Positions 1 to 64,000 of a stretch of DNA of 64,000 nt are shown here, one piece after another; positions within the stretch are counted from its first letter, which is position 1, and the number at the start of each line of letters is the position of its first letter. The notes beneath the pieces were generated by a model that saw only the letters and a list, made by a program, of their open reading frames with translations, searched no databases and was not told the DNA's origin. Origin of the DNA: Sandaracinus amylolyticus (lineage in GTDB: Bacteria > Myxococcota_A > Polyangia > Polyangiales > Sandaracinaceae). Where the stretch lies: positions 9,858,001 through 9,922,000 of the forward strand of contig NZ_CP070225.1 of assembly GCF_021631985.1 (NCBI RefSeq), given 5' to 3'. Made by a program: the position numbers and the translations under genes.

Positions 1-165
1 GTCGAGGCGCACATCGATCCGGAGAATCGGAATTCCGCGCGCGTGCTCGAGAAGCTCGGCTTCGCGCAGGAGGCGTACTTCCGAGAGAGCTACTACGAAG
101 CGCAGAACGATCGCTTCACCGACACCGCAGTGCTCACGGCGCTCCGCACCACTTGGCGGCGATGA
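1..165 (+). CDS. GNAT-family N-acetyltransferase, C-terminal fragment
   Basis: Only the last 54 codons are inside the window; the frame is open from base 1 to the TGA at 163-165. The segment ENRNSARVLEKLGF followed by an aromatic-rich tail is the acetyl-CoA-binding end of RimJ/RimL-type GNAT proteins, in which an Asn/Ser-containing N-x-x-S-x-x-x-x-x-x-x-G-F pattern closes the cofactor site. The family transfers acetyl groups from acetyl-CoA to a protein N-terminus or an amine. The substrate cannot be told from this fragment. It converges on the next gene. Confidence 0.8.
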   Translation, partial: VEAHIDPENRNSARVLEKLGFAQEAYFRESYYEAQNDRFTDTAVLTALRTTWRR

Positions 166-188
166 GGGGAATTCCTCTAAGGAGAGCA

Positions 189-289
189 GGAAAGCAGGAG
201 AGGAAGGCGGAGAAGCTCGCTACGGATTTCGTAACGCTACGGATTTCGTAGCGCTACGGATCTCGTAGCGCTCGAATCTCCTGCTTTCC
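189..289. repeat. Large inverted repeat enclosing three 17-bp palindromic repeats
   Basis: A perfect 13-base inverted repeat (GGAAAGCAGGAGA at 189-201, complement at 277-289) encloses three head-to-tail 17-base units at 218-234, 235-251 and 252-268 (CGCTACGGATTTCGTAG and variants). Each unit can itself fold through CTACG/CGTAG. The element lies between convergent genes and probably acts as a bidirectional transcription terminator or a cruciform. There is no T-tract, so this role is inferred from position and symmetry. Confidence 0.6.
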
Positions 290-323
290 TTTCTTCCTGC
301 TCCCCTCAGAAATTCTCTTGGTC

Positions 324-1349
324 TCAGAGCCCGATGTCGACGCGCCTTCCCGCTTCCGCGAGGGATCGCTGACCGGCCTCGAGCACGCGCACCACCGCGT
401 GGCCGCTGCGGCCGCTCGCGAGGGGCGGGACGCGCGTGCGCACCGCGTCGAGGAACGCCTCGGTCTCGCGCCCCAGCGGCTCCGCCATCTTGAGCGCGGG
501 CACCACGATGTCGCCGGTGCGGATGCGGACGCCCTGCTCGTACGTCAGCGCGGCGGGCGGCGGCTCCACGCCCTTGTCGAAGAGCGTGAGCTTCATGTCG
601 GGCGACGCGTCGTCGAACACCGCCATCTTCTTGGTGCCCACCACGGTGAGCCGGCGCGTCTTGTGGGGATCGAGCCAGCTCACGTGCACGTGCGCGAGCT
701 TGCCGCCGCGATAACGCACCGTCGCGAACACGACGTCCTCGATGCCGCGCTCCTTCTGGAGGAACACGCCGCCGCTCGCGCTCACGCTCTCGGGCTCGGC
801 GTCGAGCAGGTACGCCGCGACGCTCAGATCGTGCGGCGCGAGCGACCACCACGCGTTCTCGTCGCGACGCACCACGCCGAGGTTCGTGCGCTGCGACGTG
901 ACGTAGAGGACCTCGCCGAGCTCGCCGCTGTCGACGATCTGCTTCAAGCGCTCGACCGCCGGATGATAGAGCAGCAGGTGCCCGACCATCAGGATGCGCT
1001 CGCCGCGCTCCGCGAGCTCGCAGAGCTCGGCGCTCGTCGCCGCGCCGAGCGTGAGCGGCTTCTCGACGAGCACGTCGCGCCCGCGCTCGAGCGCCTTCTT
1101 CGCGAGGTCGTGGTGGGTCGGCGCGTCGGTCGCGATCACGATCGCGCGCACGCCCTCGTCGGCGAGCACGTCGTCGATCGACGTCGTGGTCTTCACGTCG
1201 GGCCACGCGCGCGTGACCGGGGCGAGCGCGGCCTCGCTGCGATCGCAGACCCAGCGCAACGACGCGCCGCGCTGCGACGCGAAGTTGCGCACGTGGTTCT
1301 TGCCCCAGCCGCCCGCGCCGACGACCGCTACGCCGATCGATTCCGTCAC
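324..1349 (-). CDS. Gfo/Idh/MocA-family NAD(P)-dependent oxidoreductase
   Basis: This 341-residue protein starts at a GTG whose last two bases and following A form the stop codon of the upstream thiolase (GTGA overlap). The N-terminus has the Rossmann motif GAGGWGKNH (about residues 11-19). The family catalytic lysine lies in EKP (residues 96-98), and a second active-site block, LAPHD, is near residue 173. Length and layout match sugar or nucleotide-sugar dehydrogenases and cyclitol dehydrogenases, which oxidise or epimerise a hydroxyl with NAD(P). It is the last gene of a three-gene operon with beta-oxidation enzymes, an unusual partnership, so the real substrate is open. Family assignment is firm; substrate unknown. 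Confidence 0.88.
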
Positions 1350-2560
1350 GCGCGCTCCAATACCACGGCGAGGCCCTGGCCGACGCCGATGCACAGCGTC
1401 GCGAGCCCGTAGCGCGCACCGCGCTTCTTCATCTCGTGCGCGAGCGTCACGACGATGCGCGCGCCGCTGCACCCGATCGGATGCCCGAGCGCGATCGCGC
1501 CGCCGTTCACGTTCACCTTCGCGGGGTCGAAGCCGAGCTCGCGGATGCACGCGAGCGACTGCGCCGCGAACGCCTCGTTGAGCTCGACGAGATCGATCTG
1601 ATCGGCGCGCAGGCCCGCCTTCGCGAGCACCTTCCGCGTCGCGGGGATCGGGCCGATGCCCATCACGTTCGGGTGCACGCCCGCGACCGCGCTCGCGACG
1701 ACGCGCGCGAGCGGCGTCGCACCGTTCGCCTTCGCCCACTTGCTCGACGCGAGCAGCACCGCGGCCGCGCCGTCGTTGAGCGGCGACGAGTTGCCCGCGG
1801 TGACGCTGCCGTCCTTCTTGAAGACCGGCTTGAGCTTCGAGAGCGCCTCGACGCTCGAGTCGGGCCGCACGCCCTCGTCGCGATCGACGATCGTGTCCGG
1901 CGCGCCCTTCTTGCCCGAGGGGATCGACACCGGCGCGATCTCGTCGGCGAAGCGGTTCGCCTCCCACGCGCGCGCCGCCTTGCGGTGCGACTCGACCGCG
2001 AACGCGTCCTGGTCCTGGCGCGAGATCTTGTGGTCGGCCGCGACGTTCTCCGCGGTCTCGCCCATCGAGATCAGCGGGAAGCGCTCCGCCATCTTCGGGT
2101 TCTGGAAGCGCCATCCGAGCGACGTGTCGTAGACCGTCGGCGGCGTGCGCGGGAACGCCTCGTCGGCCTTCGCCATCGCGTACGGCGCGCGCGTCATCGA
2201 CTCGACGCCGCCCGCGACGATCACGTCCGCGTCGCCGACCTTCAGCGCGCGCGCGGCCTGGATCACCGCCTCGAGCCCCGAGCCGCAGAGGCGGTTCACG
2301 GTCACGCCGGTGACCTCGTCGGGCAGCCCCGCGAGCAGCGACGCCATGCGCGCGACGTTGCGGTTGTCCTCGCCCGCCTGGTTCGTCGCGCCGAAGATCA
2401 CCTCTTCGAGGCCGCGCTTCGCGACGTCGTTGCGCGCGAGCAGCTGCGTGATCACGTGCGCGGCGAGATCGTCGGGCCGCACGGACGCGAGCGCTCCGCG
2501 GTGCTTTCCGATCGGCGTGCGCAGCCCATCGAGGATCAGTGCGTCTTCCATCTCCATCAT
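1346..2560 (-). CDS. Acetyl-CoA C-acyltransferase (thiolase II type)
   Basis: This 404-residue thiolase condenses or cleaves acyl-CoA thioesters. The nucleophilic cysteine is C92 in [10 protein letters not shown], the base histidine is H360 in [10 protein letters not shown], and the second cysteine is C390 in CIGVGQG, so all three catalytic residues are present. The TVNRLCGSG context resembles acetyl-CoA acetyltransferase and beta-ketoadipyl-CoA thiolase (PhaA/PcaF/AtoB group). It overlaps the enoyl-CoA hydratase upstream by four bases (ATGA) and the oxidoreductase downstream by four (GTGA), so translational coupling is likely. Role inferred: last step of fatty-acid or aromatic acyl-CoA breakdown, or acetoacetyl-CoA formation. 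Confidence 0.93.
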
Positions 2561-3357
2561 TCTCCCGCGAACGTCGGCTTGCGCTTCTCGTTGTACGCCT
2601 GGATGCCCTCGCGCGCGTCGTCGCTCTCGAAGAGGCGCTGCTGGAGCTCGCGCTCGAGCGCGAGGCCCTGCTCGAGCGCCATCTCCGCGCCGGTCTGCAC
2701 CGCGCGCTTGATGTGTCCGACCGCGAGCGACGCCTTGTTCGGCGGGCAGAAGCCGCGCGCGTACTCGAGCGCGCGATCGACGAAGCCGTCCTTCTCCCAG
2801 ACGTGGTTCACGAGGCCGAGCGTCTGCGCGCGATCGAAGTCGATCAGCGTGCCCTCGGTCATGAGCTCGATCGCGCGCGCCTTGCCGACCAAGCGCGACA
2901 GGCGCTGGGTGCCGCCGGTGCCGGGCAGCACGCCGAGCGCGACCTCGGGCAGGCCCATCTTGCCGGTGCCGCGCGCCGCGACGCGCAGATCCGCGCTCAT
3001 CGCGATCTCCATGCCGCCGCCCACGCAGTGCCCTTCGATCGCCGCGATGACGAGCTTCGGCGTGTGCTCGAGGCGCAGCATCGTCTCGTTGGCGTGCAGG
3101 CAGAACATGTACTTGTAGCGGGTGGTGACGCGCCCGAGCATCGCGATGTCCGCGCCCGCGCAGAAGAACTTCTCGCCCGCGCCGGTGAGCAGGATGACGT
3201 GCGCTTTCTCGTCGAAGCGCGCCTCGAGGATCGCGTCGTCGAGATCGCGCAGCATCTCGTGCGAGTACGCGTTCGCCGGAGGGTTCGTGAGCTCGATGCG
3301 CGCGACGCCGTGCTCGTCGCGCCCGTAGCGGACCAGGCCGTTCTTCATCGGAGTCAT
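2557..3357 (-). CDS. Enoyl-CoA hydratase/isomerase (crotonase family)
   Basis: This 266-residue protein starts at the ATG of MTPMKNGL; a second ATG three codons in is also possible. The crotonase fold is clear: [17 protein letters not shown] forms the first oxyanion loop, and [16 protein letters not shown] and [19 protein letters not shown] follow. Both glutamates used by hydratases are present (in GGGMEIA and GLPEVALG), so true 2-enoyl-CoA hydration is likely. It is the first gene of a tightly overlapping operon with a thiolase and is transcribed divergently from a catalase-related gene about 95 bp away. Confidence 0.92.
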
Positions 3358-3452
3358 GGGTGGCCCAAGCCCTCCCACGGCACCCGAGAAGAGTCGATGC
3401 GAGCCCTCACGAAAGGCTTCACGATGCGACCTCCGAACTGGAGGGGCAGGAC

Positions 3453-4496
3453 ATGAACGCACCGATCGCGAGCGCGCATCGACCTTCGACCGAGTGGCGC
3501 GAGGTCGTCGGCGAGGACGAGGAGACACGCTTCGAGGGGTACGCGAAGCAGCTCGCCGAGGTCCAACGCGCGAGAGCGAAGGCGGGCGAGCTCGACCGCG
3601 CGCTGCACGCGAAGTCGCACGCGGGTGTGCTCGCGGAGCTCGAGGTGCTCGGCGATCTTCCCGAGCACGCGCGCCACGGGCTCTTCGCGACGCCGCGCAC
3701 GTACGCCGCGTACGTTCGGCTCTCGCCGGGCAGCGGCGTGCACCAGCACGATCGGCGCGCGGACGTGCGAGGTCTCGCGATCAAGGTCGTCGGGGTCGAC
3801 GGCCGCAAGCTGATCCCGGGGATGGAGGACGCGCGCACTCAGGACTTCCTGATGATCCAGTCGCGCGCGACGCCGTTCCGCGATGCGCACCAGTTCGTCG
3901 ACGTCGTGCTCGCGGCGGTCTCGCCGCTCACGCGGCTGCCGCGCGTGGGATGGAAGCACGGGTTCGGCACGCTCGCGGGATGGCTGCGCGCGTTCGCGGC
4001 GGGGACGAAGCCGATCGGCTCGCTCGCGGAGCTCACGTTCTGGGCGCCGCCGCCGATCCGTCTGGGTCCGTATGCGGTGCGCTACTCGGCGCAGCCCCAC
4101 GCGCCCGTCGCGCCGTCGAGCGCGCCGAGCCATCGCGACGGGCTCGGGCACGATCTCGCGGAGCGCCTCGCGAAGGGCCCGATCGCGTACGACCTGCGCG
4201 TGCAGTTCTTCGTCGACGAGGCGCGCACGCCGATCGAGGATCACTCCGCGGAGTGGCCCGACGAGGTCGCGCCGCACGTGACGGTCGCGACGCTGCGCAT
4301 CCCGCAGCAGGATCTGCGCAGCGAGCGCGGGAAGGCGATCCACGAGTACGTCGACACGCTGTCGTTCGACCCGTGGCACGCGCGCGAGGACATGCGCCCG
4401 CTCGGCAGCATGAACCGCGCGCGCAAAGCGGCGTACCGAGAGAGCGTCATCGCGCGCAACGCCGCGAAGGAGCCCGACGGCAGCGAGCAGTGGTGA
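3453..4496 (+). CDS. Catalase-related heme protein (y4iL-like)
   Basis: The start is the ATG of MNAPIASAHR, preceded by GGAGGGG about eight bases upstream; an in-frame start at 3360 would overlap the divergent promoter. The 347-residue product is shorter than classical catalases (about 480) but keeps the fold's hallmarks: HAKSHAGV, a distal-pocket-like region, then TYAAYVRLSPGSGVHQHDRR with DVRGLAIKV, and QDFLMIQSRATPFRD. This matches the small catalase-like heme proteins found in alpha-proteobacteria and myxobacteria, thought to act on peroxides. The proximal tyrosine region cannot be placed with certainty, so catalase versus peroxidase activity is not decided. It ends at a strong hairpin terminator. 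Confidence 0.78.
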   Translation: MNAPIASAHRPSTEWREVVGEDEETRFEGYAKQLAEVQRARAKAGELDRALHAKSHAGVLAELEVLGDLPEHARHGLFATPRTYAAYVRLSPGSGVHQHDRRADVRGLAIKVVGVDGRKLIPGMEDARTQDFLMIQSRATPFRDAHQFVDVVLAAVSPLTRLPRVGWKHGFGTLAGWLRAFAAGTKPIGSLAELTFWAPPPIRLGPYAVRYSAQPHAPVAPSSAPSHRDGLGHDLAERLAKGPIAYDLRVQFFVDEARTPIEDHSAEWPDEVAPHVTVATLRIPQQDLRSERGKAIHEYVDTLSFDPWHAREDMRPLGSMNRARKAAYRESVIARNAAKEPDGSEQW

Positions 4497-4508
4497 GCGA
4501 CGGAACGC

Positions 4509-4543
4509 GAAACGCCCCAGAGCCTTCCGGCCCGGGGCGTTTC
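4509..4543. terminator. Bidirectional intrinsic terminator
   Basis: A perfect 10-bp stem, GAAACGCCCC at 4509-4518 and GGGGCGTTTC at 4534-4543, has a 15-base loop. The A-rich and T-rich ends give a short U-run in either direction. It sits between convergent genes: the catalase-related gene ends at 4496 and the minus-strand fusion gene ends at 4565. Confidence 0.8.
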
Positions 4544-4564
4544 ATCGAGCGCCTCGTGACGTGA

Positions 4565-7627
<3,063 letters not shown>

Positions 7628-7629
7628 TC

Positions 7630-8073
7630 ATGACGCGTCCTCGGCACTTCATCTTCCGAAGCATCGGAGCCACGCAGTCGCTTCTGGTTTGGGTCCTCGT
7701 CGGCCTCGGCGGCGCGATGACGGGCGGCTGTGGAGCGGAAGGCGGCGAGCTGGCCGTGCTGAACCTCGAGCCGCGCGCGGGCGCGACCCAGGGCGAGCAG
7801 CCCGTGCGCATCTCCGGCTCGAACTTCCGGCAGGACATCGGCTACACGGTGTACTTCGGCGCCACGCGGGCACCGCAAGTCACCATCATGGACGACACCA
7901 CGCTCCTCGTGGCCACACCGGCGCACGACCCGGGCGCGGTCGACGTGGTGGTCGCGGCGGACGACGGCCCGGCGTTCCGCATCGTCAACGGGTTCACCTA
8001 CAACGATCAGGGCGGGAACGTGATGGAGCAGGTCGGCGAGGGCGTGCAGGAGCGCCCGGCCGAGCGCTTCTGA
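7630..8073 (+). CDS. Secreted IPT/TIG-domain protein
   Basis: The ATG at 7630 (MTRPRHFIF) has GGGAG nine bases upstream; an ATG two codons earlier is possible. The 147-residue product starts with a basic, then hydrophobic, signal (SLLVWVLVGLGGAMTGGCGA). The TGGC box is a weak lipobox, so lipid attachment is uncertain. The rest is one immunoglobulin-like IPT/TIG fold: LAVLNLEPRAGATQGEQPVRISGSNF, then TVYFGATRAPQVTIMDDTTLLVATPAH and VDVVVAADDG, a classic cell-surface adhesion-like domain. It is transcribed divergently from the receiver-DUF4388-TPR gene. Exact role unknown. Confidence 0.8.
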   Translation: MTRPRHFIFRSIGATQSLLVWVLVGLGGAMTGGCGAEGGELAVLNLEPRAGATQGEQPVRISGSNFRQDIGYTVYFGATRAPQVTIMDDTTLLVATPAHDPGAVDVVVAADDGPAFRIVNGFTYNDQGGNVMEQVGEGVQERPAERF

Positions 8074-8080
8074 TCGTCGT

Positions 8081-8119
8081 CGCGCGCGCATCCTCGGATC
8101 GGAGATCCGAGCGCGCGCG
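8081..8119. terminator. Hairpin between convergent genes
   Basis: CTCGGATC (8093-8100) and GATCCGAG (8104-8111) form an 8-bp stem with a three-base loop, extended outside by CGCGCGCG on both arms with small bulges. It directly follows the stop codon of the IPT/TIG gene. It lacks a U-tract, so efficiency is uncertain. Confidence 0.6.
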
Positions 8120-8186
8120 AACGGCTCACTGTTTCTGTCGGAGCGTGACGGCCGCCTGGCGGCCGTCAGGCGGGCGTCATCGTCGG

Positions 8187-8257
8187 ACCGACCGTGGTTG
8201 AGGTTTTCCTCAATGGTTTCGCGTCCGGCGCGCCCGGCGAAACCGACCGTGGTTGAG
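8187..8257. repeat. 16-bp direct repeat with two nested hairpins
   Basis: ACCGACCGTGGTTGAG occurs at 8187-8202 and 8242-8257. Between and across the copies lie a hairpin TTGAGG-TTTT-CCTCAA (8198-8213) and a longer one, GGTTTCG...CGAAACC (8215-8243). The block fills the gap before the stop codon of the minus-strand gene at 8266 and probably belongs to a terminator of that gene. Confidence 0.55.
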
Positions 8258-8265
8258 CTTCGAGC

Positions 8266-8856
8266 TCACTGCGCGCGCTGGTACTCGAGCTCGTAGCGCA
8301 GCGGCCGCGGGATGATCCCGGACGTGAGCGTGACCTGCATCGTCAGGCGCTGACCGTCGGCGCTGGGGACGAACACGCTCCACCGGCGACCGCGATCGGT
8401 CGTGAAGACCTGCTCGAGGTGTCCCTCGCGGAGCACCTGCACGAGCTGCATCTCGTCCGACTCGCCCGGGATGTTCGTGCGCACCGACGCCCCCGGCGCG
8501 CTGTCGAACGTCGCGCTCTCGAACTCGGTGCGGATGCGCTCGGGCGTGATCTGGATGGTGAACGCGCCGTTGACCGGGTTGCGCTCCCGCAGCTCGTTCG
8601 CGGTCACGCCGCTCACGATCGGCACCATGCCGTCCGTCGTGTGCTCGATCGCCTGATCGACCGTGCGCTGCGCGGCCTCCTCGCCGTGGACCAGCGCCCA
8701 CCGCCCGTTGAGCCGCTCCGCGATGCTGGTGTCGTCCTGCGGCTGTGAGCTCGCGCCCTCCGCGCCTTCTTCCTGGGTGTGGCCGACGGGCGCTGCGAGC
8801 GCGATGGCGCCGAGCGCGAGGATCAACGAGACCGAGATCGCACCGGCGTGTCGCAT
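8266..8856 (-). CDS. Secreted protein of unknown function, paralogue of the divergent neighbour
   Basis: This 196-residue protein has a Sec signal peptide (MRHAGAISVSLILALGAIALAAPVGHTQ, probably cut after AAP or after GHTQ). I do not recognise a named family. Its second half (GHLEQVFTTDRGRRWSVFVP followed by SADGQRLTMQVTLTSG) aligns over its whole length with the divergently transcribed neighbour at 8988. The shared core reads LEQ-[VI]-F-[TS]-TD-x-GRRW-x-VF-x-PS-x-DG-x-RLT. Such a core suggests a beta-rich, possibly lipid-binding periplasmic fold, but that is only a guess. The pair probably arose by inverted duplication. Confidence 0.8.
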   Translation of the reverse strand: MRHAGAISVSLILALGAIALAAPVGHTQEEGAEGASSQPQDDTSIAERLNGRWALVHGEEAAQRTVDQAIEHTTDGMVPIVSGVTANELRERNPVNGAFTIQITPERIRTEFESATFDSAPGASVRTNIPGESDEMQLVQVLREGHLEQVFTTDRGRRWSVFVPSADGQRLTMQVTLTSGIIPRPLRYELEYQRAQ

Positions 8857-8987
8857 GGCCGAGCCTCCTCAGCGGCCACGTGCGCCCGACCAGCTCACGC
8901 TCAACGCGAAGAAACATTGCGGTCCTTGCGGGCGCGCAGTGAACGAACCCACGTCGAGCGGGCACTCCCGAGCATTCGGAGGCGCCC

Positions 8988-9545
8988 ATGAAGCGATTCG
9001 CTTTCGCCATGACCACGATCCTGCTGCTCTCGCTCGCGTCGGCGCCGCCGCGCGCGCGCGGTCAGAGCGTGCCCGATGCGGCGGTCGACCACGCGATCAG
9101 CGGCGCGTGGTCGCTCGCCACGCGCGAGCCCGATGCGCGCGGGCTGATCGAGCGGGCGATCGATCGCGCGATCGACGGGATGCTGCCCTTCGTGCGCGGG
9201 ATGGCGCAGGGGGAGCTGCGCGCGCGGACGCCGATCGATCGCGACCTCGCGATCCACGTCGCCCCCGAGCGCATCGAGGTGCGCCTCGGTGACAACGCGT
9301 TCGCGACGGTGCCCGGTCGTCCGCGTCGCATGCCGGTGCCGGGCTTCGCGGGCGAGACCGTCGAGGTCGTGCACCTCGTGCGCAGCGGTCGGCTCGAGCA
9401 GATCTTCTCCACCGATCAGGGCCGTCGCTGGAACGTCTTCGCGCCGAGCACCGACGGTGAGCGCCTCACGCTCGACGTGACGATGAGCGGCGCGCTGCTG
9501 CCCGCGCCGGTGCAGTACCGGCTCGAGTACCGGCGCGTCGACTGA
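8988..9545 (+). CDS. Secreted protein of unknown function, paralogue of the divergent neighbour
   Basis: This 185-residue protein begins MKRFAFAMTTILLLSLASAPPRARGQ, a good Sec signal with likely cleavage after ARG or ARGQ. It shares the LEQIFSTDQGRRWNVFAPS core and the upstream layout (R-A-I-D-x-x-I-D-G-M-x-P-x-V) with the gene at 8266, from which it is divided by a 131-bp divergent promoter region. GGAGG stands seven bases before the ATG. Its stop codon TGA abuts the stop of the hemerythrin gene on the other strand within one TGATCA. Function unknown. Confidence 0.8.
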   Translation: MKRFAFAMTTILLLSLASAPPRARGQSVPDAAVDHAISGAWSLATREPDARGLIERAIDRAIDGMLPFVRGMAQGELRARTPIDRDLAIHVAPERIEVRLGDNAFATVPGRPRRMPVPGFAGETVEVVHLVRSGRLEQIFSTDQGRRWNVFAPSTDGERLTLDVTMSGALLPAPVQYRLEYRRVD

Positions 9546-9983
9546 TCACGCCGCGAGGCGGCGCTGCATGCGCGACACGAACGCGCGCGGGCCCGGCGCT
9601 TCGGACGCGGCGGCCCAGCGATAGAGCGCGACGTCCTCCTGCGCGGCGTGCGCACGCAGGTCTCGAGCGAGCGCGTCGATGACCTCGCTGCGCACCGCAT
9701 GCAGCTCGAGCGCGATGCCGATCTCGCCGAGCGCGTGGCGGAAGCGCGCGTGATCGGAGGCGAGGCGCGCGGCGTCTTCGGGCCGCTCCTTCGCGAGCTC
9801 CGGGAAGAGATAGACCTCCTCTTCGTCGAGGTGGCGCAGCAGCGCGCGCTCGAGCGCGTCCCACGTGGTCTCGATCTTCGGGCGTACCTCGCCCTGCGCC
9901 TCGTTGGCGAGGCGCGAGAGCAGCGCGTCGATGCGGGCGTGGTCCTCGAGCAGGCTCTTCACGATCGGTGCGGCGTCGGTCAT
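9546..9983 (-). CDS. Hemerythrin HHE-domain protein
   Basis: This 145-residue four-helix protein carries the metal-ligand pattern of hemerythrin-like domains: DHARID, then RHLDEEEVYLFPEL (H-x3-E), SDHARFRHAL and RAHAAQEDVAL (H-x4-D). These residues bind a di-iron centre that can reversibly bind O2 or help in iron or nitric oxide handling. The start is the ATG of MTDAAPIVKS; an ATG six codons upstream is also open. It lies in the same direction as a small membrane protein gene just upstream. Confidence 0.88.
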   Translation of the reverse strand: MTDAAPIVKSLLEDHARIDALLSRLANEAQGEVRPKIETTWDALERALLRHLDEEEVYLFPELAKERPEDAARLASDHARFRHALGEIGIALELHAVRSEVIDALARDLRAHAAQEDVALYRWAAASEAPGPRAFVSRMQRRLAA

Positions 9984-10014
9984 GCGCGATGACGTACGCA
10001 CCGACCGAGATGCG

Positions 10015-10347
10015 TCAGCGCTCGACGCGCGTGGTCGGGGCTTCGCGTCTCGCGGCGAGCTCGACGCGGAGGTCGTCGAGCTCGGCGTCGATCGCCGCGT
10101 CGCGCGCCACGCTGCGCGTCTCGACCTCGAACGCCGGACGGCGCCGCTTCCTCGGGAACAGCGACCGGAGCGTGAGCACGCAGACGACGAACACGCCCAG
10201 CGTCGGCAGGCCGTAGTGGAGGAACCAGTCCGCGAGACCGGCCAGGATTCCGATGCAGGCCACGACGAGGAGGAACGCGATCGCGAGCGCTCCCACGACG
10301 TACGGACCTGCGGTCACGAGCGTGACCAGGGCGACGATCGTCTTCAC
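10015..10347 (-). CDS. Small membrane protein of unknown function
   Basis: This 110-residue protein has two or three hydrophobic helices in the first 60 residues (MKTIVALVTLVTAGPYVVGA, ALAIAFLLVVACIGILAGL, GLPTLGVFVVCVLTL). A basic stop-transfer sequence (FPRKRRRP) and a charged cytoplasmic tail with heptad-like spacing follow. No family recognised. It lies 31 bp upstream of the hemerythrin gene on the same strand and could be co-transcribed with it. Confidence 0.65.
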   Translation of the reverse strand: MKTIVALVTLVTAGPYVVGALAIAFLLVVACIGILAGLADWFLHYGLPTLGVFVVCVLTLRSLFPRKRRRPAFEVETRSVARDAAIDAELDDLRVELAARREAPTTRVER

Positions 10348-10472
10348 GAGCGTGCCCTTCTCGCGGTTGGTCAGGATCGGCTCGTCGTCGATGCGCCCAC
10401 TCCCGGAGGGGGATCCGAACCCTCGCTCGCCCTCCTACGCGCAGCGCGACCCGACCGTTCCCATCGTCTCGC

Positions 10473-12101
10473 TCAGCGCTCCCAGGCGAGCAGGATCACG
10501 ACCGCGATCGAGTTCGGCGGGTGATCGGGACGATCTCCCTGCGCGACGCCGATGCCCGCGACGCGCACCGTGTCGTCGAGCGCGGGCTCGAGCTGGCGCG
10601 CCTCTTCGAGCGAGCTCACGACCGCCATCACCGCGCCGAGGCGACGGAACGCGATCGCGAATCGACGCATGCTCTGGGTCGCGCGATCGGTCGTCGACTG
10701 CTGATCGAGCGTGGGCTCGGCGAAGTACGCCTGCGCCGCTTCCTGCGCCGCGCGCTGGAGGTTCTCCTCCATGCGCATCTCGGGCGCGCCGCGCGCGACG
10801 CGCGCGCGGTTGATGTCCTCGAGCAGGCGCGTCGGCGCGGACGCGACGTCGATCTCCTGCGCCTGGCGGATGAACACCTGGGTCGCGAGGAACGCGACGC
10901 GCCCGTTCTCCTCCTCGGAGACGACGCCGATGCCGACGTGCGTCGCGTCGGGGTTCACCAGGTTCGCGCGGTGCCCCGGGCTGTCCATGAGGCCGCGATG
11001 GATCTCGGCCGCCGAGTAGCCGCGACCGATGTTCTCGAGCACGAGCCCGCTGCGGATCCCGCCGCGCGAAACGCGATCCGCGGCGCTGCCGGTGCGCGGC
11101 GAGACGTGCCCGAGGAAGTCGTGCTCGAGCATGTCCTGGCTGTGCGCGAGCGCGATCTCGTCGAGGCGCGGATCTTCCTGGAGCGGCGGCAGGCCAACCT
11201 CGGCGCGGGTGCGGTTGAGCTGCTCGAGGAGCTGCGCGCGCAGGGTCGCGACGTCGGGCGCGGGGCCGCTCGGCTCTTCGGTGACGGGCGCGAGGCGCAC
11301 GCTGCGCGGCGGCTCGGTGCCGACGTAGACCGGCGCGTTCGCGAGCACGCTCTCGCCGTGGGGGCCGCGCGCGATCACCTCGACCTGGAAGCCGCCGTTG
11401 ACGGTGGTGGGCACGCGCACGTCGAAGTCGGGCCCGCTGCCCGCGGGAAGGCGCGTCACTTCACCATTGGGCGCCTGCACGACGATCGTCGGGTTCGCGT
11501 AGCCCTCGTCGAGCCGGCCGTTCACGCGGATCGGCGAGCCCGCGGGGAGCGCGCGCGCGATCGGATCGAGCGAGAGATGACGCCACGAGAGCACGACGAC
11601 GACGAGCCACACGCCGCTGCGCGGCAGCACGGTCGCGCCCCAGTGCGTGTAGGTCTGTCGTCCGAGGAACTGCGACGCGCTGCGCTGCACGTGCTCGGCG
11701 ATCGAGACGTGATCGGGCAGGCCGAGCACGATGACGTGCGGCGTGGGCTCGACGAGGCCGAGGTTCCACGCGAGGAAGTCGATCACCTCGGGCGGCGGCG
11801 GATCACCGCTCGGTCCGAGCCGATCCGCGACCCACTCCGCGAGGGTGCCGAGGCGCGGATCGCCGGTGAGCGGCATCGACGCGGCGGTGGACGCGTTGGT
11901 CATCGCGGTCTGCACCGCGGCCGAGTCGCCACCGCCGGTGACCGGCGATCCCACGGGCACGTTCGTCTCGTACTGCGCGACGGTCGGCGCGGGCGCGGCG
12001 ATCTCGGTGTCGGTCTGCTCGCGACCGAGGCGGGTGCGCTGACGTCCGCCGCAGCCGATCACGGTGACGAGGGCGAGGAGCAGGGCGATGGCTTTGTGCA
12101 C
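10473..12101 (-). CDS. CAP/SCP-domain lipoprotein
   Basis: The start is taken as the GTG of VHKAIALLLALVTVIGCGG, giving a lipoprotein signal with lipobox VIGC. The 542-residue product has an N-terminal region of unknown fold, a beta-sandwich-like stretch (VQAPNGEVTRLPAGSG), and a CAP domain at about 300-430. That domain reads LLEQLNRTRAEVGLPPLQED, then LAHSQDML, LGHVSPRTGSAADRVSRGG, ENIGRGYSAAE and LMDSPGHRANLVNPDATHVG, with the histidines and Glu of the family's conserved cavity. CAP proteins are secreted and in several cases bind sterols, lipids or peptidoglycan; the activity here is unknown. The frame stays open 345 bp upstream through a G-rich repeat, but a lipoprotein signal requires the start chosen here. 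Confidence 0.82.
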   Translation of the reverse strand: MHKAIALLLALVTVIGCGGRQRTRLGREQTDTEIAAPAPTVAQYETNVPVGSPVTGGGDSAAVQTAMTNASTAASMPLTGDPRLGTLAEWVADRLGPSGDPPPPEVIDFLAWNLGLVEPTPHVIVLGLPDHVSIAEHVQRSASQFLGRQTYTHWGATVLPRSGVWLVVVVLSWRHLSLDPIARALPAGSPIRVNGRLDEGYANPTIVVQAPNGEVTRLPAGSGPDFDVRVPTTVNGGFQVEVIARGPHGESVLANAPVYVGTEPPRSVRLAPVTEEPSGPAPDVATLRAQLLEQLNRTRAEVGLPPLQEDPRLDEIALAHSQDMLEHDFLGHVSPRTGSAADRVSRGGIRSGLVLENIGRGYSAAEIHRGLMDSPGHRANLVNPDATHVGIGVVSEEENGRVAFLATQVFIRQAQEIDVASAPTRLLEDINRARVARGAPEMRMEENLQRAAQEAAQAYFAEPTLDQQSTTDRATQSMRRFAIAFRRLGAVMAVVSSLEEARQLEPALDDTVRVAGIGVAQGDRPDHPPNSIAVVILLAWER

Positions 12102-12141
12102 GGAGGGATGCGTACACGGGGCCGGCGCGCGTGTCACGTGA

Positions 12142-12262
12142 GCGGGCGAGGGCGGGGGCGCGGGCGGGGGCGAGGGCGCGGGCGGGGGCGAGGGCGAGGG
12201 CGCGGGCGCGGGCGAGGGCGAGGGCGAGGGCGCGGGCGGGGGCGAGGGCGAGTGCGCGGGCG
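12142..12262 (+). repeat. GGGCGN hexamer microsatellite, potential G-quadruplex DNA
   Basis: About twenty near-perfect hexamers of the form GGGCGA, GGGCGC or GGGCGG run without a break. On the plus strand this gives many G3 runs spaced by three bases, a strong G-quadruplex pattern. It lies 41-161 bp upstream of the CAP lipoprotein start, within the probable promoter or 5' leader, where the minus-strand RNA would be C-rich. The unit is a multiple of three and reads as Pro/Ser/Ala if translated on the minus strand. Confidence 0.85.
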
Positions 12263-12320
12263 CGGCGCTCGAGCTCGGCGCGGCGAACGTGCTCGTCGTT
12301 CGCCGCGCCCGGGATCTCCC

Positions 12321-12477
12321 TCGACGCCGATTCAATCGCAGCACTCTCACGAGTGTCGCGATCAGTCGGTCGAGATCGTCCATCCGCTTCGCGTCCAGCT
12401 CGTCCACGTGAGCCGCGTTCTTCGCGGTGACGATCACGGCGCGCACCTCGCGCGCGCTGCCCAGTGCGACCCATCCG
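12321..12477 (-). pseudogene. Fragment resembling the C-terminus of a four-helix-bundle (23S rRNA IVS-type) protein
   Basis: The minus strand reads LGSAREVRAVIVTAKNAAHV, then DELDAKRMDDLDRLIATLVR and VLRLNR. An LGSAxEVRA start followed by a hydrophobic LDRLIATLVRL helix is how proteins of the four-helix-bundle family encoded by 23S rRNA intervening sequences usually end. The upstream two thirds of such a gene are missing and the frame runs on into the hexamer repeat. With the flanking repeats, this 526-bp gap (12102-12627) has no intact gene. The family call is from memory of the pattern and is tentative. Confidence 0.4.
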
Positions 12478-12561
12478 AGCCTCGACCCAGGCCGCGCGAA
12501 GCGCGCCGCAATCCGAGCGCGGCGCGTCAGTCAGCAGAATCCGAGCCCACTCGCGCCCGGA

Positions 12562-12624
12562 CTCACACCGGTGCGAGTCGCAGCTCACACCGGTGCGAGT
12601 CGCAGCTCACACCGGTGCGAGTCG
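12562..12624. repeat. 22-bp tandem repeat of a palindromic unit (2.9 copies)
   Basis: Three head-to-tail copies start at 12562, 12584 and 12606. Each contains CTCACACCGGTGCGAG, an imperfect palindrome centred on CACCGGTG, followed by TCGCAG. The array ends four bases before the stop codon of the minus-strand kinase gene, so three successive hairpins would form in its 3' untranslated RNA. A terminator or RNA-stability role is likely; a protein-binding array is the alternative. Confidence 0.8.
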
Positions 12625-12627
12625 TGC

Positions 12628-14322
12628 TCACTGCGCCCAGGGATCGACGACTTCGCTCTGCGGCCGCGTGCGCGGCGTCGGCGTCGGCGTCGGCGTCGGT
12701 GCCTCGGTGGTCGTCGTCGTCTCGCGCGGCGGCCGGCGTCCTCCGCCCCCGCTCGCGACGCGCGCCGGGGTCAGCGTCACGCGCACGGTCTCCGGACTCG
12801 TCGCGCCGATCATCACGCTCGCGCTCTCGTAGCCGCGCATGCGCACTTCCGCGACGCGGTCGCCGCTCTCCGGTGCGGGCAGCTCGAGCGGGGTGTTCCC
12901 GACGATCGCGCCGTCGATCACCACCTCCGCGCCGATCGGCTCGGAGGTGATCTGCACCACGCGCGCGCGGGGCGCGACGACCGGTGTCTGCGGCGTGCTC
13001 GGAGGCGTCGTCGTGACCGGCGTCGTGGTCGTGACCGCCGGCGGCGTCGTGGTCGGCGTCGGCGTCGTGCTCGTCCCCGGCGGCAAGGGCGGCACCACGA
13101 TCGGCGCCGGGCCGCTCGTCGCGCCCGCGGTCGCCGCGCTCCCGCTCGCCCAGAACACCACGCCGCCCACGCCCACGCCGACGAAGAGCAGCACGACGAT
13201 CGCCAGCGCGATCATCGGCGCCCTGCTCTTCGGCACCACGTCGGGCTCCGGCGGCGGCATGCCGTCCGCGCCGAACGCCTGCCCCAGCCGCATCTCGGTG
13301 CGCGTCGGCGGCTCGAGCGCATCGGCGAGATTGCCCGGCGGCGCGATGCCCCCGCGCCGCCCGATCGCCAGCTGTCCGCCGCCCGCGATCTTGTCGAGAT
13401 CGTCGATCAGCTCGGACATCGACTGGTAGCGATCCTCGGGCTTCTTCGCGAGCGACTTGAGGATCACGTCCTCGACCGCCCCGAGGCCCTTCGTGCCCTG
13501 CACCTGCGAGGGCGGCAGCGGCTGCTCGAACATGTGCTTCGAGAGGATCCCCATGAAGGTGTCGCCGTCGAACGGCACCTTCCCGGTGAACATCTCGTAC
13601 ATGATCACGCCGAGCGCGTAGACGTCGGTGCGGCGATCGACGCTCTGCCCCGACGCCTGCTCGGGCGACATGTAGTGGGGCGTCCCGAAGATCATCCCGG
13701 TCTTCGTCAGCTTGCTCGACGCGCCGCCCACCTTCGCGATGCCGAAGTCGAGCACCTTCACGAAGTGCGGGTCCTTGCCCTGCTTCACGAGGTAGACGTT
13801 GTCCGGCTTCATGTCGCGGTGGACGATGCCGCGCGCGTGCGCCGCATCGAGCGCGCTCGCGATCTGCCGGATGACGTGCAGCGCGGTCTGCATCGGGATC
13901 GACCCGCCGGTCCCGATGAAGTGCGTGAGCGACGTCCCGTCGAGGAACTCCATCACGAAGTAGACGGAGCCGTCGGGCAGGCGACCGAAGTCGCTGATGT
14001 CGATGATGTTCGGGTGGCCGATCGACGTCGCGCTCTGCGCTTCCTGCATGAAGCGCTGCACGACGTCCCCGTCCTTCGCCATGTCGCCGCGCAGGACCTT
14101 GAGGGCCATGCGCTTGCCGAGCACGACGTGCGAGATGAGGTACACGACGCCCATCCCGCCTTCGCCGATCGCCTTCTCGACGCGATAGCGGCCGTCGATG
14201 ACGCGACCGAGGAGCGGATCGGGCGGAGGCGCGTCGTTCAGCTCCTGCGTGGGCGTGCCGTCGTGCGGGCAGAACGCCACCGGCTCGCTGAAGCGCGTGC
14301 CGCATGCGGTGCAGAGCTTCAT
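12628..14322 (-). CDS. Ser/Thr protein kinase with zinc-ribbon N-terminus, transmembrane helix and PEGA domain
   Basis: This 564-residue protein opens with a zinc-ribbon-like knuckle (C4, C7, C18 in CTACGTRFSEPVAFCPHDG). The kinase domain follows at about 46-310: glycine loop GEGGMGVVY, ATP lysine K75 in ALK, HRDMKPDN, DFG, and GTPHYMSPEQ. All catalytic residues are present, so it should be active. After a linker come one membrane helix near 375-398, a Thr/Pro-rich stretch, and a PEGA domain (about 470-535, QITSEPIGAEVVIDG) outside the membrane. This layout is typical of myxobacterial receptor kinases. It is transcribed divergently from the SnoaL-like gene; no downstream target is obvious. 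Confidence 0.93.
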   Translation of the reverse strand: MKLCTACGTRFSEPVAFCPHDGTPTQELNDAPPPDPLLGRVIDGRYRVEKAIGEGGMGVVYLISHVVLGKRMALKVLRGDMAKDGDVVQRFMQEAQSATSIGHPNIIDISDFGRLPDGSVYFVMEFLDGTSLTHFIGTGGSIPMQTALHVIRQIASALDAAHARGIVHRDMKPDNVYLVKQGKDPHFVKVLDFGIAKVGGASSKLTKTGMIFGTPHYMSPEQASGQSVDRRTDVYALGVIMYEMFTGKVPFDGDTFMGILSKHMFEQPLPPSQVQGTKGLGAVEDVILKSLAKKPEDRYQSMSELIDDLDKIAGGGQLAIGRRGGIAPPGNLADALEPPTRTEMRLGQAFGADGMPPPEPDVVPKSRAPMIALAIVVLLFVGVGVGGVVFWASGSAATAGATSGPAPIVVPPLPPGTSTTPTPTTTPPAVTTTTPVTTTPPSTPQTPVVAPRARVVQITSEPIGAEVVIDGAIVGNTPLELPAPESGDRVAEVRMRGYESASVMIGATSPETVRVTLTPARVASGGGGRRPPRETTTTTEAPTPTPTPTPRTRPQSEVVDPWAQ

Positions 14323-14460
14323 CTCGTGCCGGCGAGTGTAGCCGAGCGCTGGGAGGACGCGAACGACGCACGGAAGCCCGACCACATGGGGAGGATCGTA
14401 GGCACGCGGCCGACCGGGCTCACGCTTGCCGTCTCCGTCGCGGGGCTCGAGGACGGCCCC

Positions 14461-14922
14461 ATGAGCACACCCGAGCGTCCCACGCTGGCCGCCTCCGACG
14501 AGCGCACCGCCGTCGACGAGTTCGTCCACGAGCTGCAGCAGGCGATCGACCACGCCGACGCCGATCTCTTCAACCGCAGCTTCGCGGCCGACGTGCTGTG
14601 GGGCAGTCCGTTCGGCGCGGTCGTCGACGGTTACGACGCGATCCACGCGATCCACGCGCGCATGTTCGCGTCGGTCGCGCCCGTGGCCGGCGCGTCGCGG
14701 TACGTGGTGGAGCACGCGCGGCTTCCGACGCCCGACGTGGCGATCGCCTACGTTCGCCGGATCACGTCGGTGCGCGCGACGGGCGAGGCCGAGCCCGGCA
14801 AGCCGGGGACCTTCGACGAGCTCGCGCTCTTCGTGCTCGTCCGCCGCGATGAACGGTGGTGGCTCGCCGCGGGCCAGCACGTGCCCGATCGGCGAGACGT
14901 GTACGCGCGACCCGCACCCTGA
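14461..14922 (+). CDS. SnoaL-like / SgcJ-EcaC family protein
   Basis: This 153-residue protein belongs to the NTF2-like superfamily: AVDEFVHELQQAIDHADADL, FAADVLWGSPFGAVVDGYDA, DVAIAYVRRIT, and RRDERWWLAAGQHVPDRRD. The last is the usual C-terminal strand pattern of SgcJ/EcaC proteins. The family includes ketosteroid-isomerase-like folds with diverse or unknown activity. I chose the ATG at 14461; an in-frame ATG at 14386 adds 25 residues of non-family sequence. It ends 12 bp before the large histidine kinase and is probably co-transcribed with it. Confidence 0.8.
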   Translation: MSTPERPTLAASDERTAVDEFVHELQQAIDHADADLFNRSFAADVLWGSPFGAVVDGYDAIHAIHARMFASVAPVAGASRYVVEHARLPTPDVAIAYVRRITSVRATGEAEPGKPGTFDELALFVLVRRDERWWLAAGQHVPDRRDVYARPAP

Positions 14923-14934
14923 GGGGCGCACGCG

Positions 14935-17900
14935 GTGTCCATTGTCGCGGGCGACGCCGAGCCTATGTGCGCGCGGTTCGGAGCCGGCGTCTTGGCCGAC
15001 GGAGTCAGTAGGGACGATTGCCTCGCGGGGGGCGGCGAGATGGGTGCGCGCATGCGCGCCGTCGACTGGTCGCGCACGCCGCTCGGGCCCGTCGAGCGAT
15101 GGCCGCAGAGCCTGCGCACCAGCGTCAGCACCTGCCTGAGCTCGCGCTTCCCCATCCTGCTGTGGTGGGGCCCGGAGCTGGTGAAGCTCTACAACGACGC
15201 GTACGCGGACATCGTCGGCGACAAGCACCCGCGCGCGCTGGGGCGTCCCGGGCGCGAGGTCTGGCCGGAGATCTGGCACATCATCGGGCCGATGCTCGCC
15301 AGCGTCGTCGAGCGCGGCGAGGCCACGTGGTCCGAGGACGAGATGCTCCCGATGAACCGCCACGGGTTCGTCGAGGAGACGTACTTCACGTTCTCGTACA
15401 GCCCGATCCGCGACGAGAGCGGGGGCATCGGCGGGATCTTCACCGCGGTCCAGGAGACGACCGCGAAGGTGCTCGGCGAGCGGCGGCTGCGGACGCTGCG
15501 CTCGCTCGCGAACGTCGCGGGGACCGGCACGACGCCGGCGGATGCGTGCGAGCGTGCGGCGCGTGCGCTCGCGTCCGCGCCGGCCGACGTGCCCTTCGCG
15601 CTCTTCTATCTGAGCGCGCCCGACGGGCGGAGCGCGCGGCTCGCCGCGAAGCTGGGGATCGACGTCGCCGCGGAGGAGATCTCGCTCGACGACGGGGCGG
15701 CGCCGTGGCCGCTCGCGCGCGCGGCGCGCACGGGGCTCACGGTCGTCGAGGGCGACGCGCTGCGCGGCGTCGGACCGCTGCCAGGTGGGCCATGGCCCGA
15801 GCCGGCGACCTGCGTGGTGGTGCTCCCGCTCGCGACGCCGGGGGGCGCGGGGCCGCAGGGCTTCGTCGTCGCGGGTTGCTCACCGCGCATCGCGCTCGAC
15901 GAGCGCTACCGCGCGTTCTTCTCGCTGCTCGCGGACCACGTCGCGACCGCGCTCGATCATGCGCGCGCCACGGAGGCCGCGCGCCGTCGCGCCGAGGAGC
16001 TCGCCGAGCTCGATCGACTGAAGACCGCGTTCTTCAGCAACGCGAGCCACGAGCTGCGCACGCCGCTCACGCTGATCCTCGCGCCGCTCGAGGACGCGCT
16101 GCGCGCGCCGGCGGGTCGGCTCGAGGGCGACTCGCTCGCGAGCGTGCACCGCAACGCGCTGCGGCTCCTGCGCCTCGTGAACTCGCTGCTCGACTTCGCG
16201 CGCATCGAGGCGGGTCGCGCCCGCGCGTCGTTCGAGCCGCACGATCTCGCGCAGCTGACCAGCGATCTTGCGAGCGCGTTCCGTGGTGCGATCGAGCGCG
16301 GCGGGCTCGCGCTCGAGGTCGACTGCCCGACGCTCTCGACGCCGGTCTGGGTCGACGCGGACCTCTGGGAGAAGATCGTCCTCAACCTGCTCTCAAACGC
16401 GTTCAAGTTCACGTTCGAAGGGCGCATCGGGGTGCGCCTGCGCGAGCGCGGCGAGCACGTGGTGCTCGAGGTCTCCGACACCGGCGGCGGCATCCCTCCG
16501 CACGAGCTCCCGCAGCTGTTCCAGCGCTTCCACCGCGTGCAGGGCACGCGATCGCGCACCCACGAGGGCACCGGCATCGGCCTCGCGCTGGTGCACGAGC
16601 TCGTGCACCTCCACGGCGGCACGATCGGCGTCGAGAGCACGCTCGGTCGCGGCACGACGTTCACGATCACGCTGCGCACCGGGAACGCGCACCTGCCGTC
16701 CGATCGCGTCGCGTCGCGCTCCGCGCTGCAGAGCACGCGCATCGGCGCGCGGCCCTTCGTGGAGGAGGCCGAGCGCTGGCTGCCCGACGCCGAGGAAGCG
16801 CCGAAGCCCGAGGCGCGCCCCGACGGAACGCGCGCGCGGGTGCTGGTCGCCGACGACAACGCGGACATGCGCGCGTACCTCGCGCGCTTGCTCTCGCCGT
16901 GCTTCGACGTGGTCACCGTGGAGGACGGATCGCGCGCGCTCGAGGTGATGCGCGTCGCGCCGCCCGACGTGCTGGTGAGCGACGTGATGATGCCGGGCGT
17001 CGACGGGCTCGATCTGGTGCGCGCGGTGCGCGGCGATCCCGCGCTCGCCGCGCTCCCCGTGATCCTGCTCTCGGCGCGCGCCGGCGAGGAGTCGCGGGTC
17101 GACGGGATGGGCTCGGGCGCCGACGACTACGTCGTGAAGCCGTTCTCCGGGCGCGAGCTCGTCGCGCGGGTCCGCGCGCACGTCGAGCTCGGCCGCACCC
17201 GTCGCGCGCTCGCGCACGAGCTCGCGGAGAGCGAGGAGCTCTTCCGCGTCTCGCAGGAGATCTCGCCGCTCGGGTTCTCGTACCTCTCGCCGGTGCGCGA
17301 CGCATCGGGCGCGATCGCCGACTTCGCGCTGCTCTATCAGAACGGCGCGGCGGCGCGGCTCAACGGGCTTCCCGCGGGGCGCCACGATCCTCCGCTGAGC
17401 CTGCGCGAGCACGTGCCGACGCTCCCCGGCAGCGAGCGCTGGCAGGGATATCTCAGCGTCGCGGAGACCGGGGTCACGTGGCAGCGCGAGCTCCACTACG
17501 ACAGCGCGTCGTTCGAGGGATGGGCGCGGGTCACTCTGGTGCGCCCTCGCGCCGACGCGATCGCGCTGATCGCCGAGGACGTGACGGCGCGGCGCGCGAT
17601 CGAGGACGAGCGCGCGCGCCTGCTGGAGCGGGAGCGCGAGCACTCCGCGCGCCTGCGAGGGCTCTCCGACGCCGCGCTCGACATCGTGGGCTCGGGCACC
17701 ATCGAGGCGCTGCTGCGCACCACCGCCGAGCGATCGCGCGCGCTCGTGCCTTCGCACCAGGCGATCGCGAGCGTCGCGAGCGACCTGGACGGTGCGCCGC
17801 CGACCCGCGCGGTGTCGTGGTCCGACGAGCACGCGCGCGCGGTCGACTCCGACGCGTCGTCGCTCGGCGAGCTCGAGGACGAGGTGCGCGAGACCAACCG

Positions 17901-19335
17901 CCCGCTGCGGCTCTCGCACGCGGAGCTCGTCGCGCACCCGTCGCTCCGCGATGCCGAGCGCGCGCCGCGCATGCGGGGATGGCTCGCGGCGCCGCTCGTG
18001 GGCTCGGACGGGCGCAACCTCGGGCTGGTGCAGCTCACGCATCGATGCGCCGGTGAATTTTCGGCGGAGGACGAGGCGGTGCTGGTGCAGCTCGCGGGCA
18101 TCGCGTCGATCGCGCTCGAGAACGCGCGCCTCTACGAGCTCGCGCAGGGCGAGCGACGTCGCGCCGAGCACGCGAACCGGCTCAAGGACGAGTTCCTCGC
18201 GACGATGTCCCACGAGCTGCGCACGCCGCTCAACGCGATGCTGGGATGGGCGCGCATGCTGCGCAGCGGCGCGCTGCCCGAGCACAAGCGGGCGCACGCG
18301 CTCGAGACGATCGAGCGCAACGTTCGCATCCAGACCGCGCTCATCGAGGACGTGCTCGACGTCGCGCGCATCTCGACGGGCAAGCTGCGTCTCGACGCGG
18401 CGCCGCTCGACGTCGCGCAGGTCGTCCAGGCCGCGGTCGAGATCGTGCGACCCGCGGCGGAGGGCAAGTCGATCACGCTGGAAGTCGCGCTCGACGGCGC
18501 GTGCCGCACGATGGGCGATGCGACGCGGCTGCAGCAGATCGTGTGGAACCTGCTGACGAACGCGGTGAAGTTCACGCCGCGCGGCGGACGCATCGACGTG
18601 ACGATGCGGCGCGTGGTGGTCGAGGGCGGCGCCGCGCACGTCGAGATCGCGGTGCAGGACTCGGGGCAGGGGATCCCCGAGGAATTCCTGCCTCACGTCT
18701 TCGAGCGGTTCCGTCAGGCCGACGCGTCGAGCACGCGGAAGCACGGCGGGCTCGGCCTCGGGCTCTCGGTCGTGAAGCACCTCGTGGAGCTGCACGGCGG
18801 CACGGTGCACGTCGAGAGCGAGGGCGAGGGGCGCGGCGCGCGCTTCGTGGTCCGCATCCCGATCGTGCCGCTGCGCTCGATGCCTGCGGGGCTGGTGAGC
18901 GCGGATCGCCCGCGCGTGGAGCTCGAGACGTCGGATCTGACGCGCGTCGCCGAGCTCGCCGGGCTCCGCGTGCTCTTGGTGGAGGACGAGCCCGACACGC
19001 GCGACGTGCTGCGCGCGATCCTCGAGCACTGCGGGATGTCGGTGATCGCGGCGTCGTCCGCCGAGGAGGCGCTCGCCGCGTTCGACGAGGCGCGGCCCGA
19101 GGTGCTGGTGAGCGACATCGGCATGCCAGGCACCGACGGATACGAGCTGATGCGCACGCTGCGAAGGCGGGACGACGAGCGCGCGCGGCACGTCCCCGCG
19201 CTCGCGCTCACGGCGTTCGCGAGCGACGGCGATCGCCGCCGCGCGATCGACGCCGGGTTCCAGCAGCACCTCAGCAAGCCGGTGGAGCCGGCCGAGCTGA
19301 TCGCCTCGCTCGCGCGCCTCCGCGGCGATCGGTAG
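14935..19335 (+). CDS. Hybrid sensor histidine kinase with two kinase cores and two receivers
   Basis: This 1466-residue, apparently cytoplasmic protein starts at GTG 14935, with GAGGGG eight bases upstream; ATG 14965 or 15040 are alternatives. Domains in order: a PAS-like domain at about 40-150 (GPVERWPQSLRTSV, then LWWGPELVKLYNDAY), GAF at 175-330, HisKA with H372 (NASHELRTPL) and HATPase (NLLSNAFKF, DTGGGIP), receiver 1 (D683), a PAS-like region, GAF, a second HisKA with H1093 (MSHELRTPL) and HATPase (NLLTNAVKF, DSGQGIP, GLGLGLSVV), then receiver 2 (D1394). Both ATP sites and both phospho-acceptor Asp look intact. It probably runs an internal phosphorelay; the signal is unknown. Its downstream partner is not adjacent. 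Confidence 0.93.
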   Translation: MSIVAGDAEPMCARFGAGVLADGVSRDDCLAGGGEMGARMRAVDWSRTPLGPVERWPQSLRTSVSTCLSSRFPILLWWGPELVKLYNDAYADIVGDKHPRALGRPGREVWPEIWHIIGPMLASVVERGEATWSEDEMLPMNRHGFVEETYFTFSYSPIRDESGGIGGIFTAVQETTAKVLGERRLRTLRSLANVAGTGTTPADACERAARALASAPADVPFALFYLSAPDGRSARLAAKLGIDVAAEEISLDDGAAPWPLARAARTGLTVVEGDALRGVGPLPGGPWPEPATCVVVLPLATPGGAGPQGFVVAGCSPRIALDERYRAFFSLLADHVATALDHARATEAARRRAEELAELDRLKTAFFSNASHELRTPLTLILAPLEDALRAPAGRLEGDSLASVHRNALRLLRLVNSLLDFARIEAGRARASFEPHDLAQLTSDLASAFRGAIERGGLALEVDCPTLSTPVWVDADLWEKIVLNLLSNAFKFTFEGRIGVRLRERGEHVVLEVSDTGGGIPPHELPQLFQRFHRVQGTRSRTHEGTGIGLALVHELVHLHGGTIGVESTLGRGTTFTITLRTGNAHLPSDRVASRSALQSTRIGARPFVEEAERWLPDAEEAPKPEARPDGTRARVLVADDNADMRAYLARLLSPCFDVVTVEDGSRALEVMRVAPPDVLVSDVMMPGVDGLDLVRAVRGDPALAALPVILLSARAGEESRVDGMGSGADDYVVKPFSGRELVARVRAHVELGRTRRALAHELAESEELFRVSQEISPLGFSYLSPVRDASGAIADFALLYQNGAAARLNGLPAGRHDPPLSLREHVPTLPGSERWQGYLSVAETGVTWQRELHYDSASFEGWARVTLVRPRADAIALIAEDVTARRAIEDERARLLEREREHSARLRGLSDAALDIVGSGTIEALLRTTAERSRALVPSHQAIASVASDLDGAPPTRAVSWSDEHARAVDSDASSLGELEDEVRETNRPLRLSHAELVAHPSLRDAERAPRMRGWLAAPLVGSDGRNLGLVQLTHRCAGEFSAEDEAVLVQLAGIASIALENARLYELAQGERRRAEHANRLKDEFLATMSHELRTPLNAMLGWARMLRSGALPEHKRAHALETIERNVRIQTALIEDVLDVARISTGKLRLDAAPLDVAQVVQAAVEIVRPAAEGKSITLEVALDGACRTMGDATRLQQIVWNLLTNAVKFTPRGGRIDVTMRRVVVEGGAAHVEIAVQDSGQGIPEEFLPHVFERFRQADASSTRKHGGLGLGLSVVKHLVELHGGTVHVESEGEGRGARFVVRIPIVPLRSMPAGLVSADRPRVELETSDLTRVAELAGLRVLLVEDEPDTRDVLRAILEHCGMSVIAASSAEEALAAFDEARPEVLVSDIGMPGTDGYELMRTLRRRDDERARHVPALALTAFASDGDRRRAIDAGFQQHLSKPVEPAELIASLARLRGDR

Positions 19336-19351
19336 CGCTCGAAGACCGTCG

Positions 19352-19440
19352 GAAAATCGGCTCGCCCGCCGGTCCCTACCGTCCGCGCGCTTCGCGCGCT
19401 CCCGTGCGGGACCAGCGGGACGAGCACTCCCGCAAGGGCT
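19352..19440 (-). repeat. Dispersed hairpin repeat, copy 1
   Basis: This is one of six copies of a roughly 90-base element. Outer arms CTCGCCCGCcGGTCCC and GGGACCaGCGGGaCGAG pair around an inner palindrome GCGCGCTTCGCGCGC. On the minus strand the hairpin is followed by CGATTTTC, so it looks like an intrinsic terminator for the minus-strand gene at 19531. It lies in tandem with copy 2 between convergent genes. Confidence 0.85.
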
Positions 19441-19442
19441 GC

Positions 19443-19531
19443 GAAAATCGGCTCGCCCGCCGGTCCCTACCGTGCGCGCGCTTCGCGCGCTCCCGTGCGG
19501 GACCAGCGGGACGAGCACTCCCGCAAGGGCT
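19443..19531 (-). repeat. Dispersed hairpin repeat, copy 2
   Basis: This is nearly identical to copy 1, in the same orientation, offset by 91 bases. Its last bases run into the TGA stop of the minus-strand gene at 19531. Terminator-like on the minus strand (hairpin, then a short T run). Confidence 0.85.
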
Positions 19532-19881
19532 CAAGCCTCGCCGAGCCAGCGGCGCGGGGGCGTCGCGCCGCAGAGCTGCGCCGCGCGGATGCGGGCGTCG
19601 CGGCGCGCTGCGATCGCGAGGAGCTCGGCGTCGAGCGCGAGCTCCTTCGCGCTGGGCGTGCCCCGGTTGGCGGCGCGGGCGTCGCGCAGCAGCGACTCCA
19701 TGGCCTCGAGGATCGAGAAGAAGTCGTCGATCTCCTCGAGGAGCGTGGCCACTGCGCCGGGCTCGGCGCCCGCGAGCGCGGTGCGGAGGATCTGCGTGGC
19801 CTCGGCCGCGATGCGCTCGGCGCGCGCGAGGCGGAGCTCGACGGGGGATGCGAGGAAGGTCGAGGTGGACTGCGTTCTCAT
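19531..19881 (-). CDS. Hypothetical helical protein
   Basis: A 116-residue protein from the ATG of MRTQSTSTFL; an upstream in-frame extension to 19974 is arginine-rich and unlikely. It is mostly alpha-helical (VELRLARAERIAAEATQILR, AVATLLEEIDDFFSILEAME, LALDAELLAIAARRDARIRA) and has no signal peptide. I recognise no family. It is transcribed divergently from the RegB-like kinase with a 122-bp gap. Confidence 0.55.
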   Translation of the reverse strand: MRTQSTSTFLASPVELRLARAERIAAEATQILRTALAGAEPGAVATLLEEIDDFFSILEAMESLLRDARAANRGTPSAKELALDAELLAIAARRDARIRAAQLCGATPPRRWLGEA

Positions 19882-20003
19882 GCGGCGCGACCGTGCGCTG
19901 CGACCGCAACCTCCGGCCATCCGTCGGGTGACATGGCGGTCACGAGCGTGAGCCGCTGCGACCATTTGCCGCACGGCCGGGATCGGCCCAGCGCTTAGGG
20001 TAC

Positions 20004-21248
20004 GTGCCTCGCGTGAACGGAGAGACGCACCGGTGGATCGTGGCGCTGCGCTGGGCCGCGGTGGCGGGACAGCTCGCGCTGCTCGGCGTCGCGTTCGCGC
20101 GTGGGAGCGTGGATCTACCGTGGGGCGCGCTGATCGGCGTGGTCGCGGTCGCGGCGATCTCGAACGGTGTGCTCGCGATCGTGTGGCGCAGCGGAGAGCG
20201 GCTCGTCGGTCCCGTGCTGCTGCTCGACACGCTGCTGCTCTCGGTGATGCTCGCGCTCTCGGGCGGGCCCTCGAACCCGTTCGGCGTGCTCTTCCTGGTC
20301 TACGTGACGCTCGCGGCGGTCGCGGCGAGCACGCGGTGGACGTGGGTCGTCGTGGCCGCTGCGCTCGCGGGATACGGCGCGCTCTTCGTGTGGCACCTGC
20401 CGCTGCCGCCCGAGCTCGGCGGGCACGCAGCGCACGGAGGGGGGCACGGGGCGCACGGCGAGAGCCAGGCGTTCGACGTGCACCTGCAGGGCATGTGGCT
20501 CGCGTTCGCGATCGCGGCGACGGCGATCGCGGTGTTCGTCACCCGGGTGCGGCGCGCGCTCGAGGTGGAGCGCGAGCGTGCGGCGCGCGCGGCCAAGCTG
20601 GCCGCGACCACGACCCTCGCGGCGGGCGCGGCGCACGAGCTCGCGACGCCGCTCGCGACCATCAAGATCGCAGCGCGCGAGCTGGTGCGAGAGCTCGAGG
20701 CACGACCCGAGCTCGCGGCGCTGCGCGAGGACGCGCAGCTGGTGCACCGCGAGGTCGAGCGCAGCCGCGCGGTGCTCGATCGCCTCTCGCTCGAAGCGGG
20801 CGCGGTGACCGGCGAGCCGCGCGAGCGACGGACGCTCGGCGCGCTCGGCGACGCGATCACGACGGCGATCGGCGAGCGTACGACGCGGGTGCGGATGCGT
20901 GTGAGCACGGGCGAGGTCTCGGTCCCTCCGCGCGCGATGACGCACGCCCTCGCGAGCCTCGTGCGCAACGCGCTCGATGCGAGCGATGCGCCGGTCGATC
21001 TCGCGCTCGAGCTGCGCGACGGGACGCTGATCGCGCGCGTCGAGGATCGCGGCAGCGGGATGAGCGACGAGACGCTGGCGCGGGTGGGCGAGCCCTTCTT
21101 CACGACGAAGCCGCCGGGCTCGGGCATGGGGCTCGGGGTGTTCCTCGCGCGCGCGGTGGTGGAGCAGCTCGAGGGGACGCTGCGCTTCGACTCCCAGGTC
21201 GGGCGCGGCACGGTGGTCGAGGCGACGATCCCGAGGGCGAGCGCATGA
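20004..21248 (+). CDS. regB: RegB/PrrB-like redox sensor histidine kinase
   Basis: This 414-residue protein has six hydrophobic helices in the first 190 residues, with the ubiquinone-site motif GGPSNPF (about residues 90-96) that marks RegB/PrrB sensors. A His/Gly-rich loop (GGHAAHGGGHGAHG) precedes the last helix. The phospho-acceptor is H211 in GAAHELATPLATIK, the characteristic RegB H-box, and the ATP site has RNALDAS, EDRGSGM and GSGMGLGVFLA. It contains no cysteine at all, so the redox-active cytosolic cysteine known from Rhodobacter RegB is missing. It overlaps regA by four bases (ATGA). It probably senses respiratory quinone redox state. The GTG start is supported by gene end-to-start geometry only. 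Confidence 0.88.
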   Translation: MPRVNGETHRWIVALRWAAVAGQLALLGVAFARGSVDLPWGALIGVVAVAAISNGVLAIVWRSGERLVGPVLLLDTLLLSVMLALSGGPSNPFGVLFLVYVTLAAVAASTRWTWVVVAAALAGYGALFVWHLPLPPELGGHAAHGGGHGAHGESQAFDVHLQGMWLAFAIAATAIAVFVTRVRRALEVERERAARAAKLAATTTLAAGAAHELATPLATIKIAARELVRELEARPELAALREDAQLVHREVERSRAVLDRLSLEAGAVTGEPRERRTLGALGDAITTAIGERTTRVRMRVSTGEVSVPPRAMTHALASLVRNALDASDAPVDLALELRDGTLIARVEDRGSGMSDETLARVGEPFFTTKPPGSGMGLGVFLARAVVEQLEGTLRFDSQVGRGTVVEATIPRASA

Positions 21249-21799
21249 CCGGGCGCGAGAACGCACCCTCGATCCTCGTCGTCGACGACGACGACGTGCT
21301 GCGCGAGCGGCTGGCGCGCGCGCTGGCGCAGCGGGGCCTCGCGGTGCGCACCGCGCGCGACGCCGACGAAGCGGCGAGCCTCGCGCACGCCGAGAGCCCC
21401 GAGCTCGCGCTGGTCGATCTGCGCATGCCGGGGCCCTCGGGGCTCGCGCTGATCCGCACGTTGCTGGAGATCGACCCGCACACGCGCGTGGTGGTGCTCA
21501 CCGGCTACGGCAGCATCGCGACCGCGCTCGAGGCGGTGCGGCTCGGCGCGGTGCACTACCTGCAGAAGCCCGCGGACGTCGACGAGATCCTCGCGGCGTT
21601 CCATCGCGACGAGCTGCCGCTCTCTCCGGAGATCCCGCTGCCGACGACCAGCGTGCCCTCGCTCGCGCGCGCCGAGTGGGAGCACATCCAGCGTGTGCTC
21701 ACCGACTGCGGCGGCAACGTGTCGCAGGCGGCGCGCCTGCTCGGGCTCCATCGTCGCTCGCTGCAGCGCAAGCTCTCGAAGTACCCGGTCTCGCGTTGA
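21245..21799 (+). CDS. regA: RegA/PrrA/ActR-like response regulator
   Basis: This 184-residue protein has a receiver with D58 (LALVDLRMPG), T and K switch residues (VVLTGYGS, HYLQKPAD), a short Pro-rich linker, and a Fis-type helix-turn-helix GNVSQAARLLGLHRRSLQRK that is nearly invariant in RegA proteins. It is co-translated with the RegB-like kinase. RegA homologues globally control respiration, electron-transport and carbon genes in response to redox. Targets here cannot be read from the window. Confidence 0.93.
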   Translation: MTGRENAPSILVVDDDDVLRERLARALAQRGLAVRTARDADEAASLAHAESPELALVDLRMPGPSGLALIRTLLEIDPHTRVVVLTGYGSIATALEAVRLGAVHYLQKPADVDEILAAFHRDELPLSPEIPLPTTSVPSLARAEWEHIQRVLTDCGGNVSQAARLLGLHRRSLQRKLSKYPVSR

Positions 21800-21800
21800 G

Positions 21801-21890
21801 TCCCTGCCGGAGTGCTCGTCCCGCCGGACCCGGACGGGAGCGCGCGAAGCGCGCGGACGGTAGGGCCCTGCGGGCGAGCCGATTTTTTCA
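21801..21890 (+). repeat. Dispersed hairpin repeat, copy 3
   Basis: Plus-strand orientation: GGAGTGCTCGTCCCGC, the inner palindrome GCGCGCGAAGCGCGCG, CTGCGGGCGAGCC, then GATTTTTTC. The six-T run after the long hairpin makes it a good intrinsic terminator for the regB-regA operon, which ends at 21799. Confidence 0.88.
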
Positions 21891-21980
21891 GTCCCCTGCC
21901 GGAGTGCTCGTCCCGCAGGTCCCGGACGGGAGCGCGCGAAGCGCGCGGACGGTAGGGGCCTGCGGGCGAGCCGATTTTCG
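21891..21980 (+). repeat. Dispersed hairpin repeat, copy 4
   Basis: Tandem to copy 3, same orientation, 90 bases further on, ending GAGCCGATTTTC. Together they fill the gap between regA and the convergent VWA gene that ends at 21994. Confidence 0.88.
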
Positions 21981-21993
21981 GCAGTCCTGATGG

Positions 21994-24195
21994 TCAGCGC
22001 CGGCGGTGACGTCGGCGCAGCTCGCCGAGCGGTGCGGCGAGGCGCGCGGGGTGTCGCGCGATCAAGTCGGCGTAGCGCTCGGGCGTGATCGCGAGCGCGT
22101 GCAGCACGCGCACGAACACCGTGATCGCGTCGGCCATGCGCTCGAGCGGCGGGACGCCGGGCGTCTCGAGCGTCTCGAGCACGGCGATCGCGTCGAGGGT
22201 GCGCGAGAGATCGTCGTCGTCGTCCGCGCCGGCGAGCGTGTCGGGGCCGCTGGGAAGCGCAGGGAACCAGCGATCGAAGCGGGCCTCGAGCGCGCGCAGA
22301 TCGCGGCGCATCGCGTCGAGCCGCGCGGCGGTCGCGTCGTCCGAGACACCCAGCTCGGCGAGCGCGTCCTCGAGCGGGCGCGGGTCGTCGGCGACCAGCG
22401 AAGCAGGCAGCAGCGCCGCGATCTCGTCCCACGGCGGTGTTTGCGCGGCGTACGAAGGGCTCGCGGCGTCGTCGCCGCGCTCCCACGCCTCGAGCTCGAC
22501 GTCGGACACGTGGTGATAGAAGACGCGCGCGCCGTCGCGGCGTTGGGCCTCCGCGAGCGCGCGCAGTCCGGGCCCTTCTCCGCCGAGCGCGACGATCGCG
22601 ACGCGCGTGGGCACCCCGAGCCGCTCGCGCAGCGACACGATCGCGCTCGGATCGACCGTCGCCTCGCCATCGCTGACGAGCACGATCTGGGCGCGCGTGA
22701 GCGCGACGTCGTGGCGCCGTGCCCACTCGATCTCGCGCAGCGCGTCGACGATCGCGCGCTGGATGTCGGTGCCGCCCGAGCGCTCGACGCCGACCACGTC
22801 GTCGATCGCGCGCAGCGCCTCGTCGACGGTGCGCACGCGTCGAGTGGGCTCGCTCGCGGTGTGGAAGAACCGATAGTAGAGGAGCTGCTGCACCCGCCCG
22901 CCGCGCTCGAGGCGCTCCATCAGCGCGGCGAGCTCGGCGAGGATCACCGCGTCCCGCATGCGAGCGCGCGCGCCGTGCATCGACGTCGAGCCGTCGAGCA
23001 GGAAGAGCCGCACCTCCGCGGACGCGCCGCTCCTCGCGTCGTCGCGGCGGCGAGGGCGCAGATGACGGCGCACGAGGAGCTCGCCCGACGCGAGCTGGTG
23101 CACGACGCGCCGCGGATCGTCGATCACCGCGTCGCGGAGATCCTCGACGCTGCGCACGTGCGCGAGGCGCATCCGCTCGGCGGGGAACGCGACCTCCTCG
23201 TCGCGCGGATCTTCGGCGAGGAAGCGCGCCTGGGAGAGCCCGCCGCCGATCTCGAGGCGCGCGTCGGCCGCGAGCATCGCGCGCATCGCCGCGAGGTGCG
23301 CGCCCTCGGCGACGAACGCGCGGTGGCGGCGCAGCGCGAGCGCGCGTGGTGGGGAAGCGCTCTCGAGGTCGCGCTCGACGCGTGCCCGCGCATCGTCGTA
23401 GGCGCGCTCGATCCGCGCGGCGAGCCCGGGTGGGATCGCCTCGGTGGCCGGCGCGTCGCGGAGCGGTCGCGCGAGGGGATCGAGGACGCGCGCTCGCGCG
23501 TCGTGGTGCGCGCCGAGGTAGCTCGCGGCCGCGGCGAGGGTGGTCGCGACCGGAGCGCGCCGGGCGATCGCGCCGTCGAGCTGATGCGAGAGATCGATCT
23601 CGGCGCGCACCCCACACGCGATCATGCGGCGCGTCTGCGCGAGCTCGTGCGCGACCATGCTCTTCGCAGCGCGCGCCGGCGACGCGTCGTCCAGCAGGGC
23701 GCGGCGCGCCGCTTCGAGCAGGCGCTGCCGGCGTCCGAGCCGCTCGGTCTCGAGCTCCGCTTCGTCGAGGAGCGCATCGATCGCGCGCGCTCGCGGGGCG
23801 CGCGGACCGGGGCGCGCATCGAGGGGGCGCCGCCCGAGCCCGCGCACCAGACGATCGAGCGCGTGAGGACGATCGAGCGCGGCCTCGACCCGGACGATCC
23901 AGCGATGGAGCGACGCGAGCCAGACCAGCTCCTCGCCCGGCACGTGCTCGCCCGCCGCGACGCGGAGCTCGAGCAGATCGACGTTGTGCTCGAGCTCCGC
24001 GATCAGCGCGCTCGCGTGGGCCGGCCACGTCTCGCGGGTGATTGCGCGCGACGCGGCATCCTCGAGCGCGACGGTGCGGAGCGCCTCGCCCGCGCCGAAG
24101 AAGCGCGCGCGCAGCCGAGACCACCACGGCACGATCGCGCGGACCTCGTCGGGGCGACGGAGGAGCCGCTCGATCCGCAGGTGCAGCGCGCTCAC
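21994..24195 (-). CDS. VWA-domain protein partner of a MoxR ATPase (ViaA/CoxE-like)
   Basis: This 733-residue cytoplasmic protein starts at a GTG overlapping the stop of the MoxR gene (GTGA). The first half is helical and basic. A von Willebrand A domain lies in the second half: VRLFLLDGSTSMHGARARM holds the DxSxS metal (MIDAS) motif, SGGTDIQRAI its threonine, and VLVSDGEA its aspartate. In RavA-ViaA, MoxR-CoxE and similar pairs, the ATPase uses the VWA protein as a substrate adaptor for metal insertion or complex remodelling. It is the last gene of a four-gene operon. Confidence 0.85.
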   Translation of the reverse strand: MSALHLRIERLLRRPDEVRAIVPWWSRLRARFFGAGEALRTVALEDAASRAITRETWPAHASALIAELEHNVDLLELRVAAGEHVPGEELVWLASLHRWIVRVEAALDRPHALDRLVRGLGRRPLDARPGPRAPRARAIDALLDEAELETERLGRRQRLLEAARRALLDDASPARAAKSMVAHELAQTRRMIACGVRAEIDLSHQLDGAIARRAPVATTLAAAASYLGAHHDARARVLDPLARPLRDAPATEAIPPGLAARIERAYDDARARVERDLESASPPRALALRRHRAFVAEGAHLAAMRAMLAADARLEIGGGLSQARFLAEDPRDEEVAFPAERMRLAHVRSVEDLRDAVIDDPRRVVHQLASGELLVRRHLRPRRRDDARSGASAEVRLFLLDGSTSMHGARARMRDAVILAELAALMERLERGGRVQQLLYYRFFHTASEPTRRVRTVDEALRAIDDVVGVERSGGTDIQRAIVDALREIEWARRHDVALTRAQIVLVSDGEATVDPSAIVSLRERLGVPTRVAIVALGGEGPGLRALAEAQRRDGARVFYHHVSDVELEAWERGDDAASPSYAAQTPPWDEIAALLPASLVADDPRPLEDALAELGVSDDATAARLDAMRRDLRALEARFDRWFPALPSGPDTLAGADDDDDLSRTLDAIAVLETLETPGVPPLERMADAITVFVRVLHALAITPERYADLIARHPARLAAPLGELRRRHRRR

Positions 24196-26579
24196 GGTGC
24201 ACGCACGATCGCGGCCCAGCGCGCGTCGTTCGCGCCGGCGAGCGCATCGTGCAGCGCCTTCCGGAGCGCGGCGTCGAGCGCGTGCAGCCGCGTCGCGAGG
24301 GCGCGCGCGTGATCGGCGTGCTCCGGGAGCAACGACGCGACGAGCTCGGACTCGAGCGACGTGCGGCGCAGCGCCGCCTCGTCGTGCGCGATCTGCACGA
24401 GCGTCGGGTCCGCGCCCGCCCGCGCGTGCCAGCCCTCGAGGTGCGCGACCAGCCGCTCGATGCGCGCGAGGTCGATCGACGCGAGCTGCGCGCGCGTCTC
24501 CGCGGAGAGCGCGGCGAGCGCGTCGCGTGCGCGCTCGGTCGCCCCTCGTGCGCGATCGGGCTCGTGGAGGAGCAGCGCGATCTCGCCGAGCACCAAGCAG
24601 AGCAGCGCGCGATCCTCGGACGCGCGGAGCGCGCGATACCGCGCCAGATCGAAGGGCGCATCCGAAGGTGCGCCCTCGTCGCTCGTCCGCTCGCGCGCGA
24701 GCAGCGCCCGCGCGACCCACGCGAGGTGCGCGCTCGCGGGCACCGCGTCGTGCACCCCGAGCCGCGCGAGGTGCCCGAGCACGCCGCGCACCACGTCGCG
24801 CATCGCGTCACGGCTCGGCAGCGCGAGATCGTCCGCATAGCGAGCCTCGACCAGCGGCGACAGGCGCGGGCCGAGCACCACAGCGCGCAGCGGCTCGGGC
24901 GGCGCGCCCGGCGCGAGGCTCGCGAGGTCGCGCTCCAGTCGATCGAACGCGCGCGCGAGGGGCGCGAGCGCATCGAGCGTCGTCGAGAGCCCGCGCGCGC
25001 CCCGCGCATCGAAGCCGGTGATCCGCTGCGCCGCATGAGCGTCGAGCGCGAGCCGCGCGCGATCGACCAGCGTCGCGAACCCGCGCTCCCACCGCGCTGC
25101 GTGCACGTCGGGTTGCTCGATCGACGCGCCCTCCGCCAGCAGCGCCTCGCGCAGCTCCGCCGCCTCGCGATAGCGCGCGATCTCCCCGGCGACGTCCTCG
25201 GGATCGTCGGCCGCGGTCCCCGCGAACCCGCCGAACGCGACGTGCTCGGTGAGCGCAGCGAGCGCGCGGGTCCGCATCTCGCGCGCGATCGCGCGCGCCT
25301 CGGGATCCTCGGCCTCGAGGGTCCGCGATCGCTCGAGCACGCCGCGCAGCGCGTGGAGATCGTGCGCCTCGAGCGTCGCGATCGCGATCGGCTCGGCGCG
25401 CTCCGGCTCGTTCGTCTCGACCGCGATCGGTGCGGGCTCCTCCGCTGCGACCTGCACCGGCGCCGGCGCAGGCGCTTCGACCGGCTCGTCGGGCAGCGCG
25501 CGCGCCGTGATCTCTCGGAGGCACTCGTCCCAGAGATCGTGCTCGGCCTTCATGATCGTGAGCTGCCGTCGCTCTCGCGGCTCGTGCTCCTGCGCCAGCA
25601 GCGCGTCCAGCGACGCGGGCTCCGGTCCTGCGACCACCAGCGCGAGCCGCAGCATCGCGAGATCCGAGAGCTCCGCGACGAGCGGTCGATCGCGCCGATG
25701 GAGCGCCTTGTCGAGCACGCAGATCGTCCGCAGCAGCTGCGCGAGCCGCACCGCGGTCCGCGCCGACGCGTACCGCGTCGCGACGAAGCCGGGATCCGCG
25801 CGCTCGAGCTCGCCGGTGCGCCGCTCGAACGCCGAGACCAGATCGGCGACGCGCTCGGCGAGGCTCGCCGGAACGCGCACCTCGGACGCCATCGTCTGGA
25901 GCGCGTCGAGGTCCTGGATCGTGAGGCGCGCGCTCAGCGCGGCGCGCTCGCCCACCGAGCCCGCGACCAGCCGCCGCAGGTTCGCAGGATCCGCGAAGGT
26001 GCGCGGCACGAAGCTCACGAACGCGATGCGATCGACGAACGCGAGGAGCGTGCGGCGGTTCTCCTCGAGCACCTCGGTGAGGTACCGATTCGTCGTCATC
26101 AGCGCGCACTCGATCGCGCCGCGCGTGATGCGCGCGCCCTGCTTGAGCTCGCGCTCTTCGAGCAGGTTCAGCGTCGAGCGCAGCAGCATGTCGCGCCCGT
26201 CGAGCACCTCGTCGAGGAACGCATGCACCGAGCCGAGCAGGCCCTCGTCGGTGAAGTGCACCGTGCGGCCCGAGTCCATCAGCGTGCGGAAGTCGACCGC
26301 GCCGATCAGCTCGGTGTGCACCGTGCTCTCGGTGATCTGCCGCGCGAACACGCTCGGCTCGCCGGTCGCTTCGTCGACGATGCGCGCGACCACCGCGCTC
26401 GCGAGCTGGCTCTTGCCGGTGCCCGGTGGGCCCGTCATCAGCACGTGCTGTCGCGAGAGCAGCGCGAGCGCGATCTGCTGCAGCGGATCGCGCCGCTCGA
26501 CGAAGCGCTCCTCGAGCTCGGCGAAGAAGCGCGCGAAGTGATCGAGCGCGGCGGCGCGACGGGAGTCGGAGCGCAACAT
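24192..26579 (-). CDS. MoxR/RavA-type AAA+ ATPase with long helical extension
   Basis: This 795-residue protein has an N-terminal MoxR AAA+ module at about 15-300: Walker A GPPGTGKS (50-57), a Walker B-like region near VHFTDEGLLGSVHAFLDE, sensor 1 CALMTTNRYL, and arginine finger candidates in FVDRIAFVSF. The remaining 490 residues are helical, Ala/Arg/Glu-rich and of no recognised family, much longer than the RavA tail. The GPPGTGK and lid pattern resemble RavA. It overlaps the VWA gene and follows a Cys-rich secreted protein by nine bases. Function inferred: an ATP-driven chaperone acting with the adjacent VWA protein. Confidence 0.88.
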   Translation of the reverse strand: MLRSDSRRAAALDHFARFFAELEERFVERRDPLQQIALALLSRQHVLMTGPPGTGKSQLASAVVARIVDEATGEPSVFARQITESTVHTELIGAVDFRTLMDSGRTVHFTDEGLLGSVHAFLDEVLDGRDMLLRSTLNLLEERELKQGARITRGAIECALMTTNRYLTEVLEENRRTLLAFVDRIAFVSFVPRTFADPANLRRLVAGSVGERAALSARLTIQDLDALQTMASEVRVPASLAERVADLVSAFERRTGELERADPGFVATRYASARTAVRLAQLLRTICVLDKALHRRDRPLVAELSDLAMLRLALVVAGPEPASLDALLAQEHEPRERRQLTIMKAEHDLWDECLREITARALPDEPVEAPAPAPVQVAAEEPAPIAVETNEPERAEPIAIATLEAHDLHALRGVLERSRTLEAEDPEARAIAREMRTRALAALTEHVAFGGFAGTAADDPEDVAGEIARYREAAELREALLAEGASIEQPDVHAARWERGFATLVDRARLALDAHAAQRITGFDARGARGLSTTLDALAPLARAFDRLERDLASLAPGAPPEPLRAVVLGPRLSPLVEARYADDLALPSRDAMRDVVRGVLGHLARLGVHDAVPASAHLAWVARALLARERTSDEGAPSDAPFDLARYRALRASEDRALLCLVLGEIALLLHEPDRARGATERARDALAALSAETRAQLASIDLARIERLVAHLEGWHARAGADPTLVQIAHDEAALRRTSLESELVASLLPEHADHARALATRLHALDAALRKALHDALAGANDARWAAIVRAP

Positions 26580-26588
26580 CAGCGCGGC

Positions 26589-26924
26589 TCAGCTGGCGTC
26601 GTCGCCGGCATCTTCTTCGCTGGCCGCATCGCCGCTCGCCGCGTCCTCGCTCACCTCGGCGTCCATCGCGCTCGCGTCGCGCGATCCCGCATCTTCCGAG
26701 CCGGCATCGCCCGAGCCGGCATCGCGCGGCGGCCCCGCGTCCGCTCCGCGGCACACACCGCCGATGCACTCGAGGCCGATCGCGCACTCGCTGCTGCGCG
26801 TGCAGGGCTCGCCTTCGCCCTTGGCGGTCTCGATGTCGCTGCACGCGTAGCCGCCGAGCCCGACGTGCAGCACGCCGGCGACGAGCGCGATCGCGCCGAG
26901 CCGGAGTGCTGCTTCACGAGACAT
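26589..26924 (-). CDS. Small Cys-rich secreted protein or lipoprotein with an Asp/Ala/Ser-rich tail
   Basis: This 111-residue protein has an N-terminal hydrophobic signal (LRLGAIALVAGVLHVGLGG) ending near GYAC; the lipobox is atypical. A small disulphide module follows (GEPCTRSSECAIGLECIGGV plus a final C), of the Dickkopf-like C-x6-C-x5-C-x4-C type common in myxobacterial exoproteins. The tail is low complexity, made of DAGS, EDA and SDA units. It sits inside the SPFH-MoxR-VWA operon with gaps of 15 and 9 bases, so it is co-expressed. Role unknown. Confidence 0.7.
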   Translation of the reverse strand: MSREAALRLGAIALVAGVLHVGLGGYACSDIETAKGEGEPCTRSSECAIGLECIGGVCRGADAGPPRDAGSGDAGSEDAGSRDASAMDAEVSEDAASGDAASEEDAGDDAS

Positions 26925-26939
26925 CGAGGGAGAAACCTG

Positions 26940-28088
26940 TCAGGTCGCTCGAGTTCCGCAATTCGGGCAGAACTTCGTGCCGGGCGCGAGCATGGTCTGA
27001 CACGCGGGGCAGGGCTTGGGCTGCGGGGGCGCGAGCGACGTGCCGCACTCCGCGCAGAACTTCCCGGGCGGCACCTTCGCGCTGCATCCGGGGCACGTCA
27101 CCGTCGCGCCCTGCGCCGCCTGCGCGGGCGGCGGCTGCTGCGGATAACCGCCCTGCTGCGGCTGACCGGGCTGGCCCATCTGCTGGCCGTACATGTTCGC
27201 CATCGCGAAGCCCATCCCGAGCCCCGCGCCGGCGCCGACCATGCCCGTTCCCTCGCCGCCCTTCGCCATGCCCTGACCGGCGCCGAGCATCGCCTCGCCC
27301 GCGGCGTACTGCATGAAGTTGCCGCCGGTGAGCTCGTCCTTCGCGCGCTTCTTCGCCTTGATGTCGGCGTACCGATCCTGCGCGTCCTGGATGCGCTTCA
27401 GCTCGTCGTCGCTGAAGTTGATCGTGAAGTCGCCGAGCCCGAGGAACTGCGCGCCGATCTCGCTGAGGTCGTCGCACTTCTGGAGGAACGACTGGCCCAG
27501 CTCGTCGTGGTACGCGGGCAGCGCCTGGATCTCGATCTTCTGGCGGATCACGAAGTTCGGCACGGTCTTCTTGACCGAGTTCATGAACTTCGTCTGGATG
27601 AACGACTCCACCCGGTCGTTGCTGGGCGTGCCGCCCATGCCGACGTAGTTGACGATGAACTTGTCGGGCTCGACCACGCGCCAGATGAAGGTGCCGAAGA
27701 TCCGCGGGCTCACCGTGATCTCGAGCTCGGGATCCTTCATCGGAGGGAAGGGCCCTCCGAACTTCGTGTTGCGGTTGGGCCGCATGCTCACGAAGTAGAG
27801 ATCGGTGACGAAGATGTTCCCGCCGGTGAACGAGTCGACCAGGTTCGAGAGGAACGGGATGTTGCCGGTGTCGAGCTGGTGGCGCTGTCCGACGCCCGCG
27901 GTGCGCAGCACGCCGACCAGCGAGCCGTCGCGGAAGAACACCGCCGCCTCGTCGGCATCGATCGTGAGCTGCGAGAACTTCGGGATCGTCCGTTCGGGAT
28001 GCTTGTAGACGATCAGATCCTTCGCGGAGTCGGGGCGCGCGATCATCATCTCGCGCACGCCACCGCGAACGAAGTCCATGATTCCCAT
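26940..28088 (-). CDS. SPFH-domain protein with C-terminal double zinc ribbon (YdjI / virion-core-like)
   Basis: This 382-residue protein starts at the ATG of MGIMDFVRGG, with GGGAGGG eight bases upstream. Residues about 30-230 form an SPFH/band-7 domain of the YdjI type, often annotated as 'virion core protein': VYKHPERTIPKFSQLTIDAD, EAAVFFRDGSLVGVL, then ISPRIFGTFIWRV-like strands. A Gly/Met/Gln/Pro-rich linker leads to two zinc ribbons (CPGCSAKVPPGKFCAECG and CPACQTMLAPGTKFCPNCG), eight Cys in all. SPFH proteins assemble rings or scaffolds at membranes. It is the first gene of the MoxR-VWA operon and has a divergent promoter shared with a secreted VWA protein. Confidence 0.88.
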   Translation of the reverse strand: MGIMDFVRGGVREMMIARPDSAKDLIVYKHPERTIPKFSQLTIDADEAAVFFRDGSLVGVLRTAGVGQRHQLDTGNIPFLSNLVDSFTGGNIFVTDLYFVSMRPNRNTKFGGPFPPMKDPELEITVSPRIFGTFIWRVVEPDKFIVNYVGMGGTPSNDRVESFIQTKFMNSVKKTVPNFVIRQKIEIQALPAYHDELGQSFLQKCDDLSEIGAQFLGLGDFTINFSDDELKRIQDAQDRYADIKAKKRAKDELTGGNFMQYAAGEAMLGAGQGMAKGGEGTGMVGAGAGLGMGFAMANMYGQQMGQPGQPQQGGYPQQPPPAQAAQGATVTCPGCSAKVPPGKFCAECGTSLAPPQPKPCPACQTMLAPGTKFCPNCGTRAT

Positions 28089-28196
28089 CCTGGGCCCTCC
28101 CGTATCGACGCGTATGAGGCCGCTGAGAACGCGGCGCGATCGAGACAACGCAGGATACCCGCCGGGCGTTCCCTGCGAAAGCTTCGGGAACTGCGG

Positions 28197-30410
28197 ATGA
28201 GGCGTGCTGTCCATGAGGCGATGCGAAGCGTCGCGCTCGTGATCTCGATCGTGGCGTCCGGCCTCGTCGCGAGCGACGTGTGCGCGCAGGACGCGGGCAC
28301 GCCCGAGCTCGACGAGTTCCGGCGGATGGTCGACGCCGATCCCTTCACCGCCGAGGAGAGCGACCCGATCGGCACCTCGGCGGGCGACGCCGAGATGCGC
28401 ACGATGCGGCTCCCCGATCCGGAGGAGATCGTGGAGGAGCGCATCCCGCCGGTGAGCGGCGAGGTGCTCACCGCGATCCCCGGGGTGCGCGAGACCGAGC
28501 ACCGCGCCGAGATCGAGCTGCGCGAGGGCGTCGCGATCGTGCGCGAGCGAATGACGCTGACGAGCTCGGCGCGCGTGCCCGCGGAGGCGCGCTACCGGCT
28601 CGCGGTGCCGCAGGGCGCGGTGCTCGTCGCGCTCCAGGTGTGCGCGGCGGGGGTGTGCCGCACGGGGATCGCGGATCGCGCGACCGGGCCGCTCGGTGCG
28701 TACGACGACGCGGTGCGCGCGAGCGGATCGAGCGCTGCGCCGATCGGCCACGCGACGAACGCCCAGGACGAGCGCGGCGACGCGATCGTGGTGCGCGCGG
28801 CGCCCGTGCGGCGCGCAGGGCTCGAGGTGCGCGTGACCTGGGCCCTCCGCACGATCGTGCGCGGCGGGCGGACGCGCTTCCTGGTCCCGGCGCGCGGCAA
28901 CGACGCGCGCGTGGTGGACACCCGATGGACGGTGCGCGCGATCGATCTGGTCGCACCCTCGATCGACGGAGTGCCGATCGAGACCCGCGAGGAGACGCGC
29001 CCTTCGAGCGTCCCGATCGCGCTCGGCGCGTCGCTCCCGATCACCGCGGGGGTGCGCGCGACCGCGACGAGCGTGCCGTGCGCCGCGGGTCGATGCGCGC
29101 GGATGCGCGTGGTTGCGGGGCGGCCGAGCATCGCGGGCGGCGACGTGATCGTCGCGATCGACGCATCGCCCTCGACCGTCGCCTCGGCGCGGGGGCGGAT
29201 CGCGCCGGCGGTGCGCACGCTCCTCTCGATGCTTCCGAGCGGCGTGCGGGTGCGCGTGGTCGCATTCGCAGCGCGCGCCGAGGCCGTGAGCGAATCGTGG
29301 GTCGCGCCGACCGCGGTCGAGTCGGGCGCGCTCGATCTCGCGGTAGAGCGCGAGCTCGGCTCGGCGACGCGCTTCGAGGCGCTCTGGTCGTTGGTCTCGC
29401 CGTGGGCGCGTCGTGGCACGCGGATCGTGATCGTCGGCGACGGAGGGCTCACCGCGAGCGCGGCGAGCACCGGTGCGTTCGCATCGGCATCGCGCGAGGG
29501 CGTGATCGTCGCGTCGATCGACGTCGCGGATCGCGCGAGCACCAGCGCGCTGCGCACTGCGCTCGAAGGCGTGAACGGTGTGGTGATCGACGCCGGCGCC
29601 GAGGCGGAGAGCGCGTCGGCGGGGCGCGGCAACGAGCCGCTGATCGCGCGGCTGACCTCGGCGCTCGCGCCGGTCGCGGTGCGCGCGGTGAGCGTGCGAG
29701 TCGGTGATGCGCGCCACGCGCTCGGCGTGCTCCGCGAGGGCGAAGAGCTGGTGTGGGAAGGCCCGCTCGCGGGCGCCGCGTCGATCACCCTCGACGGCGC
29801 GACCACGCGGGCCACGACGGCGAGCGCGGAGATCGGGCCCGCGCTCACCGCGCTCGCCGATCGCGGCGCGACCGCGCTCGCGGCGATCGATGCGAGCGAC
29901 GTCGCGCGCGCCGACGCGGGCTCCTGTCGTGCGCGCGGGCCCTACGCATCGAACAGCGGAGTGGTCGCGCGCGACGAGAGCATCGCGCTCGCGCACACCC
30001 GTCGTTGTGATCCGCCGCCCGCGACGAGCGCGCTCGATCGCCCGCAGCGCGAGCAGCGCAGCGGCGTCCCGGCGCGCGTGCTGCTCGCGTCGCTGCGACG
30101 TCGGGTGATCCCTCCCGCGCGCGCGTGTTTCCGCGCCGATCGTGCGGGTCGCGCGTCGTACCAGGAGCGCGCCGAGCTGCGTGTCGAGCTCGCGGATCGC
30201 GAGATCGTCGCGGTGCAGGTCGGCGGTGTGATCGAGGAGAGCCTGCGCAGCTGTCTCGAGGGCGCGCTCGACGGGCTCGACGTGCCCGGCTTCGACGGGC
30301 GCGTGATCGTGACCTGGCCGCTCTACACCGCGCCCACGCTGCCGCCTCCGGTGCTGGAGCTGCGCTCCGACGTCGCCGACGAGGTCGATCGCGTCACGGC
30401 GCCCGAATGA
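28197..30410 (+). CDS. Secreted VIT/VWA-domain protein with AgmX/PglI-like C-terminal region
   Basis: Start ATG 28197, or ATG 28221, which gives the cleaner Sec signal MRSVALVISIVASGLVASDV ending CAQ. The 737-residue product has a VIT-like beta domain (AEIELREGVAIVRERMTLTS, then YRLAVPQGAVLVALQV), followed by a VWA domain. Its MIDAS motif is IAIDASPS (DxSxS), with Asp in VIVGDGG. A C-terminal domain of about 90 residues (RVLLASLRRRVIPPARACFR, then LRVELADREIVAVQVGG) resembles the repeat found at the end of AgmX/PglI-type myxobacterial motility proteins; that resemblance is tentative. It is transcribed away from the SPFH-MoxR-VWA operon across a 108-bp gap. Confidence 0.78.
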   Translation: MRRAVHEAMRSVALVISIVASGLVASDVCAQDAGTPELDEFRRMVDADPFTAEESDPIGTSAGDAEMRTMRLPDPEEIVEERIPPVSGEVLTAIPGVRETEHRAEIELREGVAIVRERMTLTSSARVPAEARYRLAVPQGAVLVALQVCAAGVCRTGIADRATGPLGAYDDAVRASGSSAAPIGHATNAQDERGDAIVVRAAPVRRAGLEVRVTWALRTIVRGGRTRFLVPARGNDARVVDTRWTVRAIDLVAPSIDGVPIETREETRPSSVPIALGASLPITAGVRATATSVPCAAGRCARMRVVAGRPSIAGGDVIVAIDASPSTVASARGRIAPAVRTLLSMLPSGVRVRVVAFAARAEAVSESWVAPTAVESGALDLAVERELGSATRFEALWSLVSPWARRGTRIVIVGDGGLTASAASTGAFASASREGVIVASIDVADRASTSALRTALEGVNGVVIDAGAEAESASAGRGNEPLIARLTSALAPVAVRAVSVRVGDARHALGVLREGEELVWEGPLAGAASITLDGATTRATTASAEIGPALTALADRGATALAAIDASDVARADAGSCRARGPYASNSGVVARDESIALAHTRRCDPPPATSALDRPQREQRSGVPARVLLASLRRRVIPPARACFRADRAGRASYQERAELRVELADREIVAVQVGGVIEESLRSCLEGALDGLDVPGFDGRVIVTWPLYTAPTLPPPVLELRSDVADEVDRVTAPE

Positions 30411-30422
30411 CGTGCTCGCCGG

Positions 30423-30451
30423 CGAGGGCCCTTCGGACGGAAGGGCCCTCG
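30423..30451. terminator. Bidirectional terminator hairpin
   Basis: A perfect 12-bp stem, CGAGGGCCCTTC (30423-30434) and GAAGGGCCCTCG (30440-30451), has a five-base loop. It sits between the convergent VIT/VWA gene (ends 30410) and msrB (ends 30469). No clear U-tract. Confidence 0.75.
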
Positions 30452-30468
30452 AGCCGATTCGAGCTCTC

Positions 30469-30915
30469 TCAGTCCGAGACCTTCTTCAGGGCGACCGCGT
30501 TCATGCAGAAGCGCAGCCCGCTCGGCTTCGGACCATCCGGGAACACGTGCCCGAGGTGCGCCTCGCACACGTTGCAGAGCGTCTCGACGCGCACCATCCC
30601 GTAGCTGCGATCGACGTGGTACGCGATCACGTCCTGCGCGACGGGCTGGGTGAACGAGGGCCATCCGGTGCCCGACTCGAACTTCGACGATGCGTCGAAG
30701 AGCAGCGTGCCGCAGCACTTGCACTCGTAGCGCCCGGGCTCGAACAGCGAGCACATCTCCGAGCTGAACGCGCGCTCGGTCCCGTGCTGTCGCGTGACGT
30801 GGAACTCCTCGGGCGTGAGCAGTGCGCGCCACTCCGCCTCGGTCTTCCGCACGGTGCGCGGCGGCGGGAGATTGCCCTTGTCGGCGAGCGAGACGACGTC
30901 GTTCCAGGTGAGCAT
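30469..30915 (-). CDS. msrB: Peptide-methionine (R)-S-oxide reductase
   Basis: This 148-residue MsrB reduces methionine-R-sulfoxide in proteins. It has the structural zinc site (CKCCG and CNVC), the substrate motif FESGTGWPSF, the VETLCNVCEAHLGHVFPDGP block, and the catalytic cysteine in RFCMN near the end. No signal peptide, so it is cytoplasmic. It follows the pirin gene by 11 bases and is the last gene of a DoxX-pirin-msrB operon, which reads as an oxidative-stress unit. Confidence 0.95.
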   Translation of the reverse strand: MLTWNDVVSLADKGNLPPPRTVRKTEAEWRALLTPEEFHVTRQHGTERAFSSEMCSLFEPGRYECKCCGTLLFDASSKFESGTGWPSFTQPVAQDVIAYHVDRSYGMVRVETLCNVCEAHLGHVFPDGPKPSGLRFCMNAVALKKVSD

Positions 30916-30926
30916 GAAGAGCGCAT

Positions 30927-31769
30927 CTAGTGCGACGCGCCGAGCGCGACAAGCTCACTCATCGCCACGAACCGGCCCGCGCGGTAGCGCATGAGCATCT
31001 CGGCGATCTCCCGAGGCGACCCCGCCACGAAGGGCCCGTGCTGGACGATCGGCTCGTCCAGCCGCTCGCCCGCGTAGAGCACCGCGCGCGCACCGTGCGG
31101 TCCGGCCCGGAGGACCACCGGTCCCTCGACCCGCTCGATCCACGCGACCTGCCCCGCGGCGACACCGTCCAGCGAGCCCTCCACGACGTAGACGAGCCCG
31201 CCGTACGAGCCGGGCAGCGCCTGCTCGATCGCCGCCCCCGCCTCGAGCCGCAGCTCGAGCATCGTCACCGGCACCACGTTGGCCCGGGGCGCGACGAGCT
31301 CGCCGCTCCGACCCGCGTAGACACGCACCTCGGCACCGCGCTCCCGCTGTACCGGCGCATCGGCACGGCGGATCACGCGAAAGCCCGGCGCCGTGTCCCG
31401 CGCATGCGCGGGCAGCGCGACCCAGGTCTGCAGGATGCGCGTCGGACCTCGCGACTCGAGGTGCTCGCCGTGCACGATCCCGCGGCCCGCAGTCATCCAC
31501 ACCGCGTCGCCCGCGTGGAGCGCGCCCTCGTCGTGATCGAGCACCGAGCCCTCGAGCACGAGCGTGAACGTCTCGAGCCCCGCGTGCGGATGGGCCTCGC
31601 CGATCCGCGTGCCGGGCGCGAGATCGATACGATCGTCCATCGCGAGCACGAACGGATCGCTCGCGGACGGATCCTCGGGCCCGAGCACCGCGACCGCGGT
31701 GTGCCCCGGGCCCAGGAAGCCGCCGGACGGAGCCGGCGTGTCGACGCCGGGCAGCATGCGCTCGCTCAT
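30927..31769 (-). CDS. Pirin-family bicupin protein
   Basis: This 280-residue two-domain cupin starts at the ATG of MSERMLPGVD, overlapping the DoxX stop codon by four bases. The first cupin has the iron ligands of pirins: HPHAGLETFT (two His) and GRGIVHGEHLE (His and Glu). The second cupin (LELRLEAGAAIEQALPGSYG) lacks an obvious metal site, as usual. Bacterial pirins include quercetinases and redox regulators. Neighbours (DoxX, MsrB) support a redox-stress role. Confidence 0.9.
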   Translation of the reverse strand: MSERMLPGVDTPAPSGGFLGPGHTAVAVLGPEDPSASDPFVLAMDDRIDLAPGTRIGEAHPHAGLETFTLVLEGSVLDHDEGALHAGDAVWMTAGRGIVHGEHLESRGPTRILQTWVALPAHARDTAPGFRVIRRADAPVQRERGAEVRVYAGRSGELVAPRANVVPVTMLELRLEAGAAIEQALPGSYGGLVYVVEGSLDGVAAGQVAWIERVEGPVVLRAGPHGARAVLYAGERLDEPIVQHGPFVAGSPREIAEMLMRYRAGRFVAMSELVALGASH

Positions 31770-32182
31770 ACGGCCCTCGTCGCGAAGCGGCCGACCGACC
31801 ACGGCAGCGGCCGCGACAGGCGCGACGCGGGGCGCAGGGCCCACGACGCCGCACCGATCGCCAGCAGCGCGAGCGGCGCGATCGCACCGGGCCCGTCTCC
31901 GCTCGCGAGGTGCGAGAACGCGGCGCCCGTGAGGTCGAACGCGATGCCCGCGTAGGCCCACTCCTTCAGCTGCCCGAGCCCGGGCGCGAGGAGCGCGACA
32001 ACGCCCGCGAGCTTCCAGACGCCGAGCAGCGTCGCGAGGTACGCGGGGTAACCGAGGCGCTCCAGGCCGGTCATCACCTCGGGCGCATGCATCAGGTCGA
32101 GCGCTCCGCCCGCGCCGAGCGCGAGCGCGAGGAGCGCAGTGGAGATCCAGTAGCCCATCGTGTGTAGCGCGTTGCTCTTCAT
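31766..32182 (-). CDS. DoxX-like integral membrane protein
   Basis: This 138-residue protein starts at ATG 32182 with AAAGGAG six bases upstream. Four hydrophobic helices and the family pattern LERLGYPAYLATLLGVWKLA, then VALLAPGLGQLKEWAYAGIAFD, mark a DoxX-like protein. Related DoxX proteins take part in thiol redox or quinone-linked reactions at the membrane. First gene of the DoxX-pirin-msrB operon, divergent from a LysR regulator. Confidence 0.88.
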   Translation of the reverse strand: MKSNALHTMGYWISTALLALALGAGGALDLMHAPEVMTGLERLGYPAYLATLLGVWKLAGVVALLAPGLGQLKEWAYAGIAFDLTGAAFSHLASGDGPGAIAPLALLAIGAASWALRPASRLSRPLPWSVGRFATRAV

Positions 32183-32268
32183 CTCGAGCTCCTTTCGGAA
32201 CGCGCTCAACGTGGGGGCGCCGGGCCGCCTGTTGCTACGGTCGATCGAATGGCATCATCTGCTCGGAA

Positions 32269-33192
32269 ATGATCCAAGTCGATCCGCCCGAGACCGCCGA
32301 GCTCCTCACGTTCGTCCGAGTGGTCGACGCGCGCTCGATGACGAAGGCGGCGACGGAGCTCGGTGTTCCGCGCGCGACGATCGGAAGGCGCCTCGCGCGC
32401 CTCGAGGAGCGGCTCGGCGTGCGGCTCGTGCGGCGCACCACGCGCAGCCTCGCGCTCACCGAGCCGGGCGAGCGTTTCTACCAGCACGCGCGGCGGGTGC
32501 TCGACGCGCTCGGCGAGGCGGAGTCGAGCGTGCGCGGCGATCGCACGACGCTCTCGGGCAGCCTCCGCGTGTCGGTGCCGCCGATGAACGACGACGAATT
32601 CTTCGCGATGCTCGCGGCCTTCGCCGCGGCGAACCCCGACGTGCGCCTGCAGGTCCACTTCTCGAGCCGCCACGTCGATCTCCGCCGCGACGGCTACGAC
32701 GTCGCGCTGCGCGCGGGGACCATCTCCGAGCCCGGCCTCGTGTCGCGCACGCTGACGCGCATGCCGGTGATCGCGGTCGCGTCGCCGGGCTACCTCGCGC
32801 GCTCCGGGACGCCGCGCACGCGTCGCGATCTCAAGCGGCACCGCTGTCTGATGGGCTTCGAGCGCGGGGACGTGCCGCAGTCGCAGTGGCCCGCGAGCGG
32901 CGGCGTGCTGCACGTCGACGGAGCGTTCTTCTCGAACGAGATCCGACTGCTGCGCGCGGCCGCGCTCCGGGATCTCGGCATCGCGATGCTGCCGACGACG
33001 CTGGTGGGCGACGACCTCGCGCGCGGCTCGCTGGTGCGCGTGCTGCCCGGCGTGCTGCACGGCGAGAGCAAGCTCGCGGTGGTCTATGCGGAGCGCACGC
33101 TGGTGCCGCCGCAGGTGCGCGCCTTCATCGAGGCCGTGTCGGCGTGGGCGCCCGGTTGGATCGAGCGGCGGCTCGCTCAGAACATCCAGTAG
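32269..33192 (+). CDS. LysR-family transcriptional regulator
   Basis: This 307-residue regulator has an N-terminal winged helix (FVRVVDARSMTKAATELGVP, then TIGRRLARLEERLGVRLVRR) and a periplasmic-binding-type sensor domain with SGSLRVSVPP at its start. It belongs to the CrgA-like group. It is transcribed divergently from DoxX-pirin-msrB with an 86-bp shared promoter region, the classic layout for a LysR regulator of that operon. Inducer unknown. Its last 16 bases overlap the 3' end of the opposite-strand gene. Confidence 0.93.
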   Translation: MIQVDPPETAELLTFVRVVDARSMTKAATELGVPRATIGRRLARLEERLGVRLVRRTTRSLALTEPGERFYQHARRVLDALGEAESSVRGDRTTLSGSLRVSVPPMNDDEFFAMLAAFAAANPDVRLQVHFSSRHVDLRRDGYDVALRAGTISEPGLVSRTLTRMPVIAVASPGYLARSGTPRTRRDLKRHRCLMGFERGDVPQSQWPASGGVLHVDGAFFSNEIRLLRAAALRDLGIAMLPTTLVGDDLARGSLVRVLPGVLHGESKLAVVYAERTLVPPQVRAFIEAVSAWAPGWIERRLAQNIQ

Positions 33193-33698
33193 GTCACGAG
33201 CCAGCCGATGATCGTGCCGATCGCGAGGCCGCCCAGCACGACGACCGTCGACACCGTCTTGCTCGGCGCCGGCGTCTCGGCCCAGTTGCGCCGCCGCGTC
33301 AGCCGCTTGCCCAGCACCAGCGCCAGCGGGCTCTCGCGCGTGATCCCGAGCAGGTCCGCGACCGCGCCGATCGCGCGGCGATCGGCGTCGCGCACGTCGG
33401 GCGAGCTCTCCTTCAGCGCGACCGCGTAGACCAGCGCGAGCGCGGGCGGCAGGCGCTCCGCGGATCCCGGCTCGGGCGCGAGCAGCGCGCACACGTCGGC
33501 CCACTGGTTGCGGCCCACGAGGCGCTCGATCGACGCGAGCCGATCGTCCACCACCGGCTTCACGTCGACCGTCGACTTGATCTGCTCGGCGGGCGTCGGG
33601 TTCTTCATCGAGAACACGCCCGGCCGCGCCGGCGGCGTCGCCGGCGGCAGGTCCGAGGGGAGCGGGAGACCGGCGGGCGCGGAGTCGTGGACGCTCAC
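33177..33698 (-). CDS. Tail-anchored protein of unknown function
   Basis: A 173-residue protein from a GTG start (VSVHDSAPAG). The N-terminal 50 residues are Pro-rich. The middle is helical and repeat-like (DDRLASIERLVGRNQWADVC, then PPALALVYAVALKESSPDVR), somewhat like a TPR pair. The C-terminus is one membrane helix (STVVVLGGLAIGTIIGWLVT) ending five residues before the stop, so it should be anchored by its tail with the bulk in the cytoplasm. No family recognised. It overlaps LysR tail to tail by 16 bp. Confidence 0.65.
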   Translation of the reverse strand: MSVHDSAPAGLPLPSDLPPATPPARPGVFSMKNPTPAEQIKSTVDVKPVVDDRLASIERLVGRNQWADVCALLAPEPGSAERLPPALALVYAVALKESSPDVRDADRRAIGAVADLLGITRESPLALVLGKRLTRRRNWAETPAPSKTVSTVVVLGGLAIGTIIGWLVTYWMF

Positions 33699-33737
33699 GT
33701 GATCCAGCGTACCGGATCGAACGTCGTGTCGGGAACG

Positions 33738-33754
33738 ATCCGCTCTCGGCGGAT
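33738..33754 (-). terminator. Small hairpin downstream of the U32 gene
   Basis: ATCCGC (33738-33743) and GCGGAT (33749-33754) form a 6-bp stem 20 bases after the U32 stop codon. Weak, and without a U-tract. Confidence 0.35.
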
Positions 33755-33773
33755 GCACAGCGGGGTCGACCGC

Positions 33774-36218
33774 TCACTGCAGGACGCGCAGCGTGCCCTT
33801 CACGACGCCGTAGCCGCCTTCGGTGCGCAGCTCGCGCAGCGTGTCCTTCGCGCTCGCGCGCCCTTCGATCAGCCCGCGGTACGCGCGCACCAGTCGATGC
33901 ACGTCGGCCGCGCGCTCCCGCACCAGCTCGATGCGGAAGCGCTGCACGCCGCGCTCGCGGAGCCGCGCGACGAGGTCCGCCGCGCTCTGCGCCTTCGCGT
34001 GGAACACGGTGTTGCGACAGCCGACGTCGGCCTCGACCGGGTGATCGATGCCCGCGCGATCGCGCAGGGAGATCTGGTGCGTCTCGCAGGGCCGGCCACA
34101 CGTCTTGTAGTCGCTGCCCTCGCTGAGCAGCGCGGCGATCACGCAGTGCTCCATGTGGAAGAGCGGCATCGGGTGGTGCAGCACGACCTCGGCGAACGGC
34201 GCGAGCGTCGCATCCAGCAGCGAGACGAGCTGCTGCGCGTCGAGATCGAACGAGGGCGTGAACGCGGCGAGACCGCGCGCGAGCACCTCGCCCGCGCTGA
34301 TGCGGTTCGTGACGTTCAGCGAGAAGTCGCCGATGCGCTCGATGCCGTCGCTCGCGCGCTGCGCATCGAGCAGCGCGCCGAGCCCGCGCACCAGCAGCGC
34401 GTCGGGCGCGAGCGAGCGCAGGAACTTGTCGATCTTCTCCTCGCCCGGCTTGCGGATGCGCGGCGGCGCGAGCGTGAGGTGGAACGGCGTGCCCCGCGCG
34501 CGCAGCGCACGCACCGCGTCGCCGGTGCCGGTGAGCTCGAGGAAGTCGAGCGCGATTCCGTCCGCGCCCGCGTCGAGCGCCGCGCTCGCCTGCTCGAGCG
34601 TGCGGCAGAGGACGAAGAGGCCGGCGCGCGCCGGTGCGCGATCGGGCACGCTCGCGGCGCGCACCAGATCGCTCGCGGTGATCGACGTCGTTGCGTGCGC
34701 GGCGTGGCTCGAGGTGGAGAGCGCGTCGGTGAGCGCGCGTCGCGCGCGGTTGAGCGACGAGATCGGCAGGTGCGCCGCGCTCGGCAGATCGACCTCGAGC
34801 GCGCGCAGCGAGAACGGCGTGTCGCCGAGCCGGCCGAGCTGCTCGCGCAGCCGCGCCTCGTCGAGCGCGTGCTTGTCCGCGTGCGCGAGCGGCGCGTCGC
34901 AGGTCACGCGCGCGGTCTGGCCGCGCTCGGTGCGCGCCTCGAGGATCGGCGCGTCTCCGATCGTGCCGGTGAAGCGCAGGTCGAGCGCGATGCGATGAGG
35001 CTCGCGCTCGAGGCGCGTCAGCACCGCGCGCTCGCGCACGGGATCGCTCGTCTTGAACACGCGGTGGCCGACGCACGCCGCGCTCGCGTCGACGTCGGGA
35101 CCGAGCCACACGCGCTCGCCGTCGACGTCCCAGACGCGCCCGCCGACCTCGCCCTCTCCGGCGCGCGCGCCTTCGATCAAGAGGCCGTCGCCGCGCGCGA
35201 TCGGCGCTTCGAGATCGCGCAGCACGAGCCACACGCGGCCGCGCTCGCGCTGCACCCGCGCCAGCGTGCCCACCTGGAGCCCGCGGTGATCGCAGCCTCG
35301 CGCATCGACGAGCCGCTGGTGATCCACGCCCGCGAGGAATCCGGGCCCCGAGCCGCGCGAGTACGCCTGGAGCGCGTCGCGCCTCGTCTCCTCGAGGTCT
35401 TCCGGCTCGCCCATCGCGGCAGAGATCGCGCGGCGATAGAGCGTCGTCGCGGCGCCGACGTAGTCCGGACCCTTCAGGCGTCCCTCGATCTTCAGCGACG
35501 AGATGCCGAGCTTCATCAGCTCGGGCACCAGCGCGCTCGCCTCGAGATCCTCGGGCGAGAGCAGGTGCGCGCGGTCGCCGAGGTCGCGCACCACGCCGTC
35601 GACCACGAGGTCGTAGGGGAGCCGGCACGCCTGCGCGCACGCCCCGCGGTTCGCGCTGCGACCACCGAGCGCTTCGCTGGTGAGGCACTGCCCCGAGTAC
35701 GCGATGCACAGCGCGCCGTGCACGAACACCTCGAGCTCGAGCTCGGGCGCCGACGCGCGGATCGCCGCGATCTCCGTCACCGAGAGCTCGCGCGCGAGGA
35801 TGATGCGCGACGCACCGATCGACGCTGCGAACGAGGCCGAGCCCGCGTCGGTGCACGTCATCTGCGTCGAGGCGTGCAGGTGCAGGCTCGGCGCGATCGC
35901 GCGCACCATCCGCGCGACCCCGAGGTCCTGCACGATCACCGCGTCGACGCCGGCCTCGGCGCAGGTGCGGATCGCGCGCTCGACGATCGGCAGCTCGTCC
36001 TCGAACACCAGCGTGTTGAGGGTCACGTAGCCGCGCACGCCGTGCGCGTGCAGGAAGCGCATCGTGCCGGCGAGCTCGCGCGCGTCGAAGTTCGTGGCGC
36101 GAGCGCGCGCGTTGAACCCGGTGAGCCCGAAGTAGACCGCATCGGCGCCGGCACGCACTGCCGCGCGCATCGCGTCCGCATCGCCCGCGGGGGCCAGCAC
36201 TTCGGGGCTCGAGGACAT
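33774..36218 (-). CDS. rlhA: U32 peptidase-family protein, RlhA-type (23S rRNA hydroxylation)
   Basis: This 814-residue protein starts with EVLAPAGDADAMRAAVRAGA, then DAVYFGLTGFNARARATNF, the signature of the U32 family. The cluster region GALCIAYSGQCLTSEALGGR, then SANRGACAQACRLPY supplies Cys ligands for a 4Fe-4S centre. A C-terminal block (MEHCVIAALLSEGSDYKTCG, then RPCE) carries further Cys. U32 members RlhA, TrhP and UbiU/UbiV use prephenate or O2-linked hydroxylation of RNA or ubiquinone precursors rather than proteolysis; RlhA hydroxylates a 23S rRNA cytidine. Length (E. coli RlhA about 653) and the DUF3656-like middle favour RlhA. A tRNA-directed role is not excluded. Confidence 0.85.
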   Translation of the reverse strand: MSSSPEVLAPAGDADAMRAAVRAGADAVYFGLTGFNARARATNFDARELAGTMRFLHAHGVRGYVTLNTLVFEDELPIVERAIRTCAEAGVDAVIVQDLGVARMVRAIAPSLHLHASTQMTCTDAGSASFAASIGASRIILARELSVTEIAAIRASAPELELEVFVHGALCIAYSGQCLTSEALGGRSANRGACAQACRLPYDLVVDGVVRDLGDRAHLLSPEDLEASALVPELMKLGISSLKIEGRLKGPDYVGAATTLYRRAISAAMGEPEDLEETRRDALQAYSRGSGPGFLAGVDHQRLVDARGCDHRGLQVGTLARVQRERGRVWLVLRDLEAPIARGDGLLIEGARAGEGEVGGRVWDVDGERVWLGPDVDASAACVGHRVFKTSDPVRERAVLTRLEREPHRIALDLRFTGTIGDAPILEARTERGQTARVTCDAPLAHADKHALDEARLREQLGRLGDTPFSLRALEVDLPSAAHLPISSLNRARRALTDALSTSSHAAHATTSITASDLVRAASVPDRAPARAGLFVLCRTLEQASAALDAGADGIALDFLELTGTGDAVRALRARGTPFHLTLAPPRIRKPGEEKIDKFLRSLAPDALLVRGLGALLDAQRASDGIERIGDFSLNVTNRISAGEVLARGLAAFTPSFDLDAQQLVSLLDATLAPFAEVVLHHPMPLFHMEHCVIAALLSEGSDYKTCGRPCETHQISLRDRAGIDHPVEADVGCRNTVFHAKAQSAADLVARLRERGVQRFRIELVRERAADVHRLVRAYRGLIEGRASAKDTLRELRTEGGYGVVKGTLRVLQ

Positions 36219-36263
36219 CCGCGCATCTCTGCGGGGTCCGCCCCGTCCCCGCAAGGGCGCGGA

Positions 36264-36297
36264 GCGCGCCGGGCACGTCGGAGACCGCCCGGCGCGC
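36264..36297 (-). terminator. Hairpin after the secreted PPC-like gene
   Basis: A perfect 11-bp stem, GCGCGCCGGGC (36264-36274) and GCCCGGCGCGC (36287-36297), lies just downstream of the minus-strand gene ending at 36306 and upstream of the U32 gene. It probably separates the two transcripts. Confidence 0.6.
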
Positions 36298-36305
36298 GCG
36301 TCACC

Positions 36306-36842
36306 TCACGGACGGTTGCCGCTGAGCTCGGTCGCGAAGAACTGACCGCGGATGTTCTCGCCGGCGCGATAGCTGCCGATCCAGATGTCGTACTGACCGC
36401 CCGCGGGGCGCGAGAAGTCGAGCATCGGGTTCAGGCTGCCGCCCTCGTCGTCGGAGCAGTACCAGCGGCCGTTCGGGTCGTTCACGACGAGCGTCGTGTC
36501 GCCCTGGGCGCGCACGTAGAGCCGCAGGAAGCTCGCGGGGTTCGCGTACCGCAGGATCAGGTCGGGCTGGGCGGTGACGAACCCGCGGCAGTTCGGCGCG
36601 AGGCCCATGCGCGAGGCGTCGAGGTTGCCGCCGGACACCACGTTGTGCGCCGACGGGTCGGGCAGGAAGCCGCCGTTCAGCCCGAACACACCGAAGTTCG
36701 CGCTGCCTCCGCCGATCCGCAGCGCGCTGGCCTGCGCCGCGAGCCGTGAAGTGGGTGTCATCGCGAAGGCCCCGACGACGGCGACCGCCGCCACGAGCGC
36801 CGCCAGCCACGAGCCCCGGATTCGCTTCGTCTTCTCTTGCAT
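36306..36842 (-). CDS. Secreted PPC-like domain protein
   Basis: A 178-residue protein from the ATG of MQEKTKRIRG, with GGGAG five bases upstream. A basic N-terminus and hydrophobic helix (SWLAALVAAVAVVGAFAM) form a Sec signal, with likely cleavage near RLAAQA. The body (LILRYANPASFLRLYVRAQG, then NDPNGRWYCSDDEGGSLNP, PAGGQYDIWIGSYRAGENI) is a jelly-roll like the pre-peptidase C-terminal (PPC) domain. It contains two cysteines. Such single PPC-like proteins are secreted and may bind carbohydrates; no activity can be read here. Confidence 0.72.
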   Translation of the reverse strand: MQEKTKRIRGSWLAALVAAVAVVGAFAMTPTSRLAAQASALRIGGGSANFGVFGLNGGFLPDPSAHNVVSGGNLDASRMGLAPNCRGFVTAQPDLILRYANPASFLRLYVRAQGDTTLVVNDPNGRWYCSDDEGGSLNPMLDFSRPAGGQYDIWIGSYRAGENIRGQFFATELSGNRP

Positions 36843-36955
36843 CAGTCTCCCTCGTAGAGCGCCCACCGACGTGTCGAGCCTCGGAGATGTTCACGCCGGG
36901 TGGGCACCGATGCGGGAGGATACGCACGAGGAAGAAAGGAATTCCGACCCGCTCC

Positions 36956-37822
36956 TCATCCTGCGCGGCGGATCGCGGGCGTCGCTTCGGCCGCGGTGCG
37001 CAACGCGTCGTACTCCTCGGGGTCGTGCGCGCAGAACACGCGCACGTCGCCGCCCTCGCGCAGCGTTCGCAGTCGCGCGTGGTTGTCCGCGATGCGCGAG
37101 CGATCGAACGCGAGGCGCTGCTCGAACAGGCGCAGACCGGCGGGCATCGGGGCACGCGCCTCGTCGATCGCCGCGCGGTGGAAGTACGCATCGCCGCAGT
37201 GCACCAGCGGTCCGCCGCTCACGCCCTCGACGCCGACGCACGCATGACCGCGGGTGTGGCCCGCCAGCGGGATCAGGAAGATCTCGGGCGGCAGCCCCTC
37301 GAGCGCGCGCACTGCCTCGAAGCCGCGCCAGCGCTCGCCCTTCGCCTCGTAGGTCGACCACTTCGGCCCGTGCGCGAATTGCATCGGGCGATAGCGGCTC
37401 TTCTCGGGCATCGTGCGTCGCAGCAGCGCCGCGTCCTTCTCCGCCGCCATCACGTGCACCGTCGCCTGCGGGAAGTCGGGCAGGCCGCCCGCGTGATCGA
37501 GATCGAGGTGCGTCGGGACGATGTGCCGCACGTCGCTCGCGCGGAACCCCATCGCCTCGATCTGACGCAGCGCCGTCTGCGCGACCGAGGGCGTGCTCGT
37601 GCCGATCAGCACGTGCGTGAAGAGACCGCCGAGGCGCCCCGCGGGATCGCCGCAGTCGTCGACGCCGATGCCGGTGTCGACCAGCACGAGCCCGTGTCGC
37701 TCGGTCTCGATCAGCAGGCAGTGGGCCTCCATGCGCCCGCGCGCGAAGAGCGATCCGCGCCCGTTCACGAGGCGCGCGGACATCGGACAGAACGTGAGGC
37801 ACGAGAGGTGGTGGACGCGCAT
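36956..37822 (-). CDS. Metallo-beta-lactamase-fold hydrolase (lactonase-like)
   Basis: A 288-residue cytoplasmic protein with the metal motif THLDLDHAGG (HxxxDH), later ligands GHTRGHACVG and HCGDAYFH, and FCAHDPEEYD near the end. The arrangement matches the quorum-quenching lactonase and related MBL branch, which hydrolyses lactone or thioester bonds with two zinc ions. The substrate is not knowable by eye. It is transcribed divergently from mutY with a 27-bp gap, so their promoters must overlap. Confidence 0.88.
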   Translation of the reverse strand: MRVHHLSCLTFCPMSARLVNGRGSLFARGRMEAHCLLIETERHGLVLVDTGIGVDDCGDPAGRLGGLFTHVLIGTSTPSVAQTALRQIEAMGFRASDVRHIVPTHLDLDHAGGLPDFPQATVHVMAAEKDAALLRRTMPEKSRYRPMQFAHGPKWSTYEAKGERWRGFEAVRALEGLPPEIFLIPLAGHTRGHACVGVEGVSGGPLVHCGDAYFHRAAIDEARAPMPAGLRLFEQRLAFDRSRIADNHARLRTLREGGDVRVFCAHDPEEYDALRTAAEATPAIRRAG

Positions 37823-37849
37823 CGCGCACGACGATACACCGCCTCGCCG

Positions 37850-38902
37850 ATGACCGAAGAGCGCGCCGCGCTGCTCGCCTGGTTCGACGCGAACGCACGC
37901 GATCTGCCGTGGCGCCGGACTCGCGATCCCTACGCGATCTGGGTCTCGGAGGTCATGCTGCAGCAGACGCGCGTCGAGACGGTGCTGCGCTACTACGAGC
38001 GCTTCCTGACGCGCTTCCCCGACGCGCACGCCCTCGCGAAGGCGAGCGAGGACGACGTGCTCTCGATGTGGAGCGGGCTCGGCTACTACCGGCGCGCGCG
38101 GCTGCTCCACGCGGGGGTGCGCGAGGTCGTCGCGAGCTACGGCGGGCGAGTCCCCGAGGACGCGACGTCGCGCCGCGCGCTGCCGGGCGTGGGCCGCTAC
38201 ACCGCGGGCGCGATCGGATCGATCGCGTTCGAGCGCGAGGAGCCGCTGGTCGACGGCAACGTCGCGCGCGTGCTCTCGCGACTGCGCGGGATCGACACGC
38301 CGCTCGGTCGTCGCGACACCGAGGCGCGCCTCTGGGACGAGGCCGAGAAGATGGTGCGAGGACCTCGCCCCGGCGCGCTCAACCAGGCGCTGATGGAGCT
38401 CGGCGCGACGGTGTGCACGCCCTCGAGCCCGAAGTGCCTGTCGTGCCCGATCACGCGATCGTGCGTCGCGCTCGCGAGCGATCGCACCGACGTGCTGCCG
38501 GTCGCGAAGGCGCGTCGTGCGCCGCGCGAGGTCGCGATGGTGGCGGTGGTCGCGCGCGACGCGCAGGGCAGGGCGATGATGGTGCGCGGCGAGAAGGCGC
38601 TCTTCGGCGGGCTCTGGGGCGTGCCGATGCGCGAGGGGAGCGACGCGAAGGACGCGCGCGCGGCGCTGCGCGAGCACGGGATCGACGCGCGGCTGACGCG
38701 CGAGCCGGCGGGGCGCATCGAGCACGTGCTCACCCATCGACGGCTCGACGTGCAGGTCTTCGTGGCCCGGCTCTCCAGTGCCAACGCTGGCACTGGCGCG
38801 CGGGCGGTCGGCGCGAGCGATCTCGCCTCGCTCGGGGTCTCCACGTTGACGCGCCGCATCCTGGAGATGAGCGATCTCACGATTTCTCGCTTCCAACGCT
38901 GA
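37850..38902 (+). CDS. mutY: A/G-specific adenine DNA glycosylase
   Basis: This 350-residue MutY removes adenine mispaired with 8-oxoguanine. It has catalytic E34 (WVSEVMLQQTRV), the helix-hairpin-helix LPGVGRYTAGAIGS, catalytic D135 (VDGNVARVL), the 4Fe-4S cluster Cys (C-x6-C-x2-C-x5-C in CTPSSPKCLSCPITRSC), and a C-terminal NUDIX-like domain for 8-oxoG recognition. All functional residues are present. The end (ISRFQR) is typical of short MutY tails. Confidence 0.96.
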   Translation: MTEERAALLAWFDANARDLPWRRTRDPYAIWVSEVMLQQTRVETVLRYYERFLTRFPDAHALAKASEDDVLSMWSGLGYYRRARLLHAGVREVVASYGGRVPEDATSRRALPGVGRYTAGAIGSIAFEREEPLVDGNVARVLSRLRGIDTPLGRRDTEARLWDEAEKMVRGPRPGALNQALMELGATVCTPSSPKCLSCPITRSCVALASDRTDVLPVAKARRAPREVAMVAVVARDAQGRAMMVRGEKALFGGLWGVPMREGSDAKDARAALREHGIDARLTREPAGRIEHVLTHRRLDVQVFVARLSSANAGTGARAVGASDLASLGVSTLTRRILEMSDLTISRFQR

Positions 38903-38970
38903 AGCGGCATTCAGTAGGCTCCCCCGGCTCGGTTCCCCGTTCTTTTCCGCTTTCGATGGGGGAGGTCTCG

Positions 38971-40452
38971 ATGGCTCGACTTCGCTTGTGGTCGTCGTGC
39001 GCGATCGTGCTCGCGCTCGGTACACCTTCGTTCCTGGTCGGGTGCAGCGAGTCGCGCACCCTCGGCGACGACGCCGGCATCATCCTGATGATCGACGCCG
39101 CGCCGCGCCCCGACGCGTTCATGCCCGGCCCGGTCTGCGGCAACGGCACGCTCGAGGCCGGCGAGGCGTGCGACGACGCGAACACGTCGCCCGGCGACGG
39201 CTGCGACGCGAGCTGCGCGCGCGAGCCCTACTGCGGCGATGGCACCACGACCGCCCCCGAGGTCTGCGACGACGGCAACAACCGCAGCGCCGACGGCTGT
39301 CGCTCCGACTGCCGCTCGAACGAGACCTGCGGGAACGGCATCGTCGATCACGCGGTCGGCGAGGTCTGCGACGGCGACGCCGCGACGTGCACCGACGAGT
39401 GCACCGTGCTCGTCGGCTGCGGCAACGGCACCGTCGACGAGGGCGAGGCCTGCGACGACGGCAACACGTCGCGCTGGGACGGCTGCGGCGCGGACTGCCA
39501 GGAAGAGATCTCGATGCAGCTCCAGATGCTGGAGTTCGGCGACGCGCGCACCGGCTGCGACTTCAGCGGCGACGGCATGCCCGACAACCGCTTCGCGCGC
39601 GCGCTCGGGCCGGCGGCGTCGTTCCTCAACATGTTCCTCGGCGGCGGCGGGCCCGGTGGTGGCGGTGGTCCGACGTTCCTCATGTCGTTCGTCGGGCTCG
39701 AGGACCGCAGCGGCGCGAACGACGACTCGCTGCGCGTCGCGTGGATGACCGGACAGCCCGGGCCGAGCTCGGGCACGTTCCTCGTCGATCAGGCGGCGCT
39801 CGACGATCGCGGCAACGCGCGCACGTCGCTGCAGGGCGCGATCATGTCGCGGCAGCTCGACGCGGGCCCCGAGGACATCGAGCTCCCGATCGACTTCTTC
39901 CCGATCACGCTCAACAAGGGCCACGTGCGCGGCACGACGGTCGCGTCGGGCGGCGAGATGTCGAGCATCTCGGACGGCCTGCTCTGCGGCGCGATCGGCC
40001 CCGAGCTGCTCACGCTGGTCAACGCGGATCTGCTCGAGAACCTCGGCGGTGGTGGCGGTGGCGGCGGGTTCTCGATCGAGATCGGCGATCCCTGCGACGG
40101 CAGCACCGAGCCCGCGACGCTCTTCGACATGATGGTCGGCGGCGCGATGATCGCGATCCTGCGCATCGGGAACGTGCCGCCGGACGTCGACGTCGACGGC
40201 GACGGGCTCGAGACGTTCGAGGTCACGCGCGACGGGCCCGAGGGGTGCCAGGCGGTGATCACCGCGTGCATCGACGGCGACGGAACGCGCTTCGAGGGCC
40301 GCGAGTGCGTGACCGAGCAGGTCGCGGGTCGCCCGCGCTTCGTGGACGGGTACTCGGCGGGCCTCACGTTCACCGCGCAGCGCGCGGAGATCGTCGGCGT
40401 CAGCGAGGGTGGCGGCGGCGGTGGCGAGCCGGTGCCGCCCCCGGGTGGCTGA
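38971..40452 (+). CDS. Lipoprotein with DUF4215 cysteine-rich repeats
   Basis: The start at ATG 38971 is supported by GGGGGAGG five bases upstream; the earlier in-frame ATG at 38956 lies within this Shine-Dalgarno. A lipoprotein signal ends in LVGC. Residues about 40-180 hold four Cys-rich repeats of the type CGNG-x-x-x-x-GE-x-CDDGN-x-x-x-x-DGC, widespread in Myxococcota surface proteins. A large beta-rich region with Gly-rich loops (LGGGGPGGGGG) and a Cys pair (CDGSTEP, GCQAVITAC) follows. The product (493 residues) should be surface-exposed; function unknown. It is followed by a dispersed repeat and a strong terminator. Confidence 0.88.
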   Translation: MARLRLWSSCAIVLALGTPSFLVGCSESRTLGDDAGIILMIDAAPRPDAFMPGPVCGNGTLEAGEACDDANTSPGDGCDASCAREPYCGDGTTTAPEVCDDGNNRSADGCRSDCRSNETCGNGIVDHAVGEVCDGDAATCTDECTVLVGCGNGTVDEGEACDDGNTSRWDGCGADCQEEISMQLQMLEFGDARTGCDFSGDGMPDNRFARALGPAASFLNMFLGGGGPGGGGGPTFLMSFVGLEDRSGANDDSLRVAWMTGQPGPSSGTFLVDQAALDDRGNARTSLQGAIMSRQLDAGPEDIELPIDFFPITLNKGHVRGTTVASGGEMSSISDGLLCGAIGPELLTLVNADLLENLGGGGGGGGFSIEIGDPCDGSTEPATLFDMMVGGAMIAILRIGNVPPDVDVDGDGLETFEVTRDGPEGCQAVITACIDGDGTRFEGRECVTEQVAGRPRFVDGYSAGLTFTAQRAEIVGVSEGGGGGGEPVPPPGG

Positions 40453-40456
40453 GCCT

Positions 40457-40535
40457 TACCGGAGTGCTCGTCCCGCAGGTCCCGGACGGGAGCGCGCGAA
40501 GCGCGCGGACGGTAGGGACCGGCGGGCGAGCCGAT
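40457..40535 (+). repeat. Dispersed hairpin repeat, copy 5
   Basis: Single copy in plus orientation: GGAGTGCTCGTCCCGC, then the palindrome GCGCGCGAAGCGCGCG and GGGACCGGCGGGCGAG. The outer arms (CTCGTCCCGCaGGTCCC with GGGACCgGCGGGCGAG) pair almost perfectly. It directly follows the stop codon of the DUF4215 lipoprotein. Unlike the other copies it lies between two genes of the same direction and ends in GATGATG instead of a T run. Confidence 0.85.
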
Positions 40536-40569
40536 GATGAGCGGGATCCACGGCATGTGATCCGACGAG

Positions 40570-40598
40570 AGGGGCGTGCCCGACTGGGCCGCCCCTTT
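40570..40598 (+). terminator. Intrinsic terminator
   Basis: An 11-bp stem with one bulged T (AGGGGCGtGCCC at 40570-40581, GGGCcGCCCCT with loop GACT) is followed by TT and C. It terminates the DUF4215 lipoprotein transcript upstream of slyD. Confidence 0.8.
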
Positions 40599-40722
40599 CG
40601 CGTGAGTGGCCCCGGACGTGGGGCGTGGTGCGCCGAGCCGCGGCGGGCTAGGGTGGGCGTTCGCGCGCGAATCGCCCGCGAACAACGTACTACCCGCACC
40701 TAAGCGAGCGGGCGGAGGCACC

Positions 40723-41232
40723 GTGTCCGAGAGCGTCCAGAGCATCGCGGCCGATCAGGTCGTCGGCATCCACTACACCCTGAAGAACGCGTCCGGCGAG
40801 GTGATCGACAGCTCCTCCGGCGACGAGCCTCTGTACTACCTGCACGGCCACGAGAACATCGTGCCGGGGCTCGAGCGCAAGCTCAGCGGCCGCAAGGTCG
40901 GCGACAAGCTCAACGTCACCGTGCAGCCCGCCGACGGCTACGGCGAGCGCGATCCCCGCGGTGAGCAGCGCGTCCCGCGCGAGGCGTTCCCGCCCGGCAC
41001 GCCGCTCGAGGAAGGCGTCCAGCTCGCGCTCCGTGATCCCTCGGGCCAGATCGTCCCGATCTGGATCTCGAAGGTCGAGAGCGACGTCGTGCACGTCGAC
41101 CTCAACCACCCGCTCGCGGGCGAGGTCCTGCACTTCGACGTCGAGATCGTCTCGCTGCGCGCGGCGACCGAAGAAGAGCTCGAGCACGGGCACCCCCACG
41201 GCGCCGACGGCCACGAAGGCCACCATCATTGA
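40723..41232 (+). CDS. slyD: SlyD-type FKBP peptidyl-prolyl isomerase
   Basis: This 169-residue protein starts at a GTG preceded by GGAGG. It has the FKBP half (VVGIHYTLKNASGEVIDSSS, then YYLHGHENIVPGLERKLSGR, VQPADGYGERD) with the insert-in-flap chaperone domain of SlyD, and ends in a metal-binding tail EHGHPHGADGHEGHHH. SlyD isomerises prolyl bonds, binds unfolded or Tat-exported chains, and delivers nickel to hydrogenase in E. coli. No hydrogenase gene is nearby. Confidence 0.94.
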   Translation: MSESVQSIAADQVVGIHYTLKNASGEVIDSSSGDEPLYYLHGHENIVPGLERKLSGRKVGDKLNVTVQPADGYGERDPRGEQRVPREAFPPGTPLEEGVQLALRDPSGQIVPIWISKVESDVVHVDLNHPLAGEVLHFDVEIVSLRAATEEELEHGHPHGADGHEGHHH

Positions 41233-41272
41233 TCGTTGGCGTTCGATCCACCGGGAAGGACGCGGCGCGATA

Positions 41273-41368
41273 CGGGGGCTGATCGTCCACCGCTCGCTGC
41301 GCGCGCTCCTCACGGACGCAAGTCCGCTGCGGTGCGTGCTCGCGACCGGCGGCCGCTGAGCCCCCGTC
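41273..41368 (+). other. Candidate structured RNA or long hairpin after slyD
   Basis: ACGGGGGCT (41273-41281) pairs perfectly with AGCCCCCGT (41360-41368) and encloses 78 bases that contain a 4-bp hairpin with a GNRA tetraloop (GGAC-GCAA-GTCC, 41315-41326) and a GC-rich helix. It could be a terminator of slyD or a 5' leader element of the operon that starts at 41495. The rest of the gap (41370-41494) holds GC-rich repeats of CGACCCGG type and the hairpin CCCGGGC-CCA-GCCCGGG. Confidence 0.4.
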
Positions 41369-41494
41369 TCCCGCCGCGCGCTGGCCATCGGCGCCCTGCC
41401 GTCTCGAGGCAGCGCTGCGCCGACCCGGGCCCAGCCCGGGACCGGGTCCTGCGCCGACCCGGACCCCGACCCGGTCTGTTAGGCTGCGCGCCCG

Positions 41495-42832
41495 ATGGCG
41501 GCTCCCAACACGAACAACGGAACGCTCGACGAGGCGTGGTCGCTGGCGCTCGCGGACCAGCGCGACGAGGCGCTGAAGCGCTGCATCGCGCTGCTCGAGG
41601 CCGACCCGATGCAGCTCGGCGCGGCGGCGCTCGCCGTTCAGCTGATCGCGCGCGCCGAGGGATTCGATCGCGATGCGCTCGAGGCCACCGCGGCGCGCCT
41701 GGTCGACGCCTACGTGCGGCGCAGCGATCTGCCCGCTGCCACGGCGATCGCGGCGCTCGCGAGCGACGCCGGCGCCGACGCCGGACCGCAGCGCAAGACG
41801 ATCGCGAAGGCCTTCGGAAAAGGCAGCGCGCGGCTCGCCGACGTCTCGCCCGCACCGCCGCCGCTGCCGGTCCCTGCGCCGGTCGAGGGCACGCTCGCGA
41901 AGCTCGAGGGCGCCGCGCTGATCGCGCGCGCCGAGGCCGCGCTCGCCACGATGCGCGCCGCCGAGGACAGCGCGCCCGAGAGCGGCAAGGTCAGCCAGCT
42001 CCCGCTCTTCTCGGCGCTGCGCCCCGAGGCGCTCGAGCGCCTGCTCGCGGGCTTCACGCTCCGCGATCTCGCGACCGGCGCGCTCGCGATCACCCAGGGC
42101 GACGAGGGGCGCGAGGCGTTCGTCGTGGTGCGCGGCGCGCTGCGCGCCGAGCGCCGAGCGAGCGAGGAGTCCGCGCAGCCCGAGGTGCTCGCGGTCCTCG
42201 GCCCCGGCGCGATCTTCGGCGAGATGGCGCTGGTGAGCGAAGCGCCGCGCGCGGCGTCGGTCGTCGCGCTCGAGCCGGTGCAGCTCCTCGTCGCGAGCCG
42301 CGACGTGCTCGAGAAGCTCGCGCAGAAGGAAGCGGCGATCGGCAGCGAGCTCGCGCTCTTCTGTCGGCATCGCATGATGGCGAACCTGCTGCGCCACGGC
42401 GCGATCCTCGCGGCGGTCGCGCCCGCGCAGCGCGACGATCTCGTCGCGCGCTTCGCGAGCCGCGACTTCGCCACCGGCGACGTGCTGGTGAAGGAAGGCG
42501 AGGAGAGCGAAGGGCTCTTCCTGATCGCGAGCGGGCACGTGCGCGTCACGAGCACCGACGCCGACGGGGATCGCATCCTGCTCGCCGACCTCGGCCCCGG
42601 CGACGTGGTGGGCGAGATCGGCCTCGTGCTCCGTCGCCCCGCGACCGCGACCGTGACCGCGACGACCCCGACGATCGCGCTGCACCTCTCGCGCGATCAG
42701 TTCCACGACGCGATCCGCGCCCATCCGACGTTGCTCTCCGAGCTCTACGAGCTCGCGACCAAGCGCGAGGAGGAGACGCGCTCCGTCGTCGCGCAGCAGG
42801 CGCTCGACGTGGAGGACGTCGTCCTGGTGTGA
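41495..42832 (+). CDS. Double cyclic-nucleotide-binding-domain protein
   Basis: A 445-residue cytoplasmic protein. Its first 130 residues are helical and TPR-like with a Pro-rich end. Two cNMP-binding beta-barrels follow, at about 165-290 and 295-425. The second keeps the phosphate-binding-cassette pattern GDVVGEIGLVLRRPATATV and the first a divergent one (GAIFGEMALVSEAPRAASVV). No DNA-binding domain follows, so it is a signal-binding or regulatory subunit rather than a Crp-type factor. First gene of an operon that continues with two histidine kinases (one-base TGATG overlap). Confidence 0.85.
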   Translation: MAAPNTNNGTLDEAWSLALADQRDEALKRCIALLEADPMQLGAAALAVQLIARAEGFDRDALEATAARLVDAYVRRSDLPAATAIAALASDAGADAGPQRKTIAKAFGKGSARLADVSPAPPPLPVPAPVEGTLAKLEGAALIARAEAALATMRAAEDSAPESGKVSQLPLFSALRPEALERLLAGFTLRDLATGALAITQGDEGREAFVVVRGALRAERRASEESAQPEVLAVLGPGAIFGEMALVSEAPRAASVVALEPVQLLVASRDVLEKLAQKEAAIGSELALFCRHRMMANLLRHGAILAAVAPAQRDDLVARFASRDFATGDVLVKEGEESEGLFLIASGHVRVTSTDADGDRILLADLGPGDVVGEIGLVLRRPATATVTATTPTIALHLSRDQFHDAIRAHPTLLSELYELATKREEETRSVVAQQALDVEDVVLV

Positions 42833-43863
42833 TGGCCTCTCGGGCTCGCGTCGGATCGAGCTTCCGCGCCCGTGCGTCGCTCGCGGTGATCGCGGCCGGC
42901 ACGATCGCGATCGTGCCCTGGGCGACGCGCGACGGCGGGTCGTGGCGCGACTCGTCGCTCGGTTGGGTCGTGCTCGCGTGGGCCGCGCTCGCGCTCGCCT
43001 CGGTGTACGTCGCGGCGCGGCTCGGACGCATGCGCCGCGCCGCGACCACGCTCGGCGGGCCGACGCTCCGCAGCGTGGCGTTGGCGCAGGCACGCGCTCG
43101 GCTGCGGGCACGGCTCGACGCGCTCCGCACCCGCGCTCACGAGAAGCGCCGCATCGCCGAGCGCGCGCAGCGATCGAAGGAGGAGTTCCTCGCCGCGGTG
43201 AGCCACGAGCTGCGCACGCCGCTCAACTCGATCCAGGGCTTCGCGGAGGTGCTCCTCTCGGAGATCGAAGGACCGCTCTCTCCTTCGCAGCGCGAGGACG
43301 TCGAGGCGATCCACACCGCGGGCGCGTACCTCAAGGAGCTCGTCGACGAGGTGCTCGACTCGTCGTCGCGCCGCACGCCGATCGCTTCGCGCCTCGAGCA
43401 CGTCGATCTCGCGGCGCTGGTGCGCGAGGTCGCACGCCTCGTCGAGGTGCAGCGACGCGACAAGCCGATCGTCATCGAGGTCGAGATCGCGCCCGACCTC
43501 GCGCGCGTCCCCGCCGATGCGCGGCGCATCCGCCAGATCCTGCTGAACCTCGGCGCCAACGCGGTGAAGTTCACGAAGAAGGGCCACGTGCGCTTCCGCG
43601 CCGAGGGCGGCGGCACGCGCGAGGTGCGCCTCTCCATCGAGGACACCGGGCCCGGCATCGCGAAGGAGGATCTCGATCGCATCTTCCGCACGTTCGAGCG
43701 CATCGACACGAACCGCGGGCGCACCGAGGGCTGGGGCCTCGGGCTCGCGATCGCGCGCGAGATGGCGGAGTGGCACGGCGGTCGGATCGACGTGACGAGC
43801 ACGGTCGGTCGCGGCTCGACGTTCACGCTGGTGCTTCCGGCGCAGGGAGGGCCCTCGGCGTGA
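42832..43863 (+). CDS. Membrane sensor histidine kinase
   Basis: This 343-residue kinase has two membrane helices in the first 60 residues with a short external loop, a coiled linker (LRSVALAQARARLRARLDAL), and HisKA with H125 (AVSHELRTPLNSIQGF). The complete ATP-binding domain has NLGANAVKF, EDTGPGI and GWGLGLAIA. All catalytic residues are present. Its start overlaps the stop of the cNMP-binding protein, and its end overlaps the next kinase (GTGA). No response regulator is in the operon. Confidence 0.92.
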   Translation: MASRARVGSSFRARASLAVIAAGTIAIVPWATRDGGSWRDSSLGWVVLAWAALALASVYVAARLGRMRRAATTLGGPTLRSVALAQARARLRARLDALRTRAHEKRRIAERAQRSKEEFLAAVSHELRTPLNSIQGFAEVLLSEIEGPLSPSQREDVEAIHTAGAYLKELVDEVLDSSSRRTPIASRLEHVDLAALVREVARLVEVQRRDKPIVIEVEIAPDLARVPADARRIRQILLNLGANAVKFTKKGHVRFRAEGGGTREVRLSIEDTGPGIAKEDLDRIFRTFERIDTNRGRTEGWGLGLAIAREMAEWHGGRIDVTSTVGRGSTFTLVLPAQGGPSA

Positions 43864-45449
43864 CCAGCGAGGAGATGACGACGAGCGAGCTGCTCGAGAG
43901 CGACCTCCCGCTCGTGCTCCCGCTGCCGACGCGCGTGGGCGGCGCGCGGCGTGTGCTGGTCGGTCTCATCGCGGTGGGCGCGGTCGAGATCGTCGCGCTC
44001 GGTGCGCTCTGCGTGCTCGCGGGGCGCGACGTCGGGATCGCGCTCGCCGCGGTGACGCTCGCGGCGGTCGCGCGTGCGCTCGCGGGCGCGGGGTTCGTGC
44101 ACGCGCAGCGCATCCTGCATCGCGCCGCGCGCTCCGACCCCGGCTCGGCGCCCTTCGCGCCCTCGCCGCGCGTGCTGCGCACCGCGGAGCGCATGCCGCT
44201 CGTGATCGCCGCGCTCGGCTGGATCGTCGTCGCGCTCGGGCTCGCGCCGCTCGAGCCGAGCGTCGTGCCCGCGGTGCTCGCGGCGGGCGCGCTCGTGACC
44301 GCACCCGCGGCGCGCCTCGTCGCGGCGCCGCTCGAGGCGTGGATCGCGCGCCTACCGGCCCGCGATCTGCTCGACCCGACGCGCCTCGAGATCGCGTTGC
44401 GCGACGCGACCATCGCCGCCGTGCCCGCGCTCGCGGTGGGGTTCGCCGCGCTCGCGTTCTCACCGACCGCCACCGCCGCGCTCGCGCTCCTGCCCGGCGT
44501 CGTGATCGCGCTCGTCGAGATGGGCCGCACCACCATCGCGCGCGCCGAGCTCGACGCGATCGCGACGCACGTCGACGCGCTCGATCCCGAGGCCGACGAG
44601 CAAGAGGTCGAGCCTCCCGCGCTGCGCACCGAGATCGCGCTCGGCGCGTGGGCCGACGTGCGCGCCGAGGTCGACGCCGCATCGGTCGCGCGCCGCGGCG
44701 AGGCGAACGCGCAGCGCCAGATCGAGCGCGAGGAGCAGGTGCGCTCGCGCTTCATGGCGGCGATGGGCCACGAGCTGCGCAGCCCGCTCAACTCGATCGT
44801 CGGGTTCGCGCAGCTCCTCGAGGACGGCGCGGACGGACCGATGACCCACGATCAGCGCGAGAGCGTCGTGATGGTCCGCCGCAGCGCCGAAGATCTCCTG
44901 CGCCTCCTCGGCGACATCCTCGACTCCGCGCGCCTCGACGCGCGCCGGCTGCGCATCAAGCGCGAGTGGACTCCCTCGGTCGAGATCGTCACCGAGGCCG
45001 TGCGCCTCGGGCGATCGATCGTCGAGGGCACGGCGGTGAAGATCGATCCGCAGATCCAAGCGGGCCTGCCGCCGGTGTACGTCGATCGCGCGCGCATCGT
45101 GCAGGCCGTCGTCGCCACGTTCCGTCACGCGGCGCGCGGCAAGAGCGAGGGCGTGCTCACGGTGCGCGCCGGGATCGGCGATGCGCGCAGCGGCGCGCGC
45201 GCGCTGCTCATCGAGGTGCGCGACGACGCGCGCTCGCTCGGCGAGGACGATCTCGCGCGCATCTTCGACGCGTTCGGCGACCTGCGCGACTCGACGAGCG
45301 GGCGGCGCGTCGGAGGCCTCGGCCTCGCGCTCTCGCTCGCGCGCAAGCTGGTGCGGCTGCACGACGGCGACGTCTGGGCCGAATGTCGCGACGCGACGAG
45401 CACCCGCTACGTGGTCGCCGTGCCGCTGCACACCTCGTCGGAGGGCTAG
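43860..45449 (+). CDS. Polytopic histidine-kinase-like protein with degenerate ATP-binding site
   Basis: This 529-residue protein starts at GTG 43860 with GGGAGGG eight bases upstream; ATG 43875 is less well placed. About six membrane helices occupy residues 25-230. HisKA follows with H304 (MAAMGHELRSPLNSIVGF). The ATPase-like domain lacks the N-box asparagines (ATFRHAARGK where NLLxNAxKF is expected) and the DxGxG loop (RDDARSLG), while GGLGLALSLARKLV is kept. It may therefore be phosphorylated by the preceding kinase rather than autophosphorylate, or act as a phosphatase or pseudokinase. This reading is from motif loss only. It overlaps the upstream kinase and is followed after 30 bp by moxR. 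Confidence 0.85.
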   Translation: MTSEEMTTSELLESDLPLVLPLPTRVGGARRVLVGLIAVGAVEIVALGALCVLAGRDVGIALAAVTLAAVARALAGAGFVHAQRILHRAARSDPGSAPFAPSPRVLRTAERMPLVIAALGWIVVALGLAPLEPSVVPAVLAAGALVTAPAARLVAAPLEAWIARLPARDLLDPTRLEIALRDATIAAVPALAVGFAALAFSPTATAALALLPGVVIALVEMGRTTIARAELDAIATHVDALDPEADEQEVEPPALRTEIALGAWADVRAEVDAASVARRGEANAQRQIEREEQVRSRFMAAMGHELRSPLNSIVGFAQLLEDGADGPMTHDQRESVVMVRRSAEDLLRLLGDILDSARLDARRLRIKREWTPSVEIVTEAVRLGRSIVEGTAVKIDPQIQAGLPPVYVDRARIVQAVVATFRHAARGKSEGVLTVRAGIGDARSGARALLIEVRDDARSLGEDDLARIFDAFGDLRDSTSGRRVGGLGLALSLARKLVRLHDGDVWAECRDATSTRYVVAVPLHTSSEG

Positions 45450-45479
45450 CTTTCTCCGTCGGGAGCGCACGGGGGCGTC

Positions 45480-46436
<957 letters not shown>

Positions 46437-46437
46437 C

Positions 46438-47481
46438 ATGGCCCGCGAGCGCGCCGCCGCTGCCGAGAAGAAGGCGCGTCGAGCGCGGCGCGGGCTGCGC
46501 TTCACCCGAGAAGGGCGCGTCTTCGTGCTCACCACGCTCGGCGTCGGCGCGGGCGCGGTGAACACCGGCAACAACCTGCTCTACCTCGTGCTCGGCCTGA
46601 TGCTGAGCCTGATCGTGCTCTCGGGCGTGCTCAGCGATCTCGTGCTGTGGTGGGTGCGCGTGCGTCGCGCGTTGCCCTCGCGCGCGTTCGTGGGCACGCC
46701 GTGCGTGGTCGAGCTCGCGCTCGCGAACGACAAGAAGTGGCTGCCGAGCTTCTCGATCGAGGTCGAGGACCAGGCCGAGGACGAGCCCACCGATCGTCGC
46801 TGCTACTTCCTCAAGGTCGGCGCGCGCGCCGAGCAGGTCGCGGCGTACCGTCGCGTGCCGAGCAAGCGCGGCGTGCTCGTGCTCTCGCGCTTCCGCCTCA
46901 GCACCCGCTATCCGTTCGGGCTCTTCGAGAAGTGGCGCCTGGTCGACGATCGCGCCGAGCTCCTCGTCTATCCGGCGCTCGTGCCGGTCGTCGCGCCGAC
47001 GCTCCCCGCGGGCGCGCGCGCCGAGGATCGTGCGAGCCCGCGCCGTGGCCCCGGCACCGAGCCCGCGAACCTGCGCGAGTACCGCGCCGGCGACGAAGCG
47101 CGCTCGGTGCACGCGCGCCGCAGCGCCGCGCTCGGCCGCCTCGTGGTGCGCGAGCGAGAGCGCGAGAGCGGCGCGCGCCTCTCGATCGTGCTCGACAACG
47201 CGCGCCCCGCCGGCCTCGACGACGGCGCGTGGTCGGGCGCGTTCGAGCTCGCGGTCTCGCGCGCCGCGTCGCTCGCGGAGCGCGCGCTCGCGCACGGCTC
47301 GAGCGTCGACGTGCTCACGCGCAGCGGCGGCTCGCCGGTCGTCCTCGGCGGCGGCGCGCCCGATCCGATCCTGCGCTACCTCGCGCTGCTCGCGCCCGCG
47401 CAGGGCGACGCGCCGCTGCCCAGTCCCCGCACTCCGAGCGTGATCGTCGCCCCCGAGCTCGCGGTCGAAGCCGTCGCATGA
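46438..47481 (+). CDS. DUF58-domain protein
   Basis: This 347-residue protein begins one base after the MoxR stop. Two hydrophobic helices (VFVLTTLGVGAGAVNTGNNL, LVLGLMLSLIVLSGVLSDLV) precede a beta-rich region. The DUF58 core follows: SKRGVLVLSRFRLSTRYPFG, then FEKW, and REYRAGDEARSVHARRSAAL, with VRERERESGARLSIVLDNAR near a VWA-like start. DUF58 proteins are membrane partners of MoxR ATPases; the biochemical role is not established. It overlaps the transglutaminase gene by four bases. Confidence 0.93.
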   Translation: MARERAAAAEKKARRARRGLRFTREGRVFVLTTLGVGAGAVNTGNNLLYLVLGLMLSLIVLSGVLSDLVLWWVRVRRALPSRAFVGTPCVVELALANDKKWLPSFSIEVEDQAEDEPTDRRCYFLKVGARAEQVAAYRRVPSKRGVLVLSRFRLSTRYPFGLFEKWRLVDDRAELLVYPALVPVVAPTLPAGARAEDRASPRRGPGTEPANLREYRAGDEARSVHARRSAALGRLVVRERERESGARLSIVLDNARPAGLDDGAWSGAFELAVSRAASLAERALAHGSSVDVLTRSGGSPVVLGGGAPDPILRYLALLAPAQGDAPLPSPRTPSVIVAPELAVEAVA

Positions 47482-49634
47482 GCTTCACGGCGCTCCACAA
47501 GCACGTCACCTACATGATGGCGGGCCTGGGGCTCGCCGCGCTCTTCCTCGGCGGCGAGCTCTCGCTCTTCGTGCAGGCGCTCATCGTCGCGGGCTTCGTC
47601 GCGTCGGTGTTCGTCGAAGGGCCGCGCCTGCACCAGCCGGGATGGCAGCGCGGATGGAACGTCGCGCTGCTCGGTCTCTTCGCGCTCGCGATCGTCCGCG
47701 GCGTCCTCGGCGAGCCCCTGCTCCCGCTCGCGCTCGAGCTCACTGCCGGGCTCCAGATCTCGCGCCTCTGCAACCGTCGCAGCGCGACCGAGCACCAGCA
47801 GATCGCGATGCTCGCGTTCCTCCAGCTCTGCGCCGCGACCGTGCTCTCGACCGAGCTCACCTACGGCATCGCGTTCCTCGGCTTCGTCGTGGTCGCGCCG
47901 TGGATGCTCGCGCTCACGCACCTGCGCAGCGAGATCGAGGGGCACTATCCCGGCGATCCCGATCCCGGCCGCGCCGCCGACGTGCGACGCGTGCTCGCGT
48001 CGCGTCGCGTCGTCGGTCCTTCGTTCCTGGTCGGCACCGCCGCGCTGTCTCTTCCGCTCTTCCTGATGACCGCGGCGCTCTTCGTGCTCTTCCCGCGCGT
48101 CGGGCTCGGCATGCTCTCGTTCGGGCGCGGCTCGCCGACGCACGTCGCGGGCTTCGGCGGCGACGTCGAGCTCGGTCAGGTCGGGTTGGTGCGCGACGAT
48201 CCGACCGTCGTGATGCGCGTGGTGCCGCCCGGCATCGGCCCCGAGATCACGCCGCCCTCGCGCGCCGCGATCCGCATGCGCGGCACCTCCTTCGATCGCT
48301 ACGACGGTCGACGCTGGTCGCGCACCCTGCGCGAGCCGCGCGCGGTGCGACGTTACGACGACTACTACCCGATCGAGCGCGTGCCCGATCTCGATCGCGA
48401 TCTGCCGTTCGAGATCGTGCTCGACCACCTCGATGATCCCGTCGTGTTCCTGCCGGATCGCGCGGTCGCGGTGCAGATCCCCGGGCGCGTCACGACCGGC
48501 ATCGAGATCGGACGGCGGCTGACGCTCGAGCCCGGGCTCGATCTCCGCTACGAGGCCGACGACGCGCTCGGCCTGCGCTATCGCGCGTGGGTGGCCGAGC
48601 CCGGCTCGCGCCGCGAGGATCCCGAGCCGCTCGACGCCGCGTCCGCCGCGCCCTACCTCCAGGTCCCTCCGGGGCACGAGCGCGTCGCGCGGCTCGCGCG
48701 CGAGTGGACCGAGGGCGCGATCAGCGATCGTGATCGCGCCGAGCGCATCCAGGAGCAGCTGCGCGCGATGCGCTACTCGCTCGACATGCAGGACCCCGGC
48801 ACGCGCCTGCCGCTCGACGCGTTCCTCTTCGACTGGCGCGCCGGGCACTGCGAGTACTTCTCGACCGCGATGGCGATCATGCTGCGCTCGCTCGGCGTGC
48901 CGGCGCGCAACGCGACGGGGTTCCTCGGCGGTCGTTGGAACACGTGGGGACGCTGGTACGCGATCACCAACGGCGACGCGCACAGCTGGGTCGAGGTGTG
49001 GCTCGAGGGCGAGGGCTGGGTGACCTTCGATCCGACGCCCCCGTCGCGCGGCGAGGTCGACTTCGCGCGCGGCCTGCTCGACGAGCTCTCCGCGATGATC
49101 GACGCGCTTCGCACGAGCTGGGAGTCCGACGTGATCGGCTACGACCTGCGCGCCCAGCGATCGCTCGCGCGGCGCTTCGCGCAGTGGATGCGCGAGCTCG
49201 GCGCGTCGTCGCCCTCGGGCGGCGCGCGGATCTCGGCAGACGAGCCGACGCGCGCGCGCGCCGGCGCGCCGCTGCCGTGGACGCGCATCGTCGCGATCGT
49301 TGCGCTCGCGATCGTGATCGGCGCGGCGATCGCGGTGGTGCGCCGTCGTCGCGACGCGCAGGCGCGGGTCGCGGACGTGCCGGAGAGCGCGCGCGAGGTG
49401 GTCGCGCTCTACCGCGCGCTGGAGCGCGCGCTCGAGACGCTGGGTCGCGGCAGACCGCTCGACCGCACGCCGCGCGAGCACGCCGCGCTGCTCGAGGCCG
49501 AGGGCTTCGTGCACGCCGCGATCGTGCGCGAGGTGACCGAGCGCTACCTCGCGGTGCGCTTCGGCGGCGAGACGCTCGCTCCGAGCGAGCTCGCGCGCCT
49601 GCGCGAGCAGCTGCGCGACGTGAAGCCGACCTGA
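47478..49634 (+). CDS. TgpA-type membrane transglutaminase
   Basis: This 718-residue protein has about five membrane helices in the first 230 residues, a periplasmic transglutaminase-like domain, a last helix near 605-625 (RIVAIVALAIVIGAAIAVV) and a C-terminal cytoplasmic DUF4129-like region. The catalytic triad is complete: C458 (AGHCEYFS), H502 (DAHSWVEVW), D518 (WVTFDPTP). The layout is that of TgpA, whose gene is usually beside MoxR and DUF58. The substrate is unknown; it probably cross-links or trims envelope proteins or peptidoglycan-linked amines. Confidence 0.94.
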   Translation: MSFTALHKHVTYMMAGLGLAALFLGGELSLFVQALIVAGFVASVFVEGPRLHQPGWQRGWNVALLGLFALAIVRGVLGEPLLPLALELTAGLQISRLCNRRSATEHQQIAMLAFLQLCAATVLSTELTYGIAFLGFVVVAPWMLALTHLRSEIEGHYPGDPDPGRAADVRRVLASRRVVGPSFLVGTAALSLPLFLMTAALFVLFPRVGLGMLSFGRGSPTHVAGFGGDVELGQVGLVRDDPTVVMRVVPPGIGPEITPPSRAAIRMRGTSFDRYDGRRWSRTLREPRAVRRYDDYYPIERVPDLDRDLPFEIVLDHLDDPVVFLPDRAVAVQIPGRVTTGIEIGRRLTLEPGLDLRYEADDALGLRYRAWVAEPGSRREDPEPLDAASAAPYLQVPPGHERVARLAREWTEGAISDRDRAERIQEQLRAMRYSLDMQDPGTRLPLDAFLFDWRAGHCEYFSTAMAIMLRSLGVPARNATGFLGGRWNTWGRWYAITNGDAHSWVEVWLEGEGWVTFDPTPPSRGEVDFARGLLDELSAMIDALRTSWESDVIGYDLRAQRSLARRFAQWMRELGASSPSGGARISADEPTRARAGAPLPWTRIVAIVALAIVIGAAIAVVRRRRDAQARVADVPESAREVVALYRALERALETLGRGRPLDRTPREHAALLEAEGFVHAAIVREVTERYLAVRFGGETLAPSELARLREQLRDVKPT

Positions 49635-49650
49635 GCGCTACGCTGGGCGC

Positions 49651-50447
49651 ATGCATCGCTTCCATCTGGTCCCAGCGCTGGCGCTCTGCGCGCTCTTGCT
49701 CCCGTCACGCGCCGACGCCCAGCGCCCTTACCTGACCGACGATGCCCGCGTGGTCGGCGGCGGATACGTCGAGCTCGAGAGCTGGGCCCGCGTCGATTCA
49801 CGCGAGGTGCAGCACTGGATCACCGGCACCTTCGGTCCCTTCGAGCCTCTCGAGCTCACGCTCGGCGTGCTGTGGGGGGGGGAGGGTACGGCACCCAGGA
49901 CGGCGCGCTCACCGGTGTCGGCGTCGCGGGCCCGCTCGCCCAGGCGAAGCTCGAGCTGCACCCGACCTCGCCCGACGCGCCGCCCGGCGTCGCGCTGGTG
50001 GGCGGCGCGATCGCTCCGTCGGGCGCGGGCGCGTTCGAGCGGTACGGGTGGAGCGCGTGGGGCTATCTCGCGCTCACGCAGTCGTTCTTCGCGGGCGACC
50101 TGCGCTTCGACATGAACGTCGGCGTCTCGACCGGGAGCGACGGCCGGCTCTCGCCGCTCTTCGGGCTCGCGTTCCGCGCGCGCATCTACGGCGTGCTCGG
50201 TCTCGCAGGGGAGGTCGCGACCGGCGACGCGCTCGATCGCCGCGCGGTGGAGCGCGGCTCGGTCCAGCTCGGTCCGCGCCTGATCCTCTCCGACAAGATC
50301 GAGATCGACGCGACGTTCGGCACGACCTTCCCCAGCATCGAAGCGGGCTGGTGGGTCAGCTGCGGCATCCGCTTCCGGATGCCGCGCCTCTACGACCCGC
50401 AGCGAGCGCGCGAAGAAGCGCTCTTCGACGCCACCGGACGACACTGA
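49651..50447 (+). pseudogene. Secreted envelope protein gene, frameshifted at a G9 tract
   Basis: The first 75 codons encode MHRFHLVPALALCALLLPSR, a signal peptide cut near ADAQ, and AQRPYLTDDARVVGGGYVEL plus LELTLGVLWGG. Then a run of nine G (49874-49882) throws the frame off. The correct continuation (GYGTQDGALTGVGVAGPLAQ, ending DPQRAREEALFDATGRH) is in another frame and is restored by one extra G or by two fewer. Together they give one protein of about 265 residues with alternating beta-strand character (outer membrane barrel-like or transporter-like). It is the seventh gene of the cNMP-kinase-MoxR operon. Phase variation, a natural mutation and sequencing error are all possible. Confidence 0.82.
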
Positions 50448-50463
50448 AGGGGCGCTGCCGGCG

Positions 50464-50547
50464 CTACCCACGATCCGCAGATGCGCGAGTGGGTGTCGCG
50501 CCGGCTCTACCTACGATCCGCAGATGCGGGAGCGGGTGTCGCGCCGA
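50464..50547. repeat. Tandem 43-bp direct repeat
   Basis: Two copies (50464-50504 and 50507-50547) share CGATCCGCAGATGCG and GGGTGTCGCGCCG, differing at about five positions. They occupy the gap between the frameshifted envelope gene and the convergent Cys-rich lipoprotein that ends at 50569. No hairpin is obvious. Confidence 0.7.
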
Positions 50548-50568
50548 CGATTCCGGACGGGTGCCCGC

Positions 50569-51501
50569 TCAGGGCACCGGCGGCTCGCAGGTGCCGGGGC
50601 CGTCGTAGCAGAGCCCGTCGATGCACGCGCCGCAGTCGCAGTCGGCCGCGGTGTCGCACGCGACGCGGCTGCAGCCGTGGGCGTCGGTCTCGGCGTCCGC
50701 GCCGGGCGTGCAGCGCAGGTTCACCCCGCACGTCCACTCGCCCTCGCACGAGAGCGCGCGGCACCGGCCGTCGCTCCCGCAGCGCTCGCCCGCCGCGCAG
50801 GGATCGCTCTCGGCGGTGCGGCAGTCGATCTCGCACACCCGCTGGGTCGAGCCGTCGCACAGGCACGACGCCGCGCGCTCGACGCAGAACGAGCCCGGGC
50901 CGCAGTCGCCGTCGACCTCGCACTGGTGCTCGGCGGGCCGGCAGATCCCGCAGGCGCGCGGCGTGCCCGGCGGCACGCAGGGGAAGCCCTCGCACGCGAC
51001 GCTCGAGGTGCACATCGGGTGCTCGGGCGGCGGCGGCGCGTAGCCGGGGCACGTGTCGTCGACGCAGTCCCCGCAGGTGCGCTCCTCGACGACGATGCCG
51101 CTCTCGCAGCGGATCCGCGTGAAGCAGCAGTCGCCCTCGTCCAGCGTGCACCCGACGAACTCGTCGGCGTGGCAGAACGCGGTGCCGCCCGCGTAGTGCG
51201 AGTACTCCTCGCAGTCGCGCACGTGGGGCGGCGGCGGCGAGCAGATGCGCGACATGCGCCGGATGCGCCCGTCGACGCAGCGGATCGTCGTGCTCGGCCC
51301 GCAGCTGCCGAGGTCGTCGCAGTGCAGCCCCGTGACGCATGGCGCGCCCTCGGGCGCCGCCGATGCCGCCGCGCAGTCCGCGACCAGCCCGCCGTCCCCG
51401 AGGGGCCCCCCGTCGGCGTCGTCCCCGCGCCCGTGCGCGCCGAAACAGCCCCCCAGCACCAGCGCCGCCCCGAGCGCCGCGACCATCCCCGTGTGCCGCA
51501 T
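50569..51501 (-). CDS. Cysteine-rich lipoprotein
   Basis: This 310-residue protein has a lipoprotein signal (MRHTGMVAALGAALVLGGCF) and about 45 cysteines after that. They form a series of small knots such as CDDLGSCGPSTTIRCVDG, CGDCVDDTCPGY, CEVDGDCGPGSFCVERAA and CDTAADCDCGACIDGLC. This Cys density is typical of Myxococcota surface proteins. No enzyme domain is visible. It should sit on the outer face of a membrane in an oxidising compartment. Upstream is a divergent promoter shared with the TPR gene. Confidence 0.85.
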   Translation of the reverse strand: MRHTGMVAALGAALVLGGCFGAHGRGDDADGGPLGDGGLVADCAAASAAPEGAPCVTGLHCDDLGSCGPSTTIRCVDGRIRRMSRICSPPPPHVRDCEEYSHYAGGTAFCHADEFVGCTLDEGDCCFTRIRCESGIVVEERTCGDCVDDTCPGYAPPPPEHPMCTSSVACEGFPCVPPGTPRACGICRPAEHQCEVDGDCGPGSFCVERAASCLCDGSTQRVCEIDCRTAESDPCAAGERCGSDGRCRALSCEGEWTCGVNLRCTPGADAETDAHGCSRVACDTAADCDCGACIDGLCYDGPGTCEPPVP

Positions 51502-51609
51502 CCTGCCAGTCTCCCCGTGTTTCCCCGCCTCCAGCAACGCTCGATCCACGGCCATGTGTGTTTGTCGCTGCGATCCCCCCCATGAATCGACTACGATCTC
51601 GCGCGCCAG

Positions 51610-54600
51610 ATGGCCGAAGGCCCCGAGGAGCAGACCGCACGCGCCAAGCGGCTCATCGCCGAGCGCAATTACGACGAGGCGATCCGCGTCAGTCGGCGGG
51701 CGCTGCTCACGCGCCCGGACCTCGTCGAGGTGCGCCTCCTGCTCGGTCAGGCGCTGCTCGTCACCGGGCGCTACGAGCAGGTGCGCGTCGAGATGATGGC
51801 GCTCGCGCGCAAGCACCCGAACCTCGCGGAGCTGCATCGCATCCTCGGCGAGGCGTACCTGCGCGCCGGTCAGACGCCGAAGGCGAAGGAGTCGCTGCGC
51901 CGCGCGGTGGAGCTCGACGCGCACGACACGATCGCGCGCGACCTGCTGCGCGAGGCGGTCGACGAGGAGAGCCCGCTCTCGCACACGATCCAGCGCTGGT
52001 TCGGCGAGGACGAGCCCAAGACGGTCGAGCAGGCGCTGCCGCCGCAGTTCGACGACCCGACGCCCGCGCCGGCGTCGCCGCGGGTGCGCACCGCGCCGAG
52101 CGAGCCCTCGGTGCAGGTCGATCCGGCGCTCGCCGAAGAGGCCGCCGCCGCGGCGAAGGCCGCCAAGATGCCGGCCGCGCCCAAGGCGGCCGCGCCGGCG
52201 CCGCGACCGATCCGCAAGCCGACGATGATGGGCATGGGCGCGGTCCCGCCACCGCGCGCGCCCGCCCAGCCGGCGCGGGCCCCGCAGCGCACCGCAGCGC
52301 CCCAGGCGGCCGCCGCACCGCAGGTCGCGCGCTCCGCGCCGCCGCCTGCGCGCGCCAGCGTGCCGCCCCCGCCGATGACCGCGCTGCCGCACGTCGGCGA
52401 GGCGGGGCCCACCCAGCCGGTGCCCGCGCTGCGCACCAACGGCCACGGCGACGTCCTGCGCGACGCCGCGACGGTCGCGCACGGACGCGCGCGCCGCGCC
52501 CTCGACGACGATCCGCCCACCGACGAGATCGCCCTCGAGGAGCCGACCCGCTCGCGCTCCGATCGCGCCGAGCCCGAGCAGGACGAGGACGACGACGCAC
52601 CGACGCTGCTCGGCCGTCGGCCCGACTCGCTCGCGCCCGCGCCCGCATCGCGCCCTCCGCCGGCCCGTCTGCCGCCCGTCGCGCCGATCCCGCGCTCGGT
52701 GCCCCCGCCCGCCGCTCCGCCGCGCGCTGCGCCTCCTCCTTCGGCGCCCCCGCCCGCGCGTCCGTCGCGCCCGCCGGAGCACCCCGGCGCGCTGCGGCCC
52801 GCGATGCGCTCGGCGCCGCCGCCCGCGATCGTGCCGCCGCAGGACGAGCTCACCTCGTCCGAGACGCTGGTGCGCGATGCGGCGGTCGCGCGTCCGTTCC
52901 TCGGTGGCCGTGCGGCCGAGGGCATGCCGCCCGAGCCGCCGACCGATCCGCGCCGCGTCGATCCCGCGCCGATCCAGACGCCGCAGATCCCGATCGACGT
53001 GCGCGCGCAGGTCACGACCGAGTCGACGCGCCGCCGTCCTGCGTCCATCGCGCGCATGGTCGTGCTGGTCGTGCTCGGGCTGGTGGTGATCGGCCTCGCG
53101 GGCGTCGGCGTGCGCACCTACCTGCGACGCGGCGGGGACGCGGCGATCCGCAGCGCGGCCGCGCAGGCGAGCAGCGACGGGCGCCGCACCAGCGTCGAGC
53201 GCGCGATCGCGACGATCGACGTCGAAGGCGCCGACGCGCCCTGGCGCATCGCGCTGCGCGCGCGCCTGCTCGCGACGCTCACGCTCGAGCACGCGGAAGA
53301 TCGCGCGACCGAGGTCGAGGTCGAGCTCTCGCGCCTCGAGCGCGACGGCGCGGCGCTCGCCGACGCGCGCATCGCGCGCAGCCTGTTGCTCGTCGCGCAG
53401 GGGCGCGGCCCCGACGCGTTGGGCGTGCTCAGCGGGCTCGCGGCGAGCGGCGAGGAGCTCGCCGAGGCGTTCCGGGCGCGCGCGTGGGCCGCGGCGTCGG
53501 CGGGGCGGGTGCCCGAGGCGGAGGAGTCGGCGCGTCAGGCGCTCACCGTGCGTCCCGGCGCGCCGCGCCATGCGGCGATGCACGCGGTGCTGCGCTTCGC
53601 GGCGGGCGATGCATCGAGCGCGCTGGGCGTGCTCGACTCGGTGCCGAACGGCGCGACGTCGCCCGCGGTGCGGGTCGCTCGGGCGCGCGTGCTGCTCGAG
53701 AGCGGCGGCGATCCGGTGCGCGCGGCGGCGGAGGCGGACGCGGTGCTCACCGAGCTCGCGCCGAGCGCGTCGGCGGTGGAGCTCGGATGGGCGTACCTCG
53801 TGCGCGCGCAGCTCGCGGCGCGTCGCGGGGCGCAGGCCGAGGCGCGCGCGGCGGCGCTCGAGGCGGCGTCGCGCACGCCGGCGTTCGACGAGGGCTACGG
53901 GCTCAGCGTGGTCGAGACGCTGCTCGAGGCGGAGGCGCCGAGCGATGCGCGCGATGCGCTGGCGCGCCTGCCCTCGAGCCCGGTGGATCCCACGCGGCGC
54001 GCGATGTTGGTCGCGGAGGTCGCGCTCGCGTCGAACGACCTCGCGGGCGCGGAGACCGCGCTGATGTCGGCGGGCGCGGGCGCCCACGCGGAGCTGCTGC
54101 GGGCGCGCGTCGCCGAGGCACGCGGCGAGCTCGACACCGCGCGCCAGCTCTACGATCGCGCGGCGGGCGATCCCCGGGAGGCGCTCGAGGCGCGCACGCT
54201 CTCGGGCGCGGTGCTGCTCCGGATGTCGCGCCCCCGCGAGGCGCGGGCCCAGCTCGATCACGCGCTGCGCCTCGCGCCCGCGGACGTGCGCGCGGTCGCG
54301 CTCTTCGTGCGGGCGGCGCTCGCGACCGGCGACGCGGCCGCGGCGGAGACCGCGATCCAAGCGGCGCTCGCGCATCGTCCCGACGCGATCGAGCTGGTCG
54401 CGGCGCGCGGCTCGGTGCTGCTCGCGCTGGGGCGCATCGACGAAGCGCTCGCGGCGCTGCAGCGCGCGTGCGAGGTGCGCCCCGAGGACGCGGAGCTTCG
54501 CGCGGAGCTCGGCGAGGCCGGCCTGCGCGCGGGTCGTCGCGACGTCGCGGCGTCGGCGTTCCAGGAGGCGCTGCGGCTCTCGCCCGGGCTCGCGCGCGCG

Positions 54601-55356
54601 CTCGTCGGCTCGGCGACGCTCGCGATCGACGACGCACGCTTCGACGAGGCGAGCGCGTCGATCGAGCAGGCCTCGCAGGCGGGCGCGGCGCCGCTCGACC
54701 TCGCGCGGCTGCGCGCCGATCTCGCGGTGGCGCGCGGCCTCGGGCACGGCGCGATCGCGAGCATCGAGCCGCTGGTCGAGGAGAACCGGCGCGACGGGCC
54801 GCTGCTCGCCGCGCTCGCTCACCTGCACGCGCAGGCCGAGGACGATCGCGAGGCGCGCGATCTGTACACGCGCGCGGTGCGCGCCGACGACGACAACTAC
54901 GAGGCGCTGCTCGGGCGCGCGGGCGTCGAGATGCGCCGCGGTGATCTCGGAGGCTCGGCGCGCTCGATCGATCGCGCGGAGCGCGCGGGCCGGCAGCGCG
55001 GCGCGTCGACGTCGTTCTTCGCGCGGGTGTCGGTCGCGCGGGCGCGGCTGCGCTACGAGGTCGGCGATCTCGACGAGGCGCGCCGGCTCGCGCAGCAGGC
55101 GATCAGCGCGGACCCGCGGTGCAGCGAGGCGCACCTGCTCCTCGCGAACGTCGCGATCGAGCGCAACGAAGATCCGATCCCGCACTTCCGCGCGTCGATC
55201 GCGGGCACGCGCGTGATGCCCGAGGCCGTGGGACGCCTCGCGATCCGCCTTGAGCGCGGCGACGAGGCGTGCACCCTCGCGCGTCGCTACATCGAGGCCG
55301 CGCCCCGCGGCTACGATCGCGACGAGGTCGACGGCGTCCAGCGCCGATGCCACTGA
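51610..55356 (+). CDS. Large TPR-repeat protein with central membrane helix
   Basis: A 1248-residue protein. Residues 1-115 form TPRs (RNYDEAIRVSRRALLTRPDL, then PNLAELHRILGEAYLRAG). A long Pro/Ala-rich disordered linker (about 155-465) follows. One membrane helix lies near 480-500 (MVVLVVLGLVVIGLAGVGV), and then about 750 residues of Ala-rich TPRs, presumably periplasmic. The topology (short cytoplasmic TPR, disordered linker, one pass, long periplasmic TPR array) is that of a scaffold linking the two faces of the inner membrane. It resembles myxobacterial gliding-motility or secretion scaffolds, but no specific gene name is justified. It overlaps the next gene by 10 bases. Confidence 0.85.
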   Translation: MAEGPEEQTARAKRLIAERNYDEAIRVSRRALLTRPDLVEVRLLLGQALLVTGRYEQVRVEMMALARKHPNLAELHRILGEAYLRAGQTPKAKESLRRAVELDAHDTIARDLLREAVDEESPLSHTIQRWFGEDEPKTVEQALPPQFDDPTPAPASPRVRTAPSEPSVQVDPALAEEAAAAAKAAKMPAAPKAAAPAPRPIRKPTMMGMGAVPPPRAPAQPARAPQRTAAPQAAAAPQVARSAPPPARASVPPPPMTALPHVGEAGPTQPVPALRTNGHGDVLRDAATVAHGRARRALDDDPPTDEIALEEPTRSRSDRAEPEQDEDDDAPTLLGRRPDSLAPAPASRPPPARLPPVAPIPRSVPPPAAPPRAAPPPSAPPPARPSRPPEHPGALRPAMRSAPPPAIVPPQDELTSSETLVRDAAVARPFLGGRAAEGMPPEPPTDPRRVDPAPIQTPQIPIDVRAQVTTESTRRRPASIARMVVLVVLGLVVIGLAGVGVRTYLRRGGDAAIRSAAAQASSDGRRTSVERAIATIDVEGADAPWRIALRARLLATLTLEHAEDRATEVEVELSRLERDGAALADARIARSLLLVAQGRGPDALGVLSGLAASGEELAEAFRARAWAAASAGRVPEAEESARQALTVRPGAPRHAAMHAVLRFAAGDASSALGVLDSVPNGATSPAVRVARARVLLESGGDPVRAAAEADAVLTELAPSASAVELGWAYLVRAQLAARRGAQAEARAAALEAASRTPAFDEGYGLSVVETLLEAEAPSDARDALARLPSSPVDPTRRAMLVAEVALASNDLAGAETALMSAGAGAHAELLRARVAEARGELDTARQLYDRAAGDPREALEARTLSGAVLLRMSRPREARAQLDHALRLAPADVRAVALFVRAALATGDAAAAETAIQAALAHRPDAIELVAARGSVLLALGRIDEALAALQRACEVRPEDAELRAELGEAGLRAGRRDVAASAFQEALRLSPGLARALVGSATLAIDDARFDEASASIEQASQAGAAPLDLARLRADLAVARGLGHGAIASIEPLVEENRRDGPLLAALAHLHAQAEDDREARDLYTRAVRADDDNYEALLGRAGVEMRRGDLGGSARSIDRAERAGRQRGASTSFFARVSVARARLRYEVGDLDEARRLAQQAISADPRCSEAHLLLANVAIERNEDPIPHFRASIAGTRVMPEAVGRLAIRLERGDEACTLARRYIEAAPRGYDRDEVDGVQRRCH

Positions 55357-56075
55357 TCGACGAACGAGCGACGATCGTGTGCGGCACGAACCGCGACGAT
55401 CTCGCGTCGTTCGTACGGGTGCGCGTCGAGCCATCGCGAACGTTGATCGCGATCGCCGACGGCCACTCCTGCGGGTGGAGCAGCGGTGTCGTCGAGATCG
55501 CGAGGCCCGTGCTCGATGCGGTCGAGCGCGCGCTGGAAGTCGAGCCCGATGCGAACATCGAGTCGCTCTTCGTGCCGGCGCGCACTGCGTTCTACGAAGC
55601 CGCGGCGCCGTATCCCGAGGACTACGACGTGGGTGGCCCGGCGGCGCAGCTGACGATCGTCGAGCTGCAAGCACGGCGTGCGCGCGTCGCGAGGCTCGGC
55701 AACCTCGACGTGAGCGTGATCCGCGCGGGGCAGCTCGCCGAAGTGCCGAGCCCCGGCTCGTTCGGGGACTGGATCGAGCGCGCTGTGTTCGGTCCGCCGC
55801 GCGTGCGCGAGCTCGAGCTCGCGACGGGCGACCTCGTGGTGCTCTCCCGGCGCTGGGTCACGTTCCCACTCGCGATTCCGCCCTTCGACGTGGACGAGCT
55901 CACGCGTGCACTGGTCGCGCTCGCGCCACACGCACGCGATGCGCGCGACTTCGTGGCGGCTGCGCTCGCGCGGTGGGAGCACGATGAGGGCGCGATGCAG
56001 CGCAGCCATCCTTCTCACGGCGCGTCGCGCGTGGTGCTCGCGGCAACGCACGCGCGCGCCGACATCGGCTGCTAG
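55347..56075 (+). CDS. PP2C-like (PPM) protein with degenerate metal site
   Basis: A 242-residue protein. The pattern TLIAIADGHSCGWSSGVVE resembles the DGHGG metal loop of PPM phosphatases, and GGPAAQLTIVELQARRARVA followed by RLGNLDVSVIRAGQL resembles the GGTT and GDSR strands, but GDSR reads GNLD and the final DDNxT motif is missing. It may therefore be a pseudophosphatase or a binding module; the fold assignment is moderate. It overlaps the TPR gene by 10 bases and is presumably translationally coupled. Confidence 0.55.
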   Translation: MPLIDERATIVCGTNRDDLASFVRVRVEPSRTLIAIADGHSCGWSSGVVEIARPVLDAVERALEVEPDANIESLFVPARTAFYEAAAPYPEDYDVGGPAAQLTIVELQARRARVARLGNLDVSVIRAGQLAEVPSPGSFGDWIERAVFGPPRVRELELATGDLVVLSRRWVTFPLAIPPFDVDELTRALVALAPHARDARDFVAAALARWEHDEGAMQRSHPSHGASRVVLAATHARADIGC

Positions 56076-56084
56076 GCTTTCGTG

Positions 56085-56648
56085 ATGGCCACGGCTCCGC
56101 TCCCGAAGCTCTCCTACGCCGAGTACCTCGCGCTCGAGTCGAAGGGCGACGTGCGCCACGAGTACCTCCGCGGCGAGGTCTGGGCGATGGCGGGCGGAAC
56201 GCCCGAGCACGGCCGCATCCAGGTCGCGCTCGCGGCGGAGATCCGTCGTGCGCTCGGTCGGCGCCCGTGCGTGGTCCTCTCTTCGGACGTTCGCGTCCGG
56301 ATCGATGCATCCGACCGCACCACGTATCCCGATCTCTCGGTCGTGTGTGGAAAGCGAGAAGTGTCTGCGATCGACCCGCATGCGATCACGAACCCGGTCG
56401 TGATCGTCGAGGTCCTCTCGGAGTCGAGCGAGCGCGCGGATCGGGGCGAGAAGTTCGCGCACTACCGTCGTCTGAGCTCGCTCCAGGAGTACGTGCTCGT
56501 CGCGCAAGAGGCGCGTCGCATCGAGGTCTTCCGGCGCAGCACGGAGGGTTGGGTGCTCACCGAGGCCGGTCCCGGCGAGCAGCTCGTGCTCACGTCGATC
56601 GACGCGACGATCGCCGTCGACGACGTCTACTTCGACCCGACCGCGTGA
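56085..56648 (+). CDS. Uma2-family (DUF820) endonuclease-like protein
   Basis: A 187-residue protein with the Uma2 layout: YAEYLALESKGDVRHEYLRG, then EVWAMAGGTPEHGRIQVALA, YPDLSVVCGKRE, NPVVIVEVLSESSERADRGE and KFAHYRRLSSLQEYVLV. The PD-(D/E)XK nuclease-like residues are Asp in YPDLSVV, Glu in VIVEVLS and Lys in KFAHY. Members are widespread and of unknown biological role. It starts nine bases after the PP2C-like gene. Confidence 0.9.
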   Translation: MATAPLPKLSYAEYLALESKGDVRHEYLRGEVWAMAGGTPEHGRIQVALAAEIRRALGRRPCVVLSSDVRVRIDASDRTTYPDLSVVCGKREVSAIDPHAITNPVVIVEVLSESSERADRGEKFAHYRRLSSLQEYVLVAQEARRIEVFRRSTEGWVLTEAGPGEQLVLTSIDATIAVDDVYFDPTA

Positions 56649-56700
56649 TCGGCGACGTCGCGCGCGACCGTGTCGTCGTGGCCGTGTCCCGAGTTTCGGA

Positions 56701-57207
56701 ATGCGCGCACCGCTGGAGTATGATGCGCGCGTGCTCGCTGTTGGCACGCCCGCGCCCGTGTTCCTCGCTCGCACGACGCGCGGCGACTCGATCTCGCTCC
56801 GCGAGCTCCACGGCCGGATCGTGGTGCTCTACTTCTTCCGGCGCGCGTTCACGCCGAACTGCACCGTCGAGACGAAGGGCTTCCGCGACAACTACGCGGA
56901 GCTCGCGCAGCTCGGCAGCGAGGTCGTCGGCGTCTCGTGCGACGACTACGCGACCCAGTGCCGTTTCGCGGGGGCGCACGACGTGCGCTTCCCGATGATC
57001 GCCGACGAGGATCGCAGCATCTCGCGCGCCTACGACGTCTTCTTCCCGATCCTGCCGCTCAGCCACCGCGTCACGTACGTCATCGATCGCGAAGCGGTGA
57101 TCGCCGGCGTGTTCAACCACGAGTTCCAGGTCGTGAAGCACCTCGACGAGGTCGTTCGCTTCACGCGCGAGCTCGCGATGCGCAGCAAGCTCCCGCCCTC
57201 GCGCTGA
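56701..57207 (+). CDS. Peroxiredoxin (AhpC/TSA family)
   Basis: A 168-residue thioredoxin-fold peroxidase. The peroxidatic cysteine is in FTPNCTVETKGFRDNY (the BCP-type PxxxTxxC pattern with N for G), followed by GSEVVGVSCDDYATQCRFAG with two further Cys that could resolve it. It reduces peroxides with a thiol donor. No signal peptide. It converges on the Ser/Thr kinase across two hairpins. Confidence 0.88.
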   Translation: MRAPLEYDARVLAVGTPAPVFLARTTRGDSISLRELHGRIVVLYFFRRAFTPNCTVETKGFRDNYAELAQLGSEVVGVSCDDYATQCRFAGAHDVRFPMIADEDRSISRAYDVFFPILPLSHRVTYVIDREAVIAGVFNHEFQVVKHLDEVVRFTRELAMRSKLPPSR

Positions 57208-57227
57208 GCCCCGCAGCAAGCGAGCAA

Positions 57228-57286
57228 GCGGGTCGGGGACCCGCGCGCAGCTCGAGGGGTCGAGAGGGGAGGCGCGCAGCCTCCCC
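57228..57286. terminator. Pair of hairpins between convergent genes
   Basis: GCGGGTC-GGG-GACCCGC (57228-57244, perfect 7-bp stem) and GGGGAGGC-GCGCA-GCCTCCCC (57266-57286, perfect 8-bp stem) lie between the peroxiredoxin stop and the kinase stop at 57295. Each can serve one direction. Confidence 0.75.
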
Positions 57287-57294
57287 CGGGTGAA

Positions 57295-58770
57295 TCAGTG
57301 CGGGATGAGCCCCGCGAACCACGCCGCCGCGGCACCACCGGCCGCGAGCGCGATCGCGATCCCGACGTACACCGCCGCGCTGCTCTTCTTCTGCGGCGGC
57401 GCGCTCACCCGCTCCGGCACCACCGGCGCGACGCGCTGCTGCACGATCTGCGGCTGCGCGACCGGCTCGGGCGTGGGCCGCGACACCTCGGGCGCGCTCG
57501 CTCGCGGCGGCGTCGGCTCGGGCAGGTCTTCGAGCACCGACGCGAGATCCCCCGCGCGTGCATCCTCGATCCCCGACTCGCGCCAGCCGGGCTCGCTCTT
57601 GCTGCTCGTCCCGCGCCCGATCGCGCCGACCACGTCCTCGTCGTCGCTGAACCAGTCGGCGGGGTTCTCGAACGAACCCGCATCGAGCGGCTTCGCGCCC
57701 TCGCTCATGTCTTCCGGCGAGAGCCCCGCCGCGCCCGGCGCGTTCGGCGCGAGCGGATCGCTCATGTCGTCGAGCGACGTGAAGCGCAGCAGCTCTTCCT
57801 GGATCAGCCGATCGATGATCGACGCCTCGCGCGGACCACCGGTCTTCGCCGCCTTCTTCGCGTCGATGACGCCCTTCACGAGCGTCGCGATGTCGAACGA
57901 GTTCACCTTCAGCTGCTTGCCGAAGAGGTACCCGCTGAACGCATCGCCCATCTCGCGCGCGGTCTGGTAGCGCTCCTCCTTGTTCCTCGCGAGCGCCTTG
58001 CCGAGCACGGCCTCGAGGTCCGCGTCGACCTCGGGGTTCAAGCGCGCGAGCGACGGGATGTTCGCCTGCTGCACCAGCTTGACCGTCTGGTAGTCGGTCT
58101 CGCCGAGGAACAGACGACGACCCGCGAGCATCTCCCAGAGCACGATGCCGAGCGCGAAGATGTCGGTGCGCGCGTCGACCGGCTCGCCCATCGCGGCCTC
58201 GGGCGAGAGGTACGAGAACTTCCCCTTCACCACGCCGGGATCGGTCTTCTCGAGCTGCGTCGTCGCCTTCGCGAGGCCGAAGTCCGTGACCTTCACCTCG
58301 CCGCGCTTCGACAGGAGGATGTTCGGCGGCGAGATGTCGCGATGGACGATGTGCAGGTCCTCGCCCTCTTCGCTCTGCAGCTCGTGCGCGAACGAGAGGC
58401 CCGCGCACGCCTGGAGGCACAGGTAGACCGCCTCCTTCACGCCGATGCGCCGGCCCTGCTGCCGGTACTGTTCGATGACGGTCTTCAGATTGCAGCCGTC
58501 CACGAACTCCATGACGATGAAGTACGTGTTGTCGGCCGCGCCGATATCGAACACCGTCACGATGTTCGCGTGCGTGAGGCGCGCACCGAGCCGCGCCTCG
58601 TCGAGGAACATCGAGATGAAGTTCTTGTTCTGCGCGAGGTGAGGCAGAACGCGCTTGATCGCGACCTGCTTCTTGAAGCCCTGGACGGAGAGCGACTCGC
58701 CCTTGAACACCTCCGCCATGCCTCCGGCTTCGAGGCGCTCGGTGACGCGATATCGCTGCTCTGCGGCCAT
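57295..58770 (-). CDS. Ser/Thr protein kinase, HRDISPPN type, with C-terminal membrane helix
   Basis: This 491-residue kinase has a kinase domain at about 7-275: glycine loop RLEAGGMAEVFKG, ATP lysine K39 in AIKRV, catalytic loop VHRDISPPNILL, TDFGLAK, and KFSYLSPEAAMG. The catalytic loop has Ser where eukaryotic-like kinases have Lys (HRDxK), a change known in many myxobacterial kinases that are still considered active. A Pro-rich linker leads to one C-terminal membrane helix (AAVYVGIAIALAAGGAAAAW) with almost nothing beyond it. A sigma70-like promoter precedes it. Confidence 0.93.
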   Translation of the reverse strand: MAAEQRYRVTERLEAGGMAEVFKGESLSVQGFKKQVAIKRVLPHLAQNKNFISMFLDEARLGARLTHANIVTVFDIGAADNTYFIVMEFVDGCNLKTVIEQYRQQGRRIGVKEAVYLCLQACAGLSFAHELQSEEGEDLHIVHRDISPPNILLSKRGEVKVTDFGLAKATTQLEKTDPGVVKGKFSYLSPEAAMGEPVDARTDIFALGIVLWEMLAGRRLFLGETDYQTVKLVQQANIPSLARLNPEVDADLEAVLGKALARNKEERYQTAREMGDAFSGYLFGKQLKVNSFDIATLVKGVIDAKKAAKTGGPREASIIDRLIQEELLRFTSLDDMSDPLAPNAPGAAGLSPEDMSEGAKPLDAGSFENPADWFSDDEDVVGAIGRGTSSKSEPGWRESGIEDARAGDLASVLEDLPEPTPPRASAPEVSRPTPEPVAQPQIVQQRVAPVVPERVSAPPQKKSSAAVYVGIAIALAAGGAAAAWFAGLIPH

Positions 58771-58847
58771 GAACTCCTCGCGCGCCCCGCGCGGCTCTCA
58801 CGACGCCGAGCGGGCGCGATCGCCCCGTGATCCGGGGTCGAGGCGCG

Positions 58848-58876
58848 ATTGTAGGAACGCACGTGAAATACAGCAA
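58848..58876 (-). promoter_or_regulatory. Candidate sigma70 promoter of the Ser/Thr kinase
   Basis: On the minus strand, TTGCTG (58876-58871) and TACAAT (58853-58848, five of six for TATAAT) are 17 bases apart, giving a leader of about 70 bases to the start at 58770. The -10 and the spacing are good; the -35 is partial. Confidence 0.5.
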
Positions 58877-58965
58877 GCAATGCGTGAGACACGCCGAATC
58901 CCTTGGAATTGAAGGTGTTCGGAGCGCCTTGACCGGAGCCGTTCGGGCGGCTTGACTGACGCCCG

Positions 58966-59640
58966 GTGACACGCCCGGTGCTGCTCGCTCCCTCGATCCT
59001 CTCGGCCGACTTCGCGCGGCTCGGAGAGGAGGTCCGCGCCCTCGACGCTGCTGGCGCGGACTGGATCCACGTCGACGTGATGGACGGTCGCTTCGTCCCG
59101 AACATCACGATCGGACCGCCCGTCGTCGCGGCGCTGCGACGCATCACGAAGTCGCCGCTCGACGTGCACCTGATGATCGTCGAGCCGGAGCGCTGGGTCG
59201 ACGCGTTCGCCGAGGCGGGCGCCGACGTGATCACGGTGCACGCCGAGGCGACCACGCACCTGCACCGCACGCTCCAGGCGATCCGCGCGGCGGGGAAGAA
59301 GGCGGGCGTCTCGCTCAACCCGCACACGCCCGAGGACGTGCTGCGCTACGTGATCGGCGATCTCGATCTCGTGCTCGTGATGAGCGTGAACCCGGGCTTC
59401 GGCGGGCAGTCGTTCATCCCCGAGGTGCTCCCCAAGATCACGAAGCTGCGCGCGATGATCGACGCATCGGGCAAGGACGTCCGGCTCGAGGTCGACGGCG
59501 GCATCAAGGTGGGCACCGCGTCGCGCGTGGTCGCGGCGGGCGCCGACGTGCTCGTCGCGGGCAACGCGGTGTTCGCTGGCGGCGACTATGCCGCGTCGAT
59601 CGCCGCGCTCCGCGCGGACGCGTCGAGAGGTTCTCTGTGA
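58966..59640 (+). CDS. rpe: Ribulose-phosphate 3-epimerase
   Basis: A 224-residue TIM barrel that interconverts ribulose-5-phosphate and xylulose-5-phosphate in the pentose phosphate pathway. Signatures: [73 protein letters not shown], and LEVDGGIK, with both metal-binding His/Asp pairs. The GTG start is the one that gives the expected N-terminus. Its stop overlaps the next gene start (GTGA). Confidence 0.97.
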
Positions 59641-61043
59641 GCCAGGATACGAACCCCGCTCTGACCACCATCTTCGTCGAGGATCGCGCCACCAAGCGCC
59701 GCTTGCGCAAGGCGCGGCTCGTGGTCTCGGAAGGGCCCGATCGCGGCAAGGATCTCTCGATCGAGCGCGAGCGCATCACCGTGGGCCGCAGCGTGATCTG
59801 CGACATGGTGCTCGCGGACAAGGCGGTCAGCGGCACGCACTTCGAGGTGGTCGCGAACGAGCAGGGCTTCCTGCTGCGCGACCTCGACTCGACGAACGGC
59901 ACGTTCTGCGGCGCGTCGGCGTCGAGCGAGGCGCTGCGCATCCGCGAGGTCTGGATCAAGCCGGGCGCGACGATCCGCGTCGGGCAGACACAGATCCGCT
60001 TCGAGCCGGTCCAGGGGACCGTGGACATCGACCTCTCGAGCGACGATCGCTTCTTCGAGCTCGTCGGCAAGAGCGTGCGGATGCGCGAGATCTTCGCGAC
60101 GCTCGCGAAGGTCGGTCCCACCGAGCTCACGGTGTTGATCCGCGGCGAGACCGGCACCGGCAAGGAGCTCGTCGCGCGCGCGCTCCATCGCGCGTCGCGC
60201 CGCACGTCGTCGCCGCTCGTGGTGCAGGACTGCTCGGCGATCCCCAAGGAGCTGATCGAGAGCACGCTCTTCGGGCACGAGCGCGGCGCGTTCACGGGCG
60301 CGACCGATCGTCACCGCGGCAGCTTCGAGCAGGCGGACGGCGGGACGATCTTCCTCGACGAGCTCGGCGAGCTCGACCTCGCGCTCCAGCCGAAGCTGCT
60401 GCGCGTCCTCGAGAACCGCGAGATCAAGCGCGTCGGCGGCGATCGAACGATCCCGGTGAACGTGCGCGTGGTCGCGGCGACGAACCGCGACCTCCGGCAG
60501 ATGGTCAACGAGGGCACGTTCCGCGAGGACCTCTACTACCGGCTCAGCGTGGTGCAGATCGATCTGCCGCCGCTCCGCGAGCGCCCCGAGGACGTGCCGC
60601 TGCTGGTCGAGCACTTCCTCTCCGACGTCGCGTCGCGACGATGGCCCGGCGAGGCGCGTCGCTTCACGATCACGGCCGACGCGATGTCGCGGCTGCAGGC
60701 CTACCCGTGGCCCGGCAACATCCGCGAGCTGAAGAACACGGTCGAGCGCGCCGCGTCGCTCGCCGACGGCACCGAGCTCGGGGTGCGCGACCTCTTGCCG
60801 AGCTCGCAGAAGACGCCGCCGGTGCCGCTGCCCGGCGGCAACGCCGAGAAGTTCGTCGAGGAGGGCCTGCCCTTCAAGGAAGCGAAGCAGCGCGTGCTCG
60901 ACGCGTTCGAGGCCACGTACCTCAAGGCGCTGCTCGACAAGCACGGCGGCAACGTGACCCGCAGCGCGAACGCCGCGGGCCTGACGCGCTACCACCTGCG
61001 CGAGCTCGCGAAGCGCTACGGCATCCGCGACACCGGCGAGTGA
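59637..61043 (+). CDS. FHA-domain sigma54-dependent transcriptional activator
   Basis: A 468-residue enhancer-binding protein. It has an N-terminal FHA domain (about 25-125: [20 protein letters not shown], then [19 protein letters not shown]) that would bind a phosphothreonine, an AAA+ core (Walker [15 protein letters not shown] sigma54 loop, [20 protein letters not shown]), and a C-terminal Fis-type helix-turn-helix ([20 protein letters not shown]). The FHA domain links it to Ser/Thr kinase signalling, and a kinase gene is nearby on the other strand. It overlaps rpe by four bases (GTGA), so it is co-expressed with a housekeeping gene. Confidence 0.96.
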
Positions 61044-61051
61044 TCAGTCCA

Positions 61052-61115
61052 GCTGGAGTGCTCGCCAGCGCAGGACCCGTGCGGAGCACGTGGCCCCTGA
61101 GCGGGCGAGCCGATG
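61052..61115 (+). repeat. Dispersed hairpin repeat, decayed copy 6
   Basis: GGAGTGCTCG and GAGCGGGCGAGCCGATG match the ends of the other five copies, but the middle lacks the GCGCGCGAAGCGCGCG palindrome and is shorter. It lies between the convergent sigma54 activator and the lipoprotein gene ending at 61131. It looks like a degraded member. Confidence 0.6.
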
Positions 61116-61130
61116 TTGGTTGGACACTCT

Positions 61131-61610
61131 TCACTGCTGAACGAGCGAGGCGGGCGCGAAGTGTCGCTCCGCCGCGCTCCGGTGCACCGTCGAGGGGAGC
61201 CAGTGGCAGCCCTCGCCCTGGCACACCAGCACGTAGGTCGCGCGCACGCCGCAGCCCACCACGCCGCGGCTCGACGCGCCGAGCGTGACCACCTCGAGAT
61301 CCGCGACCGGGCACTCGAGCTCGAAGCTCGCGCGGATCGCGAGATCGTCGATCGCGATCCACTCGCAGGCGCGCGTGCCCTCGCACACGCTGCGGTACTC
61401 GCGCTGCGCGCCGCATCCCGCGGCGGCCACGTGACGGGGCGCGAGCTCGACCAACGACGCGCGCTCGCACCCGAGGTCGACGCGCGCCCGCGCGAGGAGC
61501 TCGGCGCGTGTCTCGCCGCGCGCTGGGAGTGGGCTCGCGACCGGCGCGCGCACCGCGCATCCCGCCACCAACGCCCACGCGAGCGCCATTCCGATCGTTC
61601 TCCGCCGCAT
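61131..61610 (-). CDS. Small lipoprotein with duplicated Cys motif
   Basis: A 159-residue protein from an ATG preceded by GGAGGGG. The lipoprotein signal ends in LVAGC. The mature part holds two similar blocks (DLGCERASLVELAPRHVAAA, then GCGAQREYRSVC, and ELECPVADLEVVTLGASSRG, then VVGCGVRATYVLVC), each with Cys in a C...GCG...Y...C pattern ending in a C-x-W element, suggesting two copies of one disulphide-stabilised domain. Function unknown; outer-membrane lipoprotein likely. Confidence 0.82.
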   Translation of the reverse strand: MRRRTIGMALAWALVAGCAVRAPVASPLPARGETRAELLARARVDLGCERASLVELAPRHVAAAGCGAQREYRSVCEGTRACEWIAIDDLAIRASFELECPVADLEVVTLGASSRGVVGCGVRATYVLVCQGEGCHWLPSTVHRSAAERHFAPASLVQQ

Positions 61611-61701
61611 CGTCCCCTCCGCTGCGTGCCTGCGCGCGAGCATCTCACGAAGCGCGACGATCAGCGTGACCCGCGGAGCGATTTCGTGCTCGGATGAGCG
61701 C

Positions 61702-62701
61702 GTGGACGTGCTGGTCATCGGCGGCTCGCGCTTCATGGGAAGACAGCTCGCCGCGCGCCTGGTCGCGCACGGAGTGCGCACGACGCTGCTGAACCGCGGG
61801 GACGCACGAGGACGGGCTCGGCGCGAACGTCGAGCGCCTCGTCGCGGATCGCACGAACGAGAGCTTCGATCGTGCGCTCGACGGGCGCCGCTTCGACGCG
61901 GTGATCGACTTCGCGGGCTACACAGCGGACGACCTCGCGCGCGCCGTGCGCGTGCTCTCGGGCAGGGTCGGGCACTACCTCTTCGTGAGCACCGGACAGG
62001 TGTACCTGGTGCGCGAGGGATGCCCCTCTCCCTCGCGCGAAGAAGACGCCGACGGTCCGTTGGTCGCGCCCCCGGAGCACCCGTTCGATCGCGAGGAGTA
62101 CGAGTACGGCATCGGCAAGCGCGAGGCCGAGGGCGTGCTCGCGCGCGCGCACCAGGACACCGGGTTCCCTGCGACGTGCGTGCGGATCCCGATGGTGCAC
62201 GGCCCGAACGATCCGCACCGGCGCATCGAGCGCGTGATCGCGCGCGTGCTCGACGGCGGCCCGGTGCTCGCGCCGCGCCCCCACGCGACGGTGCGGCACG
62301 TCCACGGGCCGACGATCGCATCGATGCTGGTGTCGATGATCGGAGTGCGGCGGATGATGGGGCGCGCGTTCAACGTCGCGCCTTCGGAGCCCACGACGGT
62401 GTGCGCGTTCCTCGAGCGCATCGTGCGTCACCTCGGGAGCGACGCGCCGGTGGTGCCGGTCGACGACGCGGTGCTCGCGTCCTCCGGGCTGCGCGCCGAG
62501 GACGTGTGCCCGATCGGCGGGCGCTGGATGTCGGTGCTCGATCCGGCGCGCGCGGTGCGCGAGCTCGGGCTCGTGCATCCGCCGGCCGACGTGTGGCTGC
62601 CCGGCGTGATCGACGCGGTGCTCGCGACGATGGGTCGCGAGCCGCTGCCCGATCTCGCGCATCGTGATCGCGAGCGCGCGGTCGCCGCGGCGCGGCGCTG
62701 A
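61702..62701 (+). pseudogene. NAD-dependent epimerase/reductase, frameshifted at a G4 tract
   Basis: The N-terminus reads VDVLVIGGSRFMGRQLAARL, then VAHGVRTTLLNRG, a Rossmann start of the extended SDR family. At GGGG (61798-61801) the frame is lost. Removing one G gives the normal continuation THEDGLGANVERLVADRTNE, and from VIDFAGYTADDLARAV on the protein runs unbroken in the shifted frame to 62701. The whole would be about 330 residues with a catalytic-type motif YEYGIGKREAE. It is either a disabled gene, a programmed shift or a read error. Family: nucleoside-sugar-type epimerase. Confidence 0.85.
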
Positions 62702-62704
62702 GCA

Positions 62705-62784
62705 CGCCAACTCGGTTGTCGCTCGACCGGGTCGAGCATCCCGAGAATCCGCACGAATTGCACGGATCGCCAACTCGGTTGGCG
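62705..62784. repeat. Direct repeat and hairpin in an intergenic gap
   Basis: CGCCAACTCGGTTG occurs at 62705-62718 and 62768-62781. The second copy continues into GCG, completing the hairpin CGCCAAC-TCG-GTTGGCG. Between them CTCGAC-CGG-GTCGAG forms another. The last could terminate the epimerase gene. The gap up to 62855 holds nothing else. Confidence 0.55.
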
Positions 62785-62855
62785 GTGCGTTGTGCGGGGC
62801 GACCGAGGTTCGCGAGGCCCGCGCGGGCGGCTCGTTCGTTGCTCGGCTGCGTCCC

Positions 62856-64000
62856 ATGCATCGACGAACAGCGATCCTCGGGGTGTTGGCCTTCGCCCTC
62901 GCGGGCTGCGCGACCGAGATCGAGCGCACGACCGCGGAGGGCTGCCGCGTGATCGAGACGCACGATCGGGCCGCAGCGGAGTCGCCGCGCGGGCTCGACG
63001 TCGTCATCGCGGTGGACTCCTCGCCGGCGAGCGCACCGCTGCGATCGGCGCTCGCCGCGCGCGCCGCGTCGATCGCGCGCTCGGTGGTCACGCGCGCCGA
63101 GGCGGGCGACCTGCGCCGCCTGACGCGCGACGTGCGGATCACCGTGGTCGGTGGTGACCTCGGCTGCGATGCCACACCGAGCGAGCCTCCGCGGGCACGC
63201 ACCCGGCCCTCGAGCGGCGGGCCCGCGACCTGCGCCGCGGAGTACGCGCCGCAGCAGGAGTGGCCCGCGCAGGGCTCCGAGGCGATCGCGAGCGCGGTCG
63301 AGTGCCTCGCGTGGGCCACCGATACGTGCGACGCGCAGCGGCCGATGCTCGCGGCGCTCGACGCGGTGAGCGGCATCGAGGGCGTGCGCCGCGACGGCTC
63401 GGCCCTGCTCGTCTACGTCGTGAGCGCGGTCGACGAAGCGCCGGGGCTCGAGGTCGAGGAGATCCGCCCGCGCGTCGACAGGCTGGGGCCGTTCGTGGTC
63501 GAGCTCGGGGTGGTCGCGGGCGTGCCCGGCGATCTCGATCCGCTCTCGAGCCCCACGGCGATCACCGACGGGCTGCGTGATCCGCGCTTCGAGGGCGGCA
63601 CCGCGTGCGCGATCGAGGGCGCGAGCGTGCCCACCACGCCGCGGCTCCTCGCGCTCGCTGCCGAGGCTGGCCACGCCGGGTTCGGGTCGGCGTTCGCGAG
63701 CTCGCTCTGCGGGCCGGTCCCGCCGGCGGCGACCAGGATCGCGAGCTCGGGCCTCTCGGCCCTCTGCCTCTCGCGGATCCCGGCGGTCGATCCGCTCACG
63801 TCGTTGACCCGCTGCACCGTCACCGAGACGCCGCTCGACGACCTGTCCGCCACGCCGTGCGCCGATCGGATCGGGCGCGATCCCACGCCGCTCGCGGTCG
63901 ACGCCGAAGGGCGCGAGACCTGCGCGATCCTGCAGGTCGCGACGGAGGACGAGGACGGGTTCTTCGTCGGCGCGCCGAGCGAGACGTGCGGCGATCAGCC
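62856..64000 (+). CDS. Lipoprotein of unknown function (partial, runs off the window)
   Basis: An open frame with lipoprotein signal MHRRTAILGVLAFALAGCAT (lipobox LAGC) from ATG 62856 to the window end, at least 381 codons. The mature part has paired Cys (for example GCDATPSEPP, ATCAAEYAPQQ, ATDTCDAQRPM). Its LDVVIAVDSSPAS followed by LLVYVVSAVD, with strand-helix alternation, resembles a VWA-like fold (D-S-S as in MIDAS DxSxS, but the third position is P-A-S rather than S). This pattern recurs in Myxococcota as secreted VWA lipoproteins. It is complete at the 5' end only. Confidence 0.8.
   Translation, partial: MHRRTAILGVLAFALAGCATEIERTTAEGCRVIETHDRAAAESPRGLDVVIAVDSSPASAPLRSALAARAASIARSVVTRAEAGDLRRLTRDVRITVVGGDLGCDATPSEPPRARTRPSSGGPATCAAEYAPQQEWPAQGSEAIASAVECLAWATDTCDAQRPMLAALDAVSGIEGVRRDGSALLVYVVSAVDEAPGLEVEEIRPRVDRLGPFVVELGVVAGVPGDLDPLSSPTAITDGLRDPRFEGGTACAIEGASVPTTPRLLALAAEAGHAGFGSAFASSLCGPVPPAATRIASSGLSALCLSRIPAVDPLTSLTRCTVTETPLDDLSATPCADRIGRDPTPLAVDAEGRETCAILQVATEDEDGFFVGAPSETCGDQ

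Follow-up and report, generated by a model that had tools for sequence, protein, structure and literature searches.

The closely packed genes for an SPFH protein, a small Cys-rich protein, a MoxR ATPase and a VWA protein in Sandaracinus amylolyticus are best read as parts of two independent modules, which came to share an apparent transcription unit when a segment was inserted in the common ancestor of two genomes of the genus; we assign this reading a probability of about 0.82. The two genomes are that of the window (G000; the window is the whole stretch of 64,000 nucleotides analysed) and G001. Module A contains the SPFH and Cys-rich proteins, a divergently encoded VIT/VWA-like protein, a PEGA-domain kinase and a CAP lipoprotein, and module B is the MoxR-VWA pair. 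The two modules are probably not one device.

Gene calls agreed with the preliminary description on all four minus-strand genes and on the gaps of 15, 9 and -4 bp between them (Table 1). The gaps are tight both in the window's genome and in G001 (15 and 9, or 15 and -4 bp). Given such spacing, the four genes are probably co-transcribed in both genomes and may have acquired a functional link. Between G000 and G001, the genes of the locus showed dN/dS values of 0.09-0.45, indicating purifying selection. The divergent gene more likely starts at the ATG at 28221, where its signal peptide begins; this places it 132 bp from the SPFH gene, against 108 bp from the alternative start, and the equivalent gap in G001 is likewise 132 bp.

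Table 1. Features of the locus, in window coordinates.
Feature	Position	Strand	Length and characters	Module
SPFH (Band_7_1) protein	26940-28088	-	382 aa; C-terminal four-CxxC double zinc ribbon, no transmembrane helix, YdjI-like	A
Small Cys-rich protein	26589-26924	-	111 aa; exported or membrane-anchored	A
MoxR AAA+ ATPase	24192-26579	-	795 aa	B
VWA protein	21994-24195	-	733 aa; GTG start	B
Secreted VIT/VWA-like protein	28221-30410 (alternative start 28197)	+	divergent from SPFH	A
Ser/Thr protein kinase with PEGA domain	12631-14322	-	from Pfam and motifs	A
CAP (SCP/PR1) domain lipoprotein	10476-12101	-	lipobox VIGC; from Pfam and N-terminus	A
Segment splitting module A between Cys-rich gene and kinase	14400-26588 (edges approximate)		~12 kb; shared with G001 in the same order, missing from G002	

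To read gene neighbourhoods in other genomes, each gene was represented by several tblastn queries. Neither MoxR nor VWA was found beside SPFH at any of the 52 SPFH loci other than those of the window and G001. Conversely, SPFH, Cys-rich, CAP or VIT genes were found beside MoxR-VWA at none of the 24 MoxR loci other than the same two (one stretch, L013 = L062, is counted twice, and some flanks are short); at these 24 loci, VWA adjoins MoxR wherever the contig allows. Many of the comparison genomes are drafts, and several of the loci, whether SPFH or MoxR, lie close to the end of a contig. Across the order, the SPFH gene is present in 60/86 genomes and MoxR in 13/86, and in G003, G007, G022, G037, G038, G039, G042, G045 and G314 (drafts, some with short contigs) both genes occur on different contigs. 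Only the window's genome and G001 bring the two modules together. The four genes are thus not conserved as a set in relatives, an outcome that the preliminary description had named as counting against its proposal. The RegB/RegA-like genes that it had noted as neighbours do adjoin the MoxR-VWA pair in the window and in G001, but they are not linked to it: within the family, the homologues nearest to them are found at other places, and RegB/RegA was rejected as a partner because it is found next to MoxR-VWA only in these two genomes.

The module A genes, on the other hand, recur together. At the 52 other SPFH loci, a kinase (on the same strand, downstream of SPFH and within 3 kb) was found 25 times, a divergent VIT/VWA gene 16 times, a CAP gene 12 times and a downstream Cys-rich gene 10 times, so the divergent VWA gene and the Cys-rich gene had been rightly taken as partners of SPFH. 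The order divergent VIT/VWA, SPFH, Cys-rich, kinase, CAP is found in G003, G005, G007 and G009 (in G003, G007 and G009 an extra opposite-strand gene precedes the Cys-rich gene), and VIT, SPFH, kinase and CAP are present in G002, G053 and G314. The window's own kinase and CAP genes lie on the same strand as SPFH, ~12 kb downstream, and its CAP protein shares 56% identity with the one that G003 encodes in its SPFH-Cys-kinase-CAP run. Family f7 includes two genomes in which two SPFH genes, the second copy shorter, lie a few kb apart ahead of the kinase (L086:7523-13320 and L139:7851-12451). Beyond the VIT gene, G003, G005, G007, G053 and G241 carry a 5TMR-LYT histidine kinase with a response regulator adjoining where read, that of G007 being of the LytTR type when scanned; this pair stands beside the VIT/VWA gene in several genera, at L077:4102-6086, L078:4531-6497, L082:2306-4293 and L083:12229-14201. 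The window genome's homologue of this histidine kinase lies elsewhere, at G000:C1:4523428-4524633.

The SPFH protein of module A matched Pfam Band_7_1 at 58.9 bits (cut-off 24) and the double zinc ribbon also above its cut-off; its CxxC positions were located, and a hydropathy scan found no hydrophobic segment. In the Cys-rich protein, the motif KGxGxxCxRxxEC...L.C..G.CR is kept in the alignment and is accompanied by an acidic, low-complexity tail. The divergent protein itself gave no match to the Pfam VIT/VWA models; however, 3/7 of its aligned relatives match a VWA model and 1/7 a VIT model, and a DxSxS motif at residue 314 is invariant in the alignment. VIT/VWA is thus a fair label. Its C-terminal domain is conserved and contains Cys residues. 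The kinase has an N-terminal CxxC, HRD and DFG motifs, and a single transmembrane segment at ~362-392 with the PEGA domain on the far side.

How did the two modules come to be joined? The segment that separates the Cys-rich gene from the kinase holds a DUF4440 gene, a gene for a 1431-aa hybrid histidine kinase, the RegB/RegA-like pair, VWA and MoxR. G001 carries the same inserted block, whereas in G002, of the same genus, CAP, kinase, SPFH and VIT are contiguous, with no MoxR and no VWA. Since other genera and families also show the contiguous order of module A, insertion is a simpler direction than repeated loss, as judged from G002 and these outgroups by gene order. In the MoxR tree, the window sequence groups with that of G001 and then with those of two members of its own family, G007 and G003, with 100/100 support, although the G007 and G003 copies lie elsewhere in their genomes. 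This own-family grouping indicates that MoxR-VWA is indigenous to the family and changed its place in the genome, instead of being acquired from afar. By analogy with characterized pairs, MoxR-VWA would most likely be a chaperone pair of the RavA/ViaA or NorQ/NorD kind that moved into an envelope-surveillance operon.

A palindromic repeat of ~90 bp also occurs in the window, at 21800-21978 (+), 19353-19528 (-) and 40459-40535 (+), the first two occurrences being tandem pairs. These pairs are both absent at the same places in G001, where the alignment breaks between 21799 and 21987 and between 19342 and 19529. With 40 candidates scored per genome, the repeat was matched at least 66 times in G000 and at least 71 times in G001, with no match in G002 and a trace at most in G003 and G007. 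Its predicted structure is a long hairpin, whose folding is not clearly superior to that of shuffled sequences (z -1.15). This repeat looks like a lineage-specific mobile element of the REP or MITE kind, located after gene ends.

Module B has the hallmarks of a coupled pair. The MoxR stop and the VWA start overlap by 4 nt (ATGA, GTGA or TTGA) in most loci and in several families, a conservation that points to translational coupling; together with the adjacency, it upholds the pairing of MoxR with VWA made in the preliminary description. No common partner emerged upstream: the recurring gene of 215-248 aa ahead of MoxR was rejected, as it encodes DUF4013, DUF2071, an M50 peptidase or nothing recognisable depending on the locus. 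All 16 public loci with MoxR relatives are labelled Myxococcota or Deltaproteobacteria; in a phylum-wide sample, with few candidates scored per genome, relatives came only from the order, and in our searches the MoxR-VWA pair was confined to Myxococcota.

The MoxR protein matches Pfam bpMoxR (PF20030) and AAA_5, as do all 14 aligned members. In the window's protein, Walker A (GPPGTGKS, at residue 50) and Walker B (at 120) are both intact; most relatives have GPPGTAKS as P-loop. Strong AAA+ conservation ends at about residue 346 and is followed by a linker (~360-405) and ~390 helical residues; in the predicted model, residues ~408-793 are all-helical and devoid of strands, with pLDDT mostly 80-90. 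The estimate of about 490 extra residues was therefore somewhat high, but the extra region does exist and, as had been said, it could not be placed: no Pfam family matched it in any of the 14 members. The full-length model (14-row alignment) was discarded as a guide to the fold of this domain, the AAA+ core being mostly at pLDDT 30-60 and Foldseek returning unrelated helical proteins (TM ~0.1). A PF07726 search of the window's genome gave 23 MoxR-like (AAA_3-like) matches, this gene not among them, which is consistent with its PF20030 match. Another MoxR gene in the window, at 45498-46433 in a plus-strand gene run, belongs to the ordinary AAA_3 type (match at G000:C1:9903606-9903998).

The VWA protein matches Pfam VWA_2, and the 13 VWA members match VWA models only. 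Its predicted model consists of a helical N-terminus of ~310 residues, the VWA fold and a helical C-terminus, and the MIDAS is complete (D401, S403 and S405 of the DxSxS, T476 and D509). Ahead of the VWA fold, residues 311-392 are dense in invariant positions and are modelled, at low confidence, as long strands. NorD of the NorQD complex (9qhe_G, E 0.004) was among the Foldseek matches of the model; a search with VIA-align was set aside, its matches being filled by generic VWA domains. NorD has been proposed to insert a beta-stabilised finger into the pore of NorQ (PMC9976466), and residues 311-392 are a candidate for a similar pore-finger task.

Among known systems, module B comes closest to RavA-ViaA of E. 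coli and NorQ-NorD/CbbQ-CbbO. As in RavA-ViaA, adjacent genes encode a MoxR AAA+ protein and a VWA protein whose VWA domain stands behind a long helical N-terminus. RavA is also the nearest solved relative of the AAA+ core (3nbx, 6q7l). It heads both the PDB matches (E 2e-10) and the NCBIfam matches, where its score of 40.6 bits compares with a cut-off of 681. However, the sequence match ends at the AAA+ core and does not reach the LARA and triple-helical domains of RavA; here ~390 helical residues follow with no sign of LARA; indeed, the predicted all-helical region 408-793 speaks against a LARA domain. Moreover, the VWA protein (733 aa) has a further helical C-terminus, and the neighbours scanned included no recognisable gene for a lysine decarboxylase or a respiratory complex. 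NorQ-NorD/CbbQ-CbbO likewise combine a MoxR protein with a VWA adaptor that has an intact MIDAS, and may share the extended beta segment before the VWA domain; NorQ, however, is a bare AAA+ module and lacks the large helical domain found here. For module A, the nearest comparison is YdjI, the SPFH scaffold for PspA in Bacillus, encoded in the B. subtilis pspA-ydjGHI operon (PMC8581546). Both are SPFH proteins without a transmembrane helix, expected to need membrane partners, but here the partners are the PEGA kinase, the CAP lipoprotein, the Cys-rich protein and the VIT/VWA protein, and no PspA, YdjG or YdjH was seen among the module genes scanned.

The preliminary description had proposed a single ATP-driven remodelling machine, with MoxR-VWA tethered to an SPFH ring and exoproteins as outside partners. 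The tight co-directional spacing in two species would agree with it, as would the fact that RavA-ViaA and SPFH proteins both act at membranes (PMC9489729, PMC8581546). Nevertheless, the proposal fails on linkage, which does not extend outside one genus: G002, within that genus, carries the SPFH set but lacks MoxR-VWA, and nine other genomes hold both on different contigs. We consider such a machine very improbable. A milder possibility, compatible with the insertion of one module into the other, is that the insertion was kept because it is useful to express the MoxR-VWA couple together with the SPFH/Cys-rich genes (for example from a common promoter that responds to envelope stress), with no physical complex being formed. 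Gene order and short gaps have been kept at dS ~0.28-0.34 (MoxR, VWA) and the genes are under purifying selection; but only two genomes carry the junction, and a neutral arrangement would also persist that far, so this genus-specific recruitment can be advanced only tentatively.

The MoxR-VWA pair could also be the core of a biological conflict system of the kind described by Kaur et al. 2020 (PMC7159879), with VMAP, iSTAND, FtsH or beta-propeller components. These MoxR-vWA ternary systems share with module B a couple formed by a bpMoxR-type ATPase and a VWA protein, in a lineage with multicellular members; PF20030 is named after the beta-propeller ternary systems, and the P-loop GPPGTAKS of most relatives fits the GXXXTAKS reported for two of them. 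However, no beta-propeller, VMAP, iSTAND or FtsH component was found here, 0/13 VWA proteins match a beta-propeller model, the pair has no third gene as a regular neighbour across the families of the order (25 loci, some with short flanks), and PADLOC yielded only weak, P-loop-level matches. A conflict role is thus unlikely. The reading as two modules joined by insertion accounts for these observations best.

The functions of both modules are proposed here from domain analogy. Module A would be the older resident, an envelope-surveillance set whose outside parts (CAP, Cys-rich, VIT/VWA and the PEGA domain) may sense or bind the wall or envelope, while the kinase, which would span the membrane once and expose its PEGA domain on the outside, would carry the signal inward and the cytosolic SPFH protein would organise the set at the membrane as a scaffold. 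In module B, the MoxR AAA+ ring would take the VWA protein as its adaptor, by analogy with NorQ/NorD and RavA/ViaA. The MIDAS of the VWA protein may grip an acidic surface of a client, which ATP-driven movement would then remodel, a mechanism that has been proposed for NorQ/NorD (PMC9976466). MoxR probably uses its helical C-terminal domain to select or locate that client. Contact with lipid or membrane is possible, as in RavA/ViaA (PMC9489729). A limited literature search found no named description of the SPFH/PEGA-kinase/CAP/VIT-VWA module or of this MoxR-VWA subfamily, which is a weak negative.

These results replace a false composite machine with two real, testable units: a MoxR-VWA subfamily of Myxococcota with a helical domain of no known family, and a conserved SPFH/PEGA-kinase/CAP/VIT-VWA envelope module. 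Species in which the modules lie apart provide a natural control for each module alone. There is also a slim chance that, in this genus, MoxR-VWA acts on the SPFH/kinase envelope module, with the SPFH scaffold, or the partners it has outside, as the target of remodelling; if so, the locus would be a newly wired membrane-stress machine caught at birth.
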